Assembly: GCA_031289145.1 (NCBI GenBank)
Contig: JAITQA010000098.1
Location: 1-54,336 of the forward strand
Origin: Dysgonamonadaceae bacterium
Lineage (GTDB): Bacteria; Bacteroidota; Bacteroidia; Bacteroidales; Azobacteroidaceae
Length of the DNA: 54,336 bases
Direction: 5' to 3'
This document shows, one piece after another, positions 1 to 54,336 of the stretch; the first letter of the stretch is position 1, and the number at the start of each line of letters is the position of its first letter. The translations under genes and the position numbers were made by a program. The notes beneath the pieces were generated by a model that made no database searches, was not told the DNA's origin, and saw only the letters and a program-made list of their open reading frames with translations.

Positions 1-750
1 ACGGTCTAACAGTTTCTGCGTTTTTTTGAATAACGTCAATTGGTCATAGTGGCAAGGGGGCAAGCCCCCTTGTTGGTTGGCGACAATATCCGCATACAGT
101 TCTTGTTTGAAGGCAGAATAATCTTTGTACAGCTGTTTGGTAATCCGGTCTTCGTTGTTGACCGATTCGTTTTTCAGTTGCTTTGGCAAGTCTTTGGCAA
201 TATTTTCGTAAGCCAGACAAATCCACAAAACGGCAAAATCATCCGTAGGGACAGGGCTTGCCCCTGTCCTCGCATCAAATGTAAGATTAAACAGGTTAAA
301 TTCAACAAAATCAATCGTATTGTCAATGTAAAACCGCAATTTCTCGAAATTGGAAATAATCACATACGAAGTTTTGCGGTTGTTGTTCTTGTAACCGAAG
401 GCTTGCGTTTCCACCTGTTTCAGGTCGGTGGTTTTGTGGTCTTTCAGTTCGATAACCGCTTTTACTTCGCCATTGATAAGTATGGCTCCGTCCGCCTTTT
501 TGGAATTGGTTTCATTTTTCTTTTCGGTAATCAGGTTGTAATCGGGTTCGGGATTGAGCGTATAACCCAATATTTTCACAAAAAGTTCCCGTAAAAATCC
601 TTCCTGAAATTGTTCTTCTTTGCTGTTACGGATATTTTCTTGAATAGCAGGGTTCAGGAAATAAGCGGCATACAACTTGTACGCTTCCTGAATTTTTTCG
701 ATGCGGGAAGCAATTTGTTTTTTAAGAATGGTATGTTGGAACAAGTGCAT
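1..750 (-). CDS. Type IIG-like restriction-modification enzyme, N-terminal part (runs off left edge)
   Basis: The minus frame is open for 250 codons from ATG at 750 to the window edge, with no stop. It starts MHLFQHTILKKQIA and contains GYTLNPEPDYNLITE, then KKADGAILINGEVKAVIELKD. The Asp followed by Glu-Leu-Lys fits the D...ExK core of a PD-(D/E)XK nuclease, the N-terminal domain of Eco57I-type fused restriction-methylase proteins that cut and methylate DNA. The methylase half would lie outside the window, so the class is an inference. Two palindromic elements (54-71 and 249-269) lie inside the frame and add short peptide inserts without breaking it. A TACCTTTG -7 element at 774-781 precedes the start by about 24 bases. 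Confidence 0.7.
   Translation of the reverse strand, partial: MHLFQHTILKKQIASRIEKIQEAYKLYAAYFLNPAIQENIRNSKEEQFQEGFLRELFVKILGYTLNPEPDYNLITEKKNETNSKKADGAILINGEVKAVIELKDHKTTDLKQVETQAFGYKNNNRKTSYVIISNFEKLRFYIDNTIDFVEFNLFNLTFDARTGASPVPTDDFAVLWICLAYENIAKDLPKQLKNESVNNEDRITKQLYKDYSAFKQELYADIVANQQGGLPPCHYDQLTLFKKTQKLLDR
54..71. repeat. Palindromic element inside a coding region (copy 1)
   Basis: AAGGGGG-CAAG-CCCCCTT is a perfect 7-bp stem with a 4-nt loop, inside the restriction-modification frame. It encodes the GGLPP stretch in VANQQGGLPPCHYDQLTLF. The core GGGCTTGCCC, in either orientation, is shared with the elements at 249-269 and 8116-8134. Confidence 0.6.
249..269. repeat. Palindromic element inside a coding region (copy 2)
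   Basis: GGACAGGG and CCCTGTCC form an 8-bp perfect stem around CTTGC. The element is in frame in the restriction-modification gene and encodes roughly RTGASPVPT between NLTFDA and DDFAVLWICL. The reading frame stays open on both sides. Confidence 0.6.
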
Positions 751-1066
751 ATAGTTTTTTCCTTGATGTTATGCAAAGGTATTGATTATTGTTGAATTGG
801 GCTCACTTTATCAAGCAATTTTCTTCAAACTTCCTCGTCAAATCCATAATCTCCTTATTATCTATTGTAGCCTTTTCCAAACTTATGCAGCAATATCAAT
901 GCTATTTTCTCCGAATAGCACATTTTCAGATAACAACAGGGAAGTTTTTAGAAAGTCCCCAAAATTAACCCGTAAAACTGCCTGAAACCCCATATTTTTC
1001 ACATTGAGAGCAAAAAAAGCCCTGAAAACTTTTATTTTCAAGACTTTGCTTTAACTTTCTACAGTA
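751..1066. other. Intergenic region between restriction-modification gene and tRNA-His
   Basis: About 316 bases without a convincing gene. On the minus strand there is a TACCTTTG promoter element at 774-781 for the downstream gene. A tiny 14-codon frame (847-803, minus) has an AGGAG-like site just upstream, but it lies upstream of that promoter and matches nothing I recognise. Confidence 0.5.
774..781 (-). promoter_or_regulatory. Promoter -7 element for the restriction-modification gene
   Basis: TACCTTTG on the minus strand matches the Bacteroidota -7 consensus TAnnTTTG. No clear -33 TTTG is visible at the usual spacing, so the call rests on one half of the promoter. Confidence 0.45.
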
Positions 1067-1144
1067 TGGGGTGGAAGATGGGATTCGAACCCACGACCCT
1101 CAGAACCACAACCTGATGCTCTAACCGACTGAGCTACGACCACC
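1067..1144 (-). tRNA. tRNA-His (GTG)
   Basis: The minus strand reads GTGGTCG, a D arm GCTC...GAGC, an anticodon arm TCAGG-TTGTGGT-TCTGA with anticodon GTG, a T arm GTGGG-TTCGAAT-CCCAT, then CTTCCAC, C73 and an encoded CCA. The extra G at 1144 can pair with C73 at 1070, the identity feature of tRNA-His. The acceptor stem has two mismatches, position 5 to 68 (T:T) and 6 to 67 (C:T). The other four arms are intact, so the gene call is firm although the acceptor is odd. Confidence 0.9.
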
Positions 1145-1237
1145 ATATATCACTCTTTCGCGGTGCAAAGATACAAATTTGTTCTTATATGACAAATTTT
1201 ATAGCTATTTTTTTGGCTAAAACTTTTTTAAAATCGA

Positions 1238-2368
1238 TTAATAGTAATCTTCTATCAGCCACAACTTAAATACAGGGTCTAAGATTTCTATTTTTTTACC
1301 TTGTATATCAATGATTTCCTTGGATAAAAGCGCATTTTTTATTTTTTTTAGATTGGCAGAAGCGCCCAAACGATATTTTTTCAGCACTTCTTGCGAACTG
1401 AATGCAGTTTCGCCATTCAACACCGCTTTCAAAAAATTGATTTGCGTTGTGGTTATCTTTTCTATTTGTCCGATAAACAGCAAACTAAGTTGATTCTTAA
1501 TACCTTGTAAAGAGTTGTCAATAATCGCTTTCGAGCAAGCTGTTTTTGTTCGCAACCATGCTTGTTGTGCTAATTGCTGCACGTAATAGGGATGATTGTC
1601 AACCAATTGAGCCAAATATTCCGCCTGCTCGTGCGAGATTTTTTTACCTGTATCCTCAAAGCGTTTTTTTATAAATTCACCCCAAATGCTGTTATCAATT
1701 TTTTGTAAAAACAGAATATCGCCAAATTTGTAGAATGGCATTGACACATTCGAAAAAATGTCCAATAGCATGTGTCGCTTGCTGCCATAAAGGCAATAGG
1801 CGACATTATGGTGATGCTGCCAATGCGAACGAAGTTTTCGTTGAAATGCCGGATTGTCGGGGAAATCACCAATCGACTGAAACTCGTCAATACATACTAT
1901 AACCTTGATTTTCTTCGAGATAGCGATATTTTCAGCGAGATTGAGAATGTCGTCCGGACTTTTTTGCAAGGCTTCCCAACCTATACCAAACGAAATTTCT
2001 GCCTGAGAATCAGGTGAAAAGGTGATTTTTGGCAAAAGTTGGGACAGAAATTCTTTCGCATTGGCAGCCATTTCTTCCCATTTACTTGCTGTGGCTTTCA
2101 AAATTTCCTTCGCAAAATGTTCGTAAAATTCCGCTTCGCTACGAACATTAAAAATGTCAAGTAAACAAACTTTTATTTTGTTGTTTTCTGTCCTTATTTT
2201 ATGAGCGGCATTTTCAACCAATGAGGTTTTTCCCCAACGTCGCGGCGAAATTATCGTCGTATTTACCAACGATTTGAAATTACAAATCAGCCGTGAAACT
2301 TCTTCTTCTCTGTCTGTAAAGTTTTCAAAATCAGTTGATTTACCAAAAATAAAAGGCATCTTTTGCAT
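1238..2368 (-). CDS. AAA-type ATPase (archaeal ATPase-like family)
   Basis: This 376-residue protein has the layout of the ATPase_2-type ATPases common in Bacteroidota. After MPFIFGKSTDFENFTDREEE comes a Walker A SPRRWGKTSLV (about residues 42-52), a Walker B VIVCIDEFQ (about 155-163), and a C-terminal winged-helix-like region that in this family resembles a DUF234 or nuclease tail. Its cellular role is unknown. It is a single gene, transcribed away from nspC. A set of three 15-bp palindromic repeats (2413-2457) lies about 45 bases upstream of its start and may be its operator. Confidence 0.75.
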   Translation of the reverse strand: MQKMPFIFGKSTDFENFTDREEEVSRLICNFKSLVNTTIISPRRWGKTSLVENAAHKIRTENNKIKVCLLDIFNVRSEAEFYEHFAKEILKATASKWEEMAANAKEFLSQLLPKITFSPDSQAEISFGIGWEALQKSPDDILNLAENIAISKKIKVIVCIDEFQSIGDFPDNPAFQRKLRSHWQHHHNVAYCLYGSKRHMLLDIFSNVSMPFYKFGDILFLQKIDNSIWGEFIKKRFEDTGKKISHEQAEYLAQLVDNHPYYVQQLAQQAWLRTKTACSKAIIDNSLQGIKNQLSLLFIGQIEKITTTQINFLKAVLNGETAFSSQEVLKKYRLGASANLKKIKNALLSKEIIDIQGKKIEILDPVFKLWLIEDYY

Positions 2369-2412
2369 AATTCATATAAATTTTCAACAAAGATAATCAA
2401 CTTTTTTAATAT

Positions 2413-2457
2413 AACCAAATGGTTTGTAACCAAAAAGTTTGTAACCAAATGGTTTGA
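2413..2457. repeat. Three tandem 15-bp palindromic repeats, possible operator
   Basis: Units AACCAAATGGTTTGT (2413-2427), AACCAAAAAGTTTGT (2428-2442) and AACCAAATGGTTTGA (2443-2457) lie head to tail. Units 1 and 3 contain the dyad AAACCATTTGGTT on one strand or the other. The array lies between the divergent ATPase and nspC genes. Tandem dyads in a divergent intergenic region suggest a repressor site, but the regulator is not known. Confidence 0.6.
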
Positions 2458-2522
2458 TTGCGGTTTTTATTCGTTTGCCACGGCACGATACACTAAAAAG
2501 TTCATATTTAACAAAGAATTCT

Positions 2523-2530
2523 TATCTTTG
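2523..2530 (+). promoter_or_regulatory. nspC promoter -7 element
   Basis: TATCTTTG matches TAnnTTTG and ends only 4 bases before ATG 2535. Since transcription in this phylum usually begins a few bases past this element, the nspC message would have almost no leader. Confidence 0.55.
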
Positions 2531-2534
2531 CAGC

Positions 2535-3677
2535 ATGATTGATTTTTCGGAAATACCTTCGCCTGCTTATGTCATGGAAGAATCCCTCCTGCGTAAGAAT
2601 CTCGCTTTAATCCGTTCCGTCAAAGACAGGGCAGATGTTGATATTATTTTGGCTTTTAAAGCGTTTGCCTTATGGAAAGCGTTCCCGATTATCAAAGAAT
2701 ACATCCGGCGCTCCACTGCCAGTTCCCCATGGGAGGCGCAATTGGCTTTAGACGAAATGGGTAGCAAAGCACACACTTATTCGCCGGCGTATACGGAAAA
2801 AGATTTTCCACTTATCATGGCTTGCAGTTCACATATCACGTTTAATTCGCTTTCGCAGTTCCGGCGTTTTTACAAGGACATTTTAGCTAATCCGGACAAG
2901 ATTTCCTGCGGATTGCGCATCAATCCCGAATATTCGGAAATAGAAACCGATTTGTATAACCCGGCGGCTCCCGGCTCCCGGCTGGGAATTATCAGAGAAG
3001 AATTAGGGGAATATTTGCCCGAAGGCGTAGAAGGTCTGCATTTTCATACACTTTGTGAATCATCATCCTACGCATTGGAAAATACCTTGACACAGGTCGA
3101 AGCCAAATTTGGCGACTTACTCCCTCAAATCAAGTGGCTGAATATGGGCGGCGGTCACCTGATAACACGGAAAAATTATGACACGGAACATCTAATCAAA
3201 CTTTTGTCGGATTTCAAAAAGAAATATCCGAATTTGAAAATTATCTTGGAACCTGGCGCCGCTTTCGTCTGGCAAACCGGCGTATTGGTCTCCTCCGTAG
3301 TAGATATTGTAGAAAACCGAGGCATTAAAACCGCCATTCTCAACGTGTCGTTTACCTGCCACATGCCCGATTGTTTGGAAATGCCCTACAAGCCGACGGT
3401 TCGCGGAGCCTGTCAGGAACCGGTGAAAGGCAAGCCGACTTACCGCCTGGGGGGAAATTCCTGCCTGAGCGGCGACTATATGGGAGATTGGTCGTTCGAT
3501 AAAGAATTAAAAATCGGCGACAAAATCGTTTTTGAGGATATGATTCATTACACAATTGTTAAAACAACAATGTTCAATGGAATTCCACATCCTGTACTGT
3601 GCTTGAGGAAGACAGACAATAGCCTTGAGATTTACCGCGATTTCGGATATGAAGATTATAAAAAAAGAATGTGTTGA
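2535..3677 (+). CDS. nspC: Carboxynorspermidine decarboxylase
   Basis: NspC removes the carboxyl group of carboxynorspermidine or carboxyspermidine, the last step of the alternative spermidine pathway. It is a PLP enzyme with an alanine racemase-like barrel. The sequence shows IILAFKAFALWKAF near residue 36, with the PLP-binding Lys, then EGLHFHTLCE and WLNMGGGHLITR, which match the family. The frame is open further upstream to 2454, but ATG 2535 (MIDFSEIPSPAYVME) is chosen because it follows a TAnnTTTG element directly and gives the usual family length of about 380 residues. No carboxyspermidine dehydrogenase gene lies next to it in the window. Confidence 0.9.
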   Translation: MIDFSEIPSPAYVMEESLLRKNLALIRSVKDRADVDIILAFKAFALWKAFPIIKEYIRRSTASSPWEAQLALDEMGSKAHTYSPAYTEKDFPLIMACSSHITFNSLSQFRRFYKDILANPDKISCGLRINPEYSEIETDLYNPAAPGSRLGIIREELGEYLPEGVEGLHFHTLCESSSYALENTLTQVEAKFGDLLPQIKWLNMGGGHLITRKNYDTEHLIKLLSDFKKKYPNLKIILEPGAAFVWQTGVLVSSVVDIVENRGIKTAILNVSFTCHMPDCLEMPYKPTVRGACQEPVKGKPTYRLGGNSCLSGDYMGDWSFDKELKIGDKIVFEDMIHYTIVKTTMFNGIPHPVLCLRKTDNSLEIYRDFGYEDYKKRMC

Positions 3678-3704
3678 CTTATTTTTAATTTTTTACTAAC
3701 TTTG
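3674..3704 (+). promoter_or_regulatory. Promoter of the HTH regulator gene
   Basis: TTG at 3674-3676 lies 20 bases before TAACTTTG (3697-3704), fitting the -33/-7 spacing of Bacteroidota promoters. The downstream ATG is at 3749, leaving a leader of about 40 bases. Confidence 0.5.
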
Positions 3705-3748
3705 TACGCTTTATATTGGATTTTTTTTACAATTTAACTTGAATATTT

Positions 3749-4711
3749 ATGATTAACGACCAAGTACAAAATGCTTTGATGAATGAAATCAAAAAAAGAA
3801 TTCCCAAGAATTCCGTATTGGTATGCAAGCTGGTCGAATTGCTCTTTATAGAAAAGGAAGCGGTGTACAGAAGATTAAGAGGCGAGGTTCCTTTCACATT
3901 TAAAGAGATTGCGCATATCTCTAAAGAATTAGATATTTCCTTAGACGCCATTCTCGGTATTGAATTGGATAAAAGTCGCCCTTTTCACATAAAATTGCCG
4001 GATTTTGCTTACCCGCAGGAAAATGATTTCAGTATGCTCGCCACTCATATTGAATTTCTCCGGTCGATAGGCAATATGACCCATTCCGAGAAAGGTATCG
4101 TATCAAATATAATTCCGCAAGACCTTTTTACCGGCTTCGAATCTCTTTTAAAATTTATGATTTTCAATTGGAATTATCATTATGATTTAAAAAGAGTAAA
4201 AGCCTTTCATGAACTTGCGCTTTCAAAGAGATTGATGGATGCTTTCAAGGAAAATTTTTTAGAGACGAAGAAAATCAAAACTTCTTATTATGTTGTTGAT
4301 AATCAGCTTATTTTATATTTCGTGAACCATGTTAAATATTTTCAAACACTCCGACTGATTGAATCGGCGGATGTTCGGAAAATAAAAACAGATTTATTTG
4401 ATTTCTTGGATTATATTGAAGATATGGCTATCAACGGCTGTTTCAGGGAAACAGGAAATCCGGTTTCTCTCTATATTTCGGATATAAACATTACCTCAAA
4501 TTATTGCTATATAGAAACGAATGCTACAAAATTCAGCTTGATAAAAACGTTTCTTCTGAACTCCGTCACTTCTTTGGATGAGGAAACTTTTGAAAAAATG
4601 AGAAACTGGGTGCATTCATTTATCAAGATTTCTACTTTGATATCAGCAACCGGAGAAAAACAACGGATTCTATTTTTTGGAAACCAACGGAAAATTGTAA
4701 GTGAACTATAA
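3749..4711 (+). CDS. Helix-turn-helix regulator-like protein of unknown role
   Basis: A 320-residue protein with an HTH-like N-terminal segment (about residues 20-70): a helix around [20 protein letters not shown], then [21 protein letters not shown]. The rest is alpha-helical, about 250 residues, and matches no domain I can name. Proteins of this layout are widespread in Bacteroidales and are usually annotated only as HTH regulators. It has its own promoter and ends 11 bases before panB, so the two may share a transcript. Its target is unknown. Confidence 0.55.
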
Positions 4712-4722
4712 ATATAAATATT

Positions 4723-5541
4723 ATGTCAACATATTCAGAAAATATTCGGAAAATAAGCGTTCAAAATTTGATTGAAATGAAAAGTCGTGGCGAAAAAATT
4801 TCCATGCTAACGGCTTACGATTACGCTATGGCTTCTATTATTGATGCAGCCGGAATGGATGTAATTCTTGTCGGCGATTCCGCATCCAATGTGATGGCCG
4901 GTAATGAAACTACACTCCCGATCACCCTGGAACAAATGATATACCATGGTCAATCTGTCAGGAAAGCGGTCAAACGGGCGCTTGTCTGCATAGATATGCC
5001 TTTTGGTTCTTATCAGGGCGATTCCAAAACCGCAGTCCATTCGGCTGTCCGGATCATGAAAGAGACCGGCGCGGATGCTGTAAAAATGGAAGGTGGCATC
5101 GAAATTCGAAAATCCGTTCAAAGAATTTTGTCAGCCGGGATTCCGGTTATGGGGCATTTGGGTTTAACACCCCAATCCATCCACAAATTCGGCAACTACA
5201 ATGTCAGGGCAAAAGAAGCGGCAGAAGCGGAGAAATTGATGGAAGATGCAATACTTTTGGAAGCCTTGGGCTGTTTTTCTATCGTTCTCGAAAAAATACC
5301 GGCTGAACTGGGCGGAAAAATAGCGGAAAAATTAAATATTCCGACTATTGGCATAGGCGCGGGCCCATTCGTAGACGGTCAGGTATTAGTTATACACGAT
5401 ATGCTGGGCATCAACAAGGACTTTTCTCCAAAATTTCTTCGCAGGTATGCTGATTTGTACGAAGTAATCAAAATAGCAGCAGAACGATATGCCCACGATG
5501 TAAAGGATGGTTCTTTCCCCAATGAAAATGAATCCTATTAA
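4723..5541 (+). CDS. panB: 3-methyl-2-oxobutanoate hydroxymethyltransferase
   Basis: PanB transfers a hydroxymethyl group from methylene-tetrahydrofolate to 2-oxoisovalerate, the first committed step to pantothenate and coenzyme A. The 272-residue length is typical. Family blocks are [19 protein letters not shown] (near residue 27), [13 protein letters not shown] with the metal-binding Asp, [32 protein letters not shown] and IPTIGIGAG. The ATG follows 11 bases after the HTH gene. No panC or panD is beside it. The last codons are followed by an unremarkable AT-rich region. Confidence 0.95.
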
Positions 5542-5829
5542 GGCTACTTTAAAACGAAAGCGAAGCCCCCTGTATCCAATACTGAGAACTTCGCTATCAT
5601 CAGACTTATGAAATTTATACGCACTACAAAAGTAGATAGAATTATTTAATATCAAGCATATTTATTGAAATAAGTTTGTCAATTTTCAAAAAATTGACCC
5701 TGTTTTTTTTGCAGATATGGTTTATCTATCCTGTCTTTTTGTCTTTTTTATTTAAATATACAGACAATACCCTGTTTGCAAGTCAAATATAGCGTAAACA
5801 GCATTTGTAATTATAAAATTAATAATTTA

Positions 5830-8010
5830 CTATTTTATTTCAAACTCAGCAATCACCGCTTCGTTTGCTGAGCTTCCGCCTGCAAAAACAGTATACTTTC
5901 CGCTTGGAACTTCTTGTTTGCTTATCTCTTCATTCCATTTTGCCAATTGTCTGATTGGAATTGAAACTTTCAATTCACAGTCGCCGTCAGCCGGAAGATT
6001 TTTTCTTTCAAAATAGCGTAGTTCTTTCAATGGCAAATCCTTTCTGCTATTCGGATATTTGATGTACACTTGGGCGACCTCATCTCCTGTCCGTTTTCCT
6101 GTGTTTTTTAATTTAATCGCACATTGAATCGTATCGCTTGCTGTATATGCCGTTTGAGGTTGTGACAGCCATTCATAAGTGAAATCAGTATAACTCAAAC
6201 CGTATCCGAACGGATACAAAGCTTTGCCTTTGAAATATTTATAAGTACGATTCGTCATTTTGTAGTCTTCGAAATCAGGTAAATCGGAATCGCTCGCGTA
6301 GAAAGTAACCGGTAAACGGCCGGAAGGATTATAGTCGCCGAAGATAACATCCGCGATAGCTTTACCGGCAAATTCTCCGCCATACCAGGCATTGATGATA
6401 GCATTGACGTTCTGAGATTCCCAAGGTGTAGCAATTGCACTACCGGTCATCATTACAAAAACAATTGGTTTCCCGGTTGTTTTCAAGGCTTTTAACAAAT
6501 CAGTCTGTACCTGCGGTAACAAAATAGAGGTACGGTCGCCGCCAAAAAAGCCCGGTGCATTGACCCGCATTTCTTCCCCTTCGATACGAGGAGATATACC
6601 GCCGACGTATAGAATCAAATCTACATCTTTCACTTTTTCCAATGTTTCTGCAAATGATGCCGGCGTGTCGCCGTAATATCCGATGACCGTATCCGTATAG
6701 ATTTCCACATCACTACCCAATGCTTCTCTTATTCCATCCAAAGGCGTGATGATTTTCGAGGAGAACCCATTGTAATTACCCAATTGAACTTGCGGATTGT
6801 TCACATTAGGTCCTAAAATGGACACTTTCTTCAGACTGCCCTTTTCAAGAGGTAAGATTCCATCGTTTTTCAGAAGAACTATTGATTGTTGGGTCATCTT
6901 CAGCGCCAGGTCTTTATGCGCTTTTGCTTCAAGAGCTGTAGCGTCTATCTTCGAAAAAGGAACTTTTTCGACAGGATCGAACATACCTAAACGGAAGCGA
7001 ATTTCGAACAAGCGGCTTAAGGAGATATCAACCTGTTGTTCTGTAATTAAGCCAATTTCAACTGCTCTTTTCAAACTGAGATAGGCTTCTTTCCCACAAT
7101 CCGTATCCGTACCGTGCCAAACAGCATCGGCCGATGCAGCAGCTGCGTCCGGATGCGTTTTATGCGTTTTATAGAAATTGTCAATGGCGCCGCAATCAGA
7201 AGTTACATAGCCCTTGAATCCCCAGTCGTTGCGCAAAATATCAATCATCAGTTTGTCGCTGCCGCAACAAGGTTGCCCTTCAAAGGCGTTATATGCGCAC
7301 ATCACACCGGCTACATTCGCGGAAACCAATTCTTTGAATGCCGGCAGATAGGTATCCCACAAATCATAATTGCTGACCGATAGATTAAAGGTGTGCCGGT
7401 TGGATTCCGGTCCGCTGTGTACGGCAAAGTGTTTGGCGCAAGCAGCCGCTTTCAGATAAACGCTGTCATTTCCTTGTAAGCCCTGCACAAAATATTTGCC
7501 CAACAACGTTGTCAGGTAGGGGTCTTCACCATACGTTTCCTGCCCTCTCCCCCAGCGTGGATCACGGAAAATATTGATATTCGGCGTCCAGTAAGTCAAA
7601 CCGTGATATATCCGGTAGTCTTTTTTTTCTTGAGAAATATTGTAAATAGCCCTACCTTCTTCGGCCGTATAATCGGCCATTTGTTGAATGGCTTCTATAT
7701 CCCATCCCGCAGCCATTCCTATCGCCTGAGGAAATACCGTTACTTTGTATTCTGTACGGCCTACACCGTGTAAGCACTCATTCCACCAATTATAGGCAGG
7801 AATTCCCAAACGTTCAATAGCCGGCGTGTTATTGAGCATTTGTGCGACTTTTTCCTCTAATGTCAATCGAGAAATCAAGTCCTTTACCCGATCTTCAATT
7901 GTTAAAGAAGGATCCTGAAAAGGATATTCATAAGACGTTTTTGTACATGTTACAAATAACAGACAAAGTGCGGACAATAGCGTCCAAATAAAATTTTTTT
8001 TCATGTGCAT
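5830..8010 (-). CDS. Glycoside hydrolase family 3, xylosidase/arabinofuranosidase-like lipoprotein
   Basis: A secreted family 3 hydrolase of 726 residues that should release single sugars from the non-reducing end of oligosaccharides. The N terminus is a lipoprotein signal ending LLFVTC, lipid on Cys22. AYNWWNECLHGVGR (about 72-85) is typical of the beta-xylosidase/arabinofuranosidase branch. RDPRWGRGQETYGEDPYL and AKHFAVHSGPE follow, and the nucleophile is Asp272 in GYVTSDCGAID. The C-terminal half has the second alpha/beta domain and a fibronectin III-like end. ATG 8010 and ATG 8004 are both possible starts. Substrate is an inference from branch motifs. It is divergent from the second GH3 gene and not linked to a SusCD pair. 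Confidence 0.9.
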   Translation of the reverse strand: MHMKKNFIWTLLSALCLLFVTCTKTSYEYPFQDPSLTIEDRVKDLISRLTLEEKVAQMLNNTPAIERLGIPAYNWWNECLHGVGRTEYKVTVFPQAIGMAAGWDIEAIQQMADYTAEEGRAIYNISQEKKDYRIYHGLTYWTPNINIFRDPRWGRGQETYGEDPYLTTLLGKYFVQGLQGNDSVYLKAAACAKHFAVHSGPESNRHTFNLSVSNYDLWDTYLPAFKELVSANVAGVMCAYNAFEGQPCCGSDKLMIDILRNDWGFKGYVTSDCGAIDNFYKTHKTHPDAAAASADAVWHGTDTDCGKEAYLSLKRAVEIGLITEQQVDISLSRLFEIRFRLGMFDPVEKVPFSKIDATALEAKAHKDLALKMTQQSIVLLKNDGILPLEKGSLKKVSILGPNVNNPQVQLGNYNGFSSKIITPLDGIREALGSDVEIYTDTVIGYYGDTPASFAETLEKVKDVDLILYVGGISPRIEGEEMRVNAPGFFGGDRTSILLPQVQTDLLKALKTTGKPIVFVMMTGSAIATPWESQNVNAIINAWYGGEFAGKAIADVIFGDYNPSGRLPVTFYASDSDLPDFEDYKMTNRTYKYFKGKALYPFGYGLSYTDFTYEWLSQPQTAYTASDTIQCAIKLKNTGKRTGDEVAQVYIKYPNSRKDLPLKELRYFERKNLPADGDCELKVSIPIRQLAKWNEEISKQEVPSGKYTVFAGGSSANEAVIAEFEIK

Positions 8011-8043
8011 TATAATTTATTTTGTATTTTTTACTTGCCTTTG

Positions 8044-8076
8044 CAAAAGTAATATTTTTTTCGCAAAAAAACCAAA
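8044..8076 (-). promoter_or_regulatory. Promoter of the minus-strand GH3 gene
   Basis: On the minus strand TTTG (8073-8076) is followed after 21 bases by TACTTTTG (8044-8051), matching TTTG-N19-21-TAnnTTTG. It lies about 34 bases upstream of ATG 8010. Confidence 0.6.
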
Positions 8077-8115
8077 TAATATTTGATAACATTTTTCATC
8101 TGAAAAGAATTGTCT

Positions 8116-8134
8116 TTGCGGGCTTGACCCGCAA
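8116..8134. repeat. Palindromic element between divergent GH3 genes
   Basis: TTGCGGG-CTTGA-CCCGCAA has a perfect 7-bp stem. It shares the GGGCTTG(N)CCC core with the two elements inside the restriction-modification gene, so it looks like a member of the same dispersed family. It could also act as a bidirectional insulator or operator. Confidence 0.5.
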
Positions 8135-8210
8135 TCCCTTTTTCATCCGCTTCGGCATAACTTTTGAATATGGGTTCATGAATTTATCGTTTGATTTTAT
8201 ATATTGACCT

Positions 8211-8241
8211 TTTGTCGTTTAATTATAAAATTGTACCTTTG
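8211..8241 (+). promoter_or_regulatory. Promoter of the plus-strand GH3 gene
   Basis: TTTG (8211-8214), 19 bases, then TACCTTTG (8234-8241), a full Bacteroidota promoter. It supports ATG 8266 as the start of the gene, because an upstream in-frame start at 8191 would lie before the promoter. Confidence 0.7.
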
Positions 8242-8265
8242 TACACTCATTCAATAATCCAAATT

Positions 8266-10647
8266 ATGCGACAATTTGCAGGAAAAAGTATCATTTTTAT
8301 CATTATTACAGCCTTAAGTTGTAATTTGATTTCAGCACAAAAAAAAGTATCCGTTTACAAAAACGGGTGGATTGATTTTAACAAAAACGGCGTAAAAGAT
8401 GTTTATGAAGACCCGGAAGCGCCTCTTGATTTAAGAGTTACAAATCTTTTATCCCAAATGACTTTAGCGGAAAAAACCTGTCAGTTGGCAACGCTATATG
8501 GGTCGGGACGTGTTTTGCAGGATTCTTTACCCACACCGCAGTGGAAAAAAGAAATCTGGAAAGACGGTATAGCCAACATTGACGAACAGGCCAACGGTAT
8601 CGGCCGCTACAGGACAAGTTTATCCTGGCCCTGGACAACAAGCATCCATAACCGCCAAACCATTCAGCGCTGGTTTGTGGAAGAGACCCGGCTGGGAATC
8701 CCTGTCGATTTTACCAACGAAGGTATACGGGGACTTTGCCATGACAGGGCGACCATGTTTCCCGCCCAATGTGGGCAGGGCGCTACCTGGAACCGTGAAA
8801 TGATTGCAGCAATAGCGCGTGTAACGGCTGAAGAAGCTGTTGCCTTAGGCTATACCAATATTTATTCTCCTATCCTGGATATTGCGCAAGACCCCCGTTG
8901 GGGAAGAGTTGTGGAGTCGTATGGAGAAGACCCTTATTTAGCTGGGGAATTGGGCTTGCAAGTTGTCAAAACACTGCAGGATAATCAGTTAGTTTCAACA
9001 CCCAAGCATTTCGCCGTGTATTCGGTTCCGGTAGGCGGCCGCGACGAAGGTACGCGCACCGACCCGCATGTTGCGCCCCGTGAGATGCGTACCTTGTATC
9101 TGGAAACTTTCCGTAAGGCATTTGTCGACGGACACGCATTGGGTGTTATGAGTTCCTACAATGATTATGACGGGGTTCCCATCACGGGAAATCATTATTT
9201 TTTAACGGAAATATTGCGTAACGAATTTGGTTTCAAAGGTTATGTAGTTTCGGACAGTGAAGCGGTCGAATTTCTGCTGTCAAAACACCATGTAGCTTCC
9301 GATTCGGTAGATGCGGTAGCACAGGCAATCAATGCAGGACTGAATGTCCGGACGAATTTTACACCTCCACAAACGTATATTTTGCCGCTTCGCAAGGCTG
9401 TTGCAGATGGAAAAGTTACAATGGAAACCATTGATTCGCGGGTAAAAGATGTATTGAAAGTGAAATTTCTGTTGGGTTTGTTTGACAATCCTTACAAAGG
9501 AGATGTCAAAACAGTCGATAAAATCCTGCATAATCCCGAACATCAAGCTGTTTCTTTAAAAGCAGCCCTGCAATCTTTCGTATTGTTGAAAAACGAAAAT
9601 AATACCCTTCCCTTGTCGAAAAACCTGAAAAAAATAGCGGTTATCGGACCAAATGCCGATGAAGTAAAAAACTTGATTTGCAGATATGGACCGGCGAATG
9701 CGCCGATTATCACCGTTTATCAAGGAATAAAAGCATATTTACCGAATGCCGACGTCCGCTATGCCAAAGGCTGTGAAATTATTGACAAATATTTCCCGGA
9801 TAGCGAGTTATATACTGTTCCTTTAGACTTTGAAGAGCAAAAACAAATTGACGAAGCCGTCGATTTGGCAAAGCAATCCGAGGTTGCCGTCCTGGTTTTG
9901 GGTGGAAATGAAAAAACAGTCCGGGAAGAATATTCCCGTTCCGACTTGAATTTGACAGGCCGTCAACAACAATTGTTAGAAGCTGTCTATGCGACCGGAA
10001 CGCCGGTCGTTCTACTGTTGATTGACGGGCGTGCGGCCACTATCAATTGGGCGGACAAATATATTCCGGCTATCGTACACGGATGGTTTCCCGGTGAATT
10101 TATGGGAAATGCAGCTGCACAAGTCTTGTTTGGCGACTACAATCCGGGTGGAAAATTGGCGGTTACTTTTCCAAAATCTGTGGGACAAATTCCATACGCT
10201 TTCCCTTTCAAACCGGGTTCCGATACAAAAGGCCCTGTGCGGGTTAGCGGCGCTTTATACCCTTTTGGTTATGGTTTAAGCTATACCACTTTCGAATTCA
10301 GCAAACTGCAACTCAACAAAGAAGAGCTGTATCCGGACCAATCGATAGTTGTTTCCGTATCTGTAAAAAATACAGGAACACGGGAAGGCGACGAAGTAGT
10401 ACAATTATACCTTTGCGATGAGGTCAGTTCCGTAACCACTTACGAGCAAATACTCCGTGGTTTTGAGCGAATACACTTGAAGCCGGGAGAAGAAAAAAGT
10501 GTAAAATTTACACTTAATCCACAGGATTTTGGCTTATGGGACAAAGAGAATCAGTTTGTGGTTGAACCGGGTACATTTTCTGTCATGGTAGGAAATTCGT
10601 CTCGGAATATACAATTAAAAGACCGTTTCACAGTGATAAAAAAATAA
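8266..10647 (+). CDS. Glycoside hydrolase family 3 (beta-glucosidase/xylosidase-like), secreted
   Basis: A family 3 hydrolase of 793 residues with a signal peptide ending near LISAQ. After an insertion-rich start (VYKNGWIDFNKNGVKDVYED) come MTLAEKTCQLATLYG, ILDIAQDPRWGRVVESYGE, STPKHFAVYSVP and the nucleophile Asp in GYVVSDSEAVEFL. The likely acid/base Glu is in KTVREEYSRSDLNLTG. The end has a fibronectin III-like domain (SVSVKNTGTREGDEVVQLYL). The paralogue at 5830-8010 belongs to a different GH3 branch. The two genes are transcribed divergently, so their products may act on the same glycan, although no transporter lies beside them. Confidence 0.9.
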   Translation: MRQFAGKSIIFIIITALSCNLISAQKKVSVYKNGWIDFNKNGVKDVYEDPEAPLDLRVTNLLSQMTLAEKTCQLATLYGSGRVLQDSLPTPQWKKEIWKDGIANIDEQANGIGRYRTSLSWPWTTSIHNRQTIQRWFVEETRLGIPVDFTNEGIRGLCHDRATMFPAQCGQGATWNREMIAAIARVTAEEAVALGYTNIYSPILDIAQDPRWGRVVESYGEDPYLAGELGLQVVKTLQDNQLVSTPKHFAVYSVPVGGRDEGTRTDPHVAPREMRTLYLETFRKAFVDGHALGVMSSYNDYDGVPITGNHYFLTEILRNEFGFKGYVVSDSEAVEFLLSKHHVASDSVDAVAQAINAGLNVRTNFTPPQTYILPLRKAVADGKVTMETIDSRVKDVLKVKFLLGLFDNPYKGDVKTVDKILHNPEHQAVSLKAALQSFVLLKNENNTLPLSKNLKKIAVIGPNADEVKNLICRYGPANAPIITVYQGIKAYLPNADVRYAKGCEIIDKYFPDSELYTVPLDFEEQKQIDEAVDLAKQSEVAVLVLGGNEKTVREEYSRSDLNLTGRQQQLLEAVYATGTPVVLLLIDGRAATINWADKYIPAIVHGWFPGEFMGNAAAQVLFGDYNPGGKLAVTFPKSVGQIPYAFPFKPGSDTKGPVRVSGALYPFGYGLSYTTFEFSKLQLNKEELYPDQSIVVSVSVKNTGTREGDEVVQLYLCDEVSSVTTYEQILRGFERIHLKPGEEKSVKFTLNPQDFGLWDKENQFVVEPGTFSVMVGNSSRNIQLKDRFTVIKK

Positions 10648-10651
10648 AAAA

Positions 10652-10667
10652 CGTCATTTCAATGACG
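10652..10667. promoter_or_regulatory. Palindrome between GH3 and kbl
   Basis: CGTCATT-TC-AATGACG is a 16-base near-continuous dyad with a 2-base centre, 6 bases after the GH3 stop and about 22 bases before kbl ATG. The tight centre suits a protein-binding site more than a terminator, and no T-run follows it. Confidence 0.35.
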
Positions 10668-10689
10668 AAATTACAAAAATAAATAATAA

Positions 10690-11886
10690 ATGGAAAAATA
10701 TCAAAGATTTCAGCAATTTCTTTCGGAAGAATTGGACTCCATCCGGACAGCCGGTTTATACAAGGAAGAAAGGATTATCGTTTCTCCGCAATCGGTAGCT
10801 ATCGGATTGGCCTCCGGAAAAGAAACGCTTAACTTTTGTGCAAACAACTACTTAGGTTTATCCGACAATCCGGGTTTGATTGATGCAGCTATTCAGGCGA
10901 TGAAAAACCGCGGTTACGGAATGTCGTCGGTACGGTTTATTTGTGGAACACAAGATTTGCATAAACAATTGGAGGAAGTTATTGCCCGTTTTTTCGGCAC
11001 GGAAGATACCATTTTGTATGCCGCTTGTTTTGATGCTAATGGTGGCGTTTTCGAGCCTTTATTGAGCGAAGAGGATGCGATTATTTCGGATGCGCTCAAT
11101 CATGCTTCGATTATTGACGGCGTACGCTTGTGTAAAGCGGTCCGTTATCGCTATGCCAATGCGAATATGGAAGACTTGGAAGAACAATTGAAAGCGGCGC
11201 AAAAACAACGTTTTCGACTTATTGTTACCGACGGGGTTTTCTCCATGGACGGCAATGTAGCGCCTTTGGATAAGATTGCCGAACTGGCTCGGAAATACGA
11301 TGCGATGGTGATGGTCGACGAATCACATTCGGCCGGCGTAGTCGGCAAAACCGGCAGGGGAACTACCGAACAATTCAATCTGAGAGGAAAAGTTGAAATT
11401 ATTACCGGAACTTTAGGGAAAGCTTTTGGCGGCGCTATCGGTGGTTTTACCACAGGCCGGAAAGAAATTATTGCCATGCTTCGCCAGCGTTCGCGGCCTT
11501 ACCTGTTCTCCAATTCCATTCCGCCATCTGTGGCAGGAGCCGGCATCTACACTTTCAATTATTTAGAAAATTCAAGCGCTTTAGTAGAAAAATTACATGA
11601 AAATACGGCGTATTTTGTAGAAAAAATGAAAAATGCCGGTTTTGATATCAAGCCTACGCAATCGGCTATCTGCGCAGTGATGCTGTACGATGCGAAACTA
11701 TCGCAGGATATGGCTTCCAGATTGCAGGAGGAAGGCATTTATGTGACCGGATTCTACTATCCGGTTGTTCCGAAAGGACAGGCGCGTATACGGGTACAAC
11801 TTTCGGCTGCGCACAACAGAGAACAATTGGATAAATGTATTGCGGCATTTACCAAAACAGGAAAAGAATTAGGTGTTTTGAAGTAA
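10690..11886 (+). CDS. kbl: Glycine C-acetyltransferase (2-amino-3-ketobutyrate CoA ligase)
   Basis: Kbl cleaves 2-amino-3-oxobutyrate with CoA to glycine and acetyl-CoA, the second step of threonine breakdown. It is a PLP enzyme of the alpha-oxoamine synthase family, 398 residues, the usual length. LNFCANNYLGLSDNP, ALNHASIIDGVRL, MVMVDESHSAGVVG and GTLGKAFGGAIGG (with the PLP-binding Lys) are all present. The threonine dehydrogenase gene follows after 7 bases, so the two form an operon. Start ATG 10690 (MEKYQRFQQFL) gives the expected N terminus. Confidence 0.95.
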   Translation: MEKYQRFQQFLSEELDSIRTAGLYKEERIIVSPQSVAIGLASGKETLNFCANNYLGLSDNPGLIDAAIQAMKNRGYGMSSVRFICGTQDLHKQLEEVIARFFGTEDTILYAACFDANGGVFEPLLSEEDAIISDALNHASIIDGVRLCKAVRYRYANANMEDLEEQLKAAQKQRFRLIVTDGVFSMDGNVAPLDKIAELARKYDAMVMVDESHSAGVVGKTGRGTTEQFNLRGKVEIITGTLGKAFGGAIGGFTTGRKEIIAMLRQRSRPYLFSNSIPPSVAGAGIYTFNYLENSSALVEKLHENTAYFVEKMKNAGFDIKPTQSAICAVMLYDAKLSQDMASRLQEEGIYVTGFYYPVVPKGQARIRVQLSAAHNREQLDKCIAAFTKTGKELGVLK

Positions 11887-11893
11887 TCCGAAT

Positions 11894-12844
11894 ATGAAGA
11901 AAATACTTATTGTTGGAAGTACGGGACAGATTGGTTCAGAACTGAGCATTCGTTTGCGTTCGATTTACGGGAGAGATAATGTGATTTGCGGTTTTTACAC
12001 ACCGCCTTATCCGGAAGGTTTTTTTGATGCGGGGCCTACGGCAGAAATAAATTCATTGCATATTGAGCAGATAGCCGAAGCGGTGAAAAAAAACAAAATC
12101 GACACGATTTACAATCTGGTAGCGATTTTGTCGGCCACTGCCGAAAAGCATCCGAAATTAGGATGGGATGTCGGTATCGGCAGTCTGATGAATTGTTTGG
12201 ATGTCGCCAAGGAATACAATTGTGCGGTTTTTACGCCGAGTTCGATTGGCGCTTTCGGCCCGAATACGCCGAAAAACCAAACGCCTCAGGATACGGTTCA
12301 GCGGCCGAATACGGTGTATGGTATAACGAAAGTGCTCGGCGAATTGGTCAGCGATTACTATTATGAGCGATGGAAAGTGGATACACGTTCGGTTCGTTTT
12401 CCGGGAATCATTTCCTCCATGACTTTACCCGGAGGCGGCACAACAGATTATGCGGTAGATATTTACTATAAAGCGGTGCAGGGAGAAGATTTCATTTGTC
12501 CCATACAAGCCGGTACTTTCATGGACATGATGTATATGCCGGATGCTTTGGATGCAGCTATCAATATTATGGAAGCGAATCCGGATAAATTGGTACATCG
12601 CAATTCGTTTAATGTCGCGTCCATGAGTTTTGACCCGGAAATGATTTACAGCAGCATCAAAAAGCAGTATCCCGATTTTCGGATGAGGTATGCGATTGAC
12701 CCTTTGAAACAAAGCATAGCAGATTCCTGGCCTAACTGTTTAGACGATTCCTGCGCTCGTGAAGAATGGGGTTGGCACCCGAATTTCGATTTGGAACGAA
12801 CTACGGCAGATATGATTAAACAACTGAAAATCAAACTATTATAA
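11894..12844 (+). CDS. tdh: L-threonine 3-dehydrogenase, short-chain (epimerase-like) type
   Basis: This 316-residue protein is an NAD-dependent extended short-chain dehydrogenase. GSTGQIGSEL is the nucleotide-binding glycine motif and YGITKV is the YxxxK catalytic pair. Unlike the zinc-dependent E. coli Tdh, Bacteroidota use this UDP-galactose epimerase-like fold to oxidise threonine to 2-amino-3-ketobutyrate. The call rests on that fold plus its place 7 bases after kbl. The product passes directly to Kbl. Read alone it could be called an epimerase. Confidence 0.88.
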   Translation: MKKILIVGSTGQIGSELSIRLRSIYGRDNVICGFYTPPYPEGFFDAGPTAEINSLHIEQIAEAVKKNKIDTIYNLVAILSATAEKHPKLGWDVGIGSLMNCLDVAKEYNCAVFTPSSIGAFGPNTPKNQTPQDTVQRPNTVYGITKVLGELVSDYYYERWKVDTRSVRFPGIISSMTLPGGGTTDYAVDIYYKAVQGEDFICPIQAGTFMDMMYMPDALDAAINIMEANPDKLVHRNSFNVASMSFDPEMIYSSIKKQYPDFRMRYAIDPLKQSIADSWPNCLDDSCAREEWGWHPNFDLERTTADMIKQLKIKLL

Positions 12845-12874
12845 GTAAAGACAACTGATGTGAACAGGGAGCAT

Positions 12875-13921
12875 TTAACTAATACCCATCTGCCTGACCA
12901 ATAAGTAAACCAGCGCAGCCAGCGTAGCGCTTACCGGAATAGTAAGAATCCAGGCCCAAAGCAGGTTGATGGTGACGCCCCAACGGACGGCCGACAAACG
13001 TTTTACGGAACCGACGCCCATGATGCTCCCTGTTATTACATGTGTTGTACTTACAGGAATACCCAAACGTTCGGTGATTTGCAAAGTGATTGCACCGGCT
13101 GTTTGCGCACAGAATCCTTCGACCGGTGTTAGTTTGGTAATTTTATTCCCCATGGTTTTCATGATTTTCCATCCACCGGACATGGTGCCGATGGCGATTG
13201 CTGTGAAACAGGCAAAAGGAACCCAATCGTGAATCTCGGAAATAGTGGACAGTTGCAGCCAATGCGGTAAACTTGCCGGGTCTACGGTTGAGTTGAAAGT
13301 TATCAGGGTAATACCGATTACACCCATCACCTTTTGAGAGTCGTTCAGTCCGTGCGTAATACTCAGCCATGCGGAAGAAACTAATTGTAAACGCCGGAAA
13401 ATGTGTTCTGCTTTCTTGGGTATCGCTTTTTTCGAAATATGCAGGGTGATAAGTGTGATGATTGCGCCGCCTAACATGCCAATGAGCGGTGCAACAACAA
13501 TAAATGCAATCGTAATAAACAATCCGTCATGTCCCGTATAGTGAATTGAATGAAAACCGCCGTATGTAACCGCCGCTCCCGCAAGACTTCCGATAAGCGT
13601 ATGAGAAGATGAAGACGGGATGCCGAACCACCAGGTAATCAGGTTCCAGATAATGGCGGCAATAATTGCCGATAAAATTACCGGCAAGGTAGCAAATTCA
13701 GGCAGAACCGTTTTGTAAACTGTGGTGGCAATGTTAAACCCAAGCCAGTATTTTGCTAAGAAAAATGCAACAAAATTGAAAAATGCAGCCCAGATAACGG
13801 CCTGTACAGGGGTTAAAACTTTAGTAGTAACTACGGTTGCAATTGAGTTGGCAGCATCATGGAACCCATTGATATAATCAAAAAGAAGCGCCAGCGCAAT
13901 GATAGATAGAAGTAATACCAT
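12875..13921 (-). CDS. Low-affinity inorganic phosphate transporter (PitA/PHO4 family)
   Basis: An integral membrane transporter of 348 residues. It has the duplicated PHO4 motif: DYINGFHDAANSIATVV near the N terminus and ITHGLNDSQKVMGVIG in the middle, plus GIPSSSSHTLIGSLAGA and GIPVSTTHVITGSIMG. Many hydrophobic stretches fit about ten membrane segments. The DUF47 gene lies 15 bases upstream in the same direction, so the two form a pit-accessory operon. Convergent with tdh, with no clear terminator in the 30-base gap. Confidence 0.92.
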   Translation of the reverse strand: MVLLLSIIALALLFDYINGFHDAANSIATVVTTKVLTPVQAVIWAAFFNFVAFFLAKYWLGFNIATTVYKTVLPEFATLPVILSAIIAAIIWNLITWWFGIPSSSSHTLIGSLAGAAVTYGGFHSIHYTGHDGLFITIAFIVVAPLIGMLGGAIITLITLHISKKAIPKKAEHIFRRLQLVSSAWLSITHGLNDSQKVMGVIGITLITFNSTVDPASLPHWLQLSTISEIHDWVPFACFTAIAIGTMSGGWKIMKTMGNKITKLTPVEGFCAQTAGAITLQITERLGIPVSTTHVITGSIMGVGSVKRLSAVRWGVTINLLWAWILTIPVSATLAALVYLLVRQMGIS

Positions 13922-13936
13922 GATTAATTTCCAGGG

Positions 13937-14587
13937 TTACGCGTATTTTACGATAATGGTTTTCAAAACTTTACCTACATTATTGACCTTATTGGCCGAC
14001 TTTTCCAGTTCTTGAATAATTTCTTTTAACTTAATCAGCTCGACCGGACTTATATCGCTCCGGAACAGACTTGAAGTTCCCTCTTCATATACTCCGTCGG
14101 CTTCCTCTTCCAATCGTTTGATTTCTTTGGTATGGGTACGAATTTTCTTGTCTGACTTTTTGAGATTGGACAACTCCCTGACTGCAGCTTGAATTTCAAT
14201 AGCTCCTTTATTAATAATTTCAGCCAGTCGGAGCGTTGCAGGGGGAAGCGTTTGCGGAGAAAACAGCAATACTTTCTGTGCTGCACGATTCACCACATCA
14301 ATCACATCATCCATCTCGTCGGTTAATTCACTGATATCTTCCCGATCAAATGGTGTGATAAACGTTTCATTCAGCGCTTTGAATATTCTTCCGGTTACTT
14401 TGTCCCCTTTGGTCTCTTCCACTTTGATAAGTTTGCAGAGTTCCGTAGTTCTTTCCCTGTTTTCCGAAGAAAACAGTTCACACAGATACTCTGTAGCGAT
14501 GATTAGTATATCCGATGTTTCCTCCAATAAAGGGAAAAACTTTACGTCTTTCGGAGCAAAGATGCTTAAAATACTGTTAATTTTCAT
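13937..14587 (-). CDS. DUF47 phosphate-transport accessory protein (PhoU-like)
   Basis: A soluble all-helical protein of 216 residues, beginning MKINSILSIFAPKDVKFFPL with the family's conserved FxxLLEET-like region. DUF47 proteins resemble PhoU and lie next to pit genes, where they affect transporter activity. The role follows from that association. A promoter-like TTTG-N20-TACCTTCG lies upstream (14637-14668), and the phosphate transporter gene follows after 15 bases. Confidence 0.88.
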   Translation of the reverse strand: MKINSILSIFAPKDVKFFPLLEETSDILIIATEYLCELFSSENRERTTELCKLIKVEETKGDKVTGRIFKALNETFITPFDREDISELTDEMDDVIDVVNRAAQKVLLFSPQTLPPATLRLAEIINKGAIEIQAAVRELSNLKKSDKKIRTHTKEIKRLEEEADGVYEEGTSSLFRSDISPVELIKLKEIIQELEKSANKVNNVGKVLKTIIVKYA

Positions 14588-14636
14588 TGTCTCTGACGAC
14601 TATTAAAGAGTTTTTATTACAGAATATTATTGGCTA

Positions 14637-14668
14637 CGAAGGTACAACTTTGTCTTGTATAAACCAAA
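14637..14668 (-). promoter_or_regulatory. Promoter of the pit operon
   Basis: On the minus strand TTTG (14665-14668), 20 bases, then TACCTTCG (14637-14644), one base off the TAnnTTTG consensus. It lies about 50 bases upstream of the DUF47 start. Confidence 0.5.
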
Positions 14669-14710
14669 ATTTTTTTGAAAAATTTAAATAAAATATAATT
14701 ATTGCGATAG

Positions 14711-14803
14711 AAATTCAGTCAAAAAGGTTTTCAATTTCTTCCATATTCAGATTGTTCAAAGGATTGTTGGCAGTGATAAATGTTTCCGACAAACGATTTT
14801 TTT
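14711..14803. repeat. Left 93-bp direct repeat flanking the PUL island
   Basis: This segment is identical, base for base, to 28948-29040, which contains the last 89 bases of the SNF2 helicase gene plus 4 more. Here it has no helicase body and lies between the pit operon and galM. It fits an attachment-site or recombination duplication of a gene 3' end. Bases 14804-14840 continue with weaker similarity to the helicase gene (see findings). Confidence 0.9.
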
Positions 14804-14898
14804 ATTTTGCAATTGTATAATTTTCTCTTGCCGATTCACAATCACGATCTCAACGATTACTCCAGAAGCAGCAGTTGCTTCTTACACAACACCTTTTC

Positions 14899-16161
14899 TC
14901 AGCGATCTACCCGAAACCGATACTCCGTTATCGACCGATAAACCTCCGTTGGCCGTAGCGTGCACGAGGGGAAAAGCGGCTCGTTGGGCGTGTTCGGATA
15001 GTGAAGTGTTTCAAAGAGGATGCCACCATACTTGCTCAGTGCGCCGTATTTCCCTATAATATTCTGGGAAAGGTTGATACCGGTGTAGATCAGTAGTCCA
15101 GGCTCGGTTGTCCACGTTTCGAGGATACGGCTGCTCGCAGGCTCTTTCAGCGAGGCCGCTTTCGCCAGTTGTCCCGACTGATTGCGCAACACCCAATTTG
15201 CAGAGTATCCGCCCATAAGCTGTATGTGTGCATTGGGTTGATTGATCCGCTCAAGGAATGTGTGTCGGTCACGGAAGTCGAGTGGCGTACCGGAGACGGG
15301 AACGATTTCGCCTGTTGGGACGTATGCCTTGTTGTTGGGTGTCATTGAGTCGGCGGCAACGGTCAACTCGTTGTCAAGCACAGTTCCGCCTCGCCGCCCT
15401 TTCAGATTGAAATAAATGTGTTGGGACAAATTCACAATCGTCGGTTTATCTGTGGTAGCGCTGTATTCAATACGCAATGTGTTGTTGGGTAGCCAGTAAT
15501 AAATGACGTCACAAGTCAGATTGCCCGGATAGCCCTCCTCTCCGTCGGGACTGAGGCGATGAAAACGGACGCCCACAGTGTCGTGGCGCGAGAAGGATTC
15601 GGCTTGCCACATCACACGGTCGAACCCTTTGAAACCGCCGTGCAGATGTCCGGGCAGTCTGTTTGGCGCTTCATTACAAGTTAATTGATAGAGGGTCGAG
15701 TCCAATCTGAAGCGACCCCCCGCGATGCGATTGGCATAGCGCCCCAACAAGCAGCCCATAAAACGCTCGGGGGCGGTTTCATATTCTTCCAGACTGCCAT
15801 AACCCAATACGACGTCGTCGAGCACGCCTTCTCGGTCAGGCACAAACAGTTTGATGAGGCGGCAGCCATAGTCGATCACTTCCAGATATGCGCCGCTTGG
15901 GTTGGTCAGGCGGAAAAGCGTGACGCTGTCGCCGTCGGCGGTCGTGCCATAATGACTGCTTTCGATGCGGCTTGCATCCATTTCGCGCATAAATGTATGC
16001 GCCTTCATGATCATATTTTGTGAAATATTCATCGCCAGTACTATAAACATCATTATTTTCAATGTTGTTTTCAGATGTCGTCGTTGCGCTCTATTCCCAA
16101 ATGAGGCATCAAATCCGAATGTTTTCACTTGCACATACCACAATGTTTGTAATTTTTTCAT
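14899..16161 (-). CDS. galM: Aldose 1-epimerase with unusually long leader
   Basis: GalM interconverts alpha and beta anomers of sugars such as galactose. The 360-residue catalytic part begins about residue 60 and shows YGCRLIKLFVPDREG, GRYANRIAGGRF, HLHGGFKGFDRVMW with a catalytic His, and SQHIYFNLKG. The first 50-odd residues, with QVKTFGFDASFGNRAQRRH and a hydrophobic stretch IMMFIVLAM, are not part of a normal GalM and resemble the leader of Bacteroidota TonB-dependent receptors. It therefore seems to be an exported version, but a start at one of the internal Mets near residue 37 is also possible. Last gene of the PUL on this strand. Confidence 0.85.
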   Translation of the reverse strand: MKKLQTLWYVQVKTFGFDASFGNRAQRRHLKTTLKIMMFIVLAMNISQNMIMKAHTFMREMDASRIESSHYGTTADGDSVTLFRLTNPSGAYLEVIDYGCRLIKLFVPDREGVLDDVVLGYGSLEEYETAPERFMGCLLGRYANRIAGGRFRLDSTLYQLTCNEAPNRLPGHLHGGFKGFDRVMWQAESFSRHDTVGVRFHRLSPDGEEGYPGNLTCDVIYYWLPNNTLRIEYSATTDKPTIVNLSQHIYFNLKGRRGGTVLDNELTVAADSMTPNNKAYVPTGEIVPVSGTPLDFRDRHTFLERINQPNAHIQLMGGYSANWVLRNQSGQLAKAASLKEPASSRILETWTTEPGLLIYTGINLSQNIIGKYGALSKYGGILFETLHYPNTPNEPLFPSCTLRPTEVYRSITEYRFRVDR

Positions 16162-16200
16162 GTTACTTGTTTTTACTTGTGAAAACTCGATTTACTATTG

Positions 16201-17964
16201 TTAATCAAACACCACCGGCAACCACTTTGCCGGTGCGCTTTCCGTCAATCCATTGAATCCGTCGTTGATGTTTTTATCATGGAGCACGGCATTAAACATC
16301 AATCGACTGTTCTTGGCGTCGATCAATGAGGTGGGAATAGCCAACTCGGCAACAAATCCTGTGTCGTGCTGTCCGTCGTTGAACACGCCGCTGAGACCGG
16401 CTTTGCACGTGACGCCGTTGTTGTCGGCAACGAGCGTTTTAGTTGATGCGTCGTACTTCACTTTGAACTTCAATGTTTTCTCTCCATTGTTCAGCATGAT
16501 GGTGAAGGCGTCGTCAGTAGTCAGCGCTTCGTCCAGACGTTCGATCAGCAGATAGGTGTTGTTGGTATCGTGTGCCAGACGGAACACCGCTTGTGAGTGC
16601 GAGTCACTTCCCAGAAAGAAGGCGTCTGTGTTGGCCGTCCAATCTGTGTTGTCGCCATCCACCATTATGGTCTTTTGAGGAATGTTGATGCGATGATTGA
16701 GCACCATTTTCCCTACCAGGATTGAACCTTTCGTTCCGCTGGTAATAACGCGCGGGCAAGCGACGGCAAGCGTATGCGAGTCATCCAAATCAGTACAGCC
16801 CCAAAAAGAGGGAGCATTTGGAAAGGGGATATTCATCACGTCGTGATCGAAATCGTCGGCCGTGGAGCCTCCCATCAGCAGAATGAAACGACCGTCGAGG
16901 GTATTGACATTGGCATTGTACGACAGCACGCTTTCGCCCGACGGGAACAATGATAAGTAGGGCGCAGCGCCAACAAACACATTCCATTGGTGGTTGACAG
17001 GACCTTCTTCGTTTTGTCCGATGGATGTTGCCCAGTTGTCGGTCGAGTTGCAATAGGAGATGCGGTATTCCGACCCTGCATAGTTCAGCCGCGCTTCGCA
17101 CACGATGGCGATGGTTTGGTTATCGTGCAACAAACGTGCGCTGACCATCTGTCCGGAGAAGATTTTGACGCCATTATCATTGGTATAAGTGTATTGATGC
17201 ACCACGCGAATCGGCAACTGACCGATCGGCGGCGTCCATATCTGTCCGTTGTCATACGAACGAATGATGGATGAGCCGGAGTTGTGAATGCCTTCGGTCG
17301 GATCGTTGTCGGTGAAATAAACCTGCACTTCGCCGTTGGGCAGTTGCAACAGGTATGGCTCCCAGCACGAGCCTTGATATATGATCTCTTCCGGCGTCCA
17401 TGTCATGCCGTTGTCGCTGCTGCGCCGCAACATCAGTCCGCTGTCCCACGGACGGGTGTAATAACCCTGATTGTCACGGAAGCAACAAACTGCAAGGATG
17501 TCACCGTTTTGCAATACTACCGCATCAGCCGTCGCAAATACGCGCGTATCCGACCCGTGCGGATATTTGGTGAAGAAAGATTTACTCACACTCCACGTCA
17601 ACAGGTTTTGGCTCAACGTATAATAGATGTTCGGACCGGTTTGTCCGTCCTGATAAAACAGAATATACTGTCCGTTAGCTAACTTCTTGATGCGTGGATA
17701 AACAGGATAAGCGCAGGCGAGTTCGCTGCTTTGCAGTTCCACATAGCGGCGGAAATCAAGTTCCAGCAGATTGTTCTTGTCGTCTTTGTGAGAATCAATC
17801 ACCGTAGCGCGTGTGTTTAATTTAGTAATATCCGTGATCGTCGGCTGATTTTCTCCCGAAGTATCGTCCGGATCGTCTCCATTGCTGCCGGAGCAACATA
17901 TAATACACAATGATAGCAACCAAACGGACGAATGCAGCCGGTAATAACACCCATTTCTTTTCAT
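16201..17964 (-). CDS. Sialidase-fold (BNR/Asp-box) lipoprotein with C-terminal carbohydrate-binding-like domain
   Basis: Signal peptide ends LCIICCSGSNGDD with a lipoprotein Cys near residue 24. The six-bladed propeller has Asp boxes SSDNGMTWT (about 180-190) and SYDNGQIWT (about 240), and the region after residue 430 (DGDNTDWTANTDAFFLG, then a beta-rich stretch) resembles family 9 carbohydrate-binding modules. Sialidase-fold proteins include sialidases and exo-arabinanases of GH93; the sequence does not decide, and no sialidase FRIP motif or catalytic Arg triad is identified here. A TTG at 17973 is in frame; ATG 17964 is the better start. It overlaps nothing and lies 12 bases after the GH-A gene, in the PUL operon. 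Confidence 0.72.
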   Translation of the reverse strand: MKRNGCYYRLHSSVWLLSLCIICCSGSNGDDPDDTSGENQPTITDITKLNTRATVIDSHKDDKNNLLELDFRRYVELQSSELACAYPVYPRIKKLANGQYILFYQDGQTGPNIYYTLSQNLLTWSVSKSFFTKYPHGSDTRVFATADAVVLQNGDILAVCCFRDNQGYYTRPWDSGLMLRRSSDNGMTWTPEEIIYQGSCWEPYLLQLPNGEVQVYFTDNDPTEGIHNSGSSIIRSYDNGQIWTPPIGQLPIRVVHQYTYTNDNGVKIFSGQMVSARLLHDNQTIAIVCEARLNYAGSEYRISYCNSTDNWATSIGQNEEGPVNHQWNVFVGAAPYLSLFPSGESVLSYNANVNTLDGRFILLMGGSTADDFDHDVMNIPFPNAPSFWGCTDLDDSHTLAVACPRVITSGTKGSILVGKMVLNHRINIPQKTIMVDGDNTDWTANTDAFFLGSDSHSQAVFRLAHDTNNTYLLIERLDEALTTDDAFTIMLNNGEKTLKFKVKYDASTKTLVADNNGVTCKAGLSGVFNDGQHDTGFVAELAIPTSLIDAKNSRLMFNAVLHDKNINDGFNGLTESAPAKWLPVVFD

Positions 17965-17976
17965 GGCTTTCAATTT

Positions 17977-19068
17977 TTATGACTTTCCTGTCATACTCTT
18001 GATAAATGTGATCTCCTCCTCGCTATACGGCATTCCGTCAAGATTAAGAATATCGTGAAACCAAACTGTAGGTTCGGGTTCGTCGGCTTTGTGACTCCAA
18101 TGCACATGAAAATTGCATTTGCCCTTCACCAATCCCCAACTGATGGCGCCGATATTTTCACGTTTTAAGATGGGCATAATCGCCTCAAATGTTGATTCGG
18201 GGCGACCCATATACTCCTGACAAATCATAGGACGACGAAAACGCTTAAGCATTTTGATGAACGCTTCCATGCCGTCGGCGTTTGAGTAGCAATGATAAGT
18301 CATCACGTCGCAGTTCTCGCCCAGGAAGCTGACAATATCCATGGCAGTGTTTTTGCCCGGAATCCCCCAGATTGGGGAAGACAAGGGTTGCGACGGATTG
18401 ACGCTTCTCGCCCACTTGAACACGGCACGCAGCAAGCCCATGGAATCGGCGTCGCGGTTGAAATTCTGCGGCTCGTTGTACAAACACCAGAGCAGAATCC
18501 GCGAATCATCTTTGAAAGTCGTCAGGATATCCTTGACATAGCGCTCCAATGGCGCCCATTGCGTAGAATCGTTGACAACCTCTGCTTTGGGACTTTGCAG
18601 CCAGCCCGAATTGTGTACACCTTGAATGGGGTCGGGCTGTTTACCCATCTTTGCTTCGGGTTGGGTGGGTTTGCCTCCGTTGGTGAAGAAGGAGGCGATC
18701 ACTTTCAGGTGATGTTGCTCGCAAATGTCGAAGAAGCGCGACAATCGTTCTTTCATGCCATCAGGATCGACCTGCCACACCAGATCGTACAGAAAAATGC
18801 GCACCGTATTGAAACCCAAATCTTCCATCCAACCCATTTCTTTGTCGATGGTTTGCGGGTCGAACGTTTCGGCCTGCCACATTTCAATCTGATTAATGGC
18901 TGTCGAAGTGACGTAATTCGCGCCGACCGGCCACCCTTGTTCTGCATACCATGCGCTGGCCTTTTCTTCTGTCCAACGTTCACTCGTTGCGGGTTCCTGT
19001 TTGTTACCGGCACAACTGATAATACAGAAAACGGCGCATACATACAATCCTATATCTTTATTTTTCAT
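17977..19068 (-). CDS. Clan GH-A glycoside hydrolase lipoprotein
   Basis: A 363-residue cell-surface or periplasmic glycosidase. Lipobox FCIISC puts the lipid on Cys19. The barrel starts at GWPVGANYVTSTAINQ, has LGFNTVRIFLYDLVWQ, the acid/base Glu199 in CLYNEPQNF, and the nucleophile Glu285 in MICQEYMGRP, the two-Glu layout of GH5 and relatives. Many homologues are annotated as beta-xylanase or cellulase family, but the exact family is not certain from sequence. It sits in the PUL between the DUF5107/TPR gene and the sialidase-fold gene. Confidence 0.75.
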   Translation of the reverse strand: MKNKDIGLYVCAVFCIISCAGNKQEPATSERWTEEKASAWYAEQGWPVGANYVTSTAINQIEMWQAETFDPQTIDKEMGWMEDLGFNTVRIFLYDLVWQVDPDGMKERLSRFFDICEQHHLKVIASFFTNGGKPTQPEAKMGKQPDPIQGVHNSGWLQSPKAEVVNDSTQWAPLERYVKDILTTFKDDSRILLWCLYNEPQNFNRDADSMGLLRAVFKWARSVNPSQPLSSPIWGIPGKNTAMDIVSFLGENCDVMTYHCYSNADGMEAFIKMLKRFRRPMICQEYMGRPESTFEAIMPILKRENIGAISWGLVKGKCNFHVHWSHKADEPEPTVWFHDILNLDGMPYSEEEITFIKSMTGKS

Positions 19069-19080
19069 CGCTATATTTTA

Positions 19081-22000
19081 TTATTGGTTCATTATTCTTG
19101 CCCACAAATTGTCGGGTTTTGCATTCAGCGCTTTGGCAAAGTATTCTTGTGCACGCGCTACGTCGCCTTTGCCCAAATAGCCCAATCCGGCCATGTAGAA
19201 AGAGGAAGTATTGACTTCGGCCACTGTTTTACCCGGGCCGAATGAAACGAAAAAGTTTTCGACGTAATCAGTTGCTTCGCCCTCGCCTTGCTTAATTAAG
19301 GCGTCGAACAGCGGTGTGACGTCGGCTTTCTTGTCCAACTTCAGCATGGCCATCGCCTTCTCGTAATCGTATATATTTGTACCACCGGAAAGATTCTCGG
19401 CAGCCAATCGATAATACTTTTTGGCTTCGCTTTGCTTGCCTTGCTGTTCCAAAGCCAGTCCTGTCAGATAGTACACCTGCGCATTGCGGGCGTATATATC
19501 TTCGCGCGACAGACATTGATTTTCAGGATAGGTATCGGCCAAGCGGAAGTATTCGCAAGCTTTCGCCGCATCGCCTTTGTCGAACGCCGCCTTGCCTGCC
19601 AGTAAACAGGCATCGACATAGATATCGTGTAAATCGTTGACGCCTTCCTGGCGACTGAAGAAGTTGTCCGTCAGGTGACCGATCGCCTTGTCGTATTCGC
19701 CCTGAAAAATAGTCATCCTGATTTCGCGCACAAACGAATCATAGCGATTCTTCACCACATCGTGATGCGCAGACAACAGCTCGTAACGCTTCTGTGGTAT
19801 AACGCCGCTACTCTCATAAACCTCGTCAAGTTCGGCAAGGAAGATAGGTTGCGTAGCGTCGATTGCGATGGCTTTCTCGTAATTCTCAATGGTACGCGCC
19901 GCATCTTTCAGATGGAACTTATAAGCCCACCCCAGATTGCGGTAAGCCATGGCAAAGCGCGGATTAAGTTGTATCGCCTTTCGCCAGTAGTCCATCGCCT
20001 TGTCGGGCTGCTTCTGAAACAGCAGGTTGCCCATATAATAAGATGTATTGGCCGCATCGGGCAGATATTCCATTGCTTTCTCGTAAACCTTCACCGTTTC
20101 GAGGCGAAAGGGGAAACAGTAGTCGATGGGCAGGGCGACGGCCTGCGTAAAGTAATTTTTAGCAGCCGCATTTTCACCATTCATATCGGCCAAATAACCG
20201 AGATAATACTTCACGGTGGGATACGAAGTTGATTTATCAATAGAAGACAGCAATGCCTCGGCTTCCACAGGGGATCCATTGTTGAGATAAGCCACAGCCA
20301 ACTCGAGGTAGGATTCGGGCTGATTGCGCATCAGTTGTGTAAATTCAGATTGTGGACGGACGCCCAACAGGCAACTTTCGTGCACGGCATACGCATTCAG
20401 CGGATCGAACCGCAAGACTGCGATATTGATGGTGCGAGCTGCTGCTTCCTTGCCGGAAATGCGTAACAGAGTTGTTTGCAGATTGAGTGCGCTGAGGTTG
20501 CGAGCATTGGTAGCCAGCGAGGCCTCGATTTCTTCAAGCGCACGCTCATACCGATGTTGCGTGGCCGAGATCTGCGCCAACTGAAAATAGGCAGCCGATG
20601 CAAACGCATAATCCCAGGCAGCGCGATAGAGCGTATCGACGGCAGCCGGATAATTGCCTTGCACTTTCAATATCAATCCCAGATGATAGAGCGCTTCACA
20701 ATCGCGCGGACGGGTGTAATCTTTGGTCAGACGACTGACGGCGCGGCGCAAGTGCATGGCAGCCTGGGCGTATTCGCCGTTTTCTCGGTAGAAAATACCC
20801 ATCTGCGTGTTGCTGCGGACGTCGTTCGGATCACGCCGAAGCACTTCCTCGAAATAATCGTTGGGATTGACGAATGCATTGTGAAATTGCTTGTTGCGCA
20901 AGCCGACCAGATAACATTCTTCGATATTATTGATTTCTTTTGGTTTGAGCGGTGGTCGAACTTCATGCGGCAGCGGTTTTTCAGCGTTCTTTGGCTGTGG
21001 TGAGTAGGCGATCAACTCCTTTCCGGAGGCATCGGAAAGCGACAGTACAAGTTCTTCTTTTATCAGGCCGGCGGCGATTGCTATCTCAGTCTGAAACGGT
21101 TGATCGGGAGCGACATCCACAATCTTTTGGAAGAGCGTCGTTCCTTCTTTCTTCTTTAAAAGAATAGTTGCCCCACGCTCACGTTGCGTAGTGTTGGCGG
21201 CGATCAGCGCTTTTGTTCCGTTCAGTTCCAGATTGAGAGCTGCGTGTTCGTTGCCTTTCTTCGCGCCATGCATATCCCGTATCCCGTACCAGTGTTTAGT
21301 GAATGTTTTCACCTCGTAGGGGTTGATCCAACTATAATCAGGCTGATTGTCGGAATATGCGCCAACCATGAGTTCGATATACGGTCCATCGCTATCGGTC
21401 AACACCTGACTGTCCCACATAGCGCCATAAGCGCCGGGGCCCCATTGCCACAACTTGCCGCCTTTCACAATAGAATGATTGCCGACCAACATCGTACCTG
21501 CTTTGCGGCTGTAGTCGTAACCGGCAATGAAATCGTCTTTTAGATCGTAGGCGAAGATCGATACCGGATCGGGATGATTCTTCCACCATGAAATGTCGAT
21601 ACTGTCGTTGTAATAGGGTTTTCCCAGATAAGGCTCGCGACTGATTGGCCAGTGCACAAAACTGTTTTTAGCATGATAGACTCCGAAATCGGTGCTTTCG
21701 GGAAAGATGATCTGATAGTCGTTGTTGGCGGCAGTCGATACGTTCGACCAGTAGAGAAACGAGTTTTTGTTCATGGTTTCGTTGACCAGCCGTCCCGATA
21801 CTTCGATATACGACTTGCTTGGATAGAGCGTCAGTCCGATCGCCCACGACATACGCTGGCGCGGCTCGGTCTCACCGATCCAGATCGTCTTGCTGCCGTC
21901 GGTGTTCTCCGCCAGTTTGTAATCCACCGGAAGATATGACGACGCGCGGTGGTGGTGGAACACGTTGAACTCCACGCCTCCCGAAATCCACGCTCCCAGC

Positions 22001-22386
22001 ATTCCCACGTTAGAAGGTTTGATGACGTGCTGATGATAGAAGATGTCGTAGCCATTGGTCTTGTCGATCGCATAGAGTAGGCGACCGCCGATGTCGGGTA
22101 GCACGCAGAGTTTGATATATTCGTTCTCGATATACAACGCTTTATGCACTTGCGCCGAGCGTTCGTTGGTCACGTTGTCGTTCATCGCGTAGGGATACAC
22201 GCCGCGTGTCGCTCGTTGATAGGCAAAACTGCGTTCGAAACTCGGCGCTTTCTCGGGGGCGTTGACTACGTAAGAGGGTAGCGTCAATGTTCCTTCCCAT
22301 ATCTTTACGTCGTGCGTATTTTGCGCCGACAGTTTGACCAGCACGCTCAATAAGGCGCACGAAGTCCATATCATGATTCTTTTCAT
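19081..22386 (-). CDS. DUF5107 protein with TPR repeats, PUL-associated
   Basis: A large exported protein of 1101 residues. The signal peptide ends near KLSAQ. Residues about 25-330 match DUF5107, a domain resembling the galactose mutarotase fold, with VLPDIGGRLLYAIDKTNG, PSNVGMLGAWISGGVEFN and HHHRASSYLPVDYK. Residues about 480-1095 carry many TPR-like helices (FYRENGEYAQAAMHLRRAV, FQKQPDKAMDYWRKAIQLNP, GDVARAQEYFAKALNAKP). DUF5107 proteins recur in glycan loci and a catalytic role has been suspected; I cannot show one. Upstream neighbour of the GH-A enzyme, transcribed after SusD. Confidence 0.75.
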   Translation of the reverse strand: MKRIMIWTSCALLSVLVKLSAQNTHDVKIWEGTLTLPSYVVNAPEKAPSFERSFAYQRATRGVYPYAMNDNVTNERSAQVHKALYIENEYIKLCVLPDIGGRLLYAIDKTNGYDIFYHQHVIKPSNVGMLGAWISGGVEFNVFHHHRASSYLPVDYKLAENTDGSKTIWIGETEPRQRMSWAIGLTLYPSKSYIEVSGRLVNETMNKNSFLYWSNVSTAANNDYQIIFPESTDFGVYHAKNSFVHWPISREPYLGKPYYNDSIDISWWKNHPDPVSIFAYDLKDDFIAGYDYSRKAGTMLVGNHSIVKGGKLWQWGPGAYGAMWDSQVLTDSDGPYIELMVGAYSDNQPDYSWINPYEVKTFTKHWYGIRDMHGAKKGNEHAALNLELNGTKALIAANTTQRERGATILLKKKEGTTLFQKIVDVAPDQPFQTEIAIAAGLIKEELVLSLSDASGKELIAYSPQPKNAEKPLPHEVRPPLKPKEINNIEECYLVGLRNKQFHNAFVNPNDYFEEVLRRDPNDVRSNTQMGIFYRENGEYAQAAMHLRRAVSRLTKDYTRPRDCEALYHLGLILKVQGNYPAAVDTLYRAAWDYAFASAAYFQLAQISATQHRYERALEEIEASLATNARNLSALNLQTTLLRISGKEAAARTINIAVLRFDPLNAYAVHESCLLGVRPQSEFTQLMRNQPESYLELAVAYLNNGSPVEAEALLSSIDKSTSYPTVKYYLGYLADMNGENAAAKNYFTQAVALPIDYCFPFRLETVKVYEKAMEYLPDAANTSYYMGNLLFQKQPDKAMDYWRKAIQLNPRFAMAYRNLGWAYKFHLKDAARTIENYEKAIAIDATQPIFLAELDEVYESSGVIPQKRYELLSAHHDVVKNRYDSFVREIRMTIFQGEYDKAIGHLTDNFFSRQEGVNDLHDIYVDACLLAGKAAFDKGDAAKACEYFRLADTYPENQCLSREDIYARNAQVYYLTGLALEQQGKQSEAKKYYRLAAENLSGGTNIYDYEKAMAMLKLDKKADVTPLFDALIKQGEGEATDYVENFFVSFGPGKTVAEVNTSSFYMAGLGYLGKGDVARAQEYFAKALNAKPDNLWARIMNQ

Positions 22387-22460
22387 TCTTTCTTAATGAT
22401 TGCGTTTATTAATGTGAATAAAGCCCAATCTCTCGTGATCAGGCTCCTTCCATCATTGCA

Positions 22461-23915
22461 TTAGTACCCGGGATTCTGATCAGTCTCTACGTTGAAGTAG
22501 GGATTATGCAGAAACTCGTTGTCGGGGATCGGCCACCAATAAGCCGCGTCGGAAGTGATGTCGATGTTTTTGGCATACTTTACATACTCGGCCAGCTTGC
22601 CACAGCGAATCAGATCGATGTAACGCTTTCCCTCGCAATAAGTTTCGTAACCGCGTTCCTTCAACACAAGATTGATGAAACTCTCCAGGGTGTTGTAATC
22701 GGCAAGTTTTAAATCGACCGTGGCATTGGCCGTCTTCGGATCTTTGCCATACGCGCGACGGTGCACCCAGTTCAGCTTCTCCATGGAGTCGGCTGTTGGG
22801 CCATTGGCTGCACGGGCGGCCGCTTCGGCATAGTAGAGCAACAGGTCGCTGTACTTATATAGTGGATTGTCGTTGCTGGTATAGCTGCCGGTCTGGTCGG
22901 GATCGATAAATTTCTTACACAGTTTTCGCGCTACTCCGCTCACTGTCGCATTGTAGAGGTTGAACGGACGGCGCAGATCGGCTGCATCCCAATCTACGAT
23001 AAACTTGTTGGCGGCCAGACTGTAGAGGCCCATCGGGCCTTGCGTCGGATTGATGTAGGAAGTACCTGTCGTGTGGCACATCCATGCGAACATGGCGCCA
23101 TTCTGCGAGTTATACTTGATGTAGAATATCTCCTCTGGAGTGCCGACAATGTCAGGACCGAAAATGTTGTAGAAGTCGTCGGCTACAGTCACCGGAACGA
23201 GCGAATATTTGTTGGAGTTGATTACTTCCAACGCCTTATCGCGTGCTTCCACCCATCTCTGTAGATAGAGATACACCTCTGTCAGACAGGTCTTTGCTGC
23301 CCATTTGGATGGCCGCCCATACTGTTTGACTGCATCGGGCAGGCTCTGTTCTGCATACGTCAAGTCCGACACAATCAGATTGTACACCTCGGCCACGGTG
23401 GCGCGTGGACGGATCAATTCTTTCCAATTGGTTTCGTCAAACAGCGGGATGCCACCCCAATGCCACGTCAGGCGCAAATAAGCCAATGCCCGCAAAAATT
23501 TCAACTCGCCTGACAACTCTTTGTAACTCTGCTCCGACATATTGGCATCTTGCATCAATTCCAATATCTCGTTAGCAAAACGAACCACGCGATAGAGTAT
23601 TGCCCACGTGTCGTTGATGCGCGAGATATTTGTCTGGTCAAGTCCCGTATATGACGACATATAGGCATACGAACCGCTTCCATAATTGTAGTCGGCCTGC
23701 GTTTCGTTGATCATCTGCTCATATCGGCCGAAAAGTTGGTCGCGACGTAGCTGATAGTAACAAGAGAGAATCACACTTTCTGTTCGTTCGGCATTCGTCA
23801 TGAATGTCTCGACGGCGTCATATTTGGGTTCTTCCTGCAAAACATCCAGGTCTTCGCATCCCCACGCCATTATACCAATGGCTATTAAAGAGAGTATATA
23901 CTTTTTCATATTCAT
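22461..23915 (-). CDS. SusD-like glycan-binding lipoprotein
   Basis: Signal peptide ends IMAWGC with lipidation at Cys20. After EDLDVLQEEPKYDAVETFM come alpha-helical repeats typical of the SusD/RagB fold (ALAYLRLTWHWGGIPL near residue 150, CLTEVYLYLQRW, LVLKERGYETYCEGKRYIDL near the end). SusD-type proteins sit on the outer-membrane surface, lid the SusC pore and bind glycan. It follows SusC by 14 bases, the usual operon order. M1 at 23915 and M3 are equally possible starts. Confidence 0.93.
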   Translation of the reverse strand: MNMKKYILSLIAIGIMAWGCEDLDVLQEEPKYDAVETFMTNAERTESVILSCYYQLRRDQLFGRYEQMINETQADYNYGSGSYAYMSSYTGLDQTNISRINDTWAILYRVVRFANEILELMQDANMSEQSYKELSGELKFLRALAYLRLTWHWGGIPLFDETNWKELIRPRATVAEVYNLIVSDLTYAEQSLPDAVKQYGRPSKWAAKTCLTEVYLYLQRWVEARDKALEVINSNKYSLVPVTVADDFYNIFGPDIVGTPEEIFYIKYNSQNGAMFAWMCHTTGTSYINPTQGPMGLYSLAANKFIVDWDAADLRRPFNLYNATVSGVARKLCKKFIDPDQTGSYTSNDNPLYKYSDLLLYYAEAAARAANGPTADSMEKLNWVHRRAYGKDPKTANATVDLKLADYNTLESFINLVLKERGYETYCEGKRYIDLIRCGKLAEYVKYAKNIDITSDAAYWWPIPDNEFLHNPYFNVETDQNPGY

Positions 23916-23929
23916 AATACTATTAATAA

Positions 23930-26900
23930 TTAAAACACAATTCTTACACCCATCGTGTAGCTCTTGTTGCCCGGATAGTTGTAGGCGTCGATACCTTGTT
24001 CTATCGCACTGCTACCGCCTTGTGCATTGACCTCTACATCCCAGAAAGGATATTTCGTGACGGTGAACAGGTTCTGCGCGCTCACGTACACTTGCGCTTT
24101 ACGCATTCCGAGCAAACTCTCCGGCAGATTGTAGGCCAACTCAAAGTTCTTCATCCGCAGATAGGAAGCGTCATAGACAAAACGGTTGGACATACGCAGG
24201 TTGCCCGACGCAGCCGCCGTAATATTGGGGTAGGTGGCATTCGGATTGTCGGGTGTCCAATGATCGTAGAGTACTTCGCGCATAGTGCTGATGCCCCATT
24301 GGTAGTCGTGCGTCAAGGCTGCCATACTCAGCGAATATATATCGGCGCCCAGCGAGGCATACAGGAAACAACTCAACTGGAAGTTTTTGTATTTCCAAGA
24401 AGAGGTGAAGCCCAGTGTGCAGTCGGGATGGGGCGTACCGATGATTTCGCGGTCGAAAGTAGTGATGCTGCCATCACCGTCAACGTCTTTATACAGCACT
24501 CGTCCCTGATCGTCGTATCCGTCGTCAACGAAGCCGTAGAACACACCCAGCGGTTCGCCCACGCGAATGAGATGCACGAAATCTTTCATGATGACGATAT
24601 CCTGTTGAGCGCCATTCATGTCTTTACCCTGGTACAGTTCGGTCACCTTGTTCTTATTGAACGACGCATTGGCAGTGACGTTCCACTCCAGCAGGCCTTT
24701 CAGAATGTCGGCGTCAAACCACACTTCAAAGCCTTTGTTCTCCATCCTTCCGATATTTTGGGTGGAGGTGGTGTAACCGCTCGAACGAGGCATTTCAACC
24801 GTGTTGAGCAAGTCTTTGGTCTTTTTCATGTAGTAGTCGGCAGTGACGCGCACGCGGTTGTCGAACAGCGAAAAGTCAACGCCCAGGTCTAATTGGGTGG
24901 TGGTTTCCCATTTCAGATTCGATTGGTAGGTGTCGGACATGCGATAGTAAGGCGTCAAGTCTTTGTTCAACACAATCGTTCCAGAAGTGATGAGATCCAG
25001 CGTCTGGTAGGGCGAAACACCTGTGTTACCCGTCACGCCGTAGCTTACGCGCAACTTCAAGTCCGAGAGAAAATCGGTAGATCTTTCCATAAACGATTCT
25101 TCGGAAACGCGCCATGCCAGGGCAGTCGACGGAAAATATCCCCACTTGCCGCCTTTGCTGTAGCGCGACGAACCGTCGGCACGCATATTAAAGGTTGCCA
25201 TATACTTGCTGTTGCAGGCATAATTCAGGCGGCCGAAGAACGACAGTATCGTCCATTTGGAATAGCTCGATGAAGGCACATTTTGTTTGGCGCCCGCACC
25301 GATATTGAACACGCCGCCCGCATCGCTTTGAAACTGCTCGGCGCTCATGCTGGCCGATTTTGACACCGATTGGTCGTAGGTCATACCGGCCATGGCCGTC
25401 ACGTGATGCGCCTGCACAAATGTCTTATCGTAGGTCACCGTGTTGGTGCTGTTCAGATCGACCGTCTGTGGGAAGCCCAACGTGGCCGATCCCATCGAGC
25501 CGGGATATGCAGTGCTCGTATAGTACTCGTTGCGGGTATCCATTACGTTCGCATTGCCCGACAGACGGATCGTCAGGTCGCTGATCGGTTTGTAGTCGAT
25601 CGCTGCGTTGGACACGAAACCGTAGTTCAATTGCTTGCGTGTCACTTCGTTGATGTAGGCAATCGGATTCAATCCTCCGGTCAGGAAGTCGGTGCGCATC
25701 AGGCTGTAGTTGCCATTCTCGTCGTAAGGAGTGATGGTGGCCGGAGCGCCCAGGATGCTGCCGATTACCGACGCCAAGCGGTTGGTGCCTGAACTGTCGT
25801 TGCGATCCCAGTCAGTAAACATATACAGCAACTTGCCTGATACCGTTAGCTTCTTCGACAGATTCATACTGACCTGCGCACGTATCGACATCTTTTTGAT
25901 TTCGTTGGCGGGGATGATACCTTCCTGATCGTAGTAACTCACGCCGAGCAATCCCAGCATCATCTCATTGCCTCCGCTGATATTGATGGAATGATTGTTG
26001 ACCTGGGCTGTGCGAAACACGAGGTCTTGCCAGTCGGTTCCCTTACCGGCGGCCGCAATCTGTTCGGTCGTGTAGAAATCGTTACCGGTAGCTATCTTCT
26101 GCTGTTCATTCATGAACTGTAGGTACTCGGATCCGGTCATCAGATCGAGCTTTTTGATTTGCGAGGCAAAGCCGATACTTCCGTTGTATTCGACGTTCAT
26201 CTTGCCTTGTTTGGCCTGCTTCGTCGTAATGAGCACGACGCCGTTGGCTGCCCGAGACCCATAGATCGCCGAAGCCGATGCATCCTTCAACACTTCGATG
26301 CTCTCTACGTCGGCCACGTTCAGTGTAGAAATTTGTCCGGGAAAGCCGTCGATGATGTAGAGCGGCTCGTTTCCTCCCTTGATGGAGTTCGTTCCACGAA
26401 TGCGAATTTGGATGGTTGAACCGGGCATACCCGATCCTTGCTTGACTTCGACACCGGCAGCACGCCCTTGCAAGGCCGATTGCACATTCACCTTGGCAAA
26501 TGAATTCATAATGTCACCTTTCACCGAAGCTACCGACCCTGTCAAATCGCGTTTCTTCACCGTGCCGTAACCGATCACAACAACATCGTCGAGACTTTTT
26601 ACGGTTTCCTTCAACACGATGCGAAGCGTGGCGCCCGAAGTAGCCTTTACGCTCGTGTCGGCATAACCCATATAGGTGACGTCAAGCATGCTTCCCTCTT
26701 CGACTTCAATTGAGAACGCACCGGTTAGGTCGCTCACCGTCCTTTTCTTCTCTGTTCGCGAATAGATCGACGCGCCCACAACAGGATCGCCGTTTTCGTT
26801 CACAATAATACCTTTTACGGGGATACCTTCGGCAACGTTGGCCTCACGTCCGGTGAGGTAGATCTTGTTATCAACGATTTCCCACGTGACGCCCGTTTCT

Positions 26901-27154
26901 TTCAAAAGAGCAACCAGTATTTCATTCACATTAGCATCCTTTTTATTGATGCTGACCTTGCGCTGTCCCAGAATCACTTCCTTGCTGTAGGAGATCTCGA
27001 CGTTGCCCACTCGCTCAAGTTCGCTGAGAGCCGTTTCGAGCGATACGTTTTCAAGATGCAGCGTGATTTGTTGCAGATTGGCTGCCGTCAATGTCGGTAC
27101 AGCAACGGAAAAACCAAACAAACAAATAATAATGGCATTAAATTTTTTTTTCAT
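23930..27154 (-). CDS. SusC-like TonB-dependent receptor with STN signalling domain
   Basis: A 1074-residue outer-membrane receptor that takes up glycan. Signal peptide to about residue 25; STN domain about 25-105 (LQQITLHLENVSLETAL); carboxypeptidase-like domain about 110-195 (GIPVKGIIVNENGDPVVGAS); TonB plug from VVVIGYGTVKKRDLTGSVAS; beta-barrel from about 320 to the C-terminal TMGVRIVF. The STN domain is what signals to a FecR-type anti-sigma factor, matching the fecR and sigma genes upstream. A hairpin (27186-27218) lies in the gap between fecR and this gene. Confidence 0.95.
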   Translation of the reverse strand: MKKKFNAIIICLFGFSVAVPTLTAANLQQITLHLENVSLETALSELERVGNVEISYSKEVILGQRKVSINKKDANVNEILVALLKETGVTWEIVDNKIYLTGREANVAEGIPVKGIIVNENGDPVVGASIYSRTEKKRTVSDLTGAFSIEVEEGSMLDVTYMGYADTSVKATSGATLRIVLKETVKSLDDVVVIGYGTVKKRDLTGSVASVKGDIMNSFAKVNVQSALQGRAAGVEVKQGSGMPGSTIQIRIRGTNSIKGGNEPLYIIDGFPGQISTLNVADVESIEVLKDASASAIYGSRAANGVVLITTKQAKQGKMNVEYNGSIGFASQIKKLDLMTGSEYLQFMNEQQKIATGNDFYTTEQIAAAGKGTDWQDLVFRTAQVNNHSINISGGNEMMLGLLGVSYYDQEGIIPANEIKKMSIRAQVSMNLSKKLTVSGKLLYMFTDWDRNDSSGTNRLASVIGSILGAPATITPYDENGNYSLMRTDFLTGGLNPIAYINEVTRKQLNYGFVSNAAIDYKPISDLTIRLSGNANVMDTRNEYYTSTAYPGSMGSATLGFPQTVDLNSTNTVTYDKTFVQAHHVTAMAGMTYDQSVSKSASMSAEQFQSDAGGVFNIGAGAKQNVPSSSYSKWTILSFFGRLNYACNSKYMATFNMRADGSSRYSKGGKWGYFPSTALAWRVSEESFMERSTDFLSDLKLRVSYGVTGNTGVSPYQTLDLITSGTIVLNKDLTPYYRMSDTYQSNLKWETTTQLDLGVDFSLFDNRVRVTADYYMKKTKDLLNTVEMPRSSGYTTSTQNIGRMENKGFEVWFDADILKGLLEWNVTANASFNKNKVTELYQGKDMNGAQQDIVIMKDFVHLIRVGEPLGVFYGFVDDGYDDQGRVLYKDVDGDGSITTFDREIIGTPHPDCTLGFTSSWKYKNFQLSCFLYASLGADIYSLSMAALTHDYQWGISTMREVLYDHWTPDNPNATYPNITAAASGNLRMSNRFVYDASYLRMKNFELAYNLPESLLGMRKAQVYVSAQNLFTVTKYPFWDVEVNAQGGSSAIEQGIDAYNYPGNKSYTMGVRIVF

Positions 27155-27185
27155 ATTTTTGTGTATTAAAATTAATAAGGAAATA

Positions 27186-27218
27186 GGGCTTCGTGTGACC
27201 GGAGGTCATATAAAGCCC
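27186..27218. other. Stem-loop in the fecR-susC gap
   Basis: GGGCTT and AAGCCC pair outside an inner TGACC-gga-GGTCA stem, between the fecR stop and the susC start. There is no strong T-run after it, so it may be an attenuating terminator or a leader structure of the susCD message. Confidence 0.45.
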
Positions 27219-27229
27219 TTACTTGAAGG

Positions 27230-28237
27230 CTAATACTTTTTCTTCTCTTTTCTCAGGTATATTTCATATCCTTCGCCCTTGTCAACAAAGTGCACGGGTG
27301 TGATCAGTTCCAGTCGATTGATGATCTTTTCGAGCGACGCGTCCTGCTCAAACCGAATGTGATAGGTGTATTTGTAGAGTTGCCGGTTGGTGATCACGAA
27401 TGTTTTTCCGAAGTGACGCTCAAGCACGCACAGCATGTCTTGCAGATGTGTATTTTTGAAAACGAGATTGCCGGAGGTCCATGCAAAATAATCTTCTGTT
27501 CCATCTGAGGAGGCGATGGTGCACACACCGTCGGCTTTGGTGAACGTCACGAGCTGACCGGGCTTGACAGACTGTGCCTGGGCATCGGCCAATACTTTAT
27601 TGTATATGTCGATCGAACCTTCGTTCAGGTAAGTCAGAATTTCTTTGTCCTCGGGATAGGCTTTGACGTTAAATTCCGTGCCCGTCACCACAATGTCCAT
27701 ACCCGTCAACTCGACGCGAAACGAACGAGCCGTGTCTTTGGCCACCTCAAAGAAAGCCTCGCCCGAAAGCGTTACGCGGCGTTCATTACCAGTAAACCGA
27801 TCGGGATATTGCAGCCGCGAGTCGGCATTGAGCCAAACGATCGTTCCGTCGGACAGCACGACTTGTTGCCGTTGCGCCTTGGGTACATACGTGTTAATGA
27901 TTTTCGCCACAACGTCGTCTGCTACGGGAACCGATCGAAAGATAAAGTAGGAAGACACGAGTAATATTGGTATCAGCACAGCCGCCACGCGTGCAATCCG
28001 CGGCCACAGCGTCTTCCGCTGTAGTGGCAGACGTGCTTCTATGTGTTGACGCATCCGTTCGTCCGGCGCTGCATGATCAATCAGTATCTCGCTGTTGTCG
28101 TTGATCTGTTGCGACATCCGTTGCTTCAGAAAAAGTTGCCCTTCGTCCGAAGCGAACCATTCCCGCACCTGCTGCCGTTCTTCAGGGGCGCTTTCCCCCC
28201 TGAAATAACGTTCGATAAGCTGTTTTTTCAGTTTCAT
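27230..28237 (-). CDS. FecR-family anti-sigma factor
   Basis: A 335-residue inner-membrane protein. The N-terminal cytoplasmic part (about 1-80) binds the sigma factor; a membrane segment RIARVAAVLIPILLVSSYF lies near residues 80-100; the FecR domain is about 115-210 (QVVLSDGTIVWLNADSRL, GEAFFEVAKDT); the end, about 260-335, is DUF4974-like and contacts the STN domain of SusC. Transcribed after the sigma gene with a 157-base gap containing a near-palindromic GTAC stretch. It belongs to the PUL relay. Confidence 0.93.
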   Translation of the reverse strand: MKLKKQLIERYFRGESAPEERQQVREWFASDEGQLFLKQRMSQQINDNSEILIDHAAPDERMRQHIEARLPLQRKTLWPRIARVAAVLIPILLVSSYFIFRSVPVADDVVAKIINTYVPKAQRQQVVLSDGTIVWLNADSRLQYPDRFTGNERRVTLSGEAFFEVAKDTARSFRVELTGMDIVVTGTEFNVKAYPEDKEILTYLNEGSIDIYNKVLADAQAQSVKPGQLVTFTKADGVCTIASSDGTEDYFAWTSGNLVFKNTHLQDMLCVLERHFGKTFVITNRQLYKYTYHIRFEQDASLEKIINRLELITPVHFVDKGEGYEIYLRKEKKKY

Positions 28238-28394
28238 TCTGTTGTACTTTATATATAGTACACATTGGGCGGGAAAAAGTATGATAGAATTTACGGATTT
28301 TTTTCCGGTCTTGAATCGCTTTACCGGTGAATACGACTTTGAGGCCTTGTATCTTCAATGGACCGTGAGTTGATCTACAAAAGAACACAGTCGG

Positions 28395-28931
28395 CTAACG
28401 GCTGCTCATCATGTTTTTCCTCAATTCCTTGATGATTTGATTGTATTGAAACTTCACCGTGTTCTCCGAAAGGGTCAGTCGCCTGGCTATTTCGGCATTC
28501 AACAGTTCGTCGTCGATTTTCATTTCGCAGATGCGACGACGTTGTGGTGATAATTGCGCGATGGCTTTGCGAAGTGCCTTTAGCACGTGTTCTTCGTAGA
28601 CAGGTTCGGCGTCCGGCGCATCCGCAAGGTCGTTGGTCATTGCTTCGTTGACTTCTGCATAGTCGCGAGCGTGGTCACGCAACTCATTGAGTAGATGGTT
28701 CTTCATACTGGTGAACAGATACTTCCGCAGATGCCCGTCTTCATTGATAGCCGTCCGCTTCTCCCACAGCTTGAGAAAGAGCCACTGCACACAATCTTCC
28801 GCCCACGCACGATTTTGCAGATAATGAAAAGCGAAGCCATACAAAGATCCGTTGTATTTTTCCCACACTATGGCAAACACCTTTCTGTCACCATGTTTCA
28901 GGCCTGTTAACAAAGATTTTTCGCTATCCAT
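28395..28931 (-). CDS. ECF sigma-70 factor of the PUL
   Basis: A 178-residue RpoE-like sigma factor. Region 2 has FAFHYLQNRAWAEDCVQWLF and LWEKRTAINEDGHLRKYLFT; region 4 has LSPQRRRICEMKIDDELL and RRLTLSENTVKFQYNQIIKE, the HTH. It should direct RNA polymerase to the susCD promoter when the SusC/FecR relay fires. First gene of the PUL on this strand; its start is only 16 bases from the right-hand 93-bp repeat, so the whole regulatory unit was carried with the island. Confidence 0.93.
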   Translation of the reverse strand: MDSEKSLLTGLKHGDRKVFAIVWEKYNGSLYGFAFHYLQNRAWAEDCVQWLFLKLWEKRTAINEDGHLRKYLFTSMKNHLLNELRDHARDYAEVNEAMTNDLADAPDAEPVYEEHVLKALRKAIAQLSPQRRRICEMKIDDELLNAEIARRLTLSENTVKFQYNQIIKELRKNMMSSR

Positions 28932-28947
28932 CTGCGCTTGGGCGTAT

Positions 28948-29040
28948 AAATTCAGTCAAAAAGGTTTTCAATTTCTTCCATATTCAGATTGTTCAAAGGA
29001 TTGTTGGCAGTGATAAATGTTTCCGACAAACGATTTTTTT
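28948..29040. repeat. Right 93-bp direct repeat (3' end of helicase gene)
   Basis: Identical to 14711-14803. Bases 28952-29040 encode the last 28 residues (about NRLSETFITANNPLNNLN to the end, LFD) and the stop of the SNF2 helicase, so this copy is functional coding sequence. Four more identical bases lie beyond the stop, and the two flanks then differ completely. Confidence 0.9.
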
Positions 29041-31798
29041 CCGCTTGTAGCCATAAAATTTTCTCTTCAATCGTATCGTTGGAGATGAAACGGTAAACCA
29101 TCACCTTTTTATCTTGCCCAATGCGGTGCGCTCGGCTCAAAGCCTGCATTTCTGCGGCCGGATTCCACCAGGGGTCAATGATGAATACATAATCGGCAGC
29201 TGTCAGGTTCAATCCTGTCCCGCCTGCTTTCAGGGATATGAAGAAAGCATTCACGTCTTCATTTTGATTAAACCGGTCGATTTGCGCTTCACGGTCAAGC
29301 GTTTGTCCGATGAGCATGGCATATTTCCAGTCTCTTTCATCAAATGTTTTTGCTAATAATTTAAGGTATTTTACAAATGAGGAAAAAATCAAGACTTTAT
29401 GCCTGCTTGCTTTTATATTTTCTAAATAAAGGATGATTTGGTCTAATTTTCCCGAATCGCCTTCGTATTCCGGATAAGTCAGGGCGGGATGGTTGGAGAG
29501 GAGCCGGAGACGGGTCAGGCTTTGCAAAGCTATCAAGTTGTTTTGCAAGAAAAGTTCCTTGTTTTCCAATAGCTTATTGCGAATACTGTTTTTTTCTGCA
29601 ATGTATATTTTTTCCTGCTCTTCGGTCATATCGCAATAAACGACTTCTTGCGACAAGGGTGGTAATTCCGGCGTTACCTCTTCTTTTGTCCGGCGAAGCA
29701 GAAAAGGTTGTATCAGTCGTAGCAGGGATTCTTCGGCCTGTTTGTTTTTCTCTTTAATAATTTTGTTAATATAACGGTCCTTGAAAAATGACAAACTGCC
29801 CAATAAGCCGGGATTGATAAAATTGAATTGTGCCCAGAGGTCTGACAGGGAGTTTTCTATCGGCGTCCCGGTTAAAGTCAATTTGTAGTCGGAAATCAGT
29901 TTCTTGACGGCATGGTAAATAATGGAATCGGGATTTTTGATGTATTGGCTTTCATCTAAAACGATATAATGAAAAGGATATTCTGCCAGATAATCCTCAT
30001 CGGAGCGGACCATTCCGTACGATGTGATAATCACTTGATAAGGACGGAAGAGGTCTTCTATCTTATCCGGTTTCAGTCGCTTGACGCCTGCATGGATATA
30101 GGCTTTCAAATCCGGTGCGAATTTTTTCAGTTCGTTTTGCCAGTTATGCAGCAGGGAGGTCGGAGCGACTATTAAGGATGCCGGGGTATGGGGCGTGGAA
30201 TAAACGGATACAAGCAAAGCAATTGTCTGAATGGTTTTCCCAAGGCCCATATCGTCGGCCAGACATCCGCCGAAATTCATTTTCCGGAGATGTTTCAGCC
30301 AGTAAAAACCCTCTTTTTGATAAGGCCGCAGCAGGACGTCCAATTGTTCCGGAAGGAAAGCGTGTTCGACCGGCGTTTGTTTGAATCGTTCTAAATCTAC
30401 GCTTCGTTCATCAAGGAAAAAGGATTCAATAACATCATTTAAAAAGTGGGCATGTATTTTCTTCAAGCGAATTCCGGCCTTGCTGTCTTCCGCATATAGA
30501 AAAAGTTCCTGATAACGTTGGAACCATTCTTCCGGCAGGATAAAGATGCTTCCATCCGGCAGGACATATTCCGGATTCCCGTTTAGAATATGTTTCCGAA
30601 AACGATTGAAAGGCAGTTTAAAATGCTCAAAAACCACTTCTATTGCCAATTCGAACCAGTCGATTTTTTCAGTTACTGTCGATTGCAGGCTTATTTTACC
30701 TTGATAATAGCTTTTTTTTGTATGCTGTTCAATAAAAAAATCTTTCAGGTCGTCGTAATGGCTGTTTATCCAGTCAATCAAACCATAGCGTTGCAGGATT
30801 TCCGGATTCCGTATCAGGTAAAAATGATTTTCTCCTTCCTGCCGTAAATCCATATTGACTAAGCGATTAAACATAACACTCTCCCATTCCGGATCCCGGT
30901 CGAACCAGCAGATATTTTCTGTTCCGTCTGTTTCTTCCAAGTTGACCACCCTCCTCTTTCGCTGATTTACCGTAGGCAGAAAACGTTGGTTGCCATACCG
31001 GAAATACAGGGAGAGTACCAAACTGGCGTAGAAATCTTCTTCTAATACTAAAACGGCTTGTTTTTCCGGCTGTTTTTCATTCATTTCTATGCCTTCAATC
31101 CGCACTTCGTATTTGGGAATGGTTTTCAGGACGAATTTTTCGATATACAATTTTTCGGAAGACGCCGGTACATCAATATGCGTTTTGGTAAAAAACGGGA
31201 TTAATTTTTTGGCATCAATATTTTCCACGCAGTGAATTTTATTACCCAACAGGGCAATACAAGGTTCGTGCGACAGAATTATCGCCGGTTCCTGTTGTAA
31301 TAGAATTTCTTCCTCGCCATTGGTCAAAGTGATAAAGTAGCGCAAGCCCTTTTCGTCTTTGATGAAATTGAACAAACAGCGGCTTGTTTCCTGTAGCAGT
31401 TCGATTCGGTTGTGTGCATAAACCGTCCGGCTACCGGCTGTTTCACGGAAGAAAACAGGAATACCGGTTTGCTTGGCAAAATTCATAATTTTGGGACAAT
31501 TTTTTTCGATGCGGGGTCGAATCAGATTGTCGATAGTATTTTGCGCAATCTTCGCCTTGTCTTTTTCGCGTGAATATGCTTTTAACAATGATTCGTCCGA
31601 AACTTCATTCACCGCTTTCATCAATGCGATCACCTCCGAAGAGGCTCCTTTTTCGATTTCTTCCTTATTGTTGGGGAGTCCTAAAATCGTGTAGCTTCCG
31701 CTATCTTGTGGGATAGCCGAATAGAGATTGATTTTCCATCCGAATTGCCGGTGGTGGGTGACTACTAAAACTAATTTATCATTCACAGGTGTATACAT
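28952..31798 (-). CDS. SNF2-family helicase/ATPase
   Basis: A 948-residue SWI2/SNF2-type ATPase that moves on double-stranded DNA; bacterial members are poorly known. The C-terminal half holds the motor: CLADDMGLGKTIQTIALL (motif I, about 515), VLDESQYIKNPDS (DExx box), LTLTGTPIENS (III), FSSFVKYLKLL, LKAGGTGLNLTAADYVFIID and QALSRAHRIGQDK (V and VI). The N-terminal half (about 1-480) is a large domain seen in Bacteroidota SNF2 proteins. Its last 89 bases are the 93-bp repeat bordering the PUL, so the gene 3' end is the insertion point. A TATCTTTG element at 31816-31823 is its likely promoter. Confidence 0.92.
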   Translation of the reverse strand: MYTPVNDKLVLVVTHHRQFGWKINLYSAIPQDSGSYTILGLPNNKEEIEKGASSEVIALMKAVNEVSDESLLKAYSREKDKAKIAQNTIDNLIRPRIEKNCPKIMNFAKQTGIPVFFRETAGSRTVYAHNRIELLQETSRCLFNFIKDEKGLRYFITLTNGEEEILLQQEPAIILSHEPCIALLGNKIHCVENIDAKKLIPFFTKTHIDVPASSEKLYIEKFVLKTIPKYEVRIEGIEMNEKQPEKQAVLVLEEDFYASLVLSLYFRYGNQRFLPTVNQRKRRVVNLEETDGTENICWFDRDPEWESVMFNRLVNMDLRQEGENHFYLIRNPEILQRYGLIDWINSHYDDLKDFFIEQHTKKSYYQGKISLQSTVTEKIDWFELAIEVVFEHFKLPFNRFRKHILNGNPEYVLPDGSIFILPEEWFQRYQELFLYAEDSKAGIRLKKIHAHFLNDVIESFFLDERSVDLERFKQTPVEHAFLPEQLDVLLRPYQKEGFYWLKHLRKMNFGGCLADDMGLGKTIQTIALLVSVYSTPHTPASLIVAPTSLLHNWQNELKKFAPDLKAYIHAGVKRLKPDKIEDLFRPYQVIITSYGMVRSDEDYLAEYPFHYIVLDESQYIKNPDSIIYHAVKKLISDYKLTLTGTPIENSLSDLWAQFNFINPGLLGSLSFFKDRYINKIIKEKNKQAEESLLRLIQPFLLRRTKEEVTPELPPLSQEVVYCDMTEEQEKIYIAEKNSIRNKLLENKELFLQNNLIALQSLTRLRLLSNHPALTYPEYEGDSGKLDQIILYLENIKASRHKVLIFSSFVKYLKLLAKTFDERDWKYAMLIGQTLDREAQIDRFNQNEDVNAFFISLKAGGTGLNLTAADYVFIIDPWWNPAAEMQALSRAHRIGQDKKVMVYRFISNDTIEEKILWLQAEKNRLSETFITANNPLNNLNMEEIENLFD

Positions 31799-31815
31799 TC
31801 TAAATAAACGTTATG

Positions 31816-31823
31816 CAAAGATA
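31816..31823 (-). promoter_or_regulatory. Promoter -7 element of the helicase gene
   Basis: Minus-strand TATCTTTG matches TAnnTTTG and lies 18 bases upstream of the ATG at 31798. No clear -33 partner is visible. Confidence 0.4.
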
Positions 31824-31926
31824 CGGTATTTTGTGGAAAGAATCTCCATAAAAGCGCTGAAACTAATGCTAAATTGGACAATAAGTCACTTGTTTCAGCG
31901 TTATTATCCCTGTGAAGCGTTTTAAA

Positions 31927-32631
31927 ATGAATAAAAAAACAGGCAGTATCATCGTCTTTCTGTTGTGCGGATGTAGTCTTTTTGCACAGAAGCAGCAGGT
32001 GAAAAATCAGCCGTATGGTGATTATAAATTGTATCACTTTGGGATTACCATAGGCTTGAATTTTCAGGATATGCTGTTGACAAATACCGGTCTTGTCGGC
32101 GAAGACGGGCAAACATGGTATGCTACTATTCCCAATTACTCGCCCGGATTCACAGTAGGTCTGATTGCTGATTTATATCTCAATCCTTTTATGAATTTGC
32201 GTTTTACGCCGACTCTTTCGTTTGGCGATAAAAATTTTGAGTTTGTAGAGCAAGATTCGGACGAGCGTTTCAAAACAGCAGTTCGTTCCAACTACTTAAC
32301 GGCGCCACTTGATGTGAAATTTCGTTCGATGCGTCTCAATAATTATCGGCCTTATGTGTTTGCCGGTGTGTATACAGCCCTTGACCTCGGACGAAAAAAA
32401 GACGAAGTGTTACTGATGAAACCGATGGATTACGGTCTCAGCATCGGTTTGGGTTGTGATTTTTATCTTCCTATCATCAAAGTGATTCCGGAAATACGGT
32501 TCTGCTTCGGTCTGGGAGACATATTTGAAAAAGACCGTTCCGATTTGACCGACCTGAGCCTGCTTAAATATCCGAATGCGCTTTCTAAAGGGCGTTCACG
32601 GATGATTATGATTACATTTAATTTTGAATAA
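31927..32631 (+). CDS. porT: PorT-like type IX secretion/outer-membrane protein
   Basis: A 234-residue predicted outer-membrane beta-barrel. Signal peptide ends CGCSLFAQ. The pattern YKLYHFGITIGLNFQD, RSNYLTAPLDVKFRSMRLNNYRPYVFAG, LGCDFYLPIIKVIPEIRFCFGLGD and a C-terminal MIMITFNFE with terminal aromatic residue fits PorT, a component of the type IX secretion system. I use ATG 31927 rather than the GTG at 31912. The nearest T9SS genes are not in this window. Divergent from the helicase gene. Confidence 0.78.
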   Translation: MNKKTGSIIVFLLCGCSLFAQKQQVKNQPYGDYKLYHFGITIGLNFQDMLLTNTGLVGEDGQTWYATIPNYSPGFTVGLIADLYLNPFMNLRFTPTLSFGDKNFEFVEQDSDERFKTAVRSNYLTAPLDVKFRSMRLNNYRPYVFAGVYTALDLGRKKDEVLLMKPMDYGLSIGLGCDFYLPIIKVIPEIRFCFGLGDIFEKDRSDLTDLSLLKYPNALSKGRSRMIMITFNFE

Positions 32632-32680
32632 CGACTTTCGCATTTGTCATTTTCAATGGTCGTTTAAAGCCAAAGAAAAA

Positions 32681-32803
32681 GGGAATTCTCACGAACTCCC
32701 TAATCCAATCTTTGTTAACCTTAAATCTAATACTATTATGAAAAAACCACAGCACAAAGATAAGGCTATATCTTATTCCTGCCAAATTTTTTTTAATAAA
32801 TAG
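32681..32803 (+). other. Leader-like hairpin with a 21-codon ORF
   Basis: GGGAATTC-TCAC-GAACTCCC (32681-32700, one mismatch) is followed by an AT-rich stretch and ATG 32738, which opens a 21-residue frame MKKPQHKDKAISYSCQIFFNK ending at 32803. The gene downstream on this strand is absent, because the flotillin gene points the other way. It resembles conserved leader-type RNAs of Bacteroidales, but I cannot name it from sequence alone. Confidence 0.4.
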
Positions 32804-32859
32804 TGTTAAATTTTTTATTTTTTGTGCTAATAATTTTTAATAGCAACTTTTTTCCTACT

Positions 32860-34458
32860 TTATTCTGCTTTTTTTGTGTCGGATTTGTTTGTATTTGTAT
32901 CTTTCCCTTTCAGCACATTCGGTATGCCGGGTATGGTTTTCATGATATCCGTCACCGGAGCGATAGATGAAATCAGTCCTGTGAGTAAGTTCGTTAGCGT
33001 ACCGCCCTGGGTGGTATCCATCACATTGACATGGCCGAGGTTGATATGTTCGAAGGCTTTTACCTGTTCGGCGGCAATATCTTTCCACTGGTCGACCATT
33101 TTCCATTGGATAGCGACCTGCGGGTTATTTTCGGCCACGCGCACCATGGCTTCAAATCCTTCGGCCTGCGCCATCAGAGAAGCTTTTTCGGCGGCAGCCT
33201 TGGCCAAACCTTGTTGTTCGATAACTTTAGCATGTGCCAGACCTTCAGCTGTGATGGCCTCTCCCTTACCTTTACCTTCGGCTGCAATAGCGTCGGCAAG
33301 TCCTTGGGCTTCTATGCGTTGCCGGTTGGCATTGGCTTCGGCCTCTTTTTCCAATTTCAGCTGATAGGCTTGCGCATCAATCAGTTTTTGTTGTTTGGCT
33401 ATTTCGGAGGGAACAATCTGTTCGGCTTTCAGGGCGGATTCGGTGCGTTTGGCGCGGGCTTCTTCAGCTTCTTTGCGAGCAAGTTCCTTGTTTTTCTCAA
33501 TTTCCGCCTTGGCCCGTTCATCGGCCGACAAGGCCAAACTCTGCGATTCGGCTTTGATAACTTCCAGTTCTGCATTGGAGATAGTCACTTTTTTAGCAGC
33601 CTCAATCTCTCCGATACGCGCCTGCGAATTGAATTGCGCTACGCTGACATCCCGGTTCTTTTGCGCTTCGGCTACTTTCGAATCCCTTTCCGATTCGGCT
33701 TGCGCTACCGAAATACTTTGGTCTCTTTGGGCGTTGGCGATGGCAATCATCTCTTCTTTTTTCGTTTCGGCAACCGAAGCATTTTTGATTTTCAGCTGTT
33801 CGGCAACCTTGGTTTCTCCTTCGCGTTCGGCGGTAGAAATTTCCACATTGGCCTGATTGATGGCTTTCGCCTGGTCTTTTTTACCCAAGGCCACAATATA
33901 ACCGGCTTCATCCTGTATATCGGTGATATTGATATTGATCAGGTATAAACCTATTTTGCGGAGTTCGGTATCAATAAGTCCTTTGGCTTTCGCTAAGAAC
34001 TCGTCGCGGTCGGCGTTCAGTTTTTCAATGGTCATATCGGCGATAATCGTTCTCATCTGGCCGTAGACGATGTCTTTCACCAGGTCTTCGATTTCGGGAC
34101 GTCCCAAGCCCAGGATTCTTTCGGCAGCGGCCTGCATCACATCCTGTTCGGTACTGATACCCACCGTTACGGTGGTAGGCACATCCACCCGGATGTTTTG
34201 TGAAGACAAGGCTTTTTGCAGGTTACAATCGAATTGGAGCGGTTTCAATGACATATAGGCGTAGCCTTGCAGAACCGGAACTACAAAAGCCGCTCCTCCC
34301 TGAATACATTTCGACGATTTGTTGCCGCCGGTTTTACCGTAAATAACTAAAATTTCATCGGATTTACACCTTCTGAAACGAGACAAAATTCCAATAAGGG
34401 TCAGAATTACCAGGACTACCAAGGACCCGATAAGAATAAAAATATTTGAATCAAGCAT
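32860..34458 (-). CDS. Flotillin-family (SPFH) membrane protein
   Basis: A 532-residue flotillin. An N-terminal membrane segment (IFILIGSLVVLVILTLIGIL, residues 5-24) is followed by an SPFH domain about 40-210 (VTVGISTEQDVMQAAAERIL, MRTIIADMTIEKLNADRDEF) and a long coiled-coil rich in Glu/Ala/Lys repeats about 210-430 (KAINQANVEISTAEREGE). Flotillins organise membrane domains. The NfeD-like gene lies 11 bases upstream, the usual partner. C-terminal end is hydrophilic. Strongly repetitive composition makes other-frame ORFs here meaningless. Confidence 0.92.
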   Translation of the reverse strand: MLDSNIFILIGSLVVLVILTLIGILSRFRRCKSDEILVIYGKTGGNKSSKCIQGGAAFVVPVLQGYAYMSLKPLQFDCNLQKALSSQNIRVDVPTTVTVGISTEQDVMQAAAERILGLGRPEIEDLVKDIVYGQMRTIIADMTIEKLNADRDEFLAKAKGLIDTELRKIGLYLININITDIQDEAGYIVALGKKDQAKAINQANVEISTAEREGETKVAEQLKIKNASVAETKKEEMIAIANAQRDQSISVAQAESERDSKVAEAQKNRDVSVAQFNSQARIGEIEAAKKVTISNAELEVIKAESQSLALSADERAKAEIEKNKELARKEAEEARAKRTESALKAEQIVPSEIAKQQKLIDAQAYQLKLEKEAEANANRQRIEAQGLADAIAAEGKGKGEAITAEGLAHAKVIEQQGLAKAAAEKASLMAQAEGFEAMVRVAENNPQVAIQWKMVDQWKDIAAEQVKAFEHINLGHVNVMDTTQGGTLTNLLTGLISSIAPVTDIMKTIPGIPNVLKGKDTNTNKSDTKKAE

Positions 34459-34469
34459 ATTATAAAAAT

Positions 34470-34982
34470 TTAGATAATAAAGTCAACGGGATATACTAAT
34501 TTCCGGGTGCCGGAAACCTTGATTTTCTGGCCTTTTTCGAAGCTGCTGCCATCGGGACATTCCAAGGTAATCGTGACAGGCCGACCTTCCAAACTTACGA
34601 ATACCTCACCTGTTTTCATATTGTTGTCCCAAAAATACACCTCGGCCTCCATTTCTTTTATTTCATTGGTGTACTGCATGGTTTGCTGCAATTGCTCAAA
34701 GACAAGTTTATAGAGATAGTACAGTACTGCCACAAAAATAATGCCGGTGAGCACACCAACACTTACAGAAAGGAGATTGACTGTTTCCATCAGCGTTAAT
34801 ACCAATGAGAAGCCGATGGAAAAATGAATCAGCCCTTTGAAAGAAATAAAATCACTCAAAAGGAACCCGGAACCGACGTCCACGTCGGTATCCATGTCGA
34901 TATCGCCGAAAAAAAGAGAGCCAATCGTACTGAGTACGAATAAGGCGGAAGACACAATCAATAGAATTACATACCAAGCCAT
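34470..34982 (-). CDS. NfeD-like membrane protein
   Basis: A 170-residue protein with an N-terminal membrane segment (WYVILLIVSSALFVLSTIGS), a second hydrophobic region with FSIGFSLVLTLMETVNLL and VLTGIIFVAVLYYLYKLV, and a C-terminal OB-fold (about 100-170: AEVYFWDNNMKTGEVFVSL, GQKIKVSGTRKLVYPVDF). NfeD-like proteins partner with flotillins. It is the first gene of the two-gene unit. Confidence 0.88.
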   Translation of the reverse strand: MAWYVILLIVSSALFVLSTIGSLFFGDIDMDTDVDVGSGFLLSDFISFKGLIHFSIGFSLVLTLMETVNLLSVSVGVLTGIIFVAVLYYLYKLVFEQLQQTMQYTNEIKEMEAEVYFWDNNMKTGEVFVSLEGRPVTITLECPDGSSFEKGQKIKVSGTRKLVYPVDFII

Positions 34983-35039
34983 AGCATTTAAATTTTAATG
35001 TTTTTCACTTTTACAAATAATTTGAACTGTTTCGCTATG

Positions 35040-35072
35040 CAAATATAAGGATTATTTTTTGAATAAAACAAA
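35040..35072 (-). promoter_or_regulatory. Promoter of nfeD-flotillin
   Basis: Minus-strand TTTG (35069-35072), 21 bases, then TATATTTG (35040-35047) upstream of the NfeD ATG at 34982. It matches the Bacteroidota consensus in both halves. Confidence 0.6.
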
Positions 35073-35230
35073 TTTTTTTATCGTTTTTCGATAAAAAAAT
35101 ATTGAAAAAAGAAATATTGATGAAAAATTAGCTTAACCGCAGGTTGAAACTTGCGGTTAATAAAGTATCGTCCCGTGCGGGACAGGGGTACGCATTTCAT
35201 CAATTTTTAGTTTTTACCTTTTAGTTTACA

Positions 35231-35271
35231 AAAAAGGCTGCCCCATTTTATCAATGGAACAGCCTCTTTCA
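35231..35271 (-). terminator. Intrinsic terminator of the RCC1 operon
   Basis: Minus strand: AGGCTG and CAGCCT enclose a second stem (CCATT/AATGG), then a run of T bases (CCTTTTTTG). It lies 24 bases past the stop of the last RCC1 gene, marking the operon end. Confidence 0.75.
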
Positions 35272-35294
35272 TTACGATTACAGTTAACTTTTTT

Positions 35295-36914
35295 CTATTT
35301 CGTTAACTGCTGCGGTATTCTGGGCGCTGTAAGGATAGCGCCCAACTGTCGAGCGCCGACAGCGCCCATTCCGTAAGCCACATTATTCATTGAAGTATTA
35401 TCAGCATTTATATTTGCACCTGTCGTCAGAATCGTAGTTGCGGTACCTCTGGCTACAGTTGTAAACACCGTTCCACGAGGAATCCCTGTCATATTTATTG
35501 GCGCCCAAGTGCTATTAAGGTTGGTTACTGTGTTGTTTCCAACCTGTCCACTGGTGTTTAATCCTGTTCCGTATACCCCCGTTGTTGTAATTACTTGCAA
35601 ACCACCGTCAGCAGTAGCGACACCATATCTTTGCGCCGCAACGTAAATGATTGAATCTGTCGGTCCAAGGTACGGAAAGTTGTTAGCAATAATAGGGTTC
35701 TGATTATTAGTGGTTAGCCCGCCGTGTTTATTGGCAGCTCCCCAAACATATAATCTTTTTCTATCGTACGAAATGGCTGCACTTGCCCGAGTGCCCATTG
35801 CTACCATATATACGGAATCACTGGCGGGCATTGTTACCAGAGCAGGTGTAGATTTGCTGGTGGTGCTGGTGGCCGTTCCGTTCGCTCCAACTGCATAACC
35901 GCTACCTACGCCCCAAGTATAGAGCCTTCCTCTTTTGCTGACAGCGCCGGCGGTAGTCCCCGAAGCAGATATTTGCACGATTGAATCACCAGCCTCAAGG
36001 CTAAATGGGATTTCTGCCCAGGTAGCAGACGCAGCAGTTCCTCTTCCTGTACCAGCGGTTGTAGTACCCATCGCACCACCCACACTATACACTTTCCCGT
36101 CATCCGTCAGCACGTATGTGTTTGTAGTTGATATTTCTACCTGAACGGCAAAACCGAAACGACTGGCTTTGCCCTCAGCATTCGCGACCTTTCTGCCGAA
36201 TATCGTATCAATGTAAGATTCAGTGGCATTGTACGTCGTAACAAGGGTAGGCGTACTTGTATTACCGGAATTTCCCAAATTGACACCGGTACCGCGGTCA
36301 GGCAAGCCTGTACGATAGCTGTCATCCAATCCCCATGTCCATAACTGTCCGAGCGTGTCCACAGCCGCTGAGTGTGAAGAGCCTGCCGCTACATCCACAA
36401 CCCTTCGCGCAAAGATAAGCGTAAAAGTCGACATATTAGAGGCTCTGCGTCCAATCCCGGTGCGTGAATTCGAGTTGATGCCTGCTGCATATACAGCACG
36501 GTCGTCTTGCCCTATACACAGGGTGTGTTGCGGCCCTATTGCGGCAAACTTTACCTGAAAATTGCCGCCAACGCCTACAAGTTTCTCTACTGTTCTATTA
36601 AAGCCTGCTTCGTCGAGCAAGGGACCTGTCCACCCGTGTTTGGCGGTCTTCATGCGAACGCCGTGCGTGGTCATATCGTACACTAAAGTTCCCGGAATGA
36701 CGGTATCATTCTCATAACCGCTTACTACATCTGAAACGCTCTCCACTTTGGGTAAAACAATACCCCAGGTATTGCTGAGGCCTTGGGGATTATTTACATC
36801 CAGCACGCCGCGAGCCACAGAGTCTTTTCCTATCGAAACCTGAGCCGATACCCCAATGGAACCGATCATGAACAGGGCGAGGAATAAGTATTTGATTCTT
36901 TTATTGAAATTCAT
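35295..36914 (-). CDS. Secreted RCC1-type beta-propeller protein, copy 3
   Basis: A 539-residue exported protein (signal to about residue 25, ending GVSAQ). Residues 25-110 form an N-terminal head domain also seen in its neighbours, with PQGLSNTWGIVLPKVES and GTLVYDMTTHGVRMKT. The remainder has seven RCC1-like blades, each with the G-x-N-x-G/WG pattern: VYAAGINSNSRTG, LWTWGLDDSYRTG, VYSVGGAMGTTTAG, LYTWGVGSGYAVG, LYVWGAANKHGG, then GVYGTGLNTSGQVG and YGMGAVGARQLG. RCC1 repeats are eukaryotic-type propellers rarely seen in bacteria. Third of three paralogues; the last gene of the operon. No T9SS C-terminal domain is obvious. Confidence 0.8.
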   Translation of the reverse strand: MNFNKRIKYLFLALFMIGSIGVSAQVSIGKDSVARGVLDVNNPQGLSNTWGIVLPKVESVSDVVSGYENDTVIPGTLVYDMTTHGVRMKTAKHGWTGPLLDEAGFNRTVEKLVGVGGNFQVKFAAIGPQHTLCIGQDDRAVYAAGINSNSRTGIGRRASNMSTFTLIFARRVVDVAAGSSHSAAVDTLGQLWTWGLDDSYRTGLPDRGTGVNLGNSGNTSTPTLVTTYNATESYIDTIFGRKVANAEGKASRFGFAVQVEISTTNTYVLTDDGKVYSVGGAMGTTTAGTGRGTAASATWAEIPFSLEAGDSIVQISASGTTAGAVSKRGRLYTWGVGSGYAVGANGTATSTTSKSTPALVTMPASDSVYMVAMGTRASAAISYDRKRLYVWGAANKHGGLTTNNQNPIIANNFPYLGPTDSIIYVAAQRYGVATADGGLQVITTTGVYGTGLNTSGQVGNNTVTNLNSTWAPINMTGIPRGTVFTTVARGTATTILTTGANINADNTSMNNVAYGMGAVGARQLGAILTAPRIPQQLTK

Positions 36915-36944
36915 ATTATTTATTTTTTATTAAAGTTATTTATA

Positions 36945-38777
36945 TCACTCTTTCACAGACCCGAACACCCTTAAACTTACCGCTCCTGTATTACCTATCA
37001 TTTTATTAGTAGTATAAGTAGAACCGTTATTCCCCGAACAGTAAGCCGTATAATGGGCAAAGGTGCCATATTCGGTATTTATACCGGTAGTAATCAATGT
37101 CGCATGTAGACCAATGTCGATACCTGTAACATGTGTACCCGCATAGATACCATGGTCTTGTACCGCTGTAAATACTAAGAGTCTACGTTCTCGTTCACCG
37201 GTAGTTTGGTTTATTACGCCTAATTTTCCTGCCCGAGTAGCAGCAGTTCTGCCATTATAGCCTACAATAGTTGCACCAAGCGTATTGGTGCGACCCGTAC
37301 TGTTGGCGCCATTGTTTTGCCCTGTTGCATAGAGATTGCCCAAACTGGTAGCAATAATCATGGCTGCGCCATCGTAGCCTACCTGCCGCCAACGTGTTAC
37401 ACCAATAGCTACTATCTTCTCACCTGGTGCAAACGTAACAGTAGAAAAATTTACCGGTACAGGAGTGAGTACGCTCTCTCCCAAACCGATTTCAGTACGT
37501 CCCCAACGGTACATCCTTAGGCTGTCTTCCAACAACACCGCACCGGCAGAGGCTGTTACTACAATTTTACTGAAACGCTGTTCTTCCACCGGTAATCCGG
37601 TAAAGCTGATTAGTGTAGGCGTAGATCTGTAGGGGATTCTGCCGTTGTTAAAGTTATTGTAGCCGCTGCTGGTTGAGCCGTCGCCAATACCGCCCCAAAA
37701 ATTGTATCCCCAGGTATAGACTTTGTTACTTTCTGTAATCACACCGGACATTGCGCCGCAATGGGCGATCGCTTTCACTCTTTCTCCGCCGGGTATATTC
37801 ACCTGCCGAAATTGAGTTTGAAATCCCGAAGTCTCTCCGTTTCCGTTCCGTCCGTATTCATTATGACCGCACATCCATACAGTGCCGTCTTCCAACAATA
37901 CCATAGAGTTGACCCAGCTTGCCTCTACCTGTACAGCCTTTCTATCGGGATTGGTAGGTAATCCCAGCACTTTTTTCGGTTTCTGGGTGTAACGAGTGGC
38001 TGCGGTGTAAGCGCCTATACCTTGTCCGTTACGTCCGCCCTGATTAGCTCCCCACGAATAGACCTCTCCATTTGCAAGTAGCGCCAAGCCGTGCCCCTCT
38101 CCTTGAGAAACATCTATCGCCTTCTCTGCCAAAATTATCGTCCACGAATCACTTCCGGCAGTAGTTCCCTTTCCTGTACGGTAACCGGTGTTAGTACCGG
38201 CAGCATAAACGAGCGAGTCGGGATAGCGTATTGCCAAAGAGGAAGTAGTTCCGATCGACGCTTTAAACATTTTAAAGTTCGTACCGCCCATCATCCGGAA
38301 GTTGATGCTGTCTTGAATCAGGGTCTCATCTACGATAGGCAACGTCCAGTTGCCGAAGCGATTCGACCGCTTCACGCGTAGTCCGTCTTTTGATTCGTCG
38401 TACACGATTGTACCGCCTGGAACGTCTAACGTGCTATCCGGCACCAAATAATCCTCCTCTACTAATTGAGGAATGTCTTCATCATCGTTTATGGTATAAC
38501 TGACGTGGAGTGGCGAAAAGTCGCCCTTTGGCTTGACTACGCCGGGTGAAACTATGGCCTTTGGATGCGAAATGCTTATTCCTGTAGCGCCTTCTTCTGG
38601 TCTGTAACTGGCTGTGTCAGCCGATTCTACGCGAGGCAACACCAATCCTTTTGTTGCGTAGCCTGTTGCGGGATTGAGGTCCAAAGCGCCCTGCGGATTC
38701 TCTGTTCCGCCAATACCTACCTGCGCCATTGCCAATGCAGGCATTAATGCCAATATGATTAATATTTTCTTCATCAT
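36945..38777 (-). CDS. Secreted RCC1-type beta-propeller protein, copy 2
   Basis: A 610-residue paralogue. Signal MKKILIILALMPALAMAQ, head domain with NPQGALDLNPATGYATKG and VPGGTIVYDESKDGLRVK, and seven blades: VYAAGTNTGYRTGKG, VYSWGANQGGRNGQG, VWMCGHNEYGRNGNG, VYTWGYNFWGGIGDG, MYRWGRTEIGLG, LYATGQNNGANSTG and a last one near YCSGNNGS. The propeller fills nearly all of the protein and no enzyme domain is visible. It lies 30 bases from copy 3 and 29 bases from copy 1, transcribed in the same direction. Confidence 0.8.
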   Translation of the reverse strand: MMKKILIILALMPALAMAQVGIGGTENPQGALDLNPATGYATKGLVLPRVESADTASYRPEEGATGISISHPKAIVSPGVVKPKGDFSPLHVSYTINDDEDIPQLVEEDYLVPDSTLDVPGGTIVYDESKDGLRVKRSNRFGNWTLPIVDETLIQDSINFRMMGGTNFKMFKASIGTTSSLAIRYPDSLVYAAGTNTGYRTGKGTTAGSDSWTIILAEKAIDVSQGEGHGLALLANGEVYSWGANQGGRNGQGIGAYTAATRYTQKPKKVLGLPTNPDRKAVQVEASWVNSMVLLEDGTVWMCGHNEYGRNGNGETSGFQTQFRQVNIPGGERVKAIAHCGAMSGVITESNKVYTWGYNFWGGIGDGSTSSGYNNFNNGRIPYRSTPTLISFTGLPVEEQRFSKIVVTASAGAVLLEDSLRMYRWGRTEIGLGESVLTPVPVNFSTVTFAPGEKIVAIGVTRWRQVGYDGAAMIIATSLGNLYATGQNNGANSTGRTNTLGATIVGYNGRTAATRAGKLGVINQTTGERERRLLVFTAVQDHGIYAGTHVTGIDIGLHATLITTGINTEYGTFAHYTAYCSGNNGSTYTTNKMIGNTGAVSLRVFGSVKE

Positions 38778-38806
38778 GCTATTTTTTATGATTCGTTTTT
38801 TTTCAA

Positions 38807-40669
38807 TTATCTTTTAATAAAAACCGGTATAGGAAGCGTCGTTGCGCCTGTGTTAACAGCGCCCAACTGACCGTATTGCGTATTTCCCATCCCAAAGCCG
38901 TAACTTCCGCTCCTCGTTAGAGTTCCACTTCCATCGTCTTCTTCAAGAAGCGTTTGTTTCATCAAACTGTGGTGAACGCCTATAGATACCTGGTCGAATT
39001 TCGTGCCCTCAAAAAACGCCTTATCATAAATAGGATAAAAACCGTTAGTAGTTACACCACGTACACCGCCCGTAGGTGAAGGCGAAAAAAATGTGGGGCT
39101 GTCGATAGTGGCGCTGTTGGAGCCTATAAAAAAGCCCAATCCGTACCTGTCCGTGTAGGCAGCCTGACTAGTAACTTGAGCCTGAGTTGTGCCGGCTGTT
39201 CCGTTGTGATTTCCTGCGGCATATACGATGGAAGGACCTGTACCTTCACTGGCGCTATTTTTTTGGGTAATCACAATTGAACCGCCTAAAGTACCAGATC
39301 CGAGAATTGCACCACTGGCGCCGGTAGTTGGATCGGTAAAAAAGCGTGTAGCCGCAATATATACGATTGAATCGGTGTTAGCATTGAAACCTTGACTTTG
39401 TAGCATATTGGTTACATCTTCAGGTATGACCGCAGCGGCGCCGCCTGCGCCCCAGCCTGCTCTGGCGCCCCAGCCGAAAAGCTTTTTGCCGTCTTCCGAA
39501 ACAGCCAAGCCGTGAGAAGAACCCATTGCCACCTGCTTGATCCTCGTATTATCCGGAAAGGCTAATTCTTGCAGCGCCAATACTACGGTACTGGTGCTAG
39601 GATTAATAGGATTATTTCCCAAGCGTCCAAATTGTTGATTACCCCAGGTATATACCTTTCCGTCATTGGTGACAGCGGCAGCCGAAGCGCTCGACAGGGC
39701 AATGTCCTTTATGATTTCGGTTCCAAAATTTATTTTGAAAGGGCTTAAGCCGACAACACTTGTCGAAAGATTAACTAAGCCACGAGATCCGCGCCCGAAA
39801 GCCCATACTTTTCCCGTATTCGATAAAACGAGCGAACTTTCGTGGCCTGCTTCTACGCGGATAATCGTGTCGTTAGGCACTTCAAACTGCGGGAATGTTT
39901 TCACGTCAATACGCATGGGAAACACATAGTCCACCGCGGTATTGGTAAGCTGGTTTGAATTCGCTGTTTTTCCATAAGCGCCGTCGCCCCAACCCCACAA
40001 TGTACCATCATAGTTCACACTTATAGCATGTTTGTAGCCGGCAGAGATATCGCGTGTCCGCTGTGCCAGTATCAAACGGAAAGTGGTGGTATAGCCATCA
40101 GTAGAACCGATACCGGTTTTTCCGCTCTCGTTTGATCCCGATGCATACACTGATTCGTCTTCATCTCCGATAATCAATGAAAAGTTAGAACCGGCGGAAA
40201 CTTTTTTTACCCTTACATTCAGTCCGCCATAGATATCAAAGTCGAAAATATTGTCCAAAGCGGACATTTCAGAGAGGATACCGGACCAACCTTCTTCGGT
40301 TTTTACCCTGATACCGCCGGGCACGTTATTATCGGTTTTGTCTTCAATTGAGTCGGGTACGGTAAAAACTATCGTACCTTCCACCGGCTCTCCGCCGGTA
40401 GGCGTAAACACATGGATTACCGAATCTACTTTCGGCACTATCATTCCTACATTGCGAATGGTCGTGCTGTCTGTTTGACCGTTCTCAGCCACATACTGTT
40501 GCTTCCCTTGCAGGTGCAAATAGCCCTGGGGCCGGGTAAACGGAAGACTGTCGTAAGTCTGCCCGCCAGGCGTTCTTTTTCCCAAACTTACCTGCCCAAA
40601 AACCGCCGCTGAACACAACAGCAGACAAGACAAGACCGAAACTTTTAAAAAGTTATAATTTATTTTCAT
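38807..40669 (-). CDS. Secreted RCC1-type beta-propeller protein, copy 1
   Basis: A 620-residue paralogue, signal ending AAVFGQ. Head domain (about 25-140) includes RPQGYLHLQGKQQYV and VEGTIVFTVPDSIED. Seven blades: VYASGSNESGKTGIG, LWGWGDGAYGKTAN, VWAFGRGSRGLVN, VYTWGNQQFGRLGNN, LFGWGARAGWGAGG, VYAAGNHNGTAG and YGFGMGNTQYGQLG. In RCC1 propellers the blades pair G-rich loops around a central channel, and the family mediates protein-protein or lipid contacts. The role of a three-copy secreted set is unknown. Confidence 0.8.
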   Translation of the reverse strand: MKINYNFLKVSVLSCLLLCSAAVFGQVSLGKRTPGGQTYDSLPFTRPQGYLHLQGKQQYVAENGQTDSTTIRNVGMIVPKVDSVIHVFTPTGGEPVEGTIVFTVPDSIEDKTDNNVPGGIRVKTEEGWSGILSEMSALDNIFDFDIYGGLNVRVKKVSAGSNFSLIIGDEDESVYASGSNESGKTGIGSTDGYTTTFRLILAQRTRDISAGYKHAISVNYDGTLWGWGDGAYGKTANSNQLTNTAVDYVFPMRIDVKTFPQFEVPNDTIIRVEAGHESSLVLSNTGKVWAFGRGSRGLVNLSTSVVGLSPFKINFGTEIIKDIALSSASAAAVTNDGKVYTWGNQQFGRLGNNPINPSTSTVVLALQELAFPDNTRIKQVAMGSSHGLAVSEDGKKLFGWGARAGWGAGGAAAVIPEDVTNMLQSQGFNANTDSIVYIAATRFFTDPTTGASGAILGSGTLGGSIVITQKNSASEGTGPSIVYAAGNHNGTAGTTQAQVTSQAAYTDRYGLGFFIGSNSATIDSPTFFSPSPTGGVRGVTTNGFYPIYDKAFFEGTKFDQVSIGVHHSLMKQTLLEEDDGSGTLTRSGSYGFGMGNTQYGQLGAVNTGATTLPIPVFIKR

Positions 40670-40768
40670 TATCTTATGAATTTATTTAATTAAGTTGTTG
40701 AAATTTTTTATAGTAATTTACTTTGGTACAGTTATCTTTTCACTGCACCCATTCGTAATTTGTAATTT

Positions 40769-41512
40769 TTAATTAAAAAGAGGTGGCGGCAGGTTGCCGT
40801 ATTGGAAAACGTATCCGCGTGCGGTAGGAGAGGCTATACTTGCGATTGCCCCGACAGCCATAGCGGTACGGATTGAACTGTGGTAGTTATAGTCATGTGT
40901 TTTTGTACAAAGTATTTTACCTGCATGGGTCGAAGCGGGCACCACTACGGCAAGGATATTGGCGCTGCCGAATACAAGGGCGCCCTGCGAATTGTCGAAA
41001 GGAATCGATTGAACTTTGACGGTTTCGTGATGGGTGGCTACAGGCTCTTGTTGCGGCTGTTGTTCTGCCTGTTGCTTTGTTTTTTTAGGAACAGCATGCG
41101 AGACCGTCGGCGGCGCTGTTGCCTCTTCCTGCACAAAAATATACTCCAGACCGCTAATTGAGGCTTCATCCGCAATATATAGTAACTGCTGATGCTGAAG
41201 ATTTGTTTCGTTAACGGGTGTTGTGGGTGCAATGCTTGGTTCGGTCGGGGTCTCTATTGGCGAGGTTTCTTCGGAATGATGGATATGGATATACTCCATT
41301 CCGGTAATTTTTGTGCCGTTTTTTGCAACATAGATTATATCTTCTGTCGCATTTGCGAGCTGCAAAGAGAGCATAAACAGCCAAAACAAGCACAATAATT
41401 GAATATACAAACAACGGCATAAATCTCTGAAAATCAAAGACTTTTTACCATACTGCATCGCAACATTTCCGGATGCGGCAGGAGCAAAAACATTCATACC
41501 TGTTTGTGTCAT
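40769..41512 (-). CDS. Hypothetical exported protein with duplicated motif, first gene of the RCC1 operon
   Basis: No known family. About 247 residues from ATG 41512 (MTQTGMNVF); a GTG 27 bases upstream is in frame but sits next to the promoter's -7 element and is unlikely. A hydrophobic stretch CLYIQLLCLFWLFMLSLQ precedes ANATEDIIYVAKNGTKITG. The motif recurs as YVAKNGTKITGMEYIHI and YIADEASISGLEYIFVQ, so the protein has a duplicated 20-odd residue unit. Middle is Pro/Gln/Thr-rich, low-complexity. It lies 99 bases before copy 1 and shares its direction. Confidence 0.5.
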   Translation of the reverse strand: MTQTGMNVFAPAASGNVAMQYGKKSLIFRDLCRCLYIQLLCLFWLFMLSLQLANATEDIIYVAKNGTKITGMEYIHIHHSEETSPIETPTEPSIAPTTPVNETNLQHQQLLYIADEASISGLEYIFVQEEATAPPTVSHAVPKKTKQQAEQQPQQEPVATHHETVKVQSIPFDNSQGALVFGSANILAVVVPASTHAGKILCTKTHDYNYHSSIRTAMAVGAIASIASPTARGYVFQYGNLPPPLFN

Positions 41513-41540
41513 TATTACCTTAATGCATGTATTCGACACT

Positions 41541-41572
41541 ACAAAGGTAACATAATATTTTTATTAACAAAC
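41541..41572 (-). promoter_or_regulatory. Promoter of the RCC1 operon
   Basis: Reading minus, TTTG repeats are followed after about 18 bases by TACCTTTG, just upstream of the first gene's 5' end. The spacing is near the consensus. The coordinates are approximate. Confidence 0.5.
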
Positions 41573-41650
41573 AAATTTATGACAATTTTCGCCTGCTATG
41601 TATTTATTTTTTCATTTTAATTCAATTTTGGTTCGTATATCTGTCAAAAG

Positions 41651-42457
41651 CTATACATTTTTTACTGCGCTTCGTATTTTCAGCAATTTTTCCAACAACT
41701 GTTCCAATACATCCAAAGGCAGCATATTGGCGCCATCCGAAAGCGCTTTGGCGGGTTCCGGATGCGTTTCGATAAAGAGGCCGTCTGCGCCGACAGCTAT
41801 AGCCGCTTTGGCAATCGTTTCAATCAGTTGCGGCATGCCGCCGGTAACGCCCCCAGCTTGATTGGGTTGTTGCAAAGAATGGGTAACATCCATTATGACC
41901 GGGTAGCCGAAAGCCTGCATTGCGGGAATGCTGCGAAAATCCACCACCAAATCGGTATAGCCGAAGGTGGTTCCCCGTTCGGTCAGCATCACTTGGTCGT
42001 TCCCGCTGTCGATTACTTTTTGTACGGCAAACCGCATGGCTTCAGGCGATAAGAACTGGCCTTTCTTGATGTTGACGATTTTATTCGTCCGGGCCGCAGC
42101 CGCCAATAAATCGGTTTGTCGACAAAGGAAAGCGGGAATCTGGAGAATATCCGCGTATTCGGCGGCTTTTTCCGCATCTGTTGTTTCATGAATGTCCGTC
42201 ACCACCGGAATGTGGAAGGTATCCCGCACTTTTCCCAGGATTTTCAAGGCTTTTTCATCCCCAATACCGGTAAACGAATCCATTCTCGATCGATTCGCCT
42301 TTTTGTACGAGGCCTTGAAAACATAGGGAATACCGAGTCGTTCGGTGAGGGCGACTATTTTCTCTGCGATTTGCAAAGCCATCAATTCGTTTTCGACTAC
42401 ACAGGGGCCTGCCAGTAAAAAGAAAGCCGCTTCTGTTTTCAGATTCTCTATTTTCAT
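41651..42457 (-). CDS. kdsA: 3-deoxy-8-phosphooctulonate synthase (KDO-8-P synthase)
   Basis: KdsA condenses phosphoenolpyruvate and arabinose 5-phosphate to KDO-8-phosphate, the first step to the lipopolysaccharide sugar KDO. The 268 residues match throughout: FKASYKKANRSRMDSFTG, VVTDIHETTDAEKAAEYADI, LPAFLCRQTD-like IPAFLCRQTDLLAAAA, INIKKGQFLSPEAM-like, ERGTTFGYTDLVVD and GLFIETHPEPAKALSDG. The metal-site Cys in AGPCVVEN (about residue 19), rather than the Asn of E. coli KdsA, puts it in the metal-dependent class. A TACCTTTG -7 element lies at 42486-42493. Confidence 0.95.
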   Translation of the reverse strand: MKIENLKTEAAFFLLAGPCVVENELMALQIAEKIVALTERLGIPYVFKASYKKANRSRMDSFTGIGDEKALKILGKVRDTFHIPVVTDIHETTDAEKAAEYADILQIPAFLCRQTDLLAAAARTNKIVNIKKGQFLSPEAMRFAVQKVIDSGNDQVMLTERGTTFGYTDLVVDFRSIPAMQAFGYPVIMDVTHSLQQPNQAGGVTGGMPQLIETIAKAAIAVGADGLFIETHPEPAKALSDGANMLPLDVLEQLLEKLLKIRSAVKNV

Positions 42458-42485
42458 TTAGCGATTAATTTTAATTATCAGGCAA

Positions 42486-42493
42486 CAAAGGTA
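42486..42493 (-). promoter_or_regulatory. kdsA promoter -7 element
   Basis: Minus-strand TACCTTTG 29 bases upstream of the ATG. No -33 TTTG at the usual spacing is visible. Confidence 0.4.
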
Positions 42494-42532
42494 ATCATTT
42501 TTATTTTGTTGGGAGGTGAGTCGACTAAGTGG

Positions 42533-42578
42533 GCGAAGCGAACGCATGGAGAAGACATCCTCTGCTAATCGTTACTTA
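42533..42578. repeat. Dispersed GCGAAGCG...GTTACTTA element, copy A
   Basis: Starts GCGAAGCG, contains ACATCCTCTGCTAATC and ends GTTACTTA. It matches copy B at 44934-44976 in order and spacing of its blocks, with small indels. Both lie just upstream of genes (PAP2 and manC). Confidence 0.4.
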
Positions 42579-42617
42579 TTGAAAATTTTTATTACTTTTG
42601 CACACCTATATATAATA

Positions 42618-43304
42618 ATGTGTATGCTTGAACAGGAATTACAGTGGGAACGGGCGCTATTCTTTTTCCTGAACGGAAGTGAATCGGCGTTTTGGGATCG
42701 TTTTTTTTATTTATATTCCGATAAATGGATTTGGCTCCCGTTTTACGGCTGCTTTTTGGGTGTATTTTTTTACAAAAAGCATTGGAAAGAAGGATTTTTA
42801 TTGGTTTTAGCCTCCGTTTTGCTGATTTTACTTTGCGACCAGATTGCCTCCGGGGTTTTCAAGCCGCTTTTTCATCGTTCTCGGCCGACCCATCATCCGG
42901 ATTTTGCGATGCAGGTGAAAACCGTATTGGGTTACCGGGGCGGGCGTTATGGTTTTCTGTCCAGCCATGCGGCCAATGCTTTCGGTTTCGCCGGTTTCAC
43001 CGCCCTGATTTTCCGGAACAAATGGTTTTCTGTGATGATTTTTTGCTTTGCGACGATAAATGCCTATTCGCGGGTCTATCTCGGCGTGCATTTTCTATCG
43101 GATGTGGTAGGCGGCGCCTTGTTAGGTCTGTTTTGTGCTTGGATAGTCTTTGTCCTGTACCGCTTGACCCGACAAAAATGCTTGCGCCCGGAAACCGGGT
43201 TATTTTGCTTCCCAAAACCGGAAATTCGTTTTCTTTGCCTGGTTTATTGTCTATTTATTATAGTTTTATTACTATTTAATAATCAGCTGTTTACGGCTAT
43301 TTGA
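42618..43304 (+). CDS. PAP2-family membrane phosphatase
   Basis: A 228-residue membrane protein of the phosphatidic acid phosphatase type 2 family, likely acting on lipid phosphates such as lipid A or undecaprenyl pyrophosphate. The three signature blocks are KPLFHRSRPTHHPD (motif 1, KxxxxxxRP), GFLSSHAANAFGFAG (motif 2, PSGH-like with SH) and SRVYLGVHFLSDVVGG (motif 3). Several hydrophobic stretches flank them. ATG 42618 (MCMLEQELQ) is preferred to an in-frame ATG at 42516, which lies inside the dispersed repeat. The TACTTTTG element at 42593-42600 fits a promoter. Confidence 0.85.
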   Translation: MCMLEQELQWERALFFFLNGSESAFWDRFFYLYSDKWIWLPFYGCFLGVFFYKKHWKEGFLLVLASVLLILLCDQIASGVFKPLFHRSRPTHHPDFAMQVKTVLGYRGGRYGFLSSHAANAFGFAGFTALIFRNKWFSVMIFCFATINAYSRVYLGVHFLSDVVGGALLGLFCAWIVFVLYRLTRQKCLRPETGLFCFPKPEIRFLCLVYCLFIIVLLLFNNQLFTAI

Positions 43305-43437
43305 AAAAATTAATTTCAAATTTTGACATTTATTTTATAAAAAAAAATTGGTAATTATAAATTTTTTGTCTAAGTTAGTAGCCTGATTTATAAATAAATT
43401 TTTTTATTAACATACTAAAAAAAACAAATATTCAACC

Positions 43438-43704
43438 ATGAAGACAGTAACATTTAATGAGCTTCGTCGGATCAAAGACAGTTTGCCCGATGGTAGTATG
43501 CGTCAGATTGCCGCAGAGTTAGACCTTTCAGTAGAAACGGTAAGAAACTATTTTGGCGGATTAAACCATAGTGCGGGCAGCAAATGCGGCATTCACATCG
43601 AACCCGGTCCTGACGGGGGGATAGTTGTCTTGGACGATCCGACAATATTGGACAAGGCATTAATTATATTAGGTGAAAACAGCCATAAAGTTGCATCAGT
43701 CTGA
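43438..43704 (+). CDS. Small helix-turn-helix DNA-binding protein
   Basis: An 88-residue protein. Residues about 15-40 (GSMRQIAAELDLSVETVRNYFG) are a clear HTH: the recognition part begins at VETVRNYF. The rest is a small beta/alpha region that I do not recognise. It is preceded by a long AT-rich leader (43305-43437) and followed by the universal stress gene. Similar small HTH proteins occur in Bacteroidota but a target is unknown. Confidence 0.65.
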   Translation: MKTVTFNELRRIKDSLPDGSMRQIAAELDLSVETVRNYFGGLNHSAGSKCGIHIEPGPDGGIVVLDDPTILDKALIILGENSHKVASV

Positions 43705-43778
43705 TAAATTAGGAATTAGGAATTGAGCAGAAAATTGCGCATCCCTAATTCTTAGTTCTTAACTTTTAGTTTTTTATT

Positions 43779-44888
43779 TTGGAAGACAATTTAGTGACTT
43801 TAGCCATACACACTTTCCAGAAAGCACAGATAATAAAGACTTTTCTGGAAAGTGAGGGTATAGATGTTTATTTGCACAATGTAAATCTGATACAGCCTGT
43901 TGTATCTTCAGGTGTGCGTATACGCATCAAGGAGAGTGATTTGCCCCGGGCCTTGCTGTTGATTGAGCAGTCTGATTTGCTAAAAGAAGGGCAACAACTG
44001 TCCGAAAAAAAAACCGCCAAGACTATTTTGATTCCTGTTGATTTTTCGGATTATTCCATCCGGGCTTGCGAGTTAGGATTCCACTATGCGCATGATATTC
44101 AGGCTGAAGTATTGGTTTTGCATGTTTATTTTTCACCTTATGTCTCCGATACATTTGTTTTTAATGAGGCGTTCAATTCTCCGGCGACTGCTATGGATAA
44201 TGCAAATCTTCTGCAAAAAAAATCGCAGGAAGACTTGGATAAATTTCAATCTTTCGTTGAACAAAAAATTGTGGATAAGGAATGGCCGGATGTGAAGTTT
44301 ACCTGTGTTTTGAAAGAAGGCCTTCCGGAAGAAGAAATATTGAATGCCGGCAAGCAAATCCAGGCGTCAATGATTATTATGGGTACGCGGGGTAAAAGCA
44401 GGAAAGATGCCGACCTTATCGGGAGCGTTACGGCAGAAGTAATTGATACCGTGAATATTCCATTACTTGCCATTCCTGAAAATACGCCATTTAACAAGCT
44501 GTCGCAAGTAAAAAAAATCGCTTTCGGCACCAGTTTTGAACAAAAAGATTTAGTAGCAATTGATTATCTGTTCAGCATGTTTCCTTCTTATCCCATACAA
44601 TATTATCTTTTCCATCTTACCCATCAACCCAATGTATGGAATGGAATAAAATTAGCCGGGATAAAGGATTATTTTTCGCAGCAATATCCCGACATTCCGA
44701 TCCATTACCGTATTATTGACGTAAATGATCCGGTTGTGAATTTAGAAAAATTTGTCCGGGAAGAGTTGATAGATATCATTTCTTTGACCACTTACAGGCG
44801 GAATATTTTCTCACGCATTTTTAATCCGAGCATAGCGCGTAAAATGCTATTCCGGACGGATACGCCTTTGCTGGCTTTGCGCTTCTGA
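43779..44888 (+). CDS. Universal stress protein with N-terminal DUF2007 domain
   Basis: A 369-residue cytosolic protein. Residues about 1-68 match DUF2007, a putative signal domain (LVTLAIHTFQKAQIIKTFLE, GIDVYLHNVN). Then two UspA-like alpha/beta domains: ILIPVDFSDYSIRACELGFHYAHD (about 84-107), with MIIMGTRGKSRKDADLIGSV near 200, and a second, weaker half from KIAFGTSFEQKDLVAIDYLF. The start is TTG 43779; an in-frame TAG at 43767-43769 blocks extension. Neighbouring AT-rich repeats suggest a transcription end before it. Confidence 0.75.
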   Translation: MEDNLVTLAIHTFQKAQIIKTFLESEGIDVYLHNVNLIQPVVSSGVRIRIKESDLPRALLLIEQSDLLKEGQQLSEKKTAKTILIPVDFSDYSIRACELGFHYAHDIQAEVLVLHVYFSPYVSDTFVFNEAFNSPATAMDNANLLQKKSQEDLDKFQSFVEQKIVDKEWPDVKFTCVLKEGLPEEEILNAGKQIQASMIIMGTRGKSRKDADLIGSVTAEVIDTVNIPLLAIPENTPFNKLSQVKKIAFGTSFEQKDLVAIDYLFSMFPSYPIQYYLFHLTHQPNVWNGIKLAGIKDYFSQQYPDIPIHYRIIDVNDPVVNLEKFVREELIDIISLTTYRRNIFSRIFNPSIARKMLFRTDTPLLALRF

Positions 44889-44906
44889 GGGTGGCGCAAA
44901 AACTAA

Positions 44907-44930
44907 AAACTAAAAGATAAAAACTAAAAA
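44907..44930. repeat. Dispersed 24-base A-rich repeat
   Basis: A 24-base tract made of ACTAAAA blocks. Its reverse complement matches 35204-35227 at 23 of 24 positions. Related runs occur near 43705-43770. Low-complexity, so probably spacer repeats. Confidence 0.35.
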
Positions 44931-44933
44931 CGA

Positions 44934-44976
44934 GCGAAGCGGAGTGGAAACATCTCCCGCTAATAATCAATTACTT
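44934..44976. repeat. Dispersed GCGAAGCG...ATTACTTA element, copy B
   Basis: See copy A at 42533-42578. GCGAAGCG, then ACATCTCCCGCTAAT and TTACTTA in the same order. Confidence 0.4.
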
Positions 44977-45053
44977 AATATAACACTAAATCTTCCGGCA
45001 TGAATGATTGATGACCTACGGACTAAAAAAAGTTTTAGCCAAAATGAATCAAA

Positions 45054-45085
45054 TTTGCTTGTATAAAAAAAAACACCTATATTTG
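45054..45085 (+). promoter_or_regulatory. manC promoter
   Basis: TTTG (45054-45057), 20 bases, TATATTTG (45078-45085), a full consensus promoter 30 bases upstream of ATG 45115. Confidence 0.65.
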
Positions 45086-45114
45086 TAGAATAGTTTTATA
45101 ATTCACAACATACT

Positions 45115-46191
45115 ATGAAGGACAATTATTGTGTTATCATGGGTGGCGGCATAGGGAGTCGTTTTTGGCCTTATAGCCGTGAAACAATGCCCAAGCAATT
45201 CCTCGATTTTTTCGGAACCGGCCGTTCACTGATGCAGCAAACATTTGACCGTTTCAGTCAGATTGTGCCTGTCGAGAATATTTTTATTGCAACCAATCAG
45301 CAATATGCCGCATTGGTGAAAGAACAACTGCCGACCATCAGCGATTCGCAAATATTGCTGGAACCCACTCGCAGGAATACAGCTCCTTGTATTGCGTATG
45401 CCACTTACAGAATACGGGCAATCAATCCGAATGCCAATATCGTTGTAACACCATCCGACCACTTGATTTTGCAGGAACAAAATTTCCTTGCGAATATACA
45501 GAAAGGGCTGAATTTTGTAGCCAAATATCCGGCCTTGGTGACCTTGGGTGTGAAACCCAACCGACCTGAAACCGGATACGGTTATATCCAAACCGATGGA
45601 GACGGAAAGGATAATATCCAGAAAGTGAAAGCTTTTACCGAAAAGCCGAACTATGAATTGGCCAAAGTTTTCTTCGAAAGCGGTGAATTCTTTTGGAACT
45701 CGGGTATCTTTATCTGGAATGTACAAACTATTCTCGGCGCTTTCTCAGCGTATCTTCCGGATATGGCAACCCGCTTCGACCAGGGTATCGACAAGTTCAA
45801 TACACCGGAGGAAATTGCATTTATCGAAGAACAATATCCTAAACTCCAGAATATCTCCATCGACTACGGCATCATGGAAAAAGCGGACAATGCTTACATG
45901 CTGATGGCCGATTTCGGCTGGTCGGACCTGGGAACTTGGGGCTCTCTCTTCGACCTTGCAGAAAAAGATTTGCGGCAAAATGCCGTACTGAAAGGGAAAT
46001 CGCTGCTGATCGAAAGTTCCGGAAACCTGATGACCCTGCCGGAAGGTAAATTGGCTGTCATCCAGGGAATCGACGATTATATCATCGCCGATTCGGACGA
46101 CATTCTGCTTATTTGTAAAAAATCGGATGAACAGCGTATCAAACAGTTTGTTACCGATGTGAAAATGAAATTTGGGGAAACCTATCTGTGA
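45115..46191 (+). CDS. manC: Mannose-1-phosphate guanylyltransferase
   Basis: ManC makes GDP-mannose, a donor for glycan synthesis, from mannose 1-phosphate and GTP. The 358 residues show the nucleotidyltransferase signature MGGGIGSRFWPYSRETMPKQ near the start (GGxGxRxxPxS...PKQ), LLEPTRRNTAPCIAYAT, TPSDHLI, NRPETGYGYIQT, FFWNSGIFIWN and DFGWSDLGTWGSL. No PMI domain is fused. Convergent with the BlaR1-type gene, ending one base apart, so the two transcripts likely overlap. Confidence 0.93.
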   Translation: MKDNYCVIMGGGIGSRFWPYSRETMPKQFLDFFGTGRSLMQQTFDRFSQIVPVENIFIATNQQYAALVKEQLPTISDSQILLEPTRRNTAPCIAYATYRIRAINPNANIVVTPSDHLILQEQNFLANIQKGLNFVAKYPALVTLGVKPNRPETGYGYIQTDGDGKDNIQKVKAFTEKPNYELAKVFFESGEFFWNSGIFIWNVQTILGAFSAYLPDMATRFDQGIDKFNTPEEIAFIEEQYPKLQNISIDYGIMEKADNAYMLMADFGWSDLGTWGSLFDLAEKDLRQNAVLKGKSLLIESSGNLMTLPEGKLAVIQGIDDYIIADSDDILLICKKSDEQRIKQFVTDVKMKFGETYL

Positions 46192-46192
46192 G

Positions 46193-47899
46193 CTACTTGG
46201 TTTCTACGATAACAACCCCGTTTTTTCCTTTTTCACCATAATGTTTAATAGCGGTTTCACCTTTTAATATGCTTATCGATTCAATCTTATCGGGAGAAAG
46301 CGCGTCAAATTCTCCGGAAGAGGCTGTTTTATTATCTATGATATACAAAGGCTGCCCTGCATTTTCTCCCAATAGTGATGTTATAAGTTTCGGTGTGCCT
46401 TGTGGTATATTTTTCACTGCAAAACCACGTGTTCCGCTGGTTTTAACGGTCACTTCTCTTGAACGAACCGATTCGCCGTTTTCTGCTGCACGTTGCATCG
46501 TAGTGATCAAAATCACGCCATTCTTCCCTTTATTCCCATATACATTCATAGCCGATTCATCTTTCAGGATGGAAACTGAAAAAATGTTCGTTGGTTCCAA
46601 ATCATCCAAAGAGGCAACTTCTTTATCATCAATAATATAAAGGGGAGTTGCGCCGCTATCTTTGTTTTGTATTCCCATTCCTATTACAACAACATTTTTC
46701 CCATCCGCCACTTTCTGCGCTTCGTACGGGTCGGAACAGGTGACATAAGTCTGTTGGGTCACTTTGTCTCCGGTCTGGTCTTTTATGTCGATAGTAATTT
46801 TTTGGGTCTGCACAGCATTTTCATCCATGGTTTTTGTACGGGTAAAAGTAGTGGTTTTTACTTTTTTTCTCACGCCGATATCGGGGGAAGAACCGTGGAT
46901 AATCGCTTGAATTGTGTCGTTCAAAGTCTTGTATGTACTTGAAGATTCCACAATTGTTTTTTCGGGCGTGTCGTCTGTAATAACGATAATTGTATCATTT
47001 CCGGGATATGCACCGGATTTTGCAGGCATTGACGACAGGTTGTATTGGTATTCCGGTTTGGCAAAAGCCCATAAAAAGAGGGCTAATGCAGGAATTAATA
47101 ACAGTACGGCGCTCTTTTTCGCCGGTTTGGATGCATTTTTTTTCATCATGGTAATTCGTTTAAATTTATTGTAGTAAGCAAATGAATTTGCCAGCGCAAA
47201 GACCGGCGTTTTGAATGTGTAATTGATTAATGCGGCATGATAAACCGCCTGAGAATTTCCTTTTTGTATAACCGAACGGTCTGCCAGAAATTCATGATTC
47301 TGCTTGATAGCGTTCCGGTAGAGCCAGACAAAAGGATTAAACCATTGCAAGGCGCAGACGATTTGTATCAGGAATAAATCGACCCAATGCCTTTGCTCGA
47401 CGTGAGCGGTTTCGTGTGCCAGAATCAATCGTTTTTCTACTTCTGAAAGCGTATTTGTTTTGTCCATAAACACATATCCGAAGAAAGAGAACGACGACTG
47501 AATCGCAGAGATTTCAATAACCTGTGGCTTCGTCGCGGATTTCGTTTCCCGTTTCCGGATCAGGCGACATATTGTGTTCAAACCCATCAGGTGGTGTGTC
47601 AAAAAAACGGCGACGCCCAAGGCGTAAACCAAAGCAAAGAGAATAAACCCGCTGAAAGTCGACCCGGCCTGAACCGCCTGATGGCTTATACCCTCCGGAA
47701 CTACCGTCAGCTGAAGATTCACCCAGACCGGATAATGATATTGGCAACAGGCCAGGGCAAACGAAGTCGGCAGTCCGGCTAAAAGGAAAAAGCGATTGAA
47801 CCTGAAAAAGGTCTCTTTCCTTAGAAACAAGCCATAAATCAACCAGAATACGGCAATCCAGACGCCAAGTTTTAACAAGTAGATAATAAAGTTTTCCAT
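46193..47899 (-). CDS. M56 (BlaR1-type) sensor protease with TonB-plug-like repeats
   Basis: A membrane zinc protease of 568 residues, last gene of the BlaI operon. The N-terminal 260 residues have about four membrane segments and the metalloprotease motif HETAH at residues 162-166. Instead of a penicillin-binding sensor, the C-terminal half (about 285-568) is exported and contains two copies of a plug-like unit: PLYIIDDKEVASLDDL and GKNGVILITT, then PLYIIDNKTASSGEF and GKNGVVIVETK. Those units resemble TonB plug segments. In other M56/BlaI pairs, activation leads to BlaI cleavage. The sensing domain here is unusual. Confidence 0.85.
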   Translation of the reverse strand: MENFIIYLLKLGVWIAVFWLIYGLFLRKETFFRFNRFFLLAGLPTSFALACCQYHYPVWVNLQLTVVPEGISHQAVQAGSTFSGFILFALVYALGVAVFLTHHLMGLNTICRLIRKRETKSATKPQVIEISAIQSSFSFFGYVFMDKTNTLSEVEKRLILAHETAHVEQRHWVDLFLIQIVCALQWFNPFVWLYRNAIKQNHEFLADRSVIQKGNSQAVYHAALINYTFKTPVFALANSFAYYNKFKRITMMKKNASKPAKKSAVLLLIPALALFLWAFAKPEYQYNLSSMPAKSGAYPGNDTIIVITDDTPEKTIVESSSTYKTLNDTIQAIIHGSSPDIGVRKKVKTTTFTRTKTMDENAVQTQKITIDIKDQTGDKVTQQTYVTCSDPYEAQKVADGKNVVVIGMGIQNKDSGATPLYIIDDKEVASLDDLEPTNIFSVSILKDESAMNVYGNKGKNGVILITTMQRAAENGESVRSREVTVKTSGTRGFAVKNIPQGTPKLITSLLGENAGQPLYIIDNKTASSGEFDALSPDKIESISILKGETAIKHYGEKGKNGVVIVETK

Positions 47900-47909
47900 A
47901 AAATAATCT

Positions 47910-48284
47910 TTACCGGCAAGCTTTCAACGCTTCCCTTGTTTCTTCTAATAATTGATCCAATTCCTCCATCGAAAGATTATTTTCTCTTGCAAAAAAAGAG
48001 GCCATAGAAGCAAAAGAATTATCGAAATAATTCTTCATGATACCGAACAACTGGGATTTGGAGTAGTTTTCTTTCTTAACCAAAGGGAGATAGATATTTA
48101 CTTTCCCCTCAGTCTCGTGAGCGACAAATCCTTTGTTTTCCAAGATATTGAGAACCGTTGCAACTGTAGTTCGCGCAGGTTTGGGCAACTCGAACTTTTC
48201 CAGCACCTGCTGGACGGTTCCCTGTTCGAGTTCCCACAGGATTTTCATCACCTGTTCCTCTGCTTTTGTCAATTGTAATACCAT
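47910..48284 (-). CDS. BlaI/MecI-family repressor
   Basis: A 124-residue winged-helix repressor: VLQLTKAEEQVMKILWELEQ is the family's N-terminal pattern, GTVQQVLEKFELPKPARTTV the recognition helix region, VATVLNILENKGFVAHETEG the wing, and the C terminus (LSMEELDQLLEETREAL) the dimer helices. It should bind a dyad operator as dimer and lose it when the M56 protein is active. A TTG upstream (48293) is in frame; ATG 48284 is preferred. Between the barrel gene and the M56 gene. The 18-bp dyad at 52819-52836 is the likely operator. Confidence 0.9.
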   Translation of the reverse strand: MVLQLTKAEEQVMKILWELEQGTVQQVLEKFELPKPARTTVATVLNILENKGFVAHETEGKVNIYLPLVKKENYSKSQLFGIMKNYFDNSFASMASFFARENNLSMEELDQLLEETREALKACR

Positions 48285-48311
48285 AAACTTCAATATTTAA
48301 TTCTTAATTTT

Positions 48312-50960
48312 TCACTTTAATTTAAACCTTACCCGCAGTAATATTTCCGCCGGACGCAGGTCGTATGCGTAATAGTACGAACTGATGTCGCTGTATGAGG
48401 CGGATATGTATTGTTTGGAATTGAAAATATTGGTGTAATCCAACAACAATTCCACATCTTTCCACTTGTATTTGGCGCCGAAATCTCCGAACGACATATT
48501 GCGACTTCCGACAGTAATTGCATTGTTGTAAAAATATTCGTATCCCAGATTGATTGTCAAACCGTTGAAAAGGAAAAAATTCAGATCGGCATTCTGCGAA
48601 ATGGTGCGGATAGGAGCGCGGTCGCTTGTTGCCGATTTTATCTGGGTTTTGTTTTCCCTGAAAGTCAGGCTGTAGGAAAAACTCGACCAGGATTGGATTT
48701 TGGTAGCTATTCCCGGTGTAAGGGAATAAGCATTGGTTTCGAATGGGATGATTTCTCCCCCGGCAAGTTGGGATGCGGACGAAACAGAATAAGACCCGCC
48801 TAATTTGACGGTCGATGCAATGGCATCAATGGTTTGGTTCACATTCATACTCGCCGAAACGCTCTCTGAGCGGTTGGGGTGACGCAGAGCATTCTGAACT
48901 TGTAGAATCCCGTCGAAATCATAGCCATACAACAAATTAGCCCTGCGATTGGAATAAGACAATTGGGCATTTCCAAACAGAGAACGGATGGGATTGCGGT
49001 AAGTGAACCTCATGCCGAGCGTCTGCGATTTTGTTTCATACAGACTCCCTTCGTTGCGTATCAAATTGCGATAGGAACGCATGATGTATCCGGCATATTC
49101 GTTATTGATACCGCCCATTCCGTTCGAATAAGAGGCGTTGGCGGTCATATCCCAATAAGCGGATATTTTATACATAAGGGACAACGAAGGATTGAAATAG
49201 AGCCGGGTATCGTTTTTTTGACGGTCTCTTATCCGGTCATCCACCGACAAAAGCGTGTAATTGAGCGGCAAAGAGAGTGAAAAACGCCAATCGTTGTAGA
49301 GATAAGTGTAACGGGGCGAAAAGACCCATTCAAGTTTGTCCCATTGCAAATTATTCCGCAGGGAATCGGGGGCAGTCTGTTGTCGGCCGATTTGCGCAAC
49401 AAGGTCTTGTAATTCCGAATCCAAATGTTGCAGGTCTGCCCGGAAACTCAAGGCGTAATCCTGACTCAGCCCTCCTTTTTTATAACCTGCCGAAACGGTA
49501 CTTATGGAGCGGAAATTGTTCTGTCTCACCGATTGACGCATGGATTCGGCGTTTGATGAAGGCTCAAACAAGTTTTCGTAAAGCAAAGGCGTTATGGTAA
49601 GGCTATGGGGCGAAAACGAATAACCATTGAATGAGGAAACGTTCAGGCTTGTTTTTTCGTAATTTTTCACCCATTTGAACGTATTGTTGACGCTATATTC
49701 AGGACTGTACAGGCGCTGTCCAACGGTGTCAATACCGTCGGCGCTGCCTCGTTCCCGGTCCCATCCGCCCGAAAATTTCAATAAATCATTCAAATAAAAC
49801 TTTTCCTTGTTTCCCGATAATTGCATTTCCGCATCCGCACGATTGGTGAAAAGCCTTGAACTAAGACTTTCATCAATCCTGACCGGGGCGCTTCCGGGCA
49901 AAAAATATTCCGTATGATTGAGACTGCTTTTGTCCAAGCGGTCGTTCAGATAGAAGATATTGGCATTCATCTGGTAGTCATTTTTCAATTTCCAAAGGTT
50001 GTTGAAAGTAAATGCATTGGCCCGGTTAAACAAGTAACGTCGCTTGTTTATCGCCGGAGAAGACGGCGATTGAACACCGAGCATGCCATTGCCCGACAGC
50101 TGGCTGGCGCCGACAGAATAAAAGGAATTAAGGTCGCGGGAGACATCGTTTCCGGAATTATTTCCCTTAAAAGTAGTGATATTCTGTCTTTTTTTTGCAA
50201 AATACATGGCAACTACTTCCCCATTCCAAAGCAAAGGGGAAGCGCCTGCGCCTAACAAAGCATTGGCGGTGACGGCGCCTTTGGCCGAATCTTTCAGTTT
50301 CAGGTTGATAGCTGCCTGTTCCGACAGTACCCGGTCTTTCAAAGCCTTGATAGGTTGATGATTTTCAAGCACTTGGACGGATTGTACATTTTTCGCCTCA
50401 ATATTGTTCGTAGCAATTCCGTAGCGTCCCTGCAACAAATCCATGTCTTCTACGTACATCTTATTGATGGGTTTGTCCTGGTATAAAATCTGTCCGCTTT
50501 CTTTAACTTCAAATCCGGGCAGTTTCTTGATAACATCGCCGATAGAACGGTCGTTCTTGTCGATAAAGCCATCAACTAAATAATCAATCGTATCACCCCG
50601 CTGCTTGATTTTCGGAAGCGTGACTTTCACCTCTTTCAAGGCGATGGATTCGAACAGCGCATCGAAGTTTACCGTCTGACTTTTACTGACGATTGTCCGG
50701 GTCTGTTTCCGGATATTGAATCCGGAGGCGGAAATGATGAGAGAATCCTTTGCGCCTTTGTATTCGAGTTTGAATTTTCCGGCATTATCGGTCAGGGAAT
50801 AGGCCAAAATAGTCGTACTGCCAAGCTCCTGAATCATTACGTTTACCCCATTGATTCCATTAGCACGATCCTTATCCGTAACTGTTCCCTGAATCACAAT
50901 CTGTGAATAGGACAGTGTAGAGAAGGACAACAATAAACCGATGATAAACGTGTCTTTCAT
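48312..50960 (-). CDS. TonB-type outer-membrane beta-barrel protein with carboxypeptidase-like domain
   Basis: An 882-residue predicted outer-membrane protein. Signal ends TLSYSQ. Residues about 20-105 form the carboxypeptidase regulatory-like domain (VIQGTVTDKDRANGINGVNV), followed by a plug-like part (KKLPGFEVKESGQILYQDKPINKMYVEDMD) and a long barrel region ending ILLRVRFKL with a C-terminal barrel signature. No enzyme or TonB box can be claimed. It lies between the second GLPGLI gene and blaI and is probably the membrane partner of the GLPGLI proteins. Confidence 0.78.
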   Translation of the reverse strand: MKDTFIIGLLLSFSTLSYSQIVIQGTVTDKDRANGINGVNVMIQELGSTTILAYSLTDNAGKFKLEYKGAKDSLIISASGFNIRKQTRTIVSKSQTVNFDALFESIALKEVKVTLPKIKQRGDTIDYLVDGFIDKNDRSIGDVIKKLPGFEVKESGQILYQDKPINKMYVEDMDLLQGRYGIATNNIEAKNVQSVQVLENHQPIKALKDRVLSEQAAINLKLKDSAKGAVTANALLGAGASPLLWNGEVVAMYFAKKRQNITTFKGNNSGNDVSRDLNSFYSVGASQLSGNGMLGVQSPSSPAINKRRYLFNRANAFTFNNLWKLKNDYQMNANIFYLNDRLDKSSLNHTEYFLPGSAPVRIDESLSSRLFTNRADAEMQLSGNKEKFYLNDLLKFSGGWDRERGSADGIDTVGQRLYSPEYSVNNTFKWVKNYEKTSLNVSSFNGYSFSPHSLTITPLLYENLFEPSSNAESMRQSVRQNNFRSISTVSAGYKKGGLSQDYALSFRADLQHLDSELQDLVAQIGRQQTAPDSLRNNLQWDKLEWVFSPRYTYLYNDWRFSLSLPLNYTLLSVDDRIRDRQKNDTRLYFNPSLSLMYKISAYWDMTANASYSNGMGGINNEYAGYIMRSYRNLIRNEGSLYETKSQTLGMRFTYRNPIRSLFGNAQLSYSNRRANLLYGYDFDGILQVQNALRHPNRSESVSASMNVNQTIDAIASTVKLGGSYSVSSASQLAGGEIIPFETNAYSLTPGIATKIQSWSSFSYSLTFRENKTQIKSATSDRAPIRTISQNADLNFFLFNGLTINLGYEYFYNNAITVGSRNMSFGDFGAKYKWKDVELLLDYTNIFNSKQYISASYSDISSYYYAYDLRPAEILLRVRFKLK

Positions 50961-50970
50961 TTTTGCTGTT

Positions 50971-51894
50971 TTATTCCAGTTCCAAAAACTTAAAAGACGG
51001 ACTCAGCGGTTTGCCGAGCAGGGTTATGCTGCTGCCATTGATTACATAGCTCAGTGAAGCGCCTCTGTCTATCACAACTTTTTCCAAATCTTTCCGGCTG
51101 CAACTGATGTATTTCCCTTGCGGAATTGCAATGACATAAGCCTGGTCGAGGTATTGCAAGCCCACACATTCAAAATCTATCAGGCCTTGAGAATCCTTTA
51201 TTTTCACAATCAATCCGGGCAAACCGTAAAATTTCCAGGGGCCGTCGTTGATTGGGACTTCCGAGGTAAACCACGCCTCATAATTCCGCCCCCTGAAACG
51301 GGTCGTCGCTTTCTGGCAACTGTAATCGAAAACAGTAGCCGTATCCGGGCTTATTTCCCAATTGAAAGACCCGACGGCATCGGCGCATTTATAATTCTTA
51401 TCAATGATAATAACTTCCCCGTTTGACCGGTTTTTATAAATTTTTTCGAAGGAGCCGTCGTAATAATTGTTTTCATACCGGTCTCCTATCAGACTTTCCG
51501 TAAAAATGTCTCCGTTTTTGATAACCGATACGCTGCTAATCATAGCCGGGTTTATGGTTTTGAATACGGACTCTGCGATGGAATCCTTTACAGGCTTGGT
51601 CTCATCGTAATAATGCGACATTTGCGGGCCGATGTCAAGCGTCATCATGTCGTTCCGCAACGTGGATTTATCACTTGCTTTTTCTTTCTGGGTAAAACGG
51701 TAATAGGCGCGGACTGTTGCCATATCCAGCGATTTTGTATCCAATTCTTCTATTGTGCCGTTTGCCGCCGAGGCGGCTATTGCGACCATGTCCGGTAAAT
51801 TATCCGGCATTTGCCCGGACGATACTACCGTAATTTGTGCAAATGCCGGAGAAACGGCAAGCAAAAAAATAAATGCAGGTGTAATTTTGTTCAT
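50971..51894 (-). CDS. GLPGLI-family protein, second
   Basis: A 307-residue exported protein of the GLPGLI family, named for its conserved motif, here WKFYGLPGLIVKIKD near residue 220. Signal MNKITPAFIFLLAVSPAFAQ. Also shared are the RGRNYEAWFTSEVPINDGP block and the C-terminal FKFLELE. Function unknown; in Bacteroidota these genes lie beside TonB-type receptors. One base separates it from the first GLPGLI stop and 10 from the next gene. Confidence 0.87.
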   Translation of the reverse strand: MNKITPAFIFLLAVSPAFAQITVVSSGQMPDNLPDMVAIAASAANGTIEELDTKSLDMATVRAYYRFTQKEKASDKSTLRNDMMTLDIGPQMSHYYDETKPVKDSIAESVFKTINPAMISSVSVIKNGDIFTESLIGDRYENNYYDGSFEKIYKNRSNGEVIIIDKNYKCADAVGSFNWEISPDTATVFDYSCQKATTRFRGRNYEAWFTSEVPINDGPWKFYGLPGLIVKIKDSQGLIDFECVGLQYLDQAYVIAIPQGKYISCSRKDLEKVVIDRGASLSYVINGSSITLLGKPLSPSFKFLELE

Positions 51895-51895
51895 T

Positions 51896-52783
51896 TTATT
51901 CCAATTCTAACGGATTATAACTGTTTTTATTTCTGTTTCTTATCTCATCAGCGCTCATTTCGCGGCCGGAAGCGTCTTTCACCACAATTTTGATGTCACC
52001 TGCCGGCGACGAATTCAGGATGGAACCCATAGGGTCTTCTTCGAATTTTCGTTTGACTTTATCCACTTCTGTCCGTGATGCTTTCAGATACGTTTTTTTG
52101 GGGAAAAGGATAGGATATTGCTGATTTTCTATCCCTATTGCCTGAAAAGTGTAATGTCCGGCAGCATCTTCCACAGAGAGTATCAGACCCGGTAAGCCGG
52201 AAAACTTCCATGGCCCGTTGCTAATCGGCAAATCGGGAGCGAACCAGGCTTCAAATTGCCTGCCGCGGAAATGGGTGGTCGCTTTCTGACAAGTGTAAGA
52301 CAATATTTCTTTCGTGTCCGGAAGTATTTCCCATTGGATATTGTTCAAATCATCTTCGTACAGATAATCCGACATCCCGATGCGATCAGTTACCGAAATT
52401 TTCCCTGCCGGATAATTTTTATAGACTTCCAGCGAAGTTCCACTCGAAGATAGACCATTGTCTTTCAATACATTTGTTAAATCAATATTGCTCAAATCCG
52501 CTTTATTCTTAAAATATTCCGTCATGATTGAATCTTGACGGCGTTTGTTATCGCTGTAATAACGCGAAACGCCCGATGCTCCGATTTCCAAGGCCTGATA
52601 ATCTTTCTCTACGCTTTCCGGCTTCTCCGGATTCCGCAACGAATTTGTTTCATAAAAAACACGAACCGCTACCGTATCTATTACCTCATACTTGACGTCA
52701 GGACTGCCGCCTATCTGTATCCTCACTTGTGAAAACACGCCAATCGGCAGTATCATCGCAATGAATAAAAATAGTTTCTTCAT
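51896..52783 (-). CDS. GLPGLI-family protein, first
   Basis: A 295-residue paralogue of the next gene. Signal MKKLFLFIAMILPIGVFSQ. The motif is in WKFSGLPGLILSVED. It also shares RGRQFEAWFAPDLPISNGP and a C-terminal NPLELE with its neighbour, pointing to a duplication. First gene of the five-gene operon, 28 bases downstream of the promoter's -7 element. Confidence 0.87.
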   Translation of the reverse strand: MKKLFLFIAMILPIGVFSQVRIQIGGSPDVKYEVIDTVAVRVFYETNSLRNPEKPESVEKDYQALEIGASGVSRYYSDNKRRQDSIMTEYFKNKADLSNIDLTNVLKDNGLSSSGTSLEVYKNYPAGKISVTDRIGMSDYLYEDDLNNIQWEILPDTKEILSYTCQKATTHFRGRQFEAWFAPDLPISNGPWKFSGLPGLILSVEDAAGHYTFQAIGIENQQYPILFPKKTYLKASRTEVDKVKRKFEEDPMGSILNSSPAGDIKIVVKDASGREMSADEIRNRNKNSYNPLELE

Positions 52784-52810
52784 ATCTACATGCTGTTTTT
52801 GAATTACGGT

Positions 52811-52842
52811 ACAAATATATGTCTAAATTTTTAGACAAACAA
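52811..52842 (-). promoter_or_regulatory. Promoter of the GLPGLI-barrel-blaI-M56 operon
   Basis: Minus strand TTTG (52839-52842), 20 bases, TATATTTG (52811-52818). It matches TTTG-N19-21-TAnnTTTG in both halves and lies just before the first GLPGLI gene. Confidence 0.7.
52819..52836. promoter_or_regulatory. 18-bp dyad in the promoter spacer, likely BlaI-type operator
   Basis: TGTCTAAA-TT-TTTAGACA is a perfect dyad that fills the spacer between -33 and -7. A repressor bound here would block RNA polymerase. A BlaI-type repressor gene is in the operon it controls. Dyad and spacing are observed; the regulator is inferred. Confidence 0.65.
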
Positions 52843-52997
52843 AATCAATAGCATTAAAAATAGTTAATTTATTCCGGTTCCATTGAGTTATACATCATTT
52901 TCAAGTGACAGGCTGACTTTTTGGCCTGTATATAATACATCAGATTGAACACCTGAATTTATTTAATCACTGAATTGCTGTTTTTTTTGCAAAAATA

Positions 52998-53028
52998 TTT
53001 GTAGAAATAAAAATACCTTGTATCTTTG
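52998..53028 (+). promoter_or_regulatory. Promoter of tRNA-Gly
   Basis: TTTG (52998-53001), 19 bases, TATCTTTG (53021-53028), a full consensus promoter, 12 bases before the tRNA. Confidence 0.6.
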
Positions 53029-53039
53029 CAGTCGCAAAC

Positions 53040-53112
<73 letters not shown>

Positions 53113-53143
53113 CTTAAATTTTTATAATCTGTATAATTTGTCT

Positions 53144-53227
53144 GCTCGGATGGTGGAATGGTAGACACGCAAGACTTAAAATCTTGTGACCATTACGGTT
53201 GTGCGGGTTCAAGTCCCGCTCCGAGTA
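53144..53227 (+). tRNA. tRNA-Leu (TAA)
   Basis: GCTCGGA pairs with TCCGAGT. Anticodon arm CAAGA-CTTAAAA-TCTTG with anticodon TAA; long variable arm (GTGACCATTACGGTTGT) typical of leucine tRNA; T arm with TTCAAGT. It follows tRNA-Gly after 31 bases, probably one transcript. Confidence 0.93.
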
Positions 53228-53447
53228 CTGAGTGGGAAGTTTTTGAAAAAAGGCTTCTCGCTTTGAGTTCCATATTTTGAAGATACTCTTGCCGTGAAGG
53301 AGGATTGTCGGTAACAAAAGCGATATATTCATTTATAATTACTTTGGATTTGTCCGGGATTTGGTTGATATTGATCAACTTAACCAAATCTGCCGTATCC
53401 TCTGCAACCGCTACGAGGCGGCGTAATATGGTTTTTGAGTGTATCCT
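53228..53447 (-). other. Unrecognised minus-strand coding-like fragment after tRNA-Leu
   Basis: The minus strand reads RRLVAVAEDTADLVKLIN, then NQIPDKSKVIINEYIAFV and ends near the tRNA. It looks like the tail of a gene, but no family is recognised, the frame has no clear start, and it overlaps other debris. Confidence 0.25.
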
Positions 53448-53585
53448 GCATCGGAACTGGAAACGGCTCGCTGGATTCAGGAGAACTCTACAGTTTGCGA
53501 ACTGACGGGCTATCCGCTCGAAAAAATCACGAAAGACAAACTGTATAAAAGTTCTCTCAAACTGTTTTCCGAAAATGTGGGTTAA
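53448..53585 (+). pseudogene. Truncated IS transposase fragment
   Basis: The plus frame reads ASELETARWIQENSTVCELT and GYPLEKITKDKLYKSSLKLF, then a stop. It resembles an internal part of IS4/IS1634-type transposases of Bacteroidota. The ends are missing. Part of a mobile-element patch beside the tRNAs. Confidence 0.4.
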
Positions 53586-53600
53586 TAAAAAAAGGTTGGT

Positions 53601-53830
53601 TCAAGATTTTTTCCCATTTCTGAAATCCCAGGGCACAATCGGGTTATTATCAACCCATAAGCCCAATCGTGCTTTTCTTGCTTCATTTTCATAGTTCTCA
53701 TATTCCGGCGTAGCATCGTATTTTTTGTAATGCCACGCCATACCGGCTTTTAACATTTCTGCCGAAACGTCTTTACCATCGGGAGTATACACCGTAAGCA
53801 TCCGCGCAAATACATCTTGCGTACTTAGTA
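53601..53830 (-). pseudogene. Thermonuclease (SNase-like) C-terminal fragment
   Basis: Minus strand frame: FARMLTVYTPDGKDVSAEML, then KAGMAWHYKKYDATPEYENY and ARLGLWVDNNPIVPWDFRNG, matching the second half of staphylococcal-nuclease-like proteins. The first half with the catalytic Arg and metal ligands is missing. Frame upstream to 53900 is unrelated. Remnant. Confidence 0.75.
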
Positions 53831-53902
53831 TCCCGTCCCTACCTTTGCAGGCAAAAAACGCATGAGCAAACAACGTCGCACAAGGAGAGAGGGGTATCAA
53901 TC

Positions 53903-54034
53903 AAAGAACCATCCTCGGACTGTTTGTCCGGAGTCAGGTTGCATTATCCCAACGGCGTTCAAATAGAGATAGCTTCGGAGATTAGTCCGGAAACATTGGG
54001 GCATTTAATTCGATTGGGCCAATGTTCTCGTTAA
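53903..54034 (+). pseudogene. IS66 TnpA-type C-terminal remnant
   Basis: The frame ends VRLHYPNGVQIEIASEIS, then PETLGHLIRLGQCSR and stop. It fits the end of the IS66 first ORF, and the next frame begins inside it (ATG 54022), the coupled arrangement of IS66. Confidence 0.5.
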
Positions 54035-54336
54035 ATGAATCACAGCATTACTATCTCTGTTGCGGGGGCACTGACTTGCGCAAAGGCTTTGATGCCCTGT
54101 GCGGAGTTGTTTCCTCGCAGATGGGTCGCAATCCGTTGAGCGGCGAAGCGTTTATTTTTATGAACAAACCGCACAACACTATTAAAGTATTGCCGGAAGA
54201 AAAGGCAGAATTGGAGCAACTCGCCCAAACCATCACCTACACACGCAAAGCGGGAAAAGAGAAAAAGGAACACCCCTTCCGCCAGGCGCTTCCTGAAAAT
54301 TTGGAACGTGTAGAAGAGATTATCGAACCCGATCCG
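54022..54336 (+). pseudogene. IS66 TnpB-TnpC fused remnant (runs off right edge)
   Basis: Frame open for 105 codons: LNESQHYYLCCGGTDLRKGF to NPLSGEAFIFMNKPHNTIKV is TnpB-like. It continues without a stop into LAQTITYTRKAGKEKKEHPF and RQALPENLERVEEIIEPDP, which resemble an inner part of TnpC. The remaining TnpB part and the N-terminal TnpC part are missing, so a deletion joined the two in frame. The rest lies outside the window. Confidence 0.6.

Follow-up and report, generated by a model that had tools for sequence, protein, structure and literature searches.

The window, i.e., the whole stretch of 54,336 nucleotides that was analyzed, contains a PUL on an island of approximately 14.1 kb that is bordered on either side by a copy of the 3' end of an SNF2-family helicase gene, and the corresponding site was encountered without the island in a sister genome. 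With a confidence only just above even, we take this island to be foreign DNA that entered the helicase 3' end as a non-autonomous or decayed integrative-type element.

An exact-repeat listing of the window revealed that positions 14711-14803 and 28948-29040 are identical at 93/93 bases, as had been claimed in the first-pass annotation of this DNA, and that this pair is the sole direct-repeat family of at least 30 bases within the window (chance expectation approximately 5e-47). When 14600-14910 was queried against all 169 contigs of the draft assembly (3.94 Mb, 96% complete), the two repeat sites were the only matches. The right copy had been assigned to the 3' end of an SNF2 helicase, and it indeed runs from offset 2758 of the 2847 bases of that gene to 4 bases past the stop codon, the open reading frame at 28952-31798 being intact and matching PF00176 and PF00271. 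The left copy is flanked by the DUF47/Pit operon on one side and by GalM on the other. That the gene homology ends 4 bases past the helicase stop codon is expected if the island restores the gene end. The features of the region are as follows.

12875-14587, minus strand: DUF47 regulator and PHO4/Pit phosphate transporter, the helicase neighbor at the empty site
14711-14803, minus strand: left copy (helicase 3' end), without a mismatch to 28948-29040
14804-14829, minus strand: diverged continuation of the left copy, with helicase C-terminal coding (QEKIIQLQNKK) and a one-base shift relative to the block
14830-14898, no strand: spacer from the GalM stop to the left helicase fragment, from the sequence
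14899-16161, minus strand: aldose 1-epimerase (GalM; PF01263, with TIGR02636 below its cut-off)
16201-17973, minus strand: BNR/sialidase-like protein (PF13088 at 29.8 bits, cut-off 31.4)
17977-19068, minus strand: 363-aa protein, weakly endo-beta-mannanase-like (PDB 7bob, E 4e-4, residues 46-129)
19081-22386, minus strand: DUF5107 and TPR protein (PF17128 and TPR families)
22461-23915, minus strand: SusD-like lipoprotein (PF14322, PF07980)
23930-27154, minus strand: SusC/RagA transporter (TIGR04056)
27230-28237, minus strand: FecR-type anti-sigma regulator (PF04773, PF16344)
28395-28931, minus strand: ECF sigma factor (PF04542, PF08281)
28948-29040, minus strand: right copy, the last 89 bases of the helicase including the stop codon, plus 4, from the sequence
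29041-29067, minus strand: codons of the helicase that correspond to the diverged arm of the left copy, from the alignment
28952-31798, minus strand: SNF2-family helicase, the target gene, intact (PF00176, PF00271)

The eight genes between the copies are all on the minus strand and form a PUL, in which a susC homologue lies beside a susD homologue (22461-23915 and 23930-27154). The carbohydrate-active content consists of weak mannanase and sialidase similarities only, plus the epimerase: the 363-aa protein has no Pfam match and endo-beta-mannanase 7bob as its sole PDB match, and the BNR/sialidase-like protein has weak PDB matches to sialidases. The base composition of the island is foreign to its surroundings, with a GC content of 50.0% in 14830-28947 versus 43.3% in 8199-14710 and 41.8% in 29041-32627, and with GC3 values of 0.58-0.65 across the eight island genes versus 0.41-0.52 across the 11 flank genes tested, a step that is present at both edges. 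The earlier claim of a PUL from sigma factor to GalM with raised GC between the repeats therefore holds. The sigma gene starts 20 bases past the helicase stop codon, and the PUL sigma regulator may now rely on read-through from the helicase promoter (28931-28952).

The first-pass annotation had predicted an empty site in which the helicase 3' end joins the pit operon with one copy of the repeat, and such a site is present in G061, a sister genome located by a family-wide search (91-92% DNA identity; for the helicase, 93% protein identity across 299 compared residues and a DNA difference of 8.0% along the gene length). On G061 contig C210 pit runs directly into the helicase 3' end with one repeat copy: window positions 8199-12872 match G061 657-5331, positions 12875-14829 match 5389-7345, and positions 28944-32627 match 7222-10904 of the same contig, such that the matches of the two island sides overlap over that single copy. 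The site has lost no host DNA relative to G061, and compared with that genome the island is thus an insertion. Moreover, no match to the DUF5107 protein and, with 35 of 43 G061 candidates scored, none to SusD was found in G061 at E 1e-60, and its sigma-factor matches are distant only; G061, which is 87% complete, seems to be devoid of the PUL. The G061 match ends at 8199 and 32627, short of the contig ends by 656 and 218 bases, and further differences between both species may lie past these positions.

The pit operon was absent from the helicase stretches fetched from the first 15 relatives (13 of the same genus and two of other genera, the part past the helicase 3' end ranging from 171 bases to 15.8 kb), and of five additional genomes in which the pit region was sought, G061 alone had pit and helicase on one contig. 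An outgroup that shares the pit-helicase neighborhood was not found among the relatives searched, which leaves room for the reverse history, in which the PUL is ancestral and was lost by G061. Direct repeats can promote precise deletion, and recombination between them would have left a single copy in G061 that looks alike. This history is nevertheless quite improbable: the copies are identical at 93/93 bases despite a species difference of approximately 8%, and the left copy is without coding constraint, so that copies predating the split should have diverged. The foreign composition of the island and the presence of a close SusD relative in just one other of 45 family genomes also argue against loss. 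An artefact of the draft assembly, conceivable in view of its 169 contigs, is even harder to credit, since both island sides line up with a single G061 contig, and the block would have to lie beside both PUL ends even for a chimera formed through it.

The repeat had been described as 93 bases long, which is correct for the identical part and too short for the duplication as a whole, as the left copy continues to 14829. The G061 match on the pit side extends 26 bases past the 93-base block into the island, up to that position, and this diverged arm resembles helicase C-terminal codons. With a position profile built from 15 other helicases, the host helicase being excluded, the arm scored 20.5 bits, second among 108,594 13-codon windows of both strands; the helicase itself scored 36.6 bits and no other window reached 12 bits. 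The arm score was reached by none of 20,000 flank shuffles and by 3 of 36,152 sampled window positions, the helicase included. When the entire helicase end was used in a free profile search, the arm obtained 5.7 bits, at approximately rank 15 of 17,258 pieces, three of the higher-ranked pieces belonging to the helicase end or the repeat itself; the position-specific tests (shuffles and 13-codon windows) are the stronger ones and were designed after the similarity had been seen. The left copy thus amounts to approximately 119 bases of the helicase gene end, made up of the 93 bases shared exactly with the resident gene and a diverged remainder.

The contrast between arm and block is one observation that counts against an integrative reading, as 93 bases are identical while the adjoining 30 differ at 10. 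Each of the two 30-base arms differs from G061 at 7 positions, so that neither copy stands out as the original, and since 106 of 2817 overlapping 30-base helicase windows also reach 7 differences from G061, the right arm is not clearly imported. The 93-base block differs from G061 at 8/93 positions, similar to the 8.0% of the whole gene. A fixed-site recombinase alone predicts similar divergence in arm and block, once the variability of the protein in the arm is taken into account. The 10/30 differences in the arm versus 0/93 in the block therefore suggest that the copies were made identical by exchange during or after integration, or that both blocks are host DNA, and on this ground host recombination and one-sided homologous entry remain rivals.

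The first of these rivals proposes RecA-type integration, in which circular or plasmid DNA with a helicase 3' end would have entered by a single crossover, heteroduplex repair rendering the 93 bases identical, and no site-specific recombinase would have taken part. The same geometry would result, without loss of host DNA; an identical block beside a diverged arm is better accounted for than by a fixed-site recombinase, and an island in which no recombinase gene was found fits equally. Approximately 119 partly diverged bases are, however, little homology for RecA, and the end of homology 4 bases past the stop codon would be a coincidence. We regard this course of events as unlikely, though as the strongest of the rivals. 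Homology-facilitated illegitimate recombination, in which a linear donor pairs through a short helicase-like end on the left and is joined non-homologously on the right, immediately past the stop codon, would make both blocks host DNA, and thereby explains identical blocks together with a one-sided foreign arm, as well as a block that is 8/93 off G061, close to the gene-wide 8.0%. We judge it improbable: the donor itself must then hold a short helicase end beside GalM, and the host DNA deletion that usually accompanies this process is not seen at the site. In passages of PMC5361080 it is discussed for effector modules and described as quite rare in other bacteria.

The absence of target loss, the duplicated gene end, and the homology stopping just after the stop codon together are traces of gene-end integration, which is the reading we prefer. 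The insertion would have taken place in the source lineage, most likely after its split from the G061 lineage, by an island that arrived in a circular or carried form and brought its own copy of approximately 119 bases of the helicase 3' end. Recombination between this copy and the resident gene end would have left one gene end on each side and the helicase whole, with the gene end serving as attachment site, as it does for integrative elements. The island itself would then belong to the non-autonomous or decayed elements of the cis-mobilizable type, and the recombinase may have acted in trans or may since have been lost, and the 93-base identity would reflect exchange between the copies or a very recent event.

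Consistent with the claim that no integrase lies inside, recombinase and relaxase domains were found neither in the eight island genes by Pfam nor in 7 of these 8 by NCBIfam (FecR left out), and 10 of the 11 other island open reading frames of at least 100 aa were scanned and gave no Pfam matches. The island hence differs from integrative and conjugative or mobilizable elements, which have their own integrase and relaxase, and agrees with decayed or cis-mobilizable elements in having a single-copy empty site in a relative and no integration or transfer genes inside. Recognizable att arms were not seen in the island, and inverted repeats marking a recombinase core were not found at the right junction. 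Four imperfect inverted repeats (77-90%) at the left junction, including a 12-base palindrome (83%) in the diverged arm, were not taken as evidence.

Elsewhere in the assembly six matches were detected in a search for tyrosine recombinases; none is linked to the island site, and the helicase downstream stretches examined contained no match to these six integrases at E 1e-3. A recombinase-bearing relative at the helicase-end site was not found among relatives, phage, plasmid, and viral contigs. Phage and plasmid records with a detached helicase end were not recognized (one weak phage match; 20 of 30 plasmid records), and 17 of the 20 plasmid records listed, from 30, are annotated as DEAD/DEAH box helicase. 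In 17 of 19 viral contigs the match spans at least 225 helicase residues; in L222 (95 residues) and L217 (45 residues) it lies near the contig end, and in L219 and L221 a weak integrase similarity lies approximately 2.7 kb upstream of it. No att-type element was identified among these phage, plasmid, and viral sequences. Of the proposed site-specific or recombination insertion, entry at the 3' end of a gene, with the gene kept whole and a duplicate left on the far side, is supported, and a site-specific recombinase is at most a putative agent.

Related PUL genes are patchily distributed, in keeping with acquisition of the island: SusD was matched in 3 of 45 family genomes, closely only in G012 (73%), and a match to the BNR protein at E 1e-30 was obtained in 2 of the 393 genomes of the order that were sampled. 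In G012 (L105), a genome of the same genus, and a Parabacteroides MAG (L096) the core from SusC to BNR displays 63-76% protein identity, with a further copy at 45%, and sigma factor and FecR only 26-38%; GalM is on a different contig in G012 and absent from the L096 stretch. The low sigma and FecR identity and the location of GalM elsewhere imply that the island ends are not common to these relatives, and the island was accordingly rejected as a fixed unit. A helicase end beside the related PULs was not detectable in the G012 and L096 stretches read. The L096 PUL has its mannanase-like and BNR genes doubled, and between its sigma and FecR genes lies an open reading frame of 308 aa (L096:1338-2264), which, judged from its start, we take to be transposase-like.

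The fetched stretches of the 15 relatives contained no comparable duplicate helicase end downstream and no second island. The one notable self-match, in G027 (L052), was read as a local tandem repeat, with units of approximately 35 bases at 88.6% that span the helicase stop codon. A search of 58 genomes with 28900-29700 revealed no second repeat copy outside the window, at a sensitivity at which a diverged 120-base copy could escape. Across 20 stretches of the source genome (292,440 bases), selected for six integrase and nine sigma-factor matches and supplemented by five others, one other exact repeat of at least 30 bases was found, 35 bases long, in a survey that sees borders within stretches only, in draft assemblies that tend to break at repeats. 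The suggestion that PULs in general move by such a route is therefore not supported, neither the stretches of the 15 relatives nor the 292 kb of the same genome having yielded a second case. A broader variant, in which some PULs travel as integrase-less cassettes with a core-gene 3' end and are recombined in by the host, restoring the gene each time, seems doubtful to us.

Outside the island, three adjacent genes at 35295-40669 (539, 610, and 620 aa) all encode RCC1-type repeats, a tandem set that, to our knowledge, is unusual for a bacterium. A second neighborhood (46193-50960) comprises a BlaR1-like M56 peptidase (46193-47899), toward the end of which a TonB plug is weakly matched, an adjoining regulator of the penicillinase-repressor type (47910-48293), and, at 48312-50960, a protein of 882 aa that contains CarboxypepD_reg-like domains.

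The present island records, in a well-preserved state, an event of a known kind, in which the recombination step is what we infer, and its value lies in a PUL island of which both junctions and the empty site can be read at single-base resolution, together with a diverged copy of the target-gene end. It indicates that recombination at one gene end, rather than a swap between two flanking core genes, brought in at least one integrase-free PUL island, and if more cases of the same design were encountered, the spread of integrase-free PULs would become directly testable. A search of the open-licence literature retrieved no title or abstract start describing a PUL at a helicase gene end.

The prophage e14 carries its own recombinase, and unlike e14 the present island has no phage genes among its eight PUL genes. 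The two are alike in that a protein gene (E. coli icd in the case of e14) receives its 3' end from the integrated element and the displaced end (163 bp for icd) lies at the far side, as described for e14 in part of PMC6379469. Passages of PMC5704250 describe integrative and mobilizable elements that enter 3' ends of tRNA and housekeeping protein genes without disrupting these, and that decay to CIMEs, which retain attL and attR only; the direct repeats given there for tyrosine recombinases are 8-60 bp versus 93 here, where the att role is putative and no transfer domain was found in the eight genes. Metabolic cargo between a target gene end and its direct repeat is a property shared with the ssrA islands of Dehalococcoides, 15 of which are without an integration module and were suggested to be possibly cis-mobilizable; in the parts of PMC3146451 devoted to them, these have a tmRNA gene as target, a 20 bp repeat, several islands in tandem, and in many cases a putative serine recombinase. 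The present island differs in being single, in its protein-gene target, in its 93 identical bases, and in having no known recombinase.

PULs on mobile elements are known, as stated in part of PMC6907783, and ICEs have been described that insert within the snf2 gene of other ICEs (in part of PMC12942858). PUL islands without mobile genes are frequent in Bacteroides ovatus and Bacteroides xylanisolvens according to passages of PMC8845570, in which several ways of entry are weighed. As described there, those islands resemble the present one in that they lack mobile-element genes and lie exactly between conserved genes, and homologous recombination between flanking core genes is proposed for them; such recombination alone would not duplicate a gene end, unlike the event recorded in the present island.
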